DNA of 64,000 nt from Caenorhabditis elegans. Its lineage: Eukaryota; Nematoda; Chromadorea; Rhabditida; Rhabditidae. Where the stretch lies: contig NC_003282.8 of assembly GCF_000002985.6 (NCBI RefSeq), forward strand, positions 8,370,001-8,434,000, written 5' to 3'. The notes under the pieces were generated by a model. That model was not told the DNA's origin, ran no database searches, and was given only the letters and a program-made list of their open reading frames with translations. Below, one piece after another: positions 1 through 64,000 of the stretch; position 1 is the first letter of the stretch, and the number at the start of each line of letters is the position of its first letter. A program made the position numbers and the translations under genes.

Positions 1-324
1 TTATAACTACATAAACCCTTACTCACCGCAAACTTATAGCACACATATGTATATAAAATTATTTGAATACTTGTATGAAACAGTTATATTTAACACATTC
101 ACCGTGATGTGCAAAATGCTTTCTGGAGGAATTTTCCAAAGTGAAATTCAACAGATCAAATGTCTACGAAAATGAGTTTTGTGATCAGAAAATCAAACCA
201 TTTAAGTCTCAGGTTTTAGGAAATTTGCTTAGATCAATTTTCATTAATGATCCAATCATTTGAACATCAAATGCTGGCTATGTCTACAATTATCACATTT
301 ACAATTCTAGATCTCATGTTTCAG

Positions 325-5347
<5,023 letters not shown>

Positions 5348-5544
5348 TGCTATAATAAAATGTTTATTTCTATGTAGCTGTGTATAAAATTTTGACAACA
5401 GAAAAGAAAAACAAAATGAGGAACTCCAATTGACTAGGACAGGAACCATAAAGTCCTCGTCCGCCTGCGGAGTTCACGGCCAATTTCGCATCATTTCCCT
5501 TCTACACTTGTCGATTTACGACGAGCGAGTACACATAGATGCAG

Positions 5545-5610
5545 TGAGAGGGTTGCGAACTCTTTGTAGTATTACTGAAGACCACGTCTCTTAACCACTA
5601 GACCAAGCGT
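5545..5610 (-). repeat. tRNA-like (pol III A/B box) sequence between aagr-1 and Lines-like gene
   Basis: On the minus strand an A-box-like TGGTCTAGTGGTTA (about 5591-5606) is followed by a B-box-like AGTTCGCAACCC (about 5551-5563). The spacing resembles a tRNA, but I cannot fold a proper acceptor stem or anticodon arm. The surrounding 5400-5650 is relatively GC-rich for this intergenic DNA. Probably a tRNA-derived repeat or relic rather than a functional tRNA. Confidence 0.45.
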
Positions 5611-5732
5611 GCAACAGCAGAGCGCCAATCGCGCGTAAATAGAAAAGAGTTTCACTCTCAATGGGATGGGTACAATCTATTTCTATTATAAATACCGCGA
5701 AACACAAACATCGTTGACTAAAAAAGAAATCT

Positions 5733-7698
5733 TTATTTTACATAAATATCCCAGAACTTATCACACCACTTTAGAATTATATCAAACTTCTTTGGAAGTA
5801 ATTTTGCTGAAAGCAGTCTCCTCAATCGCTCACGTACTTCCACAACCATGTTAACCCATTTTCCAAAACTTCCAGTATTCTTTAAAATTGTTGGATGTTT
5901 GTGTGAACACATGCGTTTACTTTCAGATCCTTGGAATTTCATCGTTTTTGTCATTTCTTGATCTCCCACGATTTCAGTGATTTTAAGCGTGACTTTAGGG
6001 TACTGTATCGATGGTGCAGCTTTTATCAGAGGAGAAATTTGTTTTCGCTGGATATCGGAGAGAGCTGCTTCATTGATTCTGAAAAATATTGTTACTTATT
6101 GTTTACTGTTGGAACAATCAAAATCGGTTTTACAGATATTATGTTGATTTTCAAAAGTTTATTTTTTGAAATTATATTATTCTTCGTGAATGCATTTTTC
6201 GCCGCGAGACCCAACGGGATGAATACGGTTTCTTTGAAACTCGTCGACGTTGTATATTTTGGTATGCATACTTATGATATTCTATAACATACATCGGGGA
6301 ATAACTCATCCAGCAGTTTCTGTTTTTGTCATGGCAATTTGATTTTAGAATTCGTAGAATCAGTGAAGAAGATGCCAATTCAGAATTCAACCAGTCAATT
6401 ACTACTTCACAATCGTAGCTTATGAGATGCATGGCCTCGAGAAACACAGACACGGGATGGAATATTGAACTTGTTCTGAAAATAGTTTTGAATTTAAACT
6501 TTTTAATAAATTAACTATCTTCTGACTTACGGTAAAGTCTCAATGAGAGGTAAAAGTGCAAGTGTACATGTAAGAAATCGTTCATCATTATCCAGAAGCT
6601 TCTGGGTTAGAGTCGCAGTTGTTGGATATTTCTGAGAGAAAATTGAGTCAAGAAGAGAAGGAAGGTCTAAAAAAGAATTTTCTGAATAATAGAAGACCGA
6701 ATGAATAACCTTTAAATCTCTCACCTTCTTCTGAGGTTGATAGAAGCGTCGCACATAAAATCCGCTCAAGAGAATGATTTGGGAAATTTTGAAGTGTATC
6801 ACTCGTGGTGGACGGCCCGACAAATGTTTCAGGATCTGAAAAATTATTTTCACATTTTTGTGGCCTGGGTTTCTGTGATTTTAACGCCGATGTTTGTTCC
6901 TAGTGGATCTTTCTGCTCTAGACATATTTTTAAGCTTATGATTCTTTCAGAACATTCCACTTTATTTATACTATTTCGCCCCCAATCATTTTGTTCCATT
7001 TAACCAACTGGCTTCGATTAAATGAAAAGTGCACTTTGCAGCACAGAAACATTCGAAACTTTTTTCGGGTCTCTTCGATAAAGTACATGCTAGAGAACTC
7101 GAGAGAAGTAGACGCAGACATATGTTCTCTTTTTTCGCAACATTTCGAAATTTGAAGAGAAAAAAACCGACGACATTTAACTCGAAAATGTGTGCAAATA
7201 CTTTTTCTGTTCTTCAAATATTTTGGGAAAGTAACAAGTATTTGTCTATTGAGACTAGAACTTTTAGGTAACACCAAACTGTATAATTGAGATAATAATA
7301 AGAAGATTACCATAATTTGAATATCTACCTTCAAATGAAAAACCAGTTGGCATTGATTTACATAATCTGTTGATGGACGCGAAAACTTCCGAAGAGTTGT
7401 GCTGAAGAACAATTAAATACATCTGAAAGGAATGTGTTGGGTGATACCGGTAAACGTCCAAAGTTCGAGTCTTGGTAAATTAAAAAAGCAATCCTCTCGC
7501 AGAGACGAGTTTTCACATCATATCGTCTTTCGTTTTCGATGATAATCAATATCTCTGCTTGTGACAGTCCTAGCAAGTCTAGCGATTCCGAGCACTGTGC
7601 TTTTAAGAGGAGTTGGTAGCCGTCCAACATAATGCAGAGGGTTTTGAAATAGACGATCTCTCCTGAAAGATGTTCCAGATGGCAAGACCTCAGAAGGA
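5733..7698 (-). CDS. Lines (LINS1-like) homologue, 5' end unresolved
   Basis: Helical protein of the Lines family (Drosophila lines, human LINS1), a regulator whose biochemical role is poorly known. Exons on the minus strand that join in phase: 7517-7698, 7329-7422, 6725-6835, 6531-6666, 6293-6475, 5733-6078 (stop TAA 5733-5735). Family resemblance: the segment FLEAMHLISYDCEVVIDWL then NSELASSSLILRIL matches the Lines N-terminal domain, and the C-terminal end with RERLRRLL, LLPKKF and ILKW matches the LINES_C pattern (short helical repeat ending in a Leu-Phe-Pro-like turn). The 6836-7328 intron is unusually long here. Exons upstream of 7698 were not found with confidence; the start codon may lie between 7,700 and 8,080, just downstream of nap-1 on the same strand, which would allow an operon. 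Family assignment is from memory of human LINS1 and not searched. Confidence 0.65.
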
Positions 7699-7989
7699 CT
7701 GAAATTCGCAACAAGGGATTTTATTCATCACTTAATGCAGGATCACGAAAATATTGAAATTCGAGTTCAAAGTCGACTCGTGCCAGCTCATTCAAATCCT
7801 ATCATAACTAGTATGAAGAATTTGCGAAACAACATACACCAGGATGAAGACAACATGTATCAAGTATTTCGACGACAACTCGTTTTCAGGTATATCTTTA
7901 GAGATTGGGAGAAGCGGAATATGGATAGGTCAGGGAATAAACGACAACAACAAGTAACAGCAACAATCGGTTTTCCGCCTATTATGTGA
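7660..7989 (+). other. Unassigned open frame opposite the presumed Lines 5' region
   Basis: An open plus-strand frame runs from about 7,640 to a TGA at 7987-7989, rich in charged and amide residues (KTSEGL, FRRQLVFRYIFRDWEK). The only in-frame ATG early in it is at 7735. It could be a small exon of an unknown gene, or the true coding strand of this interval, since the minus strand here is closed in all frames. No family recognised. Confidence 0.2.
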
Positions 7990-8084
7990 AGGGGTTGGGA
8001 ATAATCAAAAAAATTTTAAAAAAGAAAATGGAAAATTAATAATTTCAAAAATTGGCAAATTAATAAGTGGTCCATCGATACTGC

Positions 8085-9311
8085 TTAAGCCTCATCGTCA
8101 CTGAAGTCTGACACATCATCACCGTCCTCTCCTGGGAAATCGAACATATCGTCTGATTGAAGTTCTCCAGTGTAGAAAAGAACAGCACGTGGAATGATGG
8201 TATCACGGATAGCTTGTCCCATCTCGTAGTCGAGCTCAAGGAACTCCTCTGCCTGTTCATCGTCCTCATCTTCATTTCTCTCGTCCTTGCTCTTTGGTGG
8301 CTCGAAGAAGTTGAAGAAACTATCTGCTTTCACAGTTTTGGTGAGGAACTTTCCAGCATTAGCTCCCTTCTTTTGCTTCTTCTTGACAGCCTTCTTGGTG
8401 ACGTTCTTGCCGTCTTCCCACTCAATAGTATCTCCGACAGCGCGGATGACATGTGGTCCATCGAATTGGAGTGGTGCCTCCGCATCTGGGTCGAAACCGA
8501 GCAAGTAGGTCTTGGTAAGAACTTGGTTTTTGAAGTATGGGTTGGTGGCAAAGTGGAACTCGATTTTGAAACCCTGAAGTTCAAAACATTAACTTTCGAA
8601 AACAATGAAATGCGCTTACGGCTGGATCCTTGCTAGCGGCGGTCGTCACATCAGTGAGATATGAGAGGATTGGTACGTCATGCTCCTCGATGGCTTCAGC
8701 AACAAGATCATGGGTTCTGAGAGCGGTGAGCCAGAAATCCTTGATCCCCTTTGCTGATGGGTCAGCCTCCGCAGCTTTGTACAATTCCTGAAACAAAGAA
8801 ATGTCAACTAATAAGCTGGAATTGTCATAGCCATATCATCGCGCAAGAAACACAATCCAGGAGCGGGAATAAAGGACATGTTTTATTTCGCAACGAAAAA
8901 AGGCGTGCCCCACGGGAGGCAAATCTCTTGAATAGTTGCAGGCTATATAGGGAATCTTGATTAGGAACTTACAGCGAGTTGATCTCCCTCGAGTCCTTCG
9001 AGGATTGGAGTGTCGATTTGTTCTTTAGTTGGCTCGACCTCTCCCGCGACAATAGCCTTTCTTTGATCGAAAGTGGATTTGAACTTTCCTTCAAACTCGA
9101 TCTCGAGCTCGTGAACACGTTTGTAGAAGTCAGATTCAATCTGAAATAAATTATATACTTAAGAACATAAACAAAGAAAACTAACCTGAATTGTCTTCAT
9201 TTGAAGGTTTTTGAGAGCGCAGACGCGTTGCTTGACATTGAGAGGCAAAGCCTGAATCATGTCGAAGTTGGTGCTGAGAAGTCCAGCGTCAATATGCTCT
9301 TGATCAGCCAT
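8085..9311 (-). CDS. nap-1: Nucleosome assembly protein NAP-1
   Basis: Histone H2A-H2B chaperone of the NAP/SET family, acting in nucleus and cytoplasm. Exons: 9186-9311, 8973-9140, 8620-8787, 8085-8573; 951 bases, 316 residues, the size expected for worm NAP-1. The NAP fold is visible from the dimerisation helix (residues ~40-85) through KDFWLTAL, LSYLTDV, GFKIEFHFATNPYF, SFFNFFEPP and PRAVLFYTGE. An acidic insert follows the SFFNFF segment and the protein ends in an acidic tail (DFPGEDGDDVSDFSDDEA). A TTTGTAG splice acceptor lies a few bases before the ATG, suggesting a trans-spliced leader. The gene is divergent from praf-3, sharing a ~680-base upstream region. Confidence 0.96.
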
Positions 9312-9989
9312 TTTATTACCTACAAAGCATAAATAGATGATTTTGGCATACTCTTTCAAGCAAAAAAATACGATGATTTTCGAAAATTCGAGAAAAAATC
9401 TGTAAAATTATTGTGAAACGAAGCAGTGCTGTCTAAAATCATAGGACGAGAGTTGAAAATATATTTTCCAAACAACCACTTCGCTCCTCCTCCATAAAAT
9501 GTCTCTTCGCGGTGAGACCCGCGGTTAAAGGCGCACACAAGCTTATTATTTACGAGATGGTCTTTCATGCCTATATTATTTTTTATCAATGTTTTCATAT
9601 TGTCGTTTGTTTTCTGGTTTGTTTTGGTGATTTACATATAATAATTGTATTGATTTTTATTTATAAAAGTATGGATTTGTTATGATAGTAAATTCTCCTG
9701 AAATTTGATTGCATTTGAAACTAATTGTAGGCACTTTTTTTTTTAAATAAACAGTTTTTTGCGTTTCAAATTCTAAAATTTGATAGCTCTTCAAATAACC
9801 CACATCTTGGAATCATATTTCTCGTTTTCTCGATTCTCTCGAAGTTCCTTAAGCTATTAGAATATTACACATAGCATTCGACGCCAGATGTTCCCCCGTT
9901 CAGCACAAAACTTCTCACTTTACTTTAAATATTTTCAACTTCCGAAAATCTTAGCGAGTTTTCAAATTCATTGTTATTTTCAGGGAAAA
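9312..9989. promoter_or_regulatory. Divergent upstream region between nap-1 and praf-3
   Basis: Non-coding, AT-rich 680 bases between two divergently transcribed genes, so it must hold both promoters. GC-richer stretches occur at ~9,470-9,540. No defined binding sites can be named from sequence alone. Confidence 0.55.
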
Positions 9990-11710
9990 ATGACGACGTC
10001 CTCAGAAAATATGCAAATTATGAATGGCGTGGAAGTGCCACCGTTCAGAAATTTTCACGAGTTTCTGCTGGAAACCGATCGATACGAGGTAGGCTTGAAT
10101 TGTTATTACATATATTTTTAAAGAAGGGCCAACTTTTGTAGAAAATATATTTACATATGTTGAAGTTTGACTAAAGTGGTCGTTTAAAATTTTTACTTAG
10201 AGTTTAATTTAAAAATAATCGAGTTTTTTATTTCAATATTCAAAAGATAAAAATCCAATTGATTGATTTTCAGCGTCCACCATTTAACGACTTCAAGAAA
10301 TGGAACAATCGAATAATCTCGAATCTTCTGTACTTTCAAACCAACTACTTTGTTACAATCATCACTTTATTCCTTCTGCACACGTTCATCAGTAGCCAGG
10401 ACATTTTCGTCGGTCTTATCGCCGTTGTCGCCGTAATTGCAACTCTAATCTTTGCTGTCTCGGCTGATGCAAATATCAAAAAGGTAATGATTGACGGGAA
10501 TGTGATGTTTTTATATTGATAAGAAATTCGAATTGTTGACGGAATTGATAGGTACAAAGTTTTATTGGAATTTGGAATTCAAAATTAGTTTAAGTTCAAG
10601 TTTCAGATGCAAAACGCAGCAGCATAAAATTAAGCCATGTCCACCGTAAAAAATAAAAAGAGCTCGTTTTTACCGTTTACCTGAATAGGATAAGTTAACA
10701 TATGTTTCACGTAACAGTTTGTGCACTTCGTTGATGAAAATTATTGTTGTGATAATCGTTTTTTTGCAAGTTAAAGCTAAAAAAATAATTGAAAAATATA
10801 GATTAAAACATGATGGCACATAAAATTGGTCCAAAAACAATTACTGAAACCAAGAATTACCAAAAAAAAATCAAGTTTTAAGATGCGCACGGATCATCCA
10901 TTGGTCACTCTTGGAGGAATAATTCTCGTTGCCTATTTCTTCATTTCTGTCTTCCAATCCGTTCTTGTGGTTGCCTTTGCGTAAGTTTTATAAAAAATTA
11001 CTAATGTTGTAAAACTGTTTTCATAAGTGGACAATATTCTTATTTAATGTAAATTTGTCGCAGTTATAAATGGACTTAATAATCAAATATAACTGTAAAA
11101 AATAAAATTCTTAATGTGTTTTTTTTTTAATTTTGCTGAAATTAAAACAAAGATATATTTATTTTTGAACTCCTTGAAAGCCGGAAAATCGCTAAAATTT
11201 TCAAAATTGACTTGAAAATCTAGAATCACATATATTTTTTTGCGAAAAGCTGTCTGAAAAAATATGGTTATTACAGTCCATCACCAAACGGCTCTACGTC
11301 ACCTTTAAATAAAATTACCTAATAATCAAAAGTTAAAAAACCCTTTATATAAATGATTAATAAAATAAGTGAAAGAGGAAGTTTGAAAGATAGAAACAAC
11401 TACACATTTCTCGATTTTTTGGTGTGTTCTATGCATAAAATATGAGAAAATCTGTGCTAAAGTTCAGAACAACAGGAACATAACACACCAAGACAAGTTT
11501 CTTAATGAATTTTCTAACAGGATCATGCTCCATTTATAATTTTGTATAAATTTCAGCTTGCTGTTCCCAGTATTCCTGGTTCTTGTTCACGCATCTCTTC
11601 GTCTTCGTGGTATTGCTAACCGTGCCGCAAATGTGAAGGAACAGCTAGGAATCCGTACAAGTGTCATGGGACAAATTCTCGACAGAACTGGACTCAATGT
11701 GAAAGTGTAG
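9990..11710 (+). CDS. praf-3: PRA1-domain (PRAF3/ARL6IP5-like) membrane protein
   Basis: Prenylated-Rab-acceptor family protein of ER/Golgi membranes; the mammalian PRAF3 (JWA/ARL6IP5) modulates Rab trafficking and glutamate transport. Exons: 9990-10088, 10274-10483, 10883-10980, 11557-11710; 561 bases, 186 residues. Features: PF-DF--W--RI-SNLLYFQTNY at the start of the PRA1 domain, two pairs of hydrophobic segments (residues ~60-100 and ~115-150), a polar loop, then the conserved HASLRLRG followed by a short cytosolic tail. The ATG is six bases downstream of a TTATTTTCAG acceptor, typical of SL trans-splicing. The 3' half of intron 3 is AT-rich. Identity recalled as D2096.2. Confidence 0.92.
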
Positions 11711-11955
11711 ATATCAATTCAATTCCCCCCAGCCAACTTGACATATTCTTCTCATGTTTCAACTCATCCTTCTCCCAATTTTGCCTCAAAATTAACCAAA
11801 TTTTTACGTTCCACAATTTTTTAATGTATAATTATTTATTGTTCTCCGCTCAATCATTTTCCCCCCATAAATCCATGTTTGTCAATTCAAATAGTATTCG
11901 TAATAATGGTTTCTTTGGAAAACAGAAAAAATCATTTATTAGCTATACAAAAACA

Positions 11956-12792
11956 TTATGGGAAGTAGCGAGGAAGTTTGTCGGCGTCTGAAATTTTAAC
12001 ATTTCAAAAAAAACTTAATTACTTTACTCACCAACTGCAACCGAACGGATTTTCTTCTTATTTTGAACGCGTTGCCAGAATGGTTCTGTGAAACGAACAT
12101 TTGAACCAACAAGACTTAGCAATGGTGATCTCTTATTGATGATTTCGAACTGAAATTTGAAAATTAGTTTTTTAATTTTCAAAAGAAATTGGAAGTTTCG
12201 TAGAGAATACACTTCACGCGAGCAGAACGCCCTTGCCTTCCAGGCGGCCTACGATTGAATTGTGCCTTCACGCGTGCCTAATGCTCAAGTTAAAGTACAT
12301 GGGATACTTTTAAACCATATTTTCTATCTTCTTATTGATGAGATTCAACTGAAATTAGAATTCTTGCTTCAATAGGAATGGGGATTTTCACAGGATAGCA
12401 AAAATGCGTGCCTTCTAGGCGGCCTACCATCGCCTTCTGCCTACACTCCTGTCTACTGCAATTTCTAATTTATCTCTAAAATACTTAGTTGCACTTTCAA
12501 AAAATATCTGCAAGTAGAAATACGCATATCAATCCTGTGCAAAAACTGGGGTTCAAGCCAAAATTCAGAACAGGTAGGCAGGCTCGTAGGTAAACAGTCA
12601 AGAGAAATGACTACCTGAGCTACATTAGAGAAAATCGCATATCTTCAAAATGTTCTGAAAACCCTGAAAACTCACTTCATCAGGGTCCTGGAACGAATAT
12701 AGCAATTGCTTTTCAAGCCCAAACAATGGCTGACTGGAAACAATTCCGAGAATAAGGACGAGAAGCCAAGCTGCGATTGATGTGGAGTTCAT
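11956..12792 (-). CDS. Small secreted protein, possible peptide precursor
   Basis: Three exons (12676-12792, 12032-12149, 11956-11987) splice in phase to 267 bases, 88 residues. The first ~20 residues are a clear signal peptide (SIAAWLLVLILGIVSS then QP). The mature part holds a dibasic NKR site followed by SPLLSLVGSNVRF, and a second basic cluster NKKKIR, so processing into peptides is possible. There is no cysteine and no recognised domain. The C terminus is PRYFP. It could be a neuropeptide-like or other small secreted protein; no known family is recognised. Short exons and in-phase splice sites give moderate confidence that it is real. Confidence 0.6.
12210..12620. repeat. Dispersed GCCT/AGGC-rich repeat fragments inside the small-peptide gene intron
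   Basis: Repeated CTTCCAGGCGGCCTAC and GTAGGCAGGC-type motifs are scattered here. Similar motifs recur at ~1,945, ~3,640, ~14,340-14,400, ~52,320 and 55,390-55,690, always in introns or intergenic DNA, so they are a dispersed repeat family rather than gene sequence. Confidence 0.5.
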
Positions 12793-12799
12793 TCTCTGA

Positions 12800-15700
12800 A
12801 GAAATTGAAATTATGAATCAAGGTATGGGAAAGTAGAAGAAGAGGGGAAAATGGGCGGAGTCAACGAAGAGTTTTGATGTCAAGTACGTTGAAAGAGAAT
12901 ATTGAGGTGGAAAGAGGATTTGTAGGGATGAAGCTGATGTTTCTGATTTTAGAAAAGATAAGCACTTCGTCACAAGGTGCGTGGAGCGAGTAAGAAGGAT
13001 AAAATCGAAGTTATAGAGATTTTAGAATAATTGAAAAATGTGAGTTAGTACATTGAGAGACGCACTAGAAGAAATTCGGCAATAAATTTGCATAACTAGA
13101 GAATCACAAGTAAATATTTATTTTGGGTTATGGTAAACTGGGAACTTCCTCAAGTGTTTATCTAAAAGTGAATGGATTGGTTTTGATGGGTCCCTTTGCG
13201 GAAAAAATGCACACTCTTTGGTATTTTCCATTTAATTTGCCGAGGCTTCACAGCGGGCACAAAAAACAGGCTCAAAAATTTCGAATTTGTCTTACAGTTT
13301 TTTGGAAATACGTCAAGTTTTTCAGTTTCATTTTTAATTGTGATTTTAAAATTTTTTTTGAAAGGGCGACTGCCGGAAAAAAACATTTTTCTAGTGGCTA
13401 TCTCTCGAATAAATTCAAAATTGAGAGAACGGCACTAATTTTAGAAAATGTGTATATAATGCAAATTTTGTGGAAATTTCAGGTTTTGTTGGTAAACACG
13501 AGAGACTCAAACTCAAAATAAGCCCTCGAAAAAGATAAATTACATGGTAGGCAGGTATGCTTTCAGGGGTCCGGAAAACAAGATAACGTATTTTACTGGT
13601 CAAAAGAAAATAATAAAGACATCTGGGTGATCAAAAAGTTCAATAACAATCACATCATTTGTAAATGAAAACATAACCTAAGCGTCAAGAAGAGGGCTTA
13701 AAAGAAGGTTTATCTCAAATCGAGAGCTGCTCTTTGGAACATCATGAGTTTAGAATGATTTTTTAAAGTGAAATGGTTAATCTTTAAGAAAAGATCTTTC
13801 AAACATCATTTTTCAGAATATAAAATCCATAACATGACTAAACTACTAAATCGAATTTATTAAGGAACCTATGCTCAACCTATCCGCCCCTTACAACAAT
13901 TATATTTCCTGCATAAACCCACGCTCGTTATCACCTACTAAATTGTTTTCCAAGAAACTCCCAAACAAAGACAGAAATGATTGAAACAAGATCTATGAGA
14001 CAGACTTATTAATCAACTTTACCAATAGAACAAGTGACTAAAAATAAATGTTTGTGAACTGGAGTAAAGAATACTAATTTTGATGACAAGGGAATAATGT
14101 TGGAACACCAAAAATGTTGAGAGGAAGTGACGATTAGAATATCTAAATCAAAATTATTGTGACGTAGTTGTGTGTGCAGGACAAAACAACACTAAATAAT
14201 ATATGTAAGGACCAGGAGAACAACAAATTTCATGTAAATGTGTGATTTGGTTCTGATCGAAAAAAGTAACTACTGCCGAAATAGAAAAAATTAATAATAT
14301 GCCAAAACCAAGCACCGAAATTTATGCCAAAACAAGGTCCGGTAGGTAGAAAAGTAGGCAGGCAGGCATGAAAAAAGCATATACGCCTGAACCCGAGCCT
14401 GGAGGCTACTTTAACAGTTCACGAGTTACTTCAAAATCCATTTTTGTTTTTCATAGTTTTTTTTTTCATATTTTCATAGCCTTTATAAATTTTTTTCAAA
14501 TTGACCCCTTATTCAAAACTTAACTCAATAAATGTCAAATGTATAATTTTAAATAAAAACCTAATGGTTTCCAACTTATAAGTATTAGCTAAACAGTAAA
14601 TAAATAAATCCGACCAAAAAAGAGTTGTGGGAGTAAAATGCGAAATGGGATTTCCGAGTATTATATGTATGTTGTTGTAGTCAATGTCTATCAGTCGAAG
14701 GATTCAAGGGATTTGGCCATAATTAAAATAGTCTAAAAATACAAAACAGAGTTGTTACAGAAAAAGTATGTAAAACTTCGAGTATATGTGTATTTTTATT
14801 TTTAATGTTCTAGTGCCCATTTTAACTGACATGTCCAAAAATAAAAATGTGTTTTTATTCGCGATGTTCGGTTTTTTATATTATAAAGCTAACCGGGAAT
14901 TAGTGTGCACAAAATAAAACTGATTTCATACTAAAGTTAATTATCCCTTCTATTTGTCTTGTTTTCAGTCTGGTAGTGTTTTGCTCTTTCAATACAAAAA
15001 TAATAAATGCTCAAAAAACTCGTTGGGGCTAATTCATCAACATACAGGTTTTATAGCAATCTATGCCAGTCAGTAATGATTTTTATTTGGATAACGAAGG
15101 CTGCCTACCAATTATATAGTTTTGACTGAAATCTCATTGACTGTAAGGCTAATTTAATAAAAAATATGTTGGAAATGTTAACATATTAACGTTGTAATAC
15201 ATACATAGTTAGCTTCATCGGATAATATAGGAAAATGAACTGAGATATTGAAAATCCATCGCCTGCTGTGGCGATACATAATTCATAACTCAAGATTCAT
15301 TTTCAAATAAAAATTCAATTGACACCCACAAATTAATTTCAAGGATCTAGAATTAACTCTCAGCTGACTGATTTTGAATCGAAAGATTGAAATTAAATTT
15401 CAGAAAAAAGATAGCTTCTTAGTCAGTGAAGCACAATGAGCAGGTCGGGTGATTCATGGATGAAGAGAGCAAGTATCGAATTTTTAGTTGAAAGATTAGA
15501 AATTCAACTTTGAGTTTTCCGCAGCAAAACTGACCGGATGTAAAAGTGATGAAGTCAGTGGTCACTTGAAATGACTATACACTAATTTGTAGCATCAAGT
15601 TTCCGGATTTAATCACAATATGCTTGTAAAAATTTATATGAGAGTGATGAGCAAAAATTGAACTTTGAAACGGAAATATTATTAATTCAAATTTTAAGGA

Positions 15701-17680
15701 AAAATATGTTTGATTTAAGAAATATGTTAAAGTTTTAGTCGTAACCATAAAGTATCCATTTTCTTTTAGATCATACATCCAGTTGTTATAATATGAACTA
15801 GCTCACACGTGCAACTATACACATAACAAAGTGAACAAATTATTTCAAAATCAGATAGATGCTCTAGTAATGTCCTTATGGATAATTGAATTACAGCATC
15901 CTTTTTCTGCAAGTGCACACATTTCGTTTTCTTGCTTCAGATTAAGATGGATTAATTGTATGTGTGTGTGTACATGACATCCGAAAAAAAAGAAGAGCTC
16001 TGAATGTCTAGAATGAGTTCTGACGTAGTTGTGTAGTAAATGGTTCATGGCAATGAAACACCTTCAGAAATTTAGAAATTCGGCAATAATCGAGGAAAAA
16101 TAAGCGAAAAATTATTTCCTACTAAAGTCTGGTAAGTAGAATCTCTTTTTTTTATCTTACAAAATTATTGAGATTTGGTCATTCTTCCTGGATATTGAAA
16201 ATAATTTTCAATAACTTGCCAAAATTAGAAAATTGTCGAATATAATAAAATATCAGTTGCGACTATTGGGAATCGCTGAAATGCCAAAAATCGGGATTGG
16301 CAAAAGGCTGGTCTAGCTAGTAATAATTTTGAACGTCATGAGAAACTATTGTCACTTTCCATGGTTTTTAAAAACCATGGAAAACGTTGCGTGTAGGGAA
16401 CCCACAAAAAATATGTACACACTTAAAAATAATGTGCAACGTTTGATACTTAATGTACTAAGAAAAAGAGAAGTGATATTTCAAAATGTTTTCTTGGCAA
16501 TAATTAGTTCCCAGAGAACAGAAAAAAAGAAAGATTTCCAGTTCAATGCGTGGAAAAGTGTTTTAAAAACAAAATTGGACACAAAATTTGCTAGAAAAAA
16601 TATAAAATTTAGCGTGCAAAAAACTAAACGAGGCATGACACTATTCCATAACCATGACGAATTTCAACTTTATTTAGAAATTCTAAATTTTTCTTTAAGT
16701 TTTCAAATGTGTTGAATTTGGCACCCCACCGAGTGGTTTTTTTCAAAAAGAATAAAAAAAGTAAAATACTTCCGAAATAGAGAGAAAATAAAACAAAAAA
16801 ATGGAAAAGTCTAAAAGGTGAAAGAGATTAAAAAATGGAAAAGTCAAAAATCTACTTCGAATTTCTAAAATATTTTATTTTCCACCAAGCTCATTAATTG
16901 AAACACATACTGGTGTATTTTTTTATTATAAAAAGCTTAATGTTCAAAAGTCAAATACTACGTAAGAACTGAGAGATAACTAACTTGAGTCATTCATGTG
17001 TACATACAAATGTACGTACTTTCTTTTATTTAATTTCCATTCCTCTCTTTTTTCTTAACTAAATTTGTCGATTTTATATCCACTTCGCGCTTAACGAAGC
17101 GGATAATACAGTGGTTTGTTTGGTTGCTCCTGCTTGGGAGAAAATTTCGAAAAAGAAAACGCGATAGAATAAATATACTCGAAAACATAAAATCGTCAAG
17201 AGAAATCTCCAGATTTGTTCGTATTATTTTGCCAAAACTGAGAAATTTGCTGATTGAGCTCAAGTTTGGTCTTAAATATTTTACTTGGATAAGAATTTGG
17301 CAAAGCTTTCAGTCGACATAAAGTAAATGTTTATAACGCATGAGCTTCTAGCGTCCCACGTCGTTAAAACATTTTGATTCCACATTTCCTCTATCAGTTT
17401 TACAATCAAGACTAATTTATCATTGGTCTGTAGAAGTGGTAGACTATTTTTAAATGTCCTTTAGTTTTGGATGAACAATCGATTTTCGTCTTTACAAGCT
17501 TATTGAGAAAATATGGTGACTTACAAGGAAAGTATTTCAGCTCACTTTTAGACTTTCCCAGAAACCTGTGTCATGTTTAAGAGGACCCTTCAAATAGGTC
17601 ATTTTCAAAGAAAAAAAACTGTAGCATTCTCTGATAAAACTTTATTCAATCAACTTTTCAATAATTTCCAGCTGCACATA
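12800..17680. other. Intergenic, AT-rich, no gene supported
   Basis: Several open frames of 60-130 codons occur, but they are low-complexity Lys/Phe/Asn-rich and lack splice-consistent partners or family motifs. Local features: a 22-base perfect palindrome around CCATGGTTTTTAAAAACC (about 16,359-16,381) and AGGCAGGCAGGC-type repeats at ~14,340-14,400. I see nothing else. Confidence 0.6.
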
Positions 17681-17681
17681 A

Positions 17682-18444
17682 CTATTTCTCTTCACTCAAG
17701 CTGATATCCTGGCTGTGATAAACGTCTCTGAAAATCGAAAGTTGTTTCAGGAGAAAGAGTTCCCTAATATTACCCATCAACAACAGCGATAGGTGCTAGT
17801 GGAATCTTGGTTGACTTCTTCTCTCCGGAAAAAAGTACAGGTGTGGGTGATTAGGAAGTAAATTTCATAGTTATTCTGAAATAATCGTTCATTAATGTTT
17901 TTGTACAACCAAACCACTATTTCATTGAGCTTACATCCAATATTCCATCTCCATGATCCTCACAATCAATTTTGTAACCGTAACCTGGTTTGGATTTAGT
18001 GAATTCAATCGTCTCACCAAGCAGATCATCCGATCTAAAAATATTAGGTCTTCTAGAAAAAGATAAATAAATTTTAGATGGAGTAGTGAAATTTGGATCT
18101 TTATTTTATTACTCCAAAAATTCTCTACAAATAAATACCACCAATAAAGGTGATAGTTGAATGAAAATAAAGTTCCAGTCTCAGCGATATTAAAAAATTG
18201 GCAAAAATTTGATACTAGCAATTAAAAAAAAGTATCTTTAGTGGACATTTTTTTCAGTGCAAATAACTTACAGGCTATCAGCTTCATACACAACCAATTT
18301 CTGGAACCAAATCCTGGTTGAGTTCAATGTGAAGCCACAGGTTAAAGTTCCATTGAAATGGAATTTTGTTGTCAAGGCATCGACCTCGAAACCAGAGAAG
18401 AAGCACACAAAGATGAAAGTCGAACCAACAAGAAGACGAGACAT
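17682..18444 (-). pseudogene. Transthyretin-like (TTR/PF01060) gene with a one-base frameshift
   Basis: Nematode TTR-like family, secreted beta-sandwich proteins. Exons: 18272-18444, 17935-18034, 17774-17875, 17682-17727. Signal peptide (STFIFVCFFSGFEVDA) then FHFNGTLTCG, the family's first strand with its Cys, LVVYEADSLSDDLLGETI, and NYEIYFLITHTCT matching the conserved HxC segment. The upstream in-frame ATG at 18477 would add 11 residues; 18444 gives the cleaner signal peptide. In exon 3 a run of six T (plus-strand A at 17829-17834) shifts the frame. With five T the frame would stay open into exon 4 and end GDVYHSQDISLSEEK, matching the family's C-terminal pattern. As read, translation stops early in exon 3. 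It is either a young pseudogene or a homopolymer error in the assembly. The nearest relative in the window is the gene at 55132-56181. Confidence 0.75.
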
Positions 18445-19484
18445 TTCGAGTAGAATGAAGAAAAATGGAATATCCATGGAAATTTATACAAGAAATTTGA
18501 TTGATTCAAACCGAATTATGAGGTTCCCGTGTGTGGGTGGATGCAATATTTCCATTTCCCAAGGTGATAAAGTATCTTGGTTTTGATTGTAAAATTTACA
18601 ACGAATTTCCAAGATTGAGAAGGTTTTAAGATCGTTTGTATGGATCAATCAAAAGGTGGTAATTTATAAAAAATTATACTATACCATTCCTTTTGTCAGA
18701 AAGAAATTAAACTCACGTCGATATTGGATCATTTTTTGGCAGATTTTTACTCCTACTGCTCCTACGGTGTCGAAATGACCGAATATCACTATGAGTGGCA
18801 AAAACTGAGTAATTGTCACTTTTTGACAGTAAATAAAAAACGTTCACATTGTTTTTGAAAAGTTTTATTTTACTTGAATTTTTTAAATGATTTTTTACAA
18901 GTTAAAGCTTAGAGCCTGACAAAATTAATAACTGCCGACTCGAATAGTTTTGGCCGAAAAAAAAAACAATTATAGTTGAAATCTCAAACACTTCTATGAA
19001 AAAGTCGGAGCACAGAAACAGCAGTTAAATATCCAATTTTTCGATAATTTCAAAAGAAATTCCTAGTATCTCCACCAAAATGCTTAATTTTTAATTTGAT
19101 TTCGGTAGTAAAAATGGAAGTTTCCAGCTTTCTGGCATGAAAAAATCTATTTGGCTCGTTCTGCATTTTTTTTAAACCTTTTTCCTTTTTCTTTCAACGA
19201 CAATGAAACCCTCTTTTGACGGTCTGCGACTTCAGGTGAGGCTCGCGATTCGGATTGGGAAGGTGACGACGGTTCGACGATCGAGTTTTTCAAATTGGAG
19301 ACACATCCAACACGGCTTTGGCGTCCAGGGGTCTTGTCCGATGGAGTACGTGGAATTCGAAACGGGCGTTGAGGCGTTTTTCTGCAATTTTTCAGATTAA
19401 TTTTTATGTTTTCAGCTTAAAGATACTAAAAATATGGAAGAAGAGTGCAAAAACAGTCGTATCGAACCTTCGTTATTTTTGCTA

Positions 19485-19775
19485 AAAAGATACGGTACCC
19501 GGTCCCGACACGACTTTTTTTTGTTAAATACAAACGACTCGTTTGAAACGAGTATGCCCCTTTAAAGAGTACTGTAATTTGAAACTCTCGCTACTGCGGA
19601 ATTTTCATAGAATTTCTCACAATTTCTTGAAATTTCTTTGATTTTAATTTTTTAAATAAATAAATAAATAAGTTTTTAACGAAAAACAATAAAAAAATAC
19701 TACAGTTTGAGATTCCTGTACTATTCAAAGGCGCACATCGATTTTTATTATAGTTGTCGTTTCGAAACCGGGAAA
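19485..19775. repeat. MITE-like inverted repeat (copy in duplication A)
   Basis: TGCCCCTTTAAAGAGTACTG-type arm followed by the inverted TACTATTCAAAGGCGCA arm, bounded by GGTACCCGG and CCGGG-type ends. The arrangement matches a common Caenorhabditis palindromic repeat that I recognise by motif (GCGCCTTTAAAGAGTACTG). The same element is present in copy B at ~45,270-45,560. Confidence 0.6.
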
Positions 19776-19948
19776 TCTTTTGCTTTTCAGAAAAATAAAT
19801 TTAAAAAAGTCTAATTTTGAGGTATTTTCTTAGATTTTTTAAAATGCATTTTTCAATGGAACTTTATAGTAACTTTTATGCATATTCTTACTACATTGCA
19901 AAGTAAAACAGAATAAACCCAAAATAATTTAAAATGATAATAAATTAC

Positions 19949-22900
19949 CTAGGCGATTCAGTTGTAACTGTGTAACCAGCGGTTCCTCCGAGTCCTCCGC
20001 TCATGGGAACACTTCTCTCAGTTTTTTCGCGAATCTTCATAATTGGTCCAGGCGTTCCGGCAATGGGCATCTGTTTGGCATGCCGATTCTTAGTGAACGA
20101 TTGCATCAAGTCAAGAGCATGAATTGGACGAGCTTCTGGGAACATATTGATATTGAGACGTCCTTTTGTACGGCATGGATCATGTTTTTGAAGTGACTCT
20201 TCAAGTGGCTCCCATCCACCGCCAACACGAACCATCACAGTTGATCGAAGGATACGAACCATTCTCTTGATATGGGTATCTCCAAACTGAAATAATTTTA
20301 AAATAGGACGAATGGTTTTGTGTTTTCGCTTGTATAGACTTAAATTCAGCAGAATAAGAAACATAATTTCATACTGGGACGTTTCAAAAATGTCTCAAAA
20401 TTTCGAGAAAAGGGCTAATTTTAGCTAAAACATTTCAAACAAAAAATAATTTACGACCCATGGAAAGACATGAAAAAGATGACAAACTTTGAGATTTCAG
20501 TAAAATTTTTTTTTTGAAATTTTGGGCTGTCATAAAATTTTTAATTATTCGAATTTTTGAAAAAAAAAAACATTGTTTTTTCGATTGTTTTTTCGAAAAA
20601 TAATAACCTCGGAAATTGCTTTTTGAACGCTGCAAAAATAACCAACAAATGTGTTTTTTTCCCGAAACATAAATACTACAGTAACCCCCATTAGATGTCA
20701 ACTACCGTACCCTATAATAATTCTCGGAAATCTTCTCAATTTGATATGGAGTACAGCAGCTGCACGTCTCTTTTAGCAGCTCGATCTCGTTCGTTATCTT
20801 CTCAGTCTCTGTTTGTGGATGCGCGATTCTCTGGAAAATTCAATTTTTCAGTCAAACGTATGGTATTTTCAGACGACTAACATTAGAAGCATTGCATCGA
20901 TCAATTAGTCCTTCTTTATCAGAAATCAATTCAACAACATCTGAATACGCGTCTTCAACATGTTTCATCAAAGAATCCAGTTCTTTCGCATCAGATTCAG
21001 GCCCAACCGTCTTCATCACGAGCTTACTCTCCGAAATAAATGTATCCTTCTTTTCTTCAACTGGCTTCAACAATACTTTCAATTGTTCAATCTTTTTGGA
21101 AACTTGTTTTGAATCCAGAAGCAATGACGGGCTTTCTTGGAGAGCTTCATCCTTGGATATTTCTTCGAGAGCCTTGAAAATGTGATCAGCATCCGCTTGA
21201 AGCTTGCCAATCTCTTCTTCGAGACGCTTACCACCACTGGCGACATACTGAAAACTTGAACATTTGCATGTTTTTAGCTTTTAATGTGTTCTTTTGAAAT
21301 TGAGGGTTATAAAACAAATGCTCACTTTGCTCATCTCTGGCTCCAGTGGAAAAGCATTATTGAGCGACGAAACGTATGTGATGATTGACTTCTCATCCGG
21401 ATTATTGTTTGTGTCGACATCTTCAGCATCAAGAAGACGTCCGGCTCCAAATTCGGCGTCCGCTGCGGCTAATGCGATGTTCAATCGTTCCGTGTTGGAA
21501 ACTGAATCCGAATTAATCTGTAAATCAAGATTATAATTAAATAGAAACATAATCTCTAGTCTCTGCCTAGGTTTAAAAGGCTCTTATCAGTCCCGATGGG
21601 ACTCAAACTTATGAAATATATATTTTTCAGCCTAACAACTAACATTAGAAGCATTGCATCGATCAATTAGTCCTTCTTTATCAGAAATCAATTCGAAAAC
21701 ATCTGAATACGCGTCTTCGACTTGTTTCAACAAAGAATCCAGTTCTTTCGTATCTGCTTCAGGTCCAGCCGTCTTCATCACGAGCTTGCACTCCGAAATA
21801 AATGTATCCTTTTTTTCTTCAACTGGCTTTAACAACTCTTTCAATTTTTGAATTTTGTTGAATCGAATTTGTTTGGAATACAGAAGCAATGACGGGCTTT
21901 CTTGGAGAGCTTCATCTTTAGACATTACTGCGAGAGCCTCGAAAATGTGATCAGCATCTGCTTGAAGCTTGCCAATCTCTTCTTCGAAGCCTTTTCCACC
22001 ACTGGCGGCCAACTGAAAATTTGAACATTAGCATGTTTTTAGCTTTTTCGTGTGGATTTATTTCGAATTCGAGGGTTATAAACCAAATGCTCACTCTGCT
22101 CATCTCTGGGTCCTGTGGAGCATTGTTAAGCGACGAAACATATGTGATGACCGGCTTTTCATCCGGATTGTTGTTTGTGTCGACATCTTCGGCGTCAAGA
22201 AGACGTCCGGCTCCAAATTCGGGGTCCGCTGCGGCGAAAGCGAGGTTCAGGCTTTCAGTGTTGGGAACTGAGTCCGAATTTATCTGTAAACCATTGGATA
22301 CTGGATTGCTTCTCGCAACTCTCTGTGAAAAAACAAACCGTGTGTGACACACGAATTTTTAGTTTAAAGAGGTAATACACTCTTATCAGTCCCGATGGGG
22401 CTCTAATGAATTAAATATATTTTTCAGCCTAACAACTAACATTAGAAGCATTAAATCGATCAATTAGTCCTTCTTTATCAGAAATCAATTCGAAAACATC
22501 TGAATACGCGTCTTCAACATGTTTCATCAAAGAATCCAGTTCTTTCGCATCAGATTCAGGCCCAGCCGTCCTCATCACGAGCTTACACTTCGAAATAAAT
22601 GTATCCTTTTTTTCTTCAACTAGCTTCAACAATACTTTCAATTGTTCAATCTTTTTGGAAACTTGTTTTGAAACCAGAAGCAATGACGGGCTTTCTTGGA
22701 GAGCTTCATCCTTGGATATTACTGCGAGAGCTTCGAAAATGTGATCAGCATCCGCTTGAAGCTTGCCAATCTCTTCTTCGAGGCGCTTTCCACCACTGGC
22801 GGCGAACTGAAAACTTGAAAATTCGATTTTAAGGGCTATAAACCAAATGCTCACTTTGCTCATCTCTGGCTCCTGTGGAAGAGCATTGTAAAGCGATGAA

Positions 22901-23310
22901 ACGTATGTGATGATCGATTTCTCATCCGGATTGTTTGTGTCGACATCTTCAGCATCAAGAAGACGTTCGACTCCGAATTCGCGGTCCGCTGCTGCGAAAG
23001 CAATGTTCAATCGTTCCGTGTTGGAAACTGAATCCGAATTGATCTGTAAATCAAGATTATAATTAAATAGAAACACAATCTATAGCTTGTGTCCAGCGAT
23101 TGTGTGCTTTCAGAAAGTACAAATTTGACGAAAAACAATTGTACATATTTCTAAAAAAGCGCTAGAACTGATTTCGCAACAAATGTAAAATACCTTATTC
23201 CAATCGATAGCACTGCTTCTATAACGATGAATAATTGCATTGAAGGCGAGTCCATCACGCCATGAATTCGAGAAGTTAATCACATTCCCACGTGGATATT
23301 CAGCAGTCGT
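19949..23310 (-). pseudogene. Truncated spectraplakin-like gene copy (copy A)
   Basis: Exons equivalent to copy B: 23194-23310 (CH2 N-terminal half), 22855-23043 and 22441-22806, 22095-22283 and 21644-22012, 21326-21517 and 20882-21247 (three CH2-half/helical pairs), 20711-20830 and 19949-20286 (GAS2-related domain). All internal exons are open. It lacks the start, the whole first CH domain and the exon equivalent to 49438-49500. The acceptor before 23310 is destroyed (TAATT replaces the CAG) and the terminal exon falls outside the duplicated segment. It could be transcribed only from a new promoter, for example through the adjoining Miro exons. Confidence 0.8.
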
Positions 23311-23669
23311 AATTAGATTGTTTCGTCAAGATTTAAGTAATATTAGCATGTCGAATTGTGTTGTATTTTTCGAAAATATCCAGAATAACTCAGAAAATCT
23401 CTCGGCATGAACTGCTAAACTAAAAAAATCGAGAAATCCTAATTCTTGATAAACTTCAAACAGAAAAAATACGAATCTTTCGGCAAATTTCAGAAAATCT
23501 CTAAATTCTTGATGAAGTAAGAACTTTTCCTATAAACTTCCAATTTTTAAAGCAAATTTTGCCAGAAACGGATAGTTTGAACTACATTTTCCGCATGCGC
23601 GTTTCGCAGAAATCGGAAACTTTTTAATTTTTTAGTGTATTTTCAGCTCTAACCTCTCCAAACCCATTT

Positions 23670-24201
23670 CCAACTTTGTTGCCAACCAAAATGACCGGAG
23701 TCTCGTGGTAGTCTCCGAAGGGCTGGTGAATCAGCGGTAGCCACCTGAAAATTCAAAATTATTGATTTTTTAACAGATAATTTCGATTAAAACGCACTTT
23801 GTTTGAATTCCATCAACAGTGGACTCGTCTGTAACCGAGCGAGTAGACCACTCAAATGACATTCGCCTGGCGGATTTCCGACACAATCCAATTTTCATCT
23901 GAAAAATTGATTTAATTATTTGATTTTAAGGTTTCTAGCAATTTATTTACCTTCTTCCTTAATCGATAAGTCCACGATACTCGTGGTGACGTTTTCCGGG
24001 GTGACATCCGCTGGTATGAGCACTCTGAATAGGAAAAATGTTGAATTTAAATTTACTAACAATTAATAACCTGTCTAATCTCCGGGGAACTGCATCAACC
24101 CATTCATCCTCGAGAAGACTCATCACCAGCGACGTCTTTCCGCATCCTTCGTCGCCGATCAGAACGATCCGCACGTCGGCCAGCGTCTCGTCGTCGCTCA
24201 T
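23670..24201 (-). pseudogene. Miro (mitochondrial Rho GTPase) N-terminal fragment with nonsense codon
   Basis: Four exons of a Miro-like first GTPase domain: 24072-24201 (start MSDDETLADVRIVLIG with P-loop GDEGCGKTS), about 23953-24026 (TPENVTTSIVDLSI), about 23799-23900, and from about 23757 downwards ending in VILVGNKV. In the third exon the expected codon after NVI is TGA (plus strand 23852-23854), where worm miro-1 has Cys as I recall it. The remaining domains (EF hands, second GTPase, tail anchor) are absent. After the GNK of the G4 NKxD motif the sequence switches into spectraplakin intron sequence, so G4 is broken as well. Miro anchors mitochondria to motors; this fragment cannot do so. 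Confidence 0.85.
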
Positions 24202-24599
24202 TCTGTAATAAATTGAAATTTAGGCGAAAATTCGTATGAAACGGAGGCGAGGTTGATAAATAGAAAGATGAAAGCTCAAGTTCGAAAAGCGTTTCCGTGA
24301 GGAGCAAATATAAAAAGAGAAGGAGAAATGGAGCGGAAAATGAGAAGCAAATTTTTGATGAGAAAATACACTCCGATGGACTGGACTTGCCGCGTTATTC
24401 AAATCACAAATTCGGACAATTCCACTGGAAAAAAGTCTGTGCAAAGCCTGGAAAACTCGAAATTGGATAAATTGCAAGAAAAAGCCTCGTCAAATCAATC
24501 ATGTGCTGTTCATATATATGTAGAAAGGTGGAAACTCCACAGCATCGTGCACACATTAAAAAATTCGAACTACTAAAAACACGTGAACATGAGTATAAT

Positions 24600-26170
24600 T
24601 GAAACGTGAAAAATAAACGTGTCGACAGTTTTCTTCGTAGTTTTTAAATATGAAACTTGAAACTATGTTCATTTTATTTGAAAAACATTTTTCGAATTTT
24701 GTCTAATTTAAAAGTGTTTCTGCTCAATTCGTACCATTTCCTTAGAAGGTTGGTCGATGTTCAATTATTTTTTTCAGATACAAGTTTTTTTTCAAAATCA
24801 AGCTGTTTTGCAGTAGTTTTTCCAAAATTTTTGAATTTTCTTCGCAAAAAGTTTCAATGCAGCATTGTTTTCTTCGAATTTTCTATATTTATTTTTAATT
24901 GAAATTACTAAAAACGCGCGAACAAGAGTATTTGAAAAGTGAAAATTAAACTTTAAGTGTTTCTACTACGCACACGTGGCAACAGTTTTCTTGCTGGTTT
25001 TAAGTATAAATCTTGGAAATATATTCATTTTTTGTTGATTCCATGTTTTGAATTGTTGTTTTTTGTTTTTTTAAAGAAATTTAAAAATCATTTGCATCAT
25101 TATACCATTTGTTATTACATACTTCGGGTAGTTTTGAAATTCTTTTGCCAAAAGTTTCAATTCTGCATAGTTATCTTTTCTCGGGGCAAATGATGAATGC
25201 CATACTTTGGAATATGTTCCAACAACCAATCTTCTGGTTTTGTTCATGTTGTTTTGGCCTAGAAGGAGACATGGCAAGGCAAGGTTCCAAAGTATTCCCA
25301 AGAGACAACTGACCTGGTGACCTGGGGTCAGTAGGTCATAGATATCGTCCTGGGTGATGTTTACAACCATCTGAGACTTATTTTTAGACACTACAACAGA
25401 GGTATTTGAATTCCTCACACTACATACGAAATTTCAATACGGAAGAGAGATCTTCGCTTTGTTGTTTTGCAGTTTGTTTTGAAAACATTTTCCGATTTTC
25501 GTTTAATTTAAAAATGTTTCTTCTCATTTCGTTCCATTTTCTTGAAAATTTTGTGAAACTAATCGGTTTTTAACTCTTTTTTCAATTTAAAAACGATAAA
25601 ACATTCTCAATTTCACAAATTTTTACAATTTTAGCTGTTTTTCAGTAGTTTTTCCGAAAAATTTCGAATTTCCTTCGCAGAAATTTTTTAAAAAGATTTT
25701 TTAAAGGGATTTTCTATTTTTTACATTTAAAACCTATTAAGTGTATACACTTCAAGTTATTTTGATTATTTTTTCGTCCTTCCACCGCCGTGTCTTCTTT
25801 TCCAATTAAAAAACATTTTTTGTGTTTTCTCACTTTTTTTTTTCGCGGCTGTATTTAACTTGCAGGAAAATTTGAAATTATGCGCAATTTTGAATATTTA
25901 AATAAATATTTCTTAATTATTCATCGAATTTTATATAATTTAAACATTTTTCTTCTCAATTGGTTCTCTTTTAGTGGAAAGTGTGTATATTTTGTTGATA
26001 TTTTTCAATTGAAAAATGATAAAACAGCCTCAATTTCAAATTTTTTCCAGAATTTTTGAATTTCCTTCGCAAAAAGTTTCAATGCAGCAGTTTTCTTCAA
26101 AATTTCTATATTTAAATATATGAAATATTTTCAAATAAAACCTATCAAGTGTATACACTTAAAGTTATTT
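24600..26170. repeat. Diverged tandem array of AT-rich intergenic repeats
   Basis: Segments such as TTCCTTCGCAAAAAGTTTCA with GCAGTAGTTTTTCC recur near 24,810, 25,640 and 26,050; AAGTGTATACACTT recurs near 25,740 and 26,150; and AACATTTTTC with TTCTTCTCAATT-type words recurs near 24,690, 25,490 and 25,940. These are old tandem duplicates of one unit, interrupted at 25,070-25,420 by a coding-like fragment. Confidence 0.55.
25071..25418 (-). pseudogene. Unidentified coding-like fragment
   Basis: A 115-codon open frame on the minus strand is noticeably less AT-rich than its surroundings and has balanced composition (NITQDDIYDLLTPGHQV, TYSKVWHSSFAPRKDNYAEL). It interrupts the AT-rich repeat array. 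No family recognised, no splice partner found. Likely an inserted gene fragment. Confidence 0.3.
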
Positions 26171-26520
26171 CAATTCATTTTCTTCATCGTCTTTCAACCG
26201 CCATGCCTTCCTTTTAAATGTTCTTAAAAATGAATGAAAAATATCGAAATAATTTTGCCTCATTTTGAGATTGTGCAAACTAACTATCATTTAATAATTC
26301 ATCTTTCTCTTCTTACGACACACTTCTACCTTCATGGCTTCTCCGACTAATCAAAATTCCTAGTCGAGGACTGAATCTCCGAAAATTTGAATTGTTTGTG
26401 TTTTTATTTGAACTGGTTTCTTCTGTACTTCTTCTCTCCACCAGTTCATCGCGATTATCGCTGAAAATTATCAGAATTTAATCAATTTATGTTTTCAGGG
26501 ATTAAATTCACACAAAATGG

Positions 26521-26821
26521 ACGGGTATCGTTGGAGGATCCATTTTTCAAGCTTTCGGAGGATATGAAAATGCGGCGAAGAGAAATAAATTGGTTATTCT
26601 TTTTAACACAAAAATATGTGATTAATTAACTAATTCAGGTTGGAATGATGCGAGAAGTACGAATGAGAAGCACATTAGCAGGAGTTCAGTTTGCCGCGTG
26701 GGGAGGATTGTTCAGTACAATCGATTGTTGCCTTGTCGCCAACCGCAAGAAGGAAGACTCCATCAACTCTATCGTTTCTGGAGGATTGACTGGAGCTCTG
26801 TTGGCTATCCGTTCACCAAAG
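26521..26821 (+). pseudogene. TIM17-like inner-membrane translocase fragment
   Basis: Two exons, 26521-26592 and 26639-26821, encode IVGGSIFQAFGGYENAAK then [52 protein letters not shown]: the core of the Tim17/22/23 domain. The first ~25 residues (with the usual start and CPYRI motif) and the fourth membrane segment are missing. Exon 2 ends SPK at a GT donor and could splice in phase to the open exon at 27547. Probably a partial duplicate of a timm-17 paralogue. Confidence 0.8.
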
Positions 26822-27303
26822 GTAAAGGCAAAAAATCGAGAATGTCGTTGAAAAATTGTCTATTTCCGATGTTTTACAGAGAAAATGTATCAAAATTATG
26901 TTGATTTTTATGTAGAAGAGAGCAAAATGACTGAAAAATAGAAAAATGACCGAAATTTTTCAATTTTTTCTGAAAACAAATCAAAAGCCGAATGAAAAAA
27001 GATGGAAAATTGAAAAGAAAAATCTCAAAACTGCAGCAAGAAAAATATTTTAAATGAATTCAAAGGAGCTTACGAAAAATCACAGAGCGGGTCTTGCCGC
27101 GATACTAAAACAGTACTGTATTGTATTTTATTTTTTCGGACCGCTGGCCTAAAAACGTGTGTAATTCTTGGTTTTTTGTTGTAACATCAATCCTTTTTTC
27201 ATAATTTTTAAAGAGCTTTTATTTTTTTACTTAATTTGGTGCTAAATTCGGCAGCGCTAACGTTTTGAAATTGAATTCCGTATTCAAATCTCAGTTTTAA
27301 ATG

Positions 27304-27484
27304 CAGGGATGTACGACTAGCTGATTTTATTTGGCTTTCGGCTGGTACAGCTCGTCAACAAATTTGGGAAAATTCTTCGAAATTCTTGATTTTTTAGAAA
27401 TTTTTACCAGCCACAAGCTGACAAAATTTATCAGCCAGCTGTCGGCCGGTGCTACCAGCTGGCCCCGACAGTCGTACATCCCTG
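27304..27484. mobile_element. MITE with CAGGGATGTACGACT termini
   Basis: CAGGGATGTACGACT at the left and its reverse complement AGTCGTACATCCCTG at the right, with inverted internal CAGCTGG/GGCTGG motifs. The CAGGG terminus is typical of hAT-derived MITEs; a target duplication could not be identified. It sits in what would be the intron between the TIM17-like fragment and the exon at 27547. Confidence 0.7.
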
Positions 27485-27546
27485 ATTCCATATCTTCATA
27501 AAAATCGTTAAATTACTTCAATTGAATAATTTCTCTGCTTTTTCAG

Positions 27547-27863
27547 ATGGAAAGGATTCGTCTCGAAGTCATAGAACTTGGCGAACTTATGGGATATGTC
27601 CATTTGCAGAAAAAAGTCCCAAAAGCTCATGTCAATTCACTTCTAATTCTTATCGACACGTTATCAATTCGAGCGATCGATGTTAAAGACACACTCGCAG
27701 AATCAGATATCGAGGAGTTCAATTCAGTAGTTGAAGAGGTTCTTGCCGCCATGCGTAGAGACTGTTTGACAATGCCACAACGTGGTAAGTGATGTGTGTA
27801 TAAATAGTTGTGTCTTGAAATTTTATTATGTAAATCAAAAATTCTATTTTCAGTTCTTGAGTA
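27547..27863 (+). CDS. Unidentified exon(s), possible 3' end of a chimeric gene
   Basis: An open exon, 27547 to about 27786, preceded by a TTTTTCAG acceptor, encodes a leucine-rich helical segment (ELGELMGYVHLQKKV, SLLILIDTL, EEFNSVVEEVLAAMRRDCL). After a GTAAGTG donor it can join a short last exon ending at a TAA near 27,863. It is in phase with the TIM17-like fragment upstream, so a fused transcript is conceivable. I do not recognise the family. Confidence 0.4.
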
Positions 27864-27869
27864 AGCTGT

Positions 27870-28860
27870 GTCAGCCAGTCAGCGCCAGTCAGCTTCTTCT
27901 CATCTCGTCGTCCGTTGTTGATTTTGAAAATTGTTACAATAAATTTGTTGAAAAAAATTTTTCTTTATTTTTCATTCGAAGTTTATGTGGTTAGAATCCA
28001 GTTTGTTCAGCTTGTTATCAGTTCACTGTGGTCATCGTGTGCGCAGAAGTTGTTGATGTATTGGGGTTGTTCAAGTTGTGTTAGGAAATTAGAAAGTGTA
28101 TTTACATACATTCGTGACGTCGTTTTTCGAAAATTTACCACATTTTTCGACTAAGAAAAATCGCGAAAAGCGCTTGAAATGGTAAATTGCGGCGGTACCC
28201 ATTGGATAAAGTCGGTGCCCTTTTAACAATCGTTATTGCGAGAGGCCTTTCACTTTTTTTCGATCTCTTTCCTACATATCGTCCGTTTCTCTTTAAAATC
28301 ATTCGTAGAAATTAAATATTATTATAAGCTTGACTTAAAATTAAGTTTTTCTTTCAGAATACAAGTCATCTTTTTTCAAGATGAGGGATTTTGACCTGGT
28401 CAATCATTCGTCAAAGGGGCGCACTTACGGACCCTGAAAATTTTCACTCGTTTTTCTCATTTTGACTAGAGCATCGATTCTCTTTAGTTTTCCTCTGTTT
28501 TTCGAACAAATTTCGTCGAATTTTAGTGAAATTTTCATAAATAAAATGTAAAATAATCTATTATTTCACAAATTTGTCGAAAATTCTGCTTTTATCGTCG
28601 TGAAAAATCACTTTTCCGTTAGAATTATAGAAATTGTCGATTTTCCCATTTTTCAAGCCTTTTTGATAATTTTATCGAGTCTCGTATTCGCACAATTTGA
28701 TCGATTTAGCACAAATTTGAAAAAAAAAACAATTTCTCATTTCTCCAGTGTCCGTGTTTCTTCTATCTGTTTCCTTTTCTGTCCGTTCGTTCTATGTTTC
28801 CCAATTTTCTTGTGTTTTTTTTTAATTTTAAAATCAATTCTTCTCAATTTATTCAATTTC
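27870..28860. other. Intergenic, no gene supported
   Basis: T-rich and AT-rich DNA with low-complexity open frames. A GCCAGTCAGCGCCAGTCAGC repeat at ~27,870 is the only distinctive motif. Confidence 0.6.
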
Positions 28861-29012
28861 AGCTCTGAAGAGTTAGCGACGGGTGGATTATTCTGGCCAT
28901 CGATCAAGTCGGCACCAACACCATGGGAACCGAACAGAAGGATTCATTGTTTTACGCACTAATGGTGTGGATTTCTTCAATGCAAAAACGAAAATTATTA
29001 TTAAAATTTTCA

Positions 29013-29750
29013 GATTCCGAATTCTGTTCGTGAAGAGTTGGATCACAAACGAGCGAAAGTGACTGCCTGCTGTCACCATTTTCAACAGCTACGACTCGGA
29101 AAATCTTTCGTTGATCGACCAGGAACTTGGAGTCACCTTCACAAAGCTCCACTGCTGGCGTCTCACTCAATACTCAAATGGTGTTGTCTTGGATGCTGAC
29201 ACCATTCTCATCAGAAACTCCGACGAACCGATTTCTTTTTTTTTAGGACCCGATTTCTCCGCCGCCGCCAATATTGAATGGCCGGATATGCTCGATTCGG
29301 GAGTTTTTGTGTTCACGCCGTCGCTCACCGTCTACCGTAAGTTTCCGTAAGGAAAATTATATTTTACTTCAATTTTTTGTTCCCAGGAGCTCTTCTTGCT
29401 CTCGCCATCTCGTCCGGCTCATTCGATGGTAGAGATCAAGGTCTTCTGAACGCGTACTTCTCAAACTGGCGTGATCTTTCATCGGCTCACCGGCTCCCGT
29501 TCATTTACAACATGACAGCTGGAGAATTCTACTCGTACCTCGCTGCCTACCGAAAATACGGAGCACAAACCGAAATCGTTCACTTCATCGGTGCTCGGAA
29601 GTCATGATACCCGCCACCGTCGGATTCTGGTCTCCACAAGAACGAGTACTACCAGCAATGGCACTCGTTCAGCCAGCAGAGCAGTGCGTCGGAGCAAGAG
29701 ACGGAACAAGTGTTCCCGAGGACACTAGATGCAACTTTTGCCCGCCTTTT
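29013..29750 (+). pseudogene. Glycogenin-like (GT8) glycosyltransferase pseudogene
   Basis: Glycogenin primes glycogen synthesis by self-glucosylation. Recognisable pieces: IPNSVREELDHKRAKV (from 29013), then in another frame TIFNSYDSENLSLI and GVTFTKLHCWRLTQY, the GT8 DxD motif in VVLDADTILI, PDFSAAANIEWPDMLDSG and, in exon 29387-29607, SGSFDGRDQGLLNAYFSNW, PFIYNMTAGEFYSYLAAYRK and VHFIGA. Defects: a frame change at ~29,070, loss of the segment between NSDE and PDFSAA that includes LFER in relatives, a TGA at 29605-29607 soon after HFIGA, and no N-terminal Rossmann start. The open frame after the stop (to ~29,750) keeps a degraded C-terminal tail with QQWHSF. Confidence 0.8.
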
Positions 29751-29856
29751 AGACTTTTCTAGAAAAAGCTTAAATTTTATTTTTTTAAAAAATTTGCTTA
29801 AAAATGTTATTTAATAAAATTTATTTGATGATCTGTTTTTTTATGGGATGATGCAA

Positions 29857-30176
29857 GTGAATTTCTCGTCATTTCTCGAAAAAATTTTTGCAATGCAAGT
29901 GTGCGGAGAAATGACGTGAAATGTCGTGAAATTCGCAATTTCTCCGAAATTTTTCCGCATTTCTCGACATATGAGAGATGTGTCCCCGCAGGGTAGTAAG
30001 GCATATCACCCTGTTAATAGTGCGATAAGTAGGCGTAGCTTCCTGCGGGGACACATATCTCTGCATCTCTCATCGTTCATCATATGTCAAGAAATTGCGA
30101 ATTTCACGACATTTCACGTCATTTCTCCGCACACTTGCATTGCAAAAAATTTGTCGAGAAATGACGAGAAATTCAC
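29857..30176. mobile_element. 320-bp palindromic MITE
   Basis: GTGAATTTCTCGTCATTTCTCG at the left end is inverted at the right end; the arms share TGCGGAGAAATGACGTGAAA and CCCCGCAGG/CCTGCGGGG. The centre (about 29,990-30,045) is unique. Non-coding. Confidence 0.85.
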
Positions 30177-30189
30177 AGAATGAAGAAAT

Positions 30190-30600
30190 TTTAAAAAATT
30201 GTCAGGTGTGAAGAGCAGGATCCTTTCGTCGAATTCGTCCGTGGAGCCAGGAAAAGCTGCAAATCGTTGGGAAATCTGAAATTTTGTAATTGAACTAACA
30301 CAGGTGAATTTGAAAAACAGAACAATACAGAGAAAACGTACAGGGAAAAATCAGAAGAGTCGGTCGGAGTGGAGAGGAGGGCCCTGGCGTCGAATCCATC
30401 TTCTTCCATGGAACCAAGATGAGCTGGAAACCTTCGGGAAATCTGAAATTTTGTTATTGAACTAACACAGGGGAATTTGAAAAACGGAACAACACAGAGC
30501 AAACTTACAGAGAAAACAAAAAAAACGGCAGTCGGTTGGCGGAGAAAGCAGCATCCTGGCGTCGATGATCTGGAAGAGAGAAATAATATTATGGGAACAC
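30190..30600 (-). repeat. Tandem exon-like modules of unknown origin
   Basis: On the minus strand two modules of ~185 bases each consist of a GTAAG/GTACG-type donor, a ~65-base intron ending AAAATTTCAG, and an exon beginning ATTTCCC. The exons encode similar peptides (ISRRFPAHLGSMEEDGFDAR and ISQRFAAFPGSTDEFDER), followed by L-STP/LLFTPD. A third partial unit lies at ~30,540-30,580. It looks like a duplicated exon of an unidentified gene. Confidence 0.4.
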
Positions 30601-30870
30601 TAAATTCTGAGAATACGTTTTGCGCAACACACCTGACAAGGGAAGGTTCTGAACTCGTTATCGGACTTCGTTACGCCACTATATACATTCGATAGAGGAT
30701 AGTTACAGATGATCCCTTCAAAAAATTTAGCTGCTTCAGAGCAGGTTTGGCCAAGTTGTGACGTCTTGAAGTTTGGTGCTGAAATTCCTCATATCAAGTG
30801 ATATTTCAATGACTACAACGCTGCAGAAACACCAGTGAACTCACCACTCTCAATTAGCGTTAGCAAACAT

Positions 30871-30935
30871 GGCTTGGTGGCCGAGTGGTAGTGGCGTGAG
30901 TTTCGAGGTGTGGTATTCGTGGTTCGGTTCCCCGT
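30871..30935 (+). repeat. tRNA-like sequence inside left terminal inverted repeat
   Basis: GCTTGGTGGCCGAGTGGTAG gives a good pol III A box (TGGCCGAGTGG), and GGTTCGGTTCCCC at 30921-30933 gives a good B box. The spacing and the TGGCCGAGTGG sequence resemble class II (Ser/Leu-like) tRNAs. No complete cloverleaf is evident. The same sequence occurs inverted at 33531-33595. Confidence 0.6.
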
Positions 30936-31206
30936 CAACATAAACTTTTTTTTTTAATTTTTAAAGTCAATCCATTTCCAATTAGAACACATCTATAAAC
31001 TTTTTCAAGTGGAAAAATATGCAGATATTATCCCTATGAATCAAATGCGTCAATTCTCCAAATTTTTCCGATTTTTTTTTTCAATATGTGTTATAGTTAA
31101 AAGCACAATAAAACAGATGTTTAAAGTTTATGTAAAAAACAAACGAACGATGCCAATATTAAAAAAAAAAAACAAAAGCAACATATAATATACTCAACAA
31201 TGGCTT

Positions 31207-33146
31207 TTAACACTTACACTTATGAGCTGGGAAGCCGCATCCAACCCAGTGGTTAAAGCATAAAACCTTCTTACAGTATGGGCAAAGAAGAAAAGCCGTA
31301 TCTTGACACATCGTATCTCTCGTTTTCTTTTGCGAACAGTATCCAGAAACTTTGAAACAAAATTTGGATGGAGTTTCCACTTTGACATGTTGGTCATCTA
31401 TGTATCCTCCTTGGATCCAGCCGTACTTCCAGCATGATTGGAAAATTGGTGCACGAAAGACACGGTACACTGCAGATATCACGCGAAGCAGGTTGTCACG
31501 CTCTGACGTCTTGAAGGTGATACCGGAGTAGATGATGTACGCGTTCACCTTTTTGACAAAATTCTTCAACGGACAGAAAAAGTAAAGATCGCAAGGTTGA
31601 ATAAATGATGTAGCTCCTGGTGGAATAGATCTCACATGTACTGTATTTCCGGATAATGCTGCAGCTTGAACATCCCCTTCGTTTTTCCAAGCAGGCCAAG
31701 CGTCTAGAAGCAGGACAACCTCGGTTGGCATCGAAGGATCACAAACAGCGGATTCAACCCAGTCGACCATTAGTTGTTTATTCATAATGTGGGACGTATT
31801 AGCTCGGATGATCAGATTGTCTGGTGAGAAGTGCCCTTTTTTGGGAAATTTTCCACCTTTCTCCTACAATTTAATAAAGTTGCATAATGTAAAACGATAG
31901 TCACAAGACTGTGTGGCAATGTTGTGCATATTGTCAAACATACCTGCAGAACCACGTACAACTTTGGGGCTAACTTTCCGGAAGCGCTTAACATGGGAAG
32001 GATTGTGTAAGAGTGCGTGAGGGCATCTTTGGACTGTACCAGTCTTTCAACACGTTTAACACCTTTTGGTGCGAGCGTCCTAAAAATTTTAATGGTCTTT
32101 GAAAAACTCGGTTTAGAATTTACCGTTTGCAATATTGTTCTTTCGTGAACCCACTTTGGTCACAGTTATAAACGACATCAGGATCCAAAGTTGCCAATTC
32201 TGCTTTAACTTCCTCCACGAACTTTTTGGCAGCTTGTTCTGTGAGCTCTTTATTGACGTAATTGGCACGAGTGATGAAAGTAGTTACGTGGCGAGAAACG
32301 AGACCGTTTGTCTTTTTCCACTTCTTCAGCCAGCCATCGCTTGCTTGAAATCCTTCAATATGGACGTGCTCATCATTCAATTGCACTGCAAGACGGCGTA
32401 GCGTGAACTTGTCAATCGAAATTCCTTCAAAATGTGTTTTAAGTCTGACAAAGAATGCACTACTTGTCGTGCAAACACAGTAGTTTTTCAATAATAGGAA
32501 TACTCACTGTCATCGATTGCCTCAAAAACTTTTGTACGAAGAAGTCCAGAAAGTGTCGAAAATTGTGAAACACGTGAGCATTGAATTTCGTCTTAAAAAC
32601 CCAGTTTTATACCGAATATGAAGCTGTTAATACTCACTATTTTTAGCAAAAACGCGAAGTTTCTGCATGTCATGTTGCGTTTTAATAAAACGATACCTAC
32701 GCTGCATTGAAGCAAAAGATCGTAGTTTCTTTGTTCTGACATCAGTCATAAATTCAACGGCACTATGCACCTGTAAAAAGTAATGTATTTCAAATTTTAT
32801 TTATTAGCCAATTATTTATCAGCGAATGTTGAGTAATTGATAAATTCTAAACACTTACCATTGCAACATCAATGGCAGCTCCAGAAGAGAAGTTCACTTT
32901 ATCGGGTACTACGCAAGCGGATGGATCATCGTCATCAGGTTTCCAGTCCTCTTCATCAACAATTCCTCCGAATACTTCTTCTTCGTCGTCACTTTGAATA
33001 AGAAGATCGTCCGTTTCAGCATCTTTGAGAATCCTTGTAAATTTCTCGACAGTTTTCGTTTCTTCTCGACTCATTGGCAACGCGTTTGTATTAGTTCCAA
33101 ACGTTTTCATAAGTTCTCCGATGATTACTTGTGGGCGGAAGGGCAT
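31207..33146 (-). CDS. DDE_1-type transposase
   Basis: Six exons, all in phase: 32859-33146, 32638-32770, 32504-32591, 32124-32444, 31944-32079, 31207-31863; 1,623 bases, 540 residues. The N terminus is acidic (SDDEEE, DEEDWKPDDDD). A helix-turn-helix, CENP-B-like region follows (FTLRRLAVQLNDEHV, GWLKKWKKTNGL). The DDE catalytic acids lie in YNCDQSGF, VVLLLDAWPAW and, as Asp rather than Glu, in FIQPCDLYFF. The C terminus has a Cys/His cluster (CPYCKKVLCFNHWVGCGFPA) that may bind zinc. The acceptor giving the open exon 4 is TTTGTCAG with donor GTATTC before it. The gene lies wholly inside the terminal repeats at 30637 and 33829. Confidence 0.85.
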
Positions 33147-33530
33147 TTTCAGTTAAAATATAGACAACGGAAGACGAGTCAACAGAAAATAACAAAAAAA
33201 AAACTACAAGAAAGGTGTGAAGCGTGGTGGGACCTAACAGCTCTTCTTGTGGCCTACATTTTTAACCACGATGATATTATTTGAAAATTTAATGTATTAC
33301 TTTCATTTAATCATTTATAAAATATAATAAAAACATTTTGAATTACGGAAAAAAATCAGTGAAAAAAACAATTATTTCAACAAAAAAAAACACTTCGGAA
33401 AAATTTGGAGAATTGACGCATTTGATTCATAGGGATAATATCTGCACATTTTCCCACTTGAAAAAGTTTATAGATGTGTTCTAATTGGAAATGGATTGAC
33501 TTTAAAAATTAAAAAAAAAAGTTTATGTTG

Positions 33531-33595
33531 ACGGGGAACCGAACCACGAATACCACACCTCGAAACTCACGCCACTACCACTCGGCCACCAAGCC
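33531..33595 (-). repeat. tRNA-like sequence inside right terminal inverted repeat
   Basis: Mirror copy of the tRNA-like sequence at 30871-30935: B box complement at ~33532-33544 and A box complement (CCACTCGGCCACCAAGC) at ~33578-33594. It reads towards the transposon interior, as the left copy does. Confidence 0.6.
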
Positions 33596-33833
33596 ATGTT
33601 TGCTAACGCTAATTGAGAGTGGTGAGTTCACTGGTGTTTCTGCAGCGTGGTAGTCATTGAAATATCACTTGATATGAGGAATTTCAGCACCAAACTTCAA
33701 GACGTCACAACTTGGCCAAACCTGCTCTGAAGCAGCTAAATTTTTTGAAGGGATCATCTGTAACTATCCTCTATCGAATGTATATAGTGGCGTAACGAAG
33801 TCCGATAACGAGTTCAGAACCTTCCCTTGTGAG

Positions 33834-34093
33834 GCGCAAAATATCTCGTAGCGAAAACTACAATAATTCTTTAAATGACTACTGTAGCGTTGGTCCCATT
33901 TTGCATTGCTTTCGTAACTTATTGAGGATTTTTTGAAGTATCGAAATGGCAAAAACCAATGAAAAATTCAATATCGAAAATAAATTCGTTTCTAAAGTCC
34001 AGCCAGTAAATCAACACCAGCGCTACAGTAATCGTTGAACGAATTGCTGCGGTTTTCGCTACGCGATATTTTTCGCCACAAGATATTTTGCGC
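33834..34093. mobile_element. MITE with GCGCAAAATATCTCGTAGCG termini
   Basis: Left end GCGCAAAATATCTCGTAGCG and right end inverted (CCACAAGATATTTTGCGC). The internal AACTAC...TTCTTTAAATGACTACTG with CGCTACAGTAATCGTTGAAC matches a common Caenorhabditis palindromic repeat. It abuts the DDE transposon on the right. A TTTTGCGC motif lies at 30618-30625 on the transposon's other side, so the transposon may have landed at or in a related MITE. Confidence 0.7.
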
Positions 34094-34233
34094 GTCCGCT
34101 GTCGATAGATGAAGAATTTTGTTTACGTTGCTGAAAAAAGCGTAATGGGGTTATCCAACTGTATTTTTCCCCCTTTTCCTCCTATTTTTCCCCCCTTTTG
34201 TCGCGATCCAACTGGGGTGAAAAATGGATTTTT

Positions 34234-34286
34234 GAGCGGTTTTAGAGCGGCTTTAGAGCGGTTTCGGAGTGGTTTTAGAGTGGTTT
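34234..34286. repeat. Short GAGCGGTTTTA minisatellite
   Basis: Four to five degenerate copies of an 11-12-base unit (GAGCGGTTTTA, GAGCGGCTTTA, GAGCGGTTTCG, GAGTGGTTTTA) in tandem, next to the truncated F-box exon. Confidence 0.7.
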
Positions 34287-34373
34287 TATTAACGTCATAT
34301 TTTTAAAAACATAACTGATCGATTTTTCAGGTAGATTGAGCAGTGGGGAAGGAGTTGGAGCAACATCAGTCAT
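34285..34373 (-). pseudogene. Third, truncated F-box gene first exon
   Basis: A diverged copy of the first exon of the two F-box genes (MTDVAPTPSPLLNLPEKSIS), ATG at 34373, cut off at ~34285 by the minisatellite. Upstream sequence to ~34,560 also resembles the promoter of the intact copies, so this is an older partial duplicate next to the inverted repeat. Confidence 0.75.
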
Positions 34374-34562
34374 GGTGTCAGAAGAGGACAAATGAATGGA
34401 ATAAAGTAAAGAGAGAGACAATCTGTTTGTTTATCTGTTTCTGTTTTATCTGTTTGGTTTGACATCATCTTTCCTGGTCTTGATGGCTCTGAATCGACTC
34501 TATTAGCTAATAGTCTGTCATGTAAAACAGCAACTGTTCATTTCTGAGACATCATCAATTGT

Positions 34563-37500
34563 TCTGTTACAATCTATTCAGATGTTGAAAAGGGGGAAAT
34601 AATTTATCTGTATTGTTAGATTAAGAATCAACCTGGGCCGCAAGACTACTCAAAGAAATATGACATGTTTTGAGGAACTTTAGTGTTGATAATTTTTTTT
34701 AGTTTCTGTAAAACTCGAAGTCTTGTGACATTGAAGAAATCATTAAAGTACCTACAAAATTGAATTAAATTTCCGAACTATGACTCTGTGACTTCAGTTT
34801 ATTTGAGAAATAGAAAAAAGTGATATTCCTTGTTTAGACAGAAATATAGTAACAAGCACTTTATTAACAAGTGAATTAAAAAAATATATTAAAAAGAACA
34901 GGAGGGCGCATAAATGTTTTCAAAATTAATTGTCACATTCAAAATTTGATAGGGATATTGTGATATGAGGTTAATTCAGAAAAAGAGGTGCATACGAGGG
35001 TATGATGAACAGAACGAACAATTATTTAAGAATCTGATTCGAACTCCAAACAATCATTTCCGACATTGACTGATCTACAAAGATAGATGCCTTTCTTCCA
35101 TCGATACATACAATATCAAATCCTCCAATGACACTTTTTTCCAACTCTCCAGGTTCTTGAATCAACATTTCTCTTTCCACGGGTGCAATACAGTAATCCA
35201 CATTCTTGAAGATTATTTTACGACAATCGTCATTACTATAATGAGGACGTCCATGATAAAAACGAGAAAACTCTAATCTTCTGTTGGATCCGTGAATCCA
35301 ATGTTTCAAGAAGAGGTTTACATCTGTCAAAGAAACACTCATAATTTGTGATTTCGGATTAAATGCCAATAAATCATTAAATGCCAATAAATCAGTAATT
35401 AATCTTATTGTTGCAGAGCGATGATTTTGGCAAGCAATTGAATGAATTTGCTTAGGATCATTGAATGGCAATTTATTCAAACGAATAGCTTCAGATTGAA
35501 GAGCAAACATTTTTAATGTTTTTTCATAAAAACTAGTCTTATAATGTCCGTAAAAAATAGTTTGGAAAGTTTCAATATCCAATCCAGCAAACATTTCGAA
35601 AATGTTCATAGTCTCGCAACGTATCGTGTTGTGTAAAGAAAGCTTCACCTTTGGACGGTGAAATATTTCAAGAATGTGACTAATGAACTGCGAAACATTA
35701 ACTTTTTGATTAATCCACTGAGTGGTATCAATTGTTTTTTGACTATCAATGAATCTCAAAAAAGTGGTGTCCGTTAGCAGGTAGAAATTCGTAGATCGTT
35801 TAGGTAGGTAGATGCTGATATTTATGACACATGATAGTTGAACATACATGCTTTTCGCATTCAGACCCAGACGTTCGGTTTGATTTTTAGCCACTGCAGA
35901 TGTAAAAGAGAAGCCAATCCTGTAAACAAATAACATGCTGAATTAGGTTACTTCGGCAAAAAAGGAGGGTATTTATGTATTATACATTATGTGTTCAAAA
36001 GCTTTAACGGAATTAGGTTTTAATTTTGAGATTATTCCTATTGTAAGCCAAAAAATAAAATTATAATAATCACATTCGTAATTGAACACTCTTTAAAGTT
36101 GAGATCCAAATATGCAACACATTTTGAGTGTATTTAGGCAAAGTTGCCACCGGCTTTAAAAATTGAAGTGACTTTTTTCAATTTTGTTTAACTTTTAACA
36201 TTCATTCCCGGTACAGTTAAAAGCACTGACTGCAAAAAAATTTCTATTTAGGCTTTGAACGGCATCTTTATTTGTATTTATTTGTTTTGCCCCCAAGCTT
36301 GTTTATTTGAAAGATATCAACAATTATGTAACTATAGAATATTTGAAAAAGAAATGAAAAGTAATTTGCTTGTTTAACATTTTTTTAATAGGACAAACTA
36401 GAACTGAGATATTTGAACAATCGGGTGCAATACTAATAGTTGAAAAACGGTACTTTCAATTTGGACGTTTTCCCGGCCTAACTATTTTTATTTTTGCCAA
36501 AATACTAGTTTTAACTTACAAGTCGATTAACTTCATATTTTTAAGAACATAACGAATCGATTTTTCAGGTAGATTGATCAGTGGGAAAGGAGTTGGAGCA
36601 ACATCAGTCATGGTGTCAGAAGAGGATGAATGAATAGAAGAAGGTAGACTGAGAACCAATATGGTTTGTTGGCTGACCTCATCTTCCCGAAACTGCCATT
36701 TTGACTGTAAATGCAGTTGCACACCGTGATGTCAGAAGATGATGTCAGAAGAGGATGAATGAATGGAAGAGAGTGAAGAGAGAGACAATATCGGTTTGGT
36801 TTGACCTCATCTTCCCTGGTCTCTCTAGGTCTTGATGGCTCTAAATCCGCTCTATTAGCTAATAGTCTGTCATGTAAAACAACAACTGTCCAAATCTGTG
36901 ACATGATTAATTGTTCTATTAGAATCTATTAAAATGTTAACTTGTCATCCACGTTGCTAGACTGTTGCCTGAAATAATGAGTCCAACGGTTTCGGCTGTA
37001 CAACACCAGCCACAGCGCCTCAAATCGGGAGAATTGTGAAAATCGAGAATTGAAAAGTCCAACGGCGCACGCATGCACACTTTTACGGTATTAAATGAAT
37101 TTCAGACGAAATTTCGCGATTATTCGAGTTTTCAAGATGAAATTTGGAAAAAAAAATAATTAAATATTGGGATTATTATTGCTTTAAAAAAGTTTTAAAA
37201 AACATTTTATTGAACAAATTCATGATTTGGTTGATTTATCATTGACTTTTGAACCGATTAGAACAAGTTAACTCTATGGCAAAATTTCTACGCTAAAAAA
37301 AAATTTTTCAAGCATCAATATGTTTGATTCCAATTTTTAAACGTCAGCTTGATATAAATAACACGGATTCAAGTCTTGAAATTGCTCAAAAATGCCCAAA
37401 TCAACGGAAACTGTTTAGTTGGCAGTTGATCTTCACTAAACCAACACTAAACGTTCAGATCAAATCAAAACTTATTTTATCATTTGAAAAAACATTTTTG

Positions 37501-37925
37501 AATTATTGTTCCCCACAAAAATCAGATGATACGTAGTATTGCATGATGAGAATCTATATGATTCTTCATATGCGCATAGCTATAGATACTGTAATTTCGA
37601 CAACTCCTATCTCCTCAGAGATGCAAGATATCAAAAAGTGATTATTTAAGAAATTGTAGAACATATCAAAAACTATAATAATTAATTAAAATCATTTGTT
37701 TATCTTTTAAGATAAGGGAGTTAGAGTAGCCAGTAGAATAACAAAAAGTATGCATTACAAATGTAAGTCTAACTCCCCCATCTTGCAAGACAAAAACGTA
37801 GGTTAAATTGAATATCATAGTTTTTGATGTGCTCTACAAGTTTTCAGTTGATCACTTTTTGATATCTCGCCTCTCCCAGTAGATAGGAGTTGTCGAAGTT
37901 GAGGTATCTAGAGCCGTAGAGGGTA
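34563..37925. repeat. Large inverted repeat, left arm
   Basis: Reverse complement of 39264-44224 once the 1,593-base Helitron-like insertion is removed; both arms are then ~3.36 kb. The F-box coding sequence and the spacing between its exons appear the same in both arms. Outer segments near 34,570 and 44,220 show small indels (poly-A expansions on the right). Confidence 0.95.
35022..36611 (-). CDS. F-box protein (fbxb-like), left-arm copy
   Basis: Exons 36520-36611 and 35022-35919 splice in phase to 990 bases, 329 residues. The N-terminal F-box (PFPLINLPEKSIRYVLKNM then LIDLIGFSFTSAVAKNQ) should recruit SKP1-like adaptors of an SCF ubiquitin ligase. The remainder resembles the nematode FBA_2 substrate-binding domain (FLRFIDSQ, FISHILEIFHRPKVKL, FEMFAGLDIETFQTI, FNPKSQIMSVSLTDVNLFLKHW, FDIVCIDGRKASI). 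These F-box families expand rapidly in Caenorhabditis. Its predicted protein is the same as the right-arm copy. Promoter and exon 1 face the inner spacer. Confidence 0.85.
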
Positions 37926-39263
37926 TACGGATCTCTTTTACTACGATTTGATCACATAGGTCTTTTACTACGGAAAATACTTTTTTACTACCTTATCTTT
38001 TACTACGTGGATGTTTTACTACGTTTTACTCTTTTGCTACGGACGTATTTTTACTACGTGGAGGGATACTGTTGGGTTACTGTAGTGGTATTGTGTAAGA
38101 AACAGTTTTCAGATTATATACTATAGTTTTTTTTAATTGCTAGAAATTTATGCTTACATGCTCTTTTGCATACAACCATGATCTTTTGCCTACAATTTTT
38201 TGTGTGCAAAAGAGCATCCAAATTTGGGGATTTTTTGGAGGATCTTTTGCTTACATCGGATCTTTTGCATACAGACGTACTCTTTTGCATACAATCGAGT
38301 ACTCTTATGCATACAAGGTCATATTTTGTGCTCCAAAAAGAGCACAAAAGCAAATTTCGAGATATTTTTACTGTAATTACGGCTTTCTATGCATTTGGAA
38401 TCATAATAGCCACTTTTCTTCAAAAAAATATAACTTTCGTTTTTTTTTCTTCAGAAAAGTGCTTTTATGTGCAAAAAAAAAGTGATTTTATAGGCTGATT
38501 TATGGAAAAAATATTTTCGAGAAATCATATGAACTCAAATATTTATCAGGATTCGATAAGAAAGTGTCTGAATAGTGGTTGTTGGTGATTTTTAAGGTTT
38601 CTGGAGACCCTAAAAGTTTATCAAATAAAGTTTTTCAGAAAATTTCTTCAAAAAAATAATTTTTTTCTGCAGCAATGTGGATGGAGATATTTTCGAATTT
38701 TAAAGCTATGATGGGCATTTTATCAGGAAGAATAAGGATTTTGTACCTAGGCAGAAAAAAAATTCGCATGTTCGCAAGCTGTCGTTCATTGAACTAAACT
38801 ACTTTTTATCAAAAAATGTCAATTTTCGAAGCCAGCGGGGGTCTACGTGGCTTCTCATGTAGCCATCTAACTGAAGAAAAGAGAATATCGTGCTAATCGC
38901 ATATCTTGTTTTGAGTCAGTTTGTTAGTTAGATATGAGCTGTCTTATTATGATAAAAAAGTAAAGCAACATTTATCAAGGGAAATCTTGCAAAATTGGTT
39001 TAAAACATTTATGAAATCAAAGATTTCAATAGAATAAAGCTACAAATCAATCAAAATCACTAAAAATACAAATAGTTCTGATCAAATTTCAATGTTCCAA
39101 TCTACCAAGTGATCTATGACACGCCAAATTTCTTATGTAAGTGTTGCTCTCCAATTTTCCTTAAAAAATGGCTCAAATACTTACATAAATGATCAAATTA
39201 ACATTTTTTACAAGTTTCGTGTTATATTTTCTTTTCCTTAATAAGGAACCATCAGGTTCTTCC
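37926..39263. other. Spacer between inverted-repeat arms with short-motif arrays
   Basis: 1.34 kb unique between the arms. 37,935-38,060 has at least seven copies of TTTTACTACG-like words. 38,158-38,350 has many copies of CTCTTTTGCATACA-like words in both orientations. The remainder to 39,263 is AT-rich without a gene. One 110-codon open frame is only the reading-through of the motif array. Confidence 0.7.
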
Positions 39264-40577
39264 TACCCTCTACGGCTCTAGATACCTCAACTTCGACAAC
39301 TCCTATCTACTGGGAGAGGCGAGATATCAAAAAGTGATCAACTGAAAACTTGTAGAGCACATCAAAAACTATGATATTCAATTTAACCTACGTTTTTGTC
39401 TTGCAAGATGGGGGAGTTAGACTTACATTTGTAATGCATACTTTTTGTTATTCTACTGGCTACTCTAACTCCCTTATCTTAAAAGATAAACAAATGATTT
39501 TAATTAATTATTATAGTTTTTGATATGTTCTACAATTTCTTAAATAATCACTTTTTGATATCTTGCATCTCTGAGGAGATAGGAGTTGTCGAAATTACAG
39601 TATCTATAGCTATGCGCATATGAAGAATCATATAGATTCTCATCATGCAATACTACGTATCATCTGATTTTTGTGGGGAACAATAATTCAAAAATGTTTT
39701 TTCAAATGATAAAATAAGTTTTGATTTGATCTGAACGTTTAGTGTTGGTTTAGTGAAGATCAACTGCCAACTAAACAGTTTCCGTTGATTTGGGCATTTT
39801 TGAGCAATTTCAAGACTTGAATCCGTGTTATTTATATCAAGCTGACGTTTAAAAATTGGAATCAAACATATTGATGCTTGAAAAATTTTTTTTTAGCGTA
39901 GAAATTTTGCCATAGAGTTAACTTGTTCTAATCGGTTCAAAAGTCAATGATAAATCAACCAAATCATGAATTTGTTCAATAAAATGTTTTTTAAAACTTT
40001 TTTAAAGCAATAATAATCCCAATATTTAATTATTTTTTTTTCCAAATTTCATCTTGAAAACTCGAATAATCGCGAAATTTCGTCTGAAATTCATTTAATA
40101 CCGTAAAAGTGTGCATGCGTGCGCCGTTGGACTTTTCAATTCTCGATTTTCACAATTCTCCCGATTTGAGGCGCTGTGGCTGGTGTTGTACAGCCGAAAC
40201 CGTTGGACTCATTATTTCAGGCAACAGTCTAGCAACGTGGATGACAAGTTAACATTTTAATAGATTCTAATAGAACAATTAATCATGTCACAGATTTGGA
40301 CAGTTGTTGTTTTACATGACAGACTATTAGCTAATAGAGCGGATTTAGAGCCATCAAGACCTAGAGAGACCAGGGAAGATGAGGTCAAACCAAACCGATA
40401 TTGTCTCTCTCTTCACTCTCTTCCATTCATTCATCCTCTTCTGACATCATCTTCTGACATCACGGTGTGCAACTGCATTTACAGTCAAAATGGCAGTTTC
40501 GGGAAGATGAGGTCAGCCAACAAACCATATTGGTTCTCAGTCTACCTTCTTCTATTCATTCATCCTCTTCTGACACC

Positions 40578-42167
40578 ATGACTGATGTTGCTCCAACTCC
40601 TTTCCCACTGATCAATCTACCTGAAAAATCGATTCGTTATGTTCTTAAAAATATGAAGTTAATCGACTTGTAAGTTAAAACTAGTATTTTGGCAAAAATA
40701 AAAATAGTTAGGCCGGGAAAACGTCCAAATTGAAAGTACCGTTTTTCAACTATTAGTATTGCACCCGATTGTTCAAATATCTCAGTTCTAGTTTGTCCTA
40801 TTAAAAAAATGTTAAACAAGCAAATTACTTTTCATTTCTTTTTCAAATATTCTATAGTTACATAATTGTTGATATCTTTCAAATAAACAAGCTTGGGGGC
40901 AAAACAAATAAATACAAATAAAGATGCCGTTCAAAGCCTAAATAGAAATTTTTTTGCAGTCAGTGCTTTTAACTGTACCGGGAATGAATGTTAAAAGTTA
41001 AACAAAATTGAAAAAAGTCACTTCAATTTTTAAAGCCGGTGGCAACTTTGCCTAAATACACTCAAAATGTGTTGCATATTTGGATCTCAACTTTAAAGAG
41101 TGTTCAATTACGAATGTGATTATTATAATTTTATTTTTTGGCTTACAATAGGAATAATCTCAAAATTAAAACCTAATTCCGTTAAAGCTTTTGAACACAT
41201 AATGTATAATACATAAATACCCTCCTTTTTTGCCGAAGTAACCTAATTCAGCATGTTATTTGTTTACAGGATTGGCTTCTCTTTTACATCTGCAGTGGCT
41301 AAAAATCAAACCGAACGTCTGGGTCTGAATGCGAAAAGCATGTATGTTCAACTATCATGTGTCATAAATATCAGCATCTACCTACCTAAACGATCTACGA
41401 ATTTCTACCTGCTAACGGACACCACTTTTTTGAGATTCATTGATAGTCAAAAAACAATTGATACCACTCAGTGGATTAATCAAAAAGTTAATGTTTCGCA
41501 GTTCATTAGTCACATTCTTGAAATATTTCACCGTCCAAAGGTGAAGCTTTCTTTACACAACACGATACGTTGCGAGACTATGAACATTTTCGAAATGTTT
41601 GCTGGATTGGATATTGAAACTTTCCAAACTATTTTTTACGGACATTATAAGACTAGTTTTTATGAAAAAACATTAAAAATGTTTGCTCTTCAATCTGAAG
41701 CTATTCGTTTGAATAAATTGCCATTCAATGATCCTAAGCAAATTCATTCAATTGCTTGCCAAAATCATCGCTCTGCAACAATAAGATTAATTACTGATTT
41801 ATTGGCATTTAATGATTTATTGGCATTTAATCCGAAATCACAAATTATGAGTGTTTCTTTGACAGATGTAAACCTCTTCTTGAAACATTGGATTCACGGA
41901 TCCAACAGAAGATTAGAGTTTTCTCGTTTTTATCATGGACGTCCTCATTATAGTAATGACGATTGTCGTAAAATAATCTTCAAGAATGTGGATTACTGTA
42001 TTGCACCCGTGGAAAGAGAAATGTTGATTCAAGAACCTGGAGAGTTGGAAAAAAGTGTCATTGGAGGATTTGATATTGTATGTATCGATGGAAGAAAGGC
42101 ATCTATCTTTGTAGATCAGTCAATGTCGGAAATGATTGTTTGGAGTTCGAATCAGATTCTTAAATAA
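40578..42167 (+). CDS. F-box protein (fbxb-like), right-arm copy
   Basis: Exons 40578-40669 and 41270-42167, 329 residues. The predicted protein is the same as the left-arm copy, including the internal LLAFNDLLAFN tandem duplication. F-box at residues ~8-50 and FBA_2-like domain after it. The two copies are divergently transcribed from either side of the spacer. Identity suggests a very recent inversion-duplication or ongoing gene conversion between arms. Confidence 0.85.
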
Positions 42168-42362
42168 TTGTTCGTTCTGTTCATCATACCCTCGTATGCA
42201 CCTCTTTTTCTGAATTAACCTCATATCACAATATCCCTATCAAATTTTGAATGTGACAATTAATTTTGAAAACATTTATGCGCCCTCCTGTTCTTTTTAA
42301 TATATTTTTTTAATTCACTTGTTAATAAAGTGCTTGTTACTATATTTCTGTCTAAACAAGGA

Positions 42363-43955
42363 CTAGCGGGCCCTGCGGGCCCGCCAGTTGTAGGGGGTGT
42401 AAGGCGAGTCCCCCTGCCGGGCGTAGGTTCTCGGCTTCGCCTCGAACCTGTTAGAGGGTTCGTGAAATTTTCAGTGGGTCAATGTCTTCTTGATTTTTGA
42501 GTTCGGTTTGACCAAAAACAGACGCACCCGATGAATCAGTTAAAGCTGAGTTTTGATTGATTGAAGTTTGAGGAGGATTTATATGGGGGGAGACGTACCC
42601 ATATTTTGTATAAAATCGAGTATTTCTATATAGTATTCGAATCCCGAACACTCAAAAAAAAAAACAAAAAAGTTTGTCAATTGGTAGAATTGAAACCACT
42701 ACCAAAATTTCCGCAGACATACGCACTAACCACTCGGCCATGTGGGTGAGACCTCAAACTGGAAGTAAGGAAGGTAAATTTCTGGAGGGAGTCGTCTTTC
42801 GATTCCGATTTCTTCAATTATGACTATTTGGGGAAAGACGTTCGAAAACCGTTTATCACTGATAAGTCAGCGAGAAACCTAATTTTTGAAAATTTTATTA
42901 CAGCATTGTACTCATCATAAAATTCCCGAAAGGGAGACGTACAGTTGAGGGCTATATCTTGTACACAGACAGATGTATAGAAAAAAAACAAGTTTTGGCC
43001 TGAAAATTAAAAAAAATAATATCTCTTGGCAGAGCATTGCTAATGCGACGAAACTTCATCTTCCATTAGATAAAATCAAAAACTATGAATTAAAAATACA
43101 TTCCGCAAAACATTAGTGGATAAAATGTTCAGGAGACGCAGGAAACCACTCCCCCCAGTACTAAATTTTTGAATTATTTTTTCTTGAAAAATTTTCCCAC
43201 TGAACTTTTTACAAATTTTATATGTCTCGATGCGTCTTGATGAGACACCTACACGTCAATTTTTAGAAAACTAAGAAAACTTGAAAACTGACCGAGTTAT
43301 GATTGAAAAAGTAGATTCACGAAAATGGAAAAGTGTGCAAAATTTGGCACTTATTCGTCTTGCTCGGCCGACTCATAGAACTTTTCTTAATTCTGAGTTA
43401 AAAATCGTGTTCAGCGTGTTTTTTTACGTGGGGTAAGCAAAAAAAATATCAAAAAAGATGAAGTAGAACTTGAGATAAAGACGAAAAACTACTTTTTCGC
43501 AAAAAAATGTTTTTTGGCAAAATGGCATTTTTTGGCCTTTTGTTTTATCACAACTTTTTTCGTTTGCACTTATGAACTCAAACTTTTTTTCAAAAAATCA
43601 GTCTCTCTGAGTAGTATCTTGCACATGAATTTGAAATGAAACCGAGCAAAACCCGAATTTTAATTCAATTAAAACATGGTTTTTTGGGGGTAAAAAGAGC
43701 AAAAATGTTTTTTTTCAAACTGGGGAAAGCCGCCCTGGGCTCAATTTTGCTCCGAACTTAGTGCCGTTTTCTGCTCCACCGTGGGGCAAAATATTTCTAG
43801 TAGGATTTCAAATATTAGAGCATGAAGTCACACGGTTCAGGAGTTGTGAATGAAAACGAAGTGGGACATTTTTTCGCAAGCCAAAAAAAACCCGAAAAAC
43901 GCGAAAAAGGGGCGGAGTCTGTACACTCGGCATTTATTAGAGGCTGCTTGGCAGA
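42363..43955 (-). mobile_element. Non-autonomous Helitron-like element
   Basis: 1,593 bases present in the right arm only. Read on the minus strand it begins TCTGCCAAGC and ends in a perfect hairpin (GCGGGCCC, GCA loop, GGGCCCGC) followed by CTAG: the 5' TC and 3' hairpin-CTRR signature of Helitrons. No target duplication is made: the left arm keeps the uninterrupted GTGATATTCCTTG site (34,825-34,840). The host dinucleotide is TT on that strand rather than the usual AT. No Rep/helicase gene is seen. Confidence 0.82.
42680..42745 (-). repeat. tRNA-like A/B box sequence inside the Helitron-like element
   Basis: On the minus strand ATGGCCGAGTGGTTAGTGCG (A-box TGGCCGAGTGG, about 42725-42741) is followed by GTGGTTTCAATTCTACC (B-box-like, about 42682-42698). 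It resembles Ser/Leu-type tRNAs but lacks a visible complete cloverleaf. Confidence 0.5.
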
Positions 43956-44592
43956 ATATCACTTTTTTCTATTTCTCAAATAAACTGAAGTCACAGAGTC
44001 ATAGTTCGGAAATTTAATTCAATTTTGTAGGTACTTTAATGATTTCTTCAATGTCACAAGACTTCGAGTTTTACACTAAAAAAAAATTATCAACACTAAA
44101 GTCCCTCAAAACATGTCATATTTCTTTGAGTAGTCTTGCGGCCCAGGTTGATTCTTAATCTAACAATACAGATAAATTATTTCCCCCGTTTCAACATCTG
44201 AATAAAAAAAAAAGATTGTAACACAAAAAAAAAAAAGACCCATCGACACCTCTAGTCTTAGGAAATTGGAATATGATTTTTAGTTGTTAAAATTAAAACA
44301 AAAGACATCATCAATAAACAAATAATCCGGAATGATATTCACATAAACGAGACCGGAAGAGGGGAGTACCGGTGTCTAGAAAAAAACAACTTGAAGAGGA
44401 GAAGTAATAGCCAAGTGATTCCAACTACAGTAACCCAAGATTATGTGGTAAAGGAGCACAACTGTAGACTGCCCGAAACTTGACTTTTAGGAGAAAATAT
44501 ATTGAAAATGGGAACACTAGATGAAAAGAAAACAAACAACAATTCAAAAGAAAAATAACAATAAAAAATACAATTTTGTCGTATGGATTTCA

Positions 44593-47500
44593 TCATTTCG
44601 GAGTCGAAGAAGACGGCCCCACTTGTGGAGAATATCTGAAATTCTAATTTTACTTGAATTTTTTAAATGATTTTTTACAAGTTAAAGCTTAGAGCCTGAC
44701 AAAATTAATAACTGCCAACTCGAATAGTTTTGGCCGAAAAAAAAAACAATTATAATTGAAATCTCAAACACTTCTATGAAAAAGTCGGAGCACAGAAACA
44801 GCAGTTAAATATCCAATTTTTCGATAATTTCAAAAGAAATTCCTAGTATCTCCACCAAAATGCTTAATTTTTAATTTGATTTCGGTAGTAAAAATGGAAG
44901 TTTCCAGCTTTCTGGCATGAAAAAATCTATTTGGCTCGTTCTGCATTTTTTAAAAACCTTTTTCCTTTTTCTTTCAACGACAATGAAATCCTCTTCTGAC
45001 GGTCTGCGACTTCAGGTGAGGCTCGCGATTCGGATTGGGAAGGTGACGACGGTTCGACGATCGAGTTTTTCAAATTGGAGACACATCCAACACGGCTTTG
45101 GCGTCCAGGGGTCTTGTCCGATGGAGTACGTGGAATTCGAAACGGGCGCTGAGGCGTTTTTCTGCAATTTTTCAGATTAATTTTTATGTTTTCAGCTTAA
45201 AGATACTAAAAATATGGAAGAAGAGTGCAAAAACAGTCGTATCGAAATTTCGTTATTTTTGCTAAAAAGATACGGTACCCGGTCCCGACACGACTTTTTT
45301 TTTTGTTAAATACAAACGACTCGTTTGAAACGAGTATGCGCCTTTAAAGAGTACTGTAATTTGAAACTCTCGCTACTGCGGAATTTTCATAGAATTTCTC
45401 ACAATTTCTTGAAATTTCTTTGATTTTAATTTTTTAAATAAATAAATAAATAAATAAGTTTTTAACGAAAAACAATAAAAAAATACCACAGTTTGAGATT
45501 ACTGTACTATTCAAAGGCGCACATCGATTTTTATTATAGTTGTCGTTTCGAAACCGGGAAATCTTTTGCTTTTCAGAAAAATAAATTTAAAAAAGTCTAA
45601 TTTTGAGGTATTTTCTTAGATTTTTTAAAATGCATTTTTCAATGGAACTTTATAGTAACTTTTATGCATATTCTTACTACATTGCAAAGTAAAACAGAAT
45701 AAACCCAAAATAATTTAAAATGATAATAAATTACCTAGGCGATTCAGTTGTAACTGTGTAACCAGCGGTTCCTCCGAGTCCTCCGCTCATGGGAACACTT
45801 CTCTCAGTTTTTTCGCGAATCTTCATAATTGGTCCAGGCGTTCCGGCAATGGGCATCTGTTTGGCATGCCGATTCTTAGTGAACGATTGCATCAAGTCAA
45901 GAGCATGAATTGGACGAGCTTCTGGGAACATATTGATATTGAGACGTCCTTTTGTACGGCATGGATCATGTTTTTGAAGTGACTCTTCAAGTGGCTCCCA
46001 TCCACCGCCAACACGAACCATCACAGTTGATCGAAGGATACGAACCATTCTCTTGATATGGGTATCTCCAAACTGAAATAATTTTAAAATAGGACGAATG
46101 GTTTTGTGTTTTCGCTTGTATAGACTTAAATTCAGCAGAATAAGAAACATAATTTCATACTGGGACGTTTCAAAAATGTCTCAAAATTTCGAGAAAAGGG
46201 CTAATTTTAGCTAAAACATTTCAAACAAAAAATAATTTACGACCCATGGAAAGACATGAAAAAGATGACAAACTTTGAGATTTCAGTAAAATTTTTTTTT
46301 TGAAATTTTGGGCTGTCATAAAATTTTTAATTATTCGAATTTTTGAAAAAAAAAAACATTGTTTTTTCGATTGTTTTTTCGAAAAATAATAACCTCGGAA
46401 ATTGCTTTTTGAACGCTGCAAAAATAACCAACAAATGTGTTTTTTTCCCGAAACATAAATACTACAGTAACCCCCATTAGATGTCAACTACCGTACCCTA
46501 TAATAATTCTCGGAAATCTTCTCAATTTGATATGGAGTACAGCAGCTGCACGTCTCTTTTAGCAGCTCGATCTCGTTCGTTATCTTCTCAGTCTCTGTTT
46601 GTGGATGCGCGATTCTCTGGAAAATTCAATTTTTCAGTCAAACGTATGGTATTTTCAGACGACTAACATTAGAAGCATTGCATCGATCAATTAGTCCTTC
46701 TTTATCAGAAATCAATTCAACAACATCTGAATACGCGTCTTCAACATGTTTCATCAAAGAATCCAGTTCTTTCGCATCAGATTCAGGCCCAACCGTCTTC
46801 ATCACGAGCTTACTCTCCGAAATAAATGTATCCTTCTTTTCTTCAACTGGCTTCAACAATACTTTCAATTGTTCAATCTTTTTGGAAACTTGTTTTGAAT
46901 CCAGAAGCAATGACGGGCTTTCTTGGAGAGCTTCATCCTTGGATATTTCTTCGAGAGCCTTGAAAATGTGATCAGCATCCGCTTGAAGCTTGCCAATCTC
47001 TTCTTCGAGACGCTTACCACCACTGGCGACATACTGAAAACTTGAACATTTGCATGTTTTTAGCTTTTAATGTGTTCTTTTGAAATTGAGGGTTATAAAA
47101 CAAATGCTCACTTTGCTCATCTCTGGCTCCAGTGGAAAAGCATTATTGAGCGACGAAACGTATGTGATGATTGACTTCTCATCCGGATTATTGTTTGTGT
47201 CGACATCTTCAGCATCAAGAAGACGTCCGGCTCCAAATTCGGCGTCCGCTGCGGCTAATGCGATGTTCAATCGTTCCGTGTTGGAAACTGAATCCGAATT
47301 AATCTGTAAATCAAGATTATAATTAAATAGAAACATAATCTCTAGTCTCTGCCTAGGTTTAAAAGGCTCTTATCAGTCCCGATGGGACTCAAACTTATGA
47401 AATATATATTTTTCAGCCTAACAACTAACATTAGAAGCATTGCATCGATCAATTAGTCCTTCTTTATCAGAAATCAATTCGAAAACATCTGAATACGCGT

Positions 47501-50500
47501 CTTCGACTTGTTTCAACAAAGAATCCAGTTCTTTCGTATCTGCTTCAGGTCCAGCCGTCTTCATCACGAGCTTGCACTCCGAAATAAATGTATCCTTTTT
47601 TTCTTCAACTGGCTTTAACAACTCTTTCAATTTTTGAATTTTGTTGAATCGAATTTGTTTGGAATACAGAAGCAATGACGGGCTTTCTTGGAGAGCTTCA
47701 TCTTTAGACATTACTGCGAGAGCCTCGAAAATGTGATCAGCATCTGCTTGAAGCTTGCCAATCTCTTCTTCGAAGCCTTTTCCACCACTGGCGGCCAACT
47801 GAAAATTTGAACATTAGCATGTTTTTAGCTTTTTCGTGTGGATTTATTTCGAATTCGAGGGTTATAAACCAAATGCTCACTCTGCTCATCTCTGGGTCCT
47901 GTGGAGCATTCTTAAGCGACGAAACATATGTGATGACCGGCTTTTCATCCGGATTGTTGTTTGTGTCGACATCTTCGGCGTCAAGAAGACGTCCGGCTCC
48001 AAATTCGGGGTCCGCTGCGGCGAAAGCGAGGTTCAGGCTTTCAGTGTTGGGAACTGAGTCCGAATTTATCTGTAAACCATTGGATACTGGATTGCTTCTC
48101 GCAACTCTCTGTGAAACAACAAACCGTGTGTGACACACGAATATTTAGTTTAAAGAGGCAATGATGGGGCTCTAATGAATTAAATATATTTTTCAGTCTA
48201 ACGACTAACATTAGAAGCATTGCATCGATCAATTAGTCCTTCTTTATCAGAAATCAATTCGAAAACATCTGAATACGCGTCTTCAACATGTTTCATCAAA
48301 GAATCCAGTTCTTTCGCATCAGATTCAGGCCCAGCCGTCCTCATCACGAGCTTACACTTCGAAATAAATGTATCCTTTTTTTCTTCAACTAGCTTCAACA
48401 ATACTTTCAATTGTTCAATCTTTTTGGAAACTTGTTTTGAAACCAGAAGCAATGACGGGCTTTCTTGGAGAGCTTCATCCTTGGATATTACTGCGAGAGC
48501 TTCGAAAATGTGATCAGCATCCGCTTGAAGCTTGCCAATCTCTTCTTCGAGGCGCTTTCCACCACTGGCGGCGAACTGAAAACTTGAAAATTCGATTTTA
48601 AGGGCTATAAACCAAATGCTCACTTTGCTCATCTCTGGCTCCTGTGGAAGAGCATTGTAAAGCGATGAAACGTATGTGATGATCGATTTCTCATCCGGAT
48701 TGTTTGTGTCGACATCTTCAGCATCAAGAAGACGTTCGACTCCGAATTCGCGGTCCGCTGCTGCGAAAGCAATGTTCAATCGTTCCGTGTTGGAAACTGA
48801 ATCCGAATTGATCTGTAAATCAAGATTATAATTAAATAGAAACACAATCTATAGCTTGTGTCCAGCGATTGTGTGCTTTCAGAAAGTACAAATTTGACGA
48901 AAAACAATTGTACATATTTCTAAAAAAGCGCTAGAACTGATTTCGCAACAAATGTAAAATACCTTATTCCAATCGATAGCACTGCTTCTATAACGATGAA
49001 TAATTGCATTGAAGGCGAGTCCATCACGCCATGAATTCGAGAAGTTAATCACATTCCCACGTGGATATTCAGCAGTCGTCTGAAAAGGAAAATATTCAGG
49101 CACTAAATTAACTTACTATTTACAGTACTCTGATGACATTTAAAAATAGTTTATTATAGATTTTTATACAAATTCAAACTGTGTCTGAAAGCGGAACGTC
49201 ACTTTTGTATTTATGATACTTCTACGGAAAATGTTCAATGTTCCAAATTTCGAAAAGAAAACCCAAGTTAGATCTAATCCTAAATTTTACCAAAATTTTG
49301 TATCATCATCTTTAATACAGTAACATGAAAATTTTCAAATAATTAACCAGCTTGTAAGAACAAACTAATGTTTTTTTTTCCATGTTTTCCAGCTCTCGAG
49401 CTCTTGGAGCCCACTATGAAAATATTGTATTTCATACCCGTTTGGCCCATTGAAGCAATGCATCGCGCGCCGATGTCGTTTCACTTCTATGAATGGAGTC
49501 CTGAAAAAAACAAATTAGATTGTTTCGTCAATATTTAAGTAAGATTAGCATGTCGAATTGGGTTGTATTTTTCGAAAATATCCAGCATAACTCAGAAAAT
49601 CTCTCGGCATGAACTACTAAACTAAAAAATCGAGAAATCCTAATTCTTGATAAACTTCAAACAAAAAAAATACGAATCTTTCGGCAAATTTCAGAAAATC
49701 TCTAAATTCTTGGTGAAGTAAGAACTTTTCCTATAAACTTCCAATTTTTAAAGCAAATTTTGCCAGAAACGGATAGTTTGAACTACGTTTTCCGCATGCG
49801 CGTTTCGTAGATATCGGAAACTTTTCAATTTTTTAGTGAATTTTCAGCTCTAACCCCCTCCAAACCCATTTCGAACTTGTTAAATACATTAATTAAAAAA
49901 AAGGAAAACACCTGTGAGTTGGTTGTGTGTTTTTCATTCGTTTGTTCATGTTGTGAAGATTCCAAAAGAAGACGTTGACGAATCACTGAAACCTGGAAGT
50001 TGAGAATAATTGTCCAAATGAGTCCGAGTGTCAGTTTTCCATTTCCCTCCACAATGTCCTCCGGCCTAATGTTCACTAGTTTGATCTGAAAAACTTCCAA
50101 TAAATTTTCCTTCGTTTTTTTAACTGTTAAAGAAAACTCAGCTAAAATAAATTTTAAAAGTTTTTTCGTGAAACCAAAATTACAATATTCGTCTTTTTTT
50201 CAGCCTGTCTTTCCAGAAAACTTACATTTTTCATCTTCAAAAAGTCTAGACAGTACTGTACATTCTGAATCCGATGGAATCGCGTGTAGCCGTTCTCTCT
50301 TTGCTGTAAAATAACACAACACTAATTTTTCAGTAAAAACAAGCATTTCAGGCGAATAATCTTTAAAAAAATCGAAAACTCACAATTCGTTCGCCAGTAA
50401 GAGCTTCCAACAACGCGATCAGTGCAAACCCGTCCCGTAAATCGACAAACAAATCGACGATTGTGTGATCCGTCTGAAAAAATTGACATAAAAATGGCAA

Positions 50501-51008
50501 GATGTAAGCTAAATTTTATAATGTTTTCGTTGTCTATTTGTCGATTTCAGGCTAAATCTGGTTTATTTTAGCAAAAGTCTATATTTTTAAAATCCGAATT
50601 TCAACAATTCAATACAAAAATTCATTCGAGAAAAAACAAATTTCCAAACTGATTTTTATTCATGTGTTTGAAATGTTTTCAGTGTAAAAATAATTGAAAT
50701 TTCTGTAAACCGCGAAACTTCGCATTTTTCAAGCATTTTCACCTTTTTTTTTTGGTTTTTCATAAATTCTCGAGCATTTTTTCAAAATTAAAAATCACCT
50801 TGGTCAAGTGTTTGTTAACCCATTTTGTAAACGTCTTTTTCTGCATTGTGTCCCGGACATCTGCAAAATATTGAAGATTTAGTTTTCAGGAAACGTTACG
50901 CTTACCATTAAATTTTCCCCTATTCAGCTCATAATGATCCAAAATATCTTTCTCCTGAGCATCAGAAGGATCGATTTTGTGTTGACTACGATTCTTTTCT
51001 CCAACCAT
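44593..51008 (-). CDS. Mini-spectraplakin: CH1-CH2 head, triplicated CH2-half/helical modules, GAS2-related tail
   Basis: Sixteen exons, all in phase, 2,859 bases, 952 residues: 50906-51008, 50799-50860, 50384-50473, 50226-50303, 49912-50085, 49438-49500, 48963-49079, 48624-48812, 48210-48575, 47881-48069, 47430-47798, 47112-47303, 46668-47033, 46497-46616, 45735-46072, 44593-44635. First CH domain: [59 protein letters not shown]. Second: [63 protein letters not shown]. These closely match spectraplakins (worm VAB-10, MACF/dystonin) and should bind actin. The tail exons ([20 protein letters not shown], then [17 protein letters not shown] and DPCRTKGR) form a GAS2-related microtubule-binding domain. 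The plakin, rod and EF-hand regions of a full spectraplakin are absent. It probably arose by internal deletion of a partial vab-10 duplicate. The terminal exon ([13 protein letters not shown]) is outside the segment shared with copy A. Confidence 0.82.
44647..49079. repeat. Segmental duplication, copy B
   Basis: Source-like copy of 18867-23310, lying within the complete gene. Direct orientation, 25.8 kb to the right of copy A. The left border falls 12 bases beyond the acceptor of the gene's last exon, so the duplicated unit excludes that exon. Confidence 0.95.
46668..48812 (-). repeat. Triplicated exon pair within the mini-spectraplakin gene
   Basis: Three tandem copies of [~189-base exon + ~366-base exon]: 48812-48210, 48069-47430, 47303-46668. 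Each pair encodes the C-terminal half of a CH2 domain ([13 protein letters not shown] to PEMSK) and a ~122-residue charged helical segment ([53 protein letters not shown]). Every exon is phase 0 at both ends, so copies can be added without breaking the frame. Copies 1 and 3 are closest; copy 2 has more changes ([10 protein letters not shown]). Confidence 0.9.
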
Positions 51009-51009
51009 T

Positions 51010-52050
51010 TCTTTTATTCATGTGAATAACAATTGAGAAACGCTTGAGATGATTATATACTCTGAAAATAACATTTTGAAGAAGAAATGTAGAGTTTGAG
51101 ATAGAATATGAAAATGAGAGCACAATATAGAGAAAACTTGAAACTTTAAATTTTCGCTAGAGCAATCCAAGCTACTTACTACAATAAAATTTTTGGAAAC
51201 GTTTCTTTTGATTAAAAAATGCTTCTGCTTTCCAAAAATTTTTATTTTTTACTCAGAAAATTGGTATCACACTTACTTCCATAAAGGGTCGTGTTTTTGA
51301 AGCGAATCTATTCCGAGTAAATCAGTATAAATCGTTTCTGACAAAAATAACTCTGATACCGTTTGTTAGGGAGAGACAGAAAGCGCGGACAGCATCAAAA
51401 ATTCGAAAATCGTTGAACATGAGCCAGGAGATTCGATTTTTTGTATGGAAATATTTAGATATCGGAAAAAATACACCCAAAATCGGATTCTAGTGAAAAC
51501 TAGTAATTTGTGAGCATGAAGCTATATTTTAAACAATTTCGTAAGAAAGTGGTAGAAAATGTTCGAAAAAAACCTAGAGAGATGAATACAAATCACAAGA
51601 AAAAAGACGAGAGCAACAAACATTCTTATTCAAAAACAAATTTATCTGTGCACTGTGACGTGACGATGCTTGCGGACTTGCGGTCGCTTACCGTAACCCT
51701 TGTCAACAATTAAAATGATAAATAGACTTCAGCTTTCAATAAGTTTTTCTGCGCATTTTGACTAAATTCTCACGGAAAACTGAAAAATCTACAAATGGAA
51801 CACTGAAGCTCAGTGGTAAAACAAATAAAATGCCAGAAATATTGAAAACCCAGTTGAATTTCTTTGGCAGAATTTCGATATCAAAAAATCAAGTCTGAGG
51901 CATAATGAATTTCTAAGAAGAAAACAATAATTTTGGCTGAGAAAATATTTTTAGTCAATTCTCCGGCATGTAACAGGTGATAAAACTATTTCCACCTTCA
52001 TACCTTTAGCCTTCAGCTGAGTAGTTTGGAATTTATATGTTCTACAGCAA
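51010..52050. other. Upstream region of the mini-spectraplakin, no other gene supported
   Basis: Between the spectraplakin start (51008) and the srz relic. AT-rich; one 67-codon frame at 51510-51713 is Lys-rich and unsupported. It presumably includes the spectraplakin promoter. Confidence 0.5.
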
Positions 52051-52052
52051 TT

Positions 52053-54146
52053 ATGAATAATACGCAGTTTTTGGATGACGACGGACTTCTCAAAATAATC
52101 AATGCAAAAATTTCAAAACTAAGTTTCTTATTTGTCATCTTCAGTCATTTTCTAGTATTTCCATTTTATATTTATGTCCACAAAGTTAATCGTCGTCAGA
52201 AAACAGTTAAATTTATTGCAAAAGTTAAAATTTATCATAAAGTTTAAAAATTTCATGTAGTTCCGAAAGGTCCAAGAAATGTAGGTCTTGCCTTTGTTTG
52301 AGGCGAACTACGTAATAATTCATGCCTGCCAGGCTGCCTGAACCTATCGGTGTACGAACACTCTTGTTCACTGCTGAAGTTCAATTGAATACTCTTAAAT
52401 TTCTTAATTGGACCTAATAGTATTAGAAAAACTTTTACTTTTGTTTAAACTTTTATTTAAAGAGTTACTGTAGTCTTCGCTATTCTGTCAAATATGTTGT
52501 GCAATTCTCAGAATTTATGGTCCCCGTAATATTGAAACTGATGAAATGGTGTCATTACTCAATGGAAGAAACAGATAAAACTTGCTCGAAAATTAATATG
52601 GATATTTTGCACTCTCTAATTCATCTAATTATTGTCTGACACTAAGTATTGTATGTCAGAAAAAACTGTATGTTTAAAATATTCATCTTTTTTGTAAACA
52701 TTATAACAATTTGAATATGCGACAGTACTTTAGATGTTTTGGAAAAGGATGGAAATTTGTAACCGGACTATCTGATTTTTCAGGTTTTCCCAAAGATTGT
52801 TCATCATCTCTATGACATGACTATAAGATCCTATTTTTATTCATTTTTTTAATTATATGCATTATAATAATTATGCTTGGAGTAAGGTTGATTCGTTACT
52901 ATAAACCAAGTTCATTGTATGTTTCCGGAATATTTTCGGGCCAGAACGATCGTTCCGGGCACCGTTTGAAAGTTTGAGGCTGTTTTTTTTAGTTCTTATC
53001 ACAAAAAAATATACAATGAAAATTATAATAAAAATAAATCTGAAAACGGCGCTCGGCTCTGTGGCATTTCAATCAGGGCTGGGACCAAAAAAGAAATTTT
53101 GGACCAAAAAAGAAAAAAAAAATTGAAGTTTTCGAAAAACCAAAAAAACCAAAAAAAAAAACCAAAAAATTTTTTATGCTTCAGTTGATTTTTAATCGGG
53201 TTATTCAGTAATGTTTCAAAATGTATCAAAATACATTTCTGACGTCACAACTGTCTTAAAATACATGTTTTAATGTATTTTAATAAAGAATAGTCTCGAG
53301 TCGAAACTAGGAACGGCAAACTTTTTTATTTTATTTTTTGGTTTTTTGGTCCCAAAAACCAAAAAAACCAAAAAATCGATTTTTCGTCAAAATACCAAAA
53401 AAACCAAAAAACAAAAAACAAAAAAAACCAAAAATTTCCCAGCCGTGATTTCAATGGTAAACGGAACAATCGTGCTGAAATAACAGTATGCTCCTCGTTT
53501 AATTCTCATCTTTCCAGCGGTTTCCTTTACATTTTTGCATTTTTCTGGTTTGTTCTAATTGGATTTATACTTATAGTTTTTGTAGAAATATTTCATACGT
53601 TCATATTTCTTGTATCCTTAAAAAATTTGCTCCTATACTTCTTCCCATCATGCACTCAATACAATCATTATTATATACGAGGCGAGTTTACAACTGATTA
53701 ATTGCATTATTAATTTATTCTTGTTCAGATATTATTCGTCTTATTGAATTTTGTATTTTTGATAATATCACCTATTTTGTATTTACCAATTTTATTAAGT
53801 TTCCGGACTAATGGTCAATCACAAAATGAGCAACAATTATATTTACAAAAATATATTTTATTGCAGGCTGTTGTTACATTGCTTGCAAAAACGGTTAGTC
53901 CTTACGCAAAAATCGAAAAAAATCATTTTTTTTGTTTTTCAGATTATAATACCTTTTGTTATATGTTATGTTTTATATAGTAGATCAGGTATTTTCCGAG
54001 TAACTGATTTTATAATATGGACAGCATTGATTGATGTTTTGACTACACCACTCATAATTCAAATATTATTTATTGGATGTAGTCGATCAAATTGGAATAT
54101 ATTTCTAACAGCTTTTAACTTCAAAAGATTTACTCGGAATACTTGA
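52053..54146 (+). pseudogene. Serpentine receptor class Z (srz) chemoreceptor, degenerate
   Basis: Seven-helix nematode chemoreceptor pieces in order: 52053-52205 (LVFPFYIYVHKVNRRQKT, typical srz TM1 and loop), from 52784 (VFPKIVHHLYDM then a TM2-like segment), 53518 to ~53690 (FLYIFAFFWFVLIGF, IFHTFIFLVSLKNLLLYFFP, the srz FFP motif), 53729-53893 (FVLLNFVFLIISPILYLPI, LYLQKYILLQAVVTLLAK) and 53943-54146 (IIIPFVICYVLYSRSG, TDFIIWTALIDVLTTPLII). In exon 2 the frame is lost at a run of seven T (about 52,846-52,852): one more T would keep the TM2-like frame open. A MITE lies in the following intron. Either a pseudogene or an assembly homopolymer error. srz is recalled from motif memory. Confidence 0.7.
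53074..53447. mobile_element. hAT-like MITE with 8-bp target duplication
   Basis: Termini CAGGGCTGGGA and its imperfect complement TCCCAGCCGTG, flanked by ATTTCAAT at 53066-53073 and 53448-53455: the 8-base duplication and CAGGG-type end expected of hAT elements. The arms are rich in ACCAAAAAAACCAAAA on both sides. It lies inside the srz relic's intron. Confidence 0.85.
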
Positions 54147-54490
54147 TACATCTATTGCTATTCATCCACAAGCTCGTGTAATGGATACTGTAGTTTAGTA
54201 TATTTGGAACAAAGTTTAGAGCGAATATAACTGCATCTATAAAATGAACCAACAACAAATAAGTTCCGTATTTTCCATATTTGAACCGCTTCTGCTCTAC
54301 TTTTTTGTACTGGTAAGTGGGGTAAACCATTAGAAAATTTTGATTTCAAAAAATGAATTTTACAAAGTCCTAAATTTCCCAGGTCACAATTACAACAGTG
54401 AAAAAAAAAGAAAACAATTGTAATCGGTATGTGAGCAATGATTGGTGATCTTCCAGTTCCTATCACTGTAAGTTTATATTTTCTGCCCAG

Positions 54491-54931
54491 CTACCGTATA
54501 TCTTCTATTAATATGGCCTCCCTATTAGACTTGCACTCCCTATTAGTATTGCCCCTCGGAGACCTTCCGAAAATTAGTATTGCACTCCCTATTAGTCTTG
54601 CACTCTCTAATAGTCTTGCGTTAACTTTTTTGTATTGCAAACCCGTCTCGCTAATTTCAGGATTTCAACAACATTTTTTGCCTATTTTGCAACAGTTTTC
54701 ACATCATTTCTACGAGATTGAAGTTTTTGAAATTATATGAAAATCAAATTTTCTGAATTTTTATATATGATTCGAGCTTTTTCAGGAAAAAACTAGTAAG
54801 CTCAAAGTCAGAAAATGTTCTGAAAATTAGTATTGCACTCCCTAATAGTCTTGCACTCCCTATTAGTATTGCAAGCGGGAAGACCATCGAAAAATAGTAT
54901 TGCAGCTATATTAATAGAAGAAATACGGTAT
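54491..54931. mobile_element. Inverted-repeat MITE with internal TATTAGTATTGCACTCC array
   Basis: Ends TACCGTATATCTTCTATTAA and its complement (AATAGAAGAAATACGGTA). The interior has many copies of a CCTATTAGTATTGCACT-like 16-18-base unit in the left and right thirds, with near-unit variants (CTTGCACTC, ATTGCAAG). Non-coding. Confidence 0.75.
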
Positions 54932-55131
54932 ATTTTCCAGAACTTTACTATGAAGATTCTGATAGCAAGCTTCTTACTATTAGTAAAGTCCATTATTAAA
55001 AATATATGTATCTCTTAAATTACTAGTTAGAAATATTTTATAATTTAAAAGAATAACTTTTCCGTTTTATCGATAATTTTATGATTAAATGCTTGCTTGA
55101 AACGTTCATTTAATTTACATTCTGTTCAATT

Positions 55132-56181
55132 TTAAACCAATCGTCTTTTGCTCTTCTGCAAATCGATATCCAGCGTGTGATAGAATTGTCTGAAATGTGA
55201 ATATTATAAAAGCAGAACAAGTATTCCTATCTTCTTACCCATTCATAACTTGGAATCCGGTCATTGACACTCGTTGATTAATTAATTGACGGTCTGGAGT
55301 ACAGTCGTGTTGAATTACAAAGAAGATTTCATAGACTTCCTGAAATTATAACTTGGAGCGAAACATATACATGCACTCTTTCCTTTATACCTGCCTAAAA
55401 ATTGCCTATATAATTTATTTTTATAACTCTGGTTTATACCTTCCAACATGCCGAACATGTTCAGGCCTCATGACTATCTGCCTACATGTCTCACATAGAC
55501 AAATAATTTTTGGTTTTTTTTTTGGATGCCAGCCCTAATGCCTTCTTCATTCTTGACAATTTACATGTATCCTAAGTATCTTCATTCTGTCTTTCTCGGT
55601 TTCGGCATAGAACCTTCCAGCCTACATACATATATACCGCGTATGCCTACATTATGCCTATACTCCTGCCGCAACCTGCTTGACGCCTACCGAAAAAATT
55701 TTGTGCATAATAGCATTTTGTTTTCAGTATTCAGGCGACAATCATAAAGTAGGAATTTGTTTACATTAAGCATTCCATGGAAGCCGGAGTATAAATGGTG
55801 CGATACGCGGGCGCAAGTTACACTTTCTCATGGAGCGCCTCCTTGGATGTCCTAGATGTTCCTACATACATTGAATGGTCCGTCTCCATTGTCCTTAACA
55901 TCGATGGCGTACTTGAATCCGCTTCCGTCTTTCTCAAAGTTTTGGATTGTTCCGAGATAATCGTCTTTTCTGAGAATACATAGATTGAATTATACTCAAC
56001 TAATATTAAAAGCTTACATAAGATCTCTCTCATAAACACTCAAAAAATTGACTTTAAACGGAGCTCCTTGAGTGCCACATGTCAGTTTTCCATTAAAATG
56101 AAAGGTTGTATCAGTTCGAAATACATCAAAACAGAAGAAGCACAAAGACAAACACATTTGCCCAATACAAACATCCGCCAT
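55132..56181 (-). pseudogene. Second transthyretin-like (TTR) gene with a one-base frameshift
   Basis: Exons 56018-56181, 55870-55969, 55239-55340, 55132-55189. Features: a hydrophobic leader (MCLSLCFFCFDVF), TTFHFNGKLTCGTQGAPFKV, LSVYERDLIKDDYLGTI, FKYAIDVKDNGDGPF, then VYEIFF and, in the shifted frame, VIQHDCTPD and NGQFYHTLDIDL. The family's HDC motif and GxLxC motif are both present. In exon 3 a run of four T (AAAA at about 55,318-55,322 on the plus strand) is one base too long to keep YEIFF in frame with VIQHDC. As with the gene at 17682-18444, this is a one-base homopolymer disruption. The long third intron (55341-55869) holds the dispersed GCCTAC repeat. Confidence 0.72.
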
Positions 56182-56189
56182 CTCGATCA

Positions 56190-57060
56190 GAATACTGTGG
56201 ACATGATAAACGAATGCTCATTTTTATATAGGGCTCTCTAATCGAATTAGAGGATACTGTAGCCATGAGTTGGTGGAATTTCAGTTTTTGATTTCCCATG
56301 GAAAAAATTTTATTGCAGATAGGGAAACATTTTGTAGGAAACATTTGGAACGTCAAACATCGACCAGAGACAAATATTGTATTTAGATGATATAATCCGT
56401 TTTGTTTTTCTTGGCCTGTAATTATGAATAAAATAAAATTGTTGTTTTTTTGAAAATGAACTGACAGGTCAGCAAAACGTTCAGCAAAACGCTTTACACT
56501 ACTGTACACATTAAGTACACATTTGGAAATCGATAAAAACCACTCTGACAAGGGAATCCTTTCAGAGGACAAGCTGAAAAGGTAACGCAGCTTGATTTTT
56601 TGTTCTTCGAATCTGCGACAGACCAAACGCGAATCACCTGTGTTTAGCGGTGATTGGAGACTCTTCTTTTCCCCATTTCTTCATTTTCCTGACCATCTGC
56701 TCTTTGCATTTCATATGAGTATCCCTTCAAATCTCCATAGCAACCACTTCTCAATGTTCGAAAGGCCCTCTTGCTGGACACCATGTGTAATGCCTTCTTC
56801 GGGAATCGCTCAGCAAAACGCTTTTCACTACTTTTCGCTTTTTCTTGTTATTATCACGTGGATCTGTGTTTTTCAGGTAAATTTTCAACCTACATCAATA
56901 TATTTTTAATTTAATTTTTTTTTAATTTTTAACGGGGTTATTCAAGTAATATCGAAAATTAAAAAGTGTAGACATTTTAAAATTATTCAGTTTTCAGGCT
57001 GTTGTTCATACTGCACCAAACTTTCTGAAACCCGAAGAGAAGTGAAACATTTGAATAACA
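56190..57060. other. Intergenic, no gene supported
   Basis: A minus-strand 166-codon frame (56126-56626) and a plus-strand 105-codon frame (56592-56909) exist but are not supported by splice phase or family motifs. Holds the tmem-231 promoter. Confidence 0.5.
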
Positions 57061-58512
57061 ATGCCACATGTTGATATATTTACAGAGGTCTCTTATAACT
57101 TAATTTAAACTTTCAAACTCTTTTGAAACAATTCAATGTTAGTCATTTGTCGACATTTTTGGCATTTATCAACACTTGGCATCTGGGATGCGCGGTAATT
57201 GAGGCAATTGTCAGAATCGTGCATTGCTAGAATTATACTTTTTTAAATTCCACAATAACGTGTTTCTTTTTTGAAACTGTAAAACAGTCATTAGATTAAA
57301 CCATTTTTATTCTAGTTCATGGGTATCGTGTTTGATGTCATATTTAAACATTTATTGAAATTATGAACGTCTAGAAACAATTTATTTTCAGCCAGTGTAC
57401 CGTACCTACCGTTCATCAGAATGTAGTTGGTCCGCTTTCTACATCAAACTTGTCAACGTGTTTCGTTATTTTCTGCCAATCCTAATAATTTTCATTACTG
57501 ATGTAAGTTTCTGTTTCTATTGAATCTATCGAATATGGTCTTGCAGGGTCTGTGGAAAAAAACAAATACATTCCGAGAAGTTCCAAATATATCTGTAACT
57601 GGGGATTTTATTGCTTATGCATACGGTATATGGATTTTCGAAAAGCCAATTTTTACAAAAATATGAAAACATTTAGGTCATGACAGATCAATAATATCTT
57701 CATCTTATTCTGTTCTCAACTCTGCAGCTTCTTCGGAACAGCTTTCCACTTCTCAACTTCTTCATCATTTCAGTGATGTATCTGAAGAAAATGTTAGAAT
57801 GATTTAAACCTTTTTCTTCAAAAATTGACTTTTCAGAAACAAAATTTTAACAACCAGAATTCATTGCAAACCCTCAATATTGAATTTCAAATGAGCACTC
57901 AAAATCTCTCTATAAATACTTTAATCTATGCATTTTCTCTACGAATGCGTCTGGATTATCATTCAATTGTTGATGTAAGTTGTGTTTTAAAGTTATTTTC
58001 AATTCGTTCTATTTGAGTTTTTCAGACTGAATTATTCTTGACTGACACGATTCAACTAACATCTCCAATTGCACAAATTCAAACTATTGCTCGTCTTTCA
58101 ATGGATCAATCAAACCCATTCTTTACCAAAGAACATATAAGAATAATTGACAGAAGACGTCAGGATGTAGAACACTATCAGATTCATTCAGTGTTAAAAA
58201 GAATTACTGGAGCACCTATTGCTTTGAAGATGGAGAGGTTTTTAATAAAAAAATAGGCCACAATGAGCTGTAGAATTCAGAAAGTCTACTCTTCTATTAT
58301 CTGCACCAAGTTCCCCTCAATCCTTGTCCATCTCACTGTCGCTAGCAGTTCCAGAAATGGAATTCATCTACAAAACAGGGTTTTGGGAGTTACTCAAATG
58401 GTTTTGGATACAATATCTGGCATCATTTACAATTGTTGATTACGTTTTTACCTCATGTACTTCGTATATGTTTAGAAATCGTGTATTTTATGTCAACGAT
58501 GTTGTTCGTTAA
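57061..58512 (+). CDS. tmem-231: TMEM231 homologue, ciliary transition-zone membrane protein
   Basis: MKS-module component of the ciliary transition zone, gating membrane-protein entry to cilia; in worms expected in ciliated sensory neurons. Exons: 57061-57087, 57392-57502, 57547-57625, 57677-57792, 57837-57974, 58026-58237, 58281-58512; 915 bases, 304 residues, the usual family length. PVYRTYRSS matches the conserved N-terminal HPV-RSYR motif; the first membrane segment is VNVFRYFLPILIIFI, a long lumenal domain follows (MRLDYHSIVD, TDTIQLTSPIAQIQTI), and FWELLKWFWIQYLASFTIVD is the second membrane segment with the family's GFWExxKxxWxQY motif. The first donor is the weak GTCTCT. It is convergent with the CCCH gene. 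Recalled as T26A8.2. Confidence 0.9.
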
Positions 58513-58605
58513 GCTTTAATGAACAAACACATCAAATTGAACACAACAAGATGTAATTCATATAAATAACTCTAAAAGAGTCTTATGTTTCCAAAATATT
58601 TCTAG

Positions 58606-58709
58606 GCAACTTGGTTCAGAATCGGGCTGGCAGGCGGGTATTGCGTTCCCACCTCGCCGTGCGATGTAATCACAGAAGATCATCGCCCGAACTCATCATA
58701 TTCAGTTGC
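58606..58709 (-). ncRNA. Candidate C/D-box-like small RNA
   Basis: GC-rich island in AT-rich DNA. On the minus strand a terminal GCAACT/AGTTGC stem encloses an ATGATGA (C-box-like) near the 5' end and CTGA (D-box) near the 3' end, each four bases from the stem, with a GGCGAGG...CCCGCC hairpin possible inside. ~104 nt. This could arise by chance; it may instead be a regulatory GC-rich segment. Confidence 0.25.
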
Positions 58710-59419
58710 AGATCAGAGATTGACCCATACTGAAGACTGGAGAAAGGGTGAAAGTGTGCTGAGGCAACAAAACGGCGCGGCCGACACTCTTCAGGTTCCG
58801 CCGTCAACTAAGTTTTGTGTGTGCCGCTAAACGAGAGTGCGTGTGAGACGAAGAGGCGCAGAATGAGGTATCTGTGCAGTGGAAAGGAACACCCTCTCTT
58901 TTTGACATTTCCGGCTACAATTGATGATTTTTTTCAAATATAATAACAAGTCCAAGTTTTAATAAATCATTCTTCATTCAAAATATGTTCTCATCTTATA
59001 CAAGTTAAAAAGAAGTGAAGAAAACATCAGTATAAATGGTTGAAACACAATTTTACACATATCAGAAAAGTGAGCATCATTTGTGGAACTTGATAACTGA
59101 TTAAAAATAAAATGCCAGCAGTTCGGGGAGTGGATTGGAACAGGGATCGTACCAGTATCGTCTGTGAGTGGAAAATTTTTTTGAAAAGCCTCAAATGTCC
59201 AGATAAACTCGTTGAAGACAGGAAAGGTTTTGCAAATTTTTCACAAAATCATAAATGAAAACTTTAAGAAAGAACTAAACATTAACAGGCAATATGAAGA
59301 GACCAGATCAATTGAAAGATTGAAAAATGTGATACACTCACATGAATCTAAACTTGTAATTGTTTTGTTTAAAAGATAAACTAATGTTTTCAGTAGACAT
59401 TGAATAATTACAATAAAAA
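58710..59419. other. tmem-231 / CCCH gene 3' flank
   Basis: 58,710-58,900 continues the GC-rich island (AAACGGCGCGGCCGACACTC) and includes GAGACGAAGAGGCGCAGA-like words seen in worm promoters. 58,900-59,419 is AT-rich, with the 3' UTR of the CCCH gene at its right end. No gene is supported. Confidence 0.5.
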
Positions 59420-61490
59420 TTAAGATATTTGAGGCATCCACGAGGAAAATGGCATTGTATTTTGTTGACGATCATTTTTCTCTTTCTGTGCCCGAAGTCT
59501 TGGATCTGATACGGCATTCCCTCCAGCGCCCAGCAATGAGCTGAAAGCATCAAACTGTTTGGCGATTGCTTTGGCTCTTCTTGGATCATTGGCAGCTATA
59601 CGATCAGGGTTCTCAACATTTGAGTACGGAAGTCGCCTTTGAACACGAACTAGTCCCCAAGTGACTTGCACTGTTTGTGGTATGACTGCTACACGATTCG
59701 ATGATCCAAACATGCTGGAATAGTTGGACGGAGGAGGCGAGGCTGGAGAATCGTCGACCACGTTGTTCCGAGGACTTGATATGAGCTTTTCGCCATTGGC
59801 CATCTTGTTAAGCATTGCCTGAAAAATAAATATTGTTAAATGAAAGCTTTCTCAATATTCTTACCTCTAAATTGAATCCTTGTGGTGATGCAGTATGTCG
59901 TTCTTGAGAGACTATTTGCGGTGGCTGAACTAATCCAGGCTGCTGAAGATGTGGATGTTGAATTGGAACTGGATGCATAGGCCTCATTAGTTGTGGTTGC
60001 TGTTGATGCATTATAGGAGGAGTTTGAGTACTCAGCCTAGGTGGCTCAATTGTTCGTGGCGGTGGAAGTCCTTGAACTTGTTCGGGCCGTGGCCCTTGAT
60101 TGAAATATCCTCCAGCTGCTGGAGCAACAGGGTATTGCTGATGTATTGGAATTCCTGGTCCAGGGTTTCGTTGAATGGTTGGCACAACAACTGCTGGTGG
60201 TGGAAGTTGACTTGGATGAGATGCTTGAGGGATCGGAGCATGTATCACAGGCGTTGCGTGGGGTGGAGATGAACCATTCATATTAGGGCCTGAACATTTT
60301 TGAATAATTATTATGGAAAAGTGATTTCGATTTTCTGCTTACCTCCAGGGAGGAGAACTCTCCTTCTTGGCATTACTTGTGCAGCTGCAGCGGCAGCAGC
60401 AGCATTTGCCACTGGATTCTGTCTGTATGTTTGAGCCTGCTGCGCTTGATGAGCCTGCCGGGCTTCTTCGTCTGCTAGAATCTTCTCAATGATTGGTCGG
60501 GTATAGTCCGTCAGGGGAACGTGAGAAAATCTACATGGATCATGGTTGCATTGTCCTTTGTGGAAGGATTTGCATGGGAATTCTCCATGGAGCATAAGAC
60601 ATTGTAGACCCTGAACAAGAATTAGTATTTTAAAATGAAAAGTTGGTTTTTTTTTCTGAAACTAACCTTTTTACAAAAACTATTAGCATAAAAGTTGCAC
60701 AGAACAGGCCGTCTCAGTGAATCTTCGGCTTGGTGAGAGTACAAACAATTGTCACCGTCTCTACAATAACCTTCTCGGAAAAACTTGCAGATCTGATGTT
60801 CTGTTTGAAATCTTGGCTTCGCTCCATTCCGGAAGCCACCCCGGAATCCTCCTCGTCCTCCATAGTATGGCCGTTTTGATCTCGGGTCAAAGTCTCCGTC
60901 GTCGTGGGAAGGGGATAAGCGTCTCCGCCGATTTACACGATAATCAGTATCACTGAATGGTTCTTCTTCTGACGAAGCTGCTGCTCCGCTACGATAGTCT
61001 TTATCTCCACCGAAATAATCTGAAAATTATTAAATTTCTCCTTTTCAGCACTCGAAAATTATTCCCATTTATTAATGCGTCAATAAAAAACAAGAGAGGT
61101 TACACTCTAAATTTCGTAGAATAAACAGTTGCCGGGATAATTATCGGATCGGATAAATTTAATTCACAAATCAGACGTTAGACTTTCAAAAAATTCAGAG
61201 AAACATTTACCATTTCCATCCGGAGCATCATTGTGAGATCCAAACGGATCCGGATCTCGCTCTCTCGGAGGACTATTCCCTTCAAACCGCCTGACTCGTT
61301 CTCGTGAATCCCGACCACTTGTTTTCTCAGGATGTGCTGGAGCAATATGAGCACCTGGAGCTGATTCTGATGATTTGGAGGGCACTGCTTTTACAGATTC
61401 ATCTTCATCATCACATATTTCACCGTCCTCAGGAAGTTCACCATCTTCGAAATCGTCTTTATTTTCATTTTGAGATATGATGTCCGTCAT
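59420..61490 (-). CDS. CCCH zinc-finger protein (ZC3H4/6/8-like)
   Basis: Exons 61211-61490, 60667-61019, 60343-60610, 59865-60289, 59420-59818; 1,725 bases, 574 residues. Three tandem CCCH fingers lie at residues ~174-245: CKFFREGYCRDGDNCLYSH, CNFYANSFCKKGLQCLMLH, CKSFHKGQCNHDPCRFSH (the exon 2/3 junction falls in the second). An acidic N terminus (DFEDGELPEDGEICDDEDES), Arg/Gly-rich segment (GGRGGFRGGFRN), poly-Ala and a Pro/Gln-rich middle follow. The layout matches metazoan ZC3H4/6/8 and Drosophila Su(sable), nuclear RNA-binding proteins that restrain unproductive transcription. An ATTCTAG acceptor just before the ATG suggests SL trans-splicing. Recalled as T26A8.4. Confidence 0.9.
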
Positions 61491-61499
61491 GATCTAGAA

Positions 61500-63141
61500 T
61501 AATTGTAATGATTGGATTTATACCCGGTTTTACGGATTTTCATAATAAAAAGTTAAAGCGGTGTTCACTTCTCAAGCTCTAATAAAAAGCAAGAAAAGAA
61601 ATAAAAAGATAATGAAAATTCATGTTTTCCTCCGTGATTCCCTTTTCCGGATCTTTGTGATTATTTACATATTTCAGTTCGTTCTCTCAATTTTCAAGTC
61701 ACAGTTGCAGTGGGAGGAGCATTCTCATGTTGTCTACGATAGAAACGGCATGAGCGCCCATTGGTCGCGCAGACTCCGCCCATAATGTAGGAAATTTGAA
61801 CAGAGTTTTGGGATGAATTTTTTCTCGAATTAAAAATCAACTATTTCGAAAAGCTTTAAAACATAAAAATGTATAGCTTCTTGGAATCTTGAACGTTGGA
61901 ATTTCAGTCTAGAATGCTCAAATCTGGAACTCAAACAAACCGTCTTTTCATATCAATAACTTCAGTTTTTCAGTTGCTTTTAAATTCTTCGAACTATTTC
62001 AGATCAATGTTGATCTTTCAAACTCGTTAAAATTCAATTAACCAATTTTTCGTCATTTTTTCTCCAATTATGCTTAACTTTTTGTTACCATTTGGAAACT
62101 ATTCTTGTATGTTAGAAAAAGGATTGATGATGACGAAAACCACAGAAAGAATGTATACAGCAAGCGCGTTGTCATACTGCTGCTATTCGCTCAAGTGACT
62201 ATCGCAACCCGTCAAAATCGACCACGAGGGAGAAGGGAAGAGTGGAAAGAGAGGCCCCCGTCATTTCTCTCTCTCAGCGCAAACAACTCTACTAATCGGC
62301 AGCGTCTCTTCAGTTTACACACTCTAACATTGAATATCGATCAAGGGAAATGGGCTTACGAATACGAATTTCGTTACGAAACACGTTTTGGGCTAGGCGC
62401 GTTACAAGGAAAATAATATCTAAAGAAATTGAACGTAGCGTGGCAAATTTAACAAAAACTGGAAATAGCTAGACTAATTCACCTAAAATTAGCAAATTTT
62501 TTCGAAACAATCGAATTTGACACTAGATTAAATTTCCAACGTTCATTTTTCCGAGCGATTACCAGCTTTATTGAGCTTTGAATATTTATCAAATACCTCC
62601 AATTTTCAGAATATTTCAGAGTATAATTTCTTCAAATTCTCTTCACCTTCTCTGCAATTAATTTTCAAGGGATTGCACACGTTTTTCTGGCTTTTACATA
62701 AGCTTTCGCCCAGTCGGATCATTTAATTTTACTCCCATATTCTTTTTCGCCAAATTCACCTAAAATGTTTGTTAGAAGTTTGTGCCACAAAAAAGAAACA
62801 GAAAATGAGTATATGAATTCTCCGGAGTGCCGTCGTGGCGGACACCAGCATTAATGTTTTCGAAAATCACACGAGACGACTTGCAAGCGAAGCAAACCGC
62901 GCGTCTGAAGACCGTGACGCAGCCGCTCCGCAGTGTAAAACCAGTCAGAGACGCAGACATTGCTCTCATGTCCCGGTGGGACAGAGGAGTACGGTAACAC
63001 TCGTTTCACGTGTGTTATTTTTACTTTATTTTTTTCCAAATTGCCAACTGTTCGATTTTTCAAGCTTCTGAACAATTTAAGAATAAATAAATCGAATCAG
63101 GGAAAATCGATTTTTACAGAAAATCACGACGGGTTAAGTCC
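61500..63141. promoter_or_regulatory. Divergent upstream region with GC-rich islands
   Basis: Between the CCCH gene (-) and the membrane-protein gene (+). GC-richer islands at ~62,170-62,300 and ~62,820-62,990 contain AGAGACGCAGAC- and GACGCAGCCGC-like words common in worm promoters. Open frames of 60-100 codons here are unsupported. Both promoters are expected in this interval. Confidence 0.45.
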
Positions 63142-63950
63142 ATGAGTTTTCATGACGATTCACACATCTTATCACAGCTTGGAAGTGAGTTTCAAAATTG
63201 TTTGTTTACAAACGAAATAAATTATCTGAAATTATAGTTCTCGACTCACACGAACGGAGCCCAAAACGAGAAACAACCTCTTCAGTGGCGGAAAAAAAAT
63301 TTGTGGATGTAAAACTAACAGCTTCAATGTCAGATGATGATGAGGACGATGACGAAGATTTGGTTTTTGATAGGGTATCACGTTTGTATCGAAAGCTTTT
63401 CCACAACGATAAATTGAATAATTTGCAGAATAACTTACTTTCATCGAATAAACGCCAAAATGCATCATTGATACGGGGGAGAGCCGACAACCAAACGATT
63501 CGATTACTTATTTTGTTACTACTATTTTTAATTGCTGGACTTGTCAGTTCTTCCACTACTTTGTCAGTATGTTCAGTTCGTCACGAAGTCATTGCTTGTC
63601 TTTGGACTTGTATAGGAATGTTCTGTGGAGCATGGTCGAGTAAGTATATTTCCGATCAAACAAACTTTTATTGTAAATTAATTTTTCAGCAAAACTCACT
63701 TCAGCTCGGTCGAATCTGATGCTCTTTCTGCTATCAGCGTTGCTCACTTTACTCGTAAATCTTTTCCTTGCATTCAACTTTGCATTTCTGTTCGCGGTCC
63801 GTGGATTTTTTGTCGGTGCAACTTTATATGGCGGAGCTCTCATTTGGTTCGCGTTTTGGAGAAAACAACTGAGGAAATTTCTTATACTACTTTTATTTTT
63901 CTCAGCCGGAGGACTTTTGGCAATGACTTTGAAAACAACTGCATTTAATG
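63142..63950 (+). CDS. Multi-pass membrane protein, 3' end outside window
   Basis: Exons 63142-63184, 63238-63639 and 63690-63950, ending at a GTGAGA donor, so the gene continues beyond the window. A polar N terminus of ~95 residues with an acidic run (MSDDDEDDDEDL) precedes at least five hydrophobic segments: LLILLLLFLIAGLVSSS, VIACLWTCIGMFCGAW, LMLFLLSALLTLLVNLFLAF, FLFAVRGFFVGATLYGGAL, FLILLLFFSAGGLLAM. The repeated short helices suggest a transporter or related protein. Family not recognised with confidence. Probably the T26A8 neighbour divergent from the CCCH gene. Confidence 0.7.
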
Positions 63951-64000
63951 GTGAGATCTCCCGAAAAATATTATCGCATAAAATTACTATTAAATTTGGA

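Follow-up and report, generated by a model that had tools for sequence, protein, structure and literature searches.

A predicted short spectraplakin-type gene with a triplicated exon pair, probably derived from vab-10, in Caenorhabditis elegans

In the window analysed, a 64,000-nucleotide stretch of Caenorhabditis elegans DNA (NC_003282.8, positions 8,370,001 to 8,434,000), a predicted gene occupies positions 51008-44593 of the minus strand, flanked by genes of the clones D2096 and T26A8. Five of five chromosome IV reference bases reported for C. elegans mutations (two in D2096.12 and three in csr-1; PMC8664450) agree with this contig at the given positions, which identifies it as chromosome IV. 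The default model, read from the window sequence, consists of 17 exons with 3021 nt, encoding 1006 residues and ending in a single terminal stop (Table 1); all of its 16 introns begin with GT and end with AG. Three choices are left in this model (the end of exon 5, the start of exon 10 and the use of exon 16), and each of the eight combinations is open, with products of 925-1033 aa. One of them, with exon 5 extended to 49912, exon 10 beginning at 48069 and 45161-44958 skipped, reproduces exactly the 16 in-phase exons and 952 residues, free of internal stops, of the original prediction. The frame of that variant is intact, but the segment it omits (exon 16) is an exon homologous to vab-10 (59% amino acid identity over 68 codons), and was therefore kept in the default model. 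Since exon 16 is the least constrained exon and has a poor donor, its skipping is possible. The alternative extension of exon 5 differs from vab-10 by nine silent and three amino-acid codon changes and one in-frame codon gap, one Thr codon being excluded from the change counts. Exon 17 is shorter than the length that tblastn scans can find. Exons 8 and 9 are separated by an intron of 48 bp (48576-48623) that has no in-frame stop, and its retention would add 16 residues.

Table 1. Coordinates in the window of the predicted exons, the 3' flank and the partial tandem copy
Feature	Position	Strand	Basis or remark
Exon 1, ATG start	50906..51008	-	homologous to the ATG-bearing vab-10 exon at C1:~11792066
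Exon 2, CH1	50799..50860	-	vab-10 comparison
Exon 3, CH1	50384..50473	-	vab-10 comparison
Exon 4, CH1	50226..50303	-	vab-10 comparison
Exon 5, CH1 end	49993..50085	-	31/31 residues same in vab-10
Exon 5 alternative 3' extension, 27-aa CH1-CH2 linker	49912..49992	-	conserved in vab-10
Exon 6, CH2 start	49438..49500	-	vab-10 comparison
Exon 7, CH2 first half, single copy	48963..49079	-	vab-10 comparison
Exon 8, CH2 second half, cassette 1	48624..48812	-	94% aa identity to vab-10, dN/dS 0.03
Exon 9, spectrin repeat, cassette 1	48210..48575	-	vab-10 comparison, predicted fold
Exon 10, CH2 second half, cassette 2	47881..48108	-	may begin at 48069 instead, at an in-phase alternative acceptor
Exon 11, spectrin repeat, cassette 2	47430..47798	-	vab-10 and cassette comparison
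Exon 12, CH2 second half, cassette 3	47112..47303	-	vab-10 and cassette comparison
Exon 13, spectrin repeat, cassette 3	46668..47033	-	vab-10 and cassette comparison
Exon 14, GAS2 domain start, with CxC pair	46497..46616	-	vab-10 and MACF1 GAR comparison
Exon 15, GAS2 remainder and conserved next stretch	45735..46072	-	dN/dS 0.06
Exon 16, C-tail	44958..45161	-	vab-10 homology; dN/dS 0.59; weak donor GTTTTT
Exon 17, last coding exon and stop	44593..44635	-	assigned by visual comparison with the final coding exon of vab-10
3' flank	44332..44467	-	73% match to that of vab-10
Copy A, partial tandem copy	18867..23680	-	window self-comparison

In silico analysis of the predicted product distinguished two conserved ends, as originally proposed: (i) a spectraplakin-type tandem CH head (Pfam CH, E=5.9e-59), whose residues ~35-260 match best, among PDB sequences, the actin-binding domain (ABD) of plectin (E=5.5e-76) and also match that of MACF1 (1.4e-74), and (ii) a C-terminal GAS2 domain (Pfam, E=3e-26; MACF1 GAR, 1.4e-24). 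Both CH1 and CH2 are complete in the head. Four CH stretches were counted by Pfam, and we read them as CH1, CH2 and two putative extra CH2 halves. Residues 776-855 align with the GAS2 domain of MACF1, including the CxC and DPC residues, which presumably bind zinc. The product has no Pfam match to a plakin domain or SH3, nor to an EF-hand pair before GAS2, in keeping with the predicted loss of the plakin and EF-hand regions. The spectrin rod, also predicted to be missing, is lost for the most part: the long rod is absent, and one repeat is retained in three copies. The head and tail of the original inventory thus stand, while the triplicated second half of CH2 and the headless copy A had been missed.

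The locus on chromosome I was identified as vab-10 by its position and by its matches to the CH, SH3_10, plectin, spectrin and GAS2 families. Translated comparison showed that the exons common to both loci (seven of the head, the second CH2 exon, one of the rod and three of the tail) lie in the same order, that the splice phases of the matched exons agree and that introns interrupt the same exon pairs. Amino acid identity to vab-10 is 85% over 202 codons of the CH head, 94% for the first copy of the CH2 second half (CH2b), 62-64% for the rod exon and 88% for the GAS2 exon. At the DNA level the alignment is confined to exons with their edges, the extension of exon 5 and part of the 3' flank, with no alignment between introns. 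Chance, or an artefact of exon picking, is ruled out by this order and phase, together with the low dN/dS and the neutral simulation described below. A retroposed copy is likewise rejected, because introns sit between the same exons as in vab-10.

Two stretches of vab-10 have no counterpart in the window. The first, from the second CH2 exon (C1 ~11777938) to the rod exon (~11755165), carries the plakin/SH3 region (SH3_10) and the plectin repeats along with most of the rod; the second, from the rod exon (~11754772) to the first GAS2 exon (~11748704), contains what remains of the rod, together with an EF-hand match that is weak and below the cut-off (E 0.0031). When 358 open frames of at least 40 aa from the 60-kb vab-10 locus were scanned against the window (E 0.001), no frame of either stretch matched, and the retained exons were all found except the very short last one. 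The 143-aa vab-10 frame just before GAS2 has no PDB match, and no EF-hand loops were found in it by regular expression. These comparisons support a putative origin of the gene from vab-10 by duplication at the DNA level followed by internal deletions, as had been proposed.

The retained part of the rod belongs to a cassette, composed of the second half of CH2 and one spectrin repeat, that is present in three in-phase copies. Every cassette exon is in phase 0 on both sides. All length differences among the cassette exons are of 3 nt, while outside the exons nine of the 12 pairwise gaps are not multiples of three. The first 39 nt of exon 10 look like a remnant of exon 14. The retained rod exon is predicted to fold into one three-helix, spectrin-repeat-like bundle (mean pLDDT of four of the five structure models 56.5-65.0). 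In fold comparisons three-helix bundles score high Z values with unrelated proteins too, some of which are among the 50 matches listed. Sequence searches with the spectrin-repeat exon gave nothing in Pfam above the cut-off and nothing in the PDB better than E 0.1, and in the vab-10 frame of the rod exon the best Pfam spectrin stretch begins after the retained part. Complete loss of the rod is ruled out by the homology of the rod exon and the predicted three-helix bundle. The two half-CH2 segments left without a partner half are difficult to reconcile with a folded product.

Since the cassettes are in-phase units, skipping of cassette 2 would give 807 residues, and a product with cassette 1 or cassette 3 as its only one would have 621 or 622 residues, respectively. 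Each of these predicted forms keeps GAS2 and a single complete CH1-CH2, and with a fourth model in which no cassette is kept (436 aa) all four variants tried are open. It is conceivable, although we hold it only tentatively, that the gene makes mainly one-cassette products (~621 aa) and that the triplicated exons are alternatives for one another, which would be compatible with a maintained gene. The phase 0 borders and open variants fit this arrangement, as do the common acceptor of exons 8 and 12 (ATTTACAG), the highest conservation of CH2b in its first copy and the alternative ending of exon 5, conserved with vab-10. Exon 10, however, either carries 13 extra residues from the fused remnant or uses a second acceptor, and would therefore be a poor substitute for exon 8.

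It appears very unlikely that the locus is divided into two genes, with exons 1-9 encoding an actin-binding-domain protein and exons 10-17 a GAS2-domain protein. Unspliced, exon 9 does meet an in-frame TAG at bases 10-12 beyond its end, and neither the head nor the last exon is present in copy A (see below). Against this, exon 9 is followed by the same donor (GTTAGT) as exons 11 and 13, the exons join in phase, and vab-10 holds head and tail in one locus.

Comparison with the vab-10 exons revealed purifying selection, as had been anticipated. The pooled dN/dS (Nei-Gojobori) is 0.173 (0.131-0.223; dS 0.678, dN 0.117) over 615 codons, and the largest value among 1000 bootstraps is 0.26. This codon set includes a single cassette and leaves out cassettes 2 and 3, gapped codons and the 39-nt leader at the start of exon 10. 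A copy that had died at the split would have collected half of the silent divergence free of constraint, and we reason that a ratio of at least about 0.5 would then be expected. The ratio is 0.15 (0.09-0.24) for the head and 0.16 for the tail, and dS differs between the two (0.50 and 0.81, respectively). Against vab-10, the best preserved parts are CH1-CH2 and GAS2 (GAS2 exon, 0.06), whereas the C-tail is relaxed (exon 16, 0.59; 0.30-1.04). The CH2b copies 1, 2 and 3 give 0.03, 0.17 and 0.10, and the spectrin-repeat exons 0.35, 0.25 and 0.32, which indicates weaker constraint. Copies 2 and 3 of CH2b carry 14 and 11.5 amino-acid-changing differences, compared with 4 in copy 1 (Fisher p = 0.015 for copy 2 and, with 11.5 rounded to 12, 0.069 for copy 3). 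Between cassettes the pooled ratio is 0.291 (0.211-0.402), from three pairwise comparisons that are not independent; single pairs range from 0.18 to 0.53, and the first and third spectrin repeats (0.53; 0.24-1.41) are indistinguishable from neutral. In simulations of neutral mutation at 0.1-0.4 substitutions per site, with all three cassettes assumed present throughout and conversion ignored, a mean of 10 to 29 stops arose, and none of 1000 runs was stop-free at any of the five levels.

The gene has a partial tandem copy (copy A), in which 18867-23310 shares 99.06% identity with gene positions 44647-49079, and 23311-23680 shares 95.4% with 49513-49881. Copy A has neither exons 1-6 nor exon 17 and is also without the exon 7 acceptor, and it is unable to make the linker alone. 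We take it for a presumed recent partial duplicate. Long stretches of its main block are identical to the gene, and most of the 43 alignment columns that differ are clustered in a few patches, which looks like gene conversion or a very recent origin. Conversion between the cassettes and with copy A could have blurred the dates and prolonged the intact look of the gene.

Other repeats are found in the window. A 3099-bp inverted repeat has arms (34827-37925 and 39264-42362) that are 100% identical. Both arms contain one and the same open frame of 306 aa, and the one scanned matches the F-box-associated domain FBA_2. A flank of this palindrome (34575-34828) shows a 97% inverted match to 43954-44204, just downstream of the gene. 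A Tc5-like transposon (30632-33834) has 98.5% inverted ends and DDE/Tc5 C-terminal matches, and a further inverted repeat pair of ~490 bp (3713-4200 and 4602-5086) is 98.8% identical.

This setting bears on whether the gene is a once-working one, recently dead or silent, that is, an intact-looking duplicate in a duplication-rich patch. The 99% copy A, the perfect 3.1-kb inverted repeat and the Tc5-like element nearby point in this direction, together with the relaxed exon 16 and its poor donor. There is, however, no stop or frameshift in 3021 nt, the pooled ratios are 0.17 against vab-10 and 0.29 between cassettes, and every intron keeps GT-AG. We consider a recent death unlikely, and note that a gene functional for most of its life and then recently silenced would present the same sequence picture.

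The C-tail differs from that of VAB-10 in its short linear motifs. Where the VAB-10 tail has SRIP and TRIP, putative EB sites by analogy, the gene has FRIP and KRIS, and no [ST]x[IL]P motif was found in all 1006 residues. Two reports describe one SxIP-type motif of Drosophila Pigs as required for plus-end tracking (PMC4732294) and Shot variants without the C-tail or SxIP motifs as failing to rescue microtubule curling (PMC9320987). As both SxIP-type motifs are lost, EB-mediated following of growing microtubule ends is not expected, and the product would bind the microtubule lattice via GAS2, without tip tracking.

Among known systems, VAB-10 is the closest, the likeness covering the CH head, CH2b, the rod exon, GAS2, the tail exons, the splice phases and the exon 5 extension. 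The gene differs in lacking the plakin/SH3 region, plectin repeats, long rod, EF-hand region and SxIP-type motifs, and in the triplication of CH2b and the spectrin repeat. Like MACF1/ACF7, dystonin and Shot, it has CH1-CH2 at one end and GAS2 at the other, but it encodes ~1000 residues and has neither a plakin domain nor a long rod. One paper (PMC9145010) mentions spectraplakins of early animals that are 'truncated', and also a speculated ancestral CH-SR-EF-GAS2 layout; the gene resembles this layout minus the EF-hands. GAS2, GAS2L1-3 and Drosophila Pigs are short proteins with a single CH domain and GAS2 (PMC4732294, PMC12084551). The gene has instead a plectin/MACF1-type CH1 and CH2, spectrin repeats and descent from vab-10; the complete CH1 and CH2 rule out an ordinary GAS2-like protein and bear out the distinction drawn in the original prediction. 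Structurally incomplete duplicates are common in C. elegans, the set described comprising young pairs with dS < 0.1 (PMC3449122), whereas this gene is still intact at a pooled dS of 0.68 to vab-10. By strict definition it falls outside the spectraplakins on several counts, yet it descends from one and has both filament-binding ends. Among the hits listed in a literature search by gene and domain, with partial coverage, no title or abstract start described such a gene; the reference locus probably has some database entry.

Taken together, the gene is probably protein-coding and selectively maintained, a second spectraplakin-type gene made from vab-10. In the proposed course of events, whose order and direction we infer, a vab-10 stretch including introns was duplicated to chromosome IV, two internal deletions removed the plakin/SH3 region, the plectin repeats, nearly the whole rod and the EF-hand region, and the exon pair of the CH2 second half and the spectrin repeat was multiplied to three in frame. 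The product would fold into an actin-binding CH1-CH2, a short spacer in which leftover half-CH2 segments lie between three single spectrin repeats, and GAS2. Judging by its domains, it may serve as the compact actin-microtubule linker that had been suggested, with a far shorter reach between F-actin and the microtubule lattice than that of VAB-10B. A bolder version, which we consider improbable, would make it a nearly rod-less natural spectraplakin confined to the lattice, with its reach spliced cassette by cassette, its actin binding retuned by half-CH2 swaps and its labour divided with VAB-10B; if true, each cassette would lengthen the bridge by one repeat.

Engineered mini-spectraplakins with mainly the two ends have been used to ask how much of the giant protein is needed. 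If the proposed reading of the locus is true, C. elegans keeps a natural mini-spectraplakin beside the full-length gene, so that the question of minimal parts could be addressed in vivo. The locus would, moreover, exemplify a new gene arising by excision of the middle of a giant gene, followed by multiplication of an exon pair that straddles two domains.
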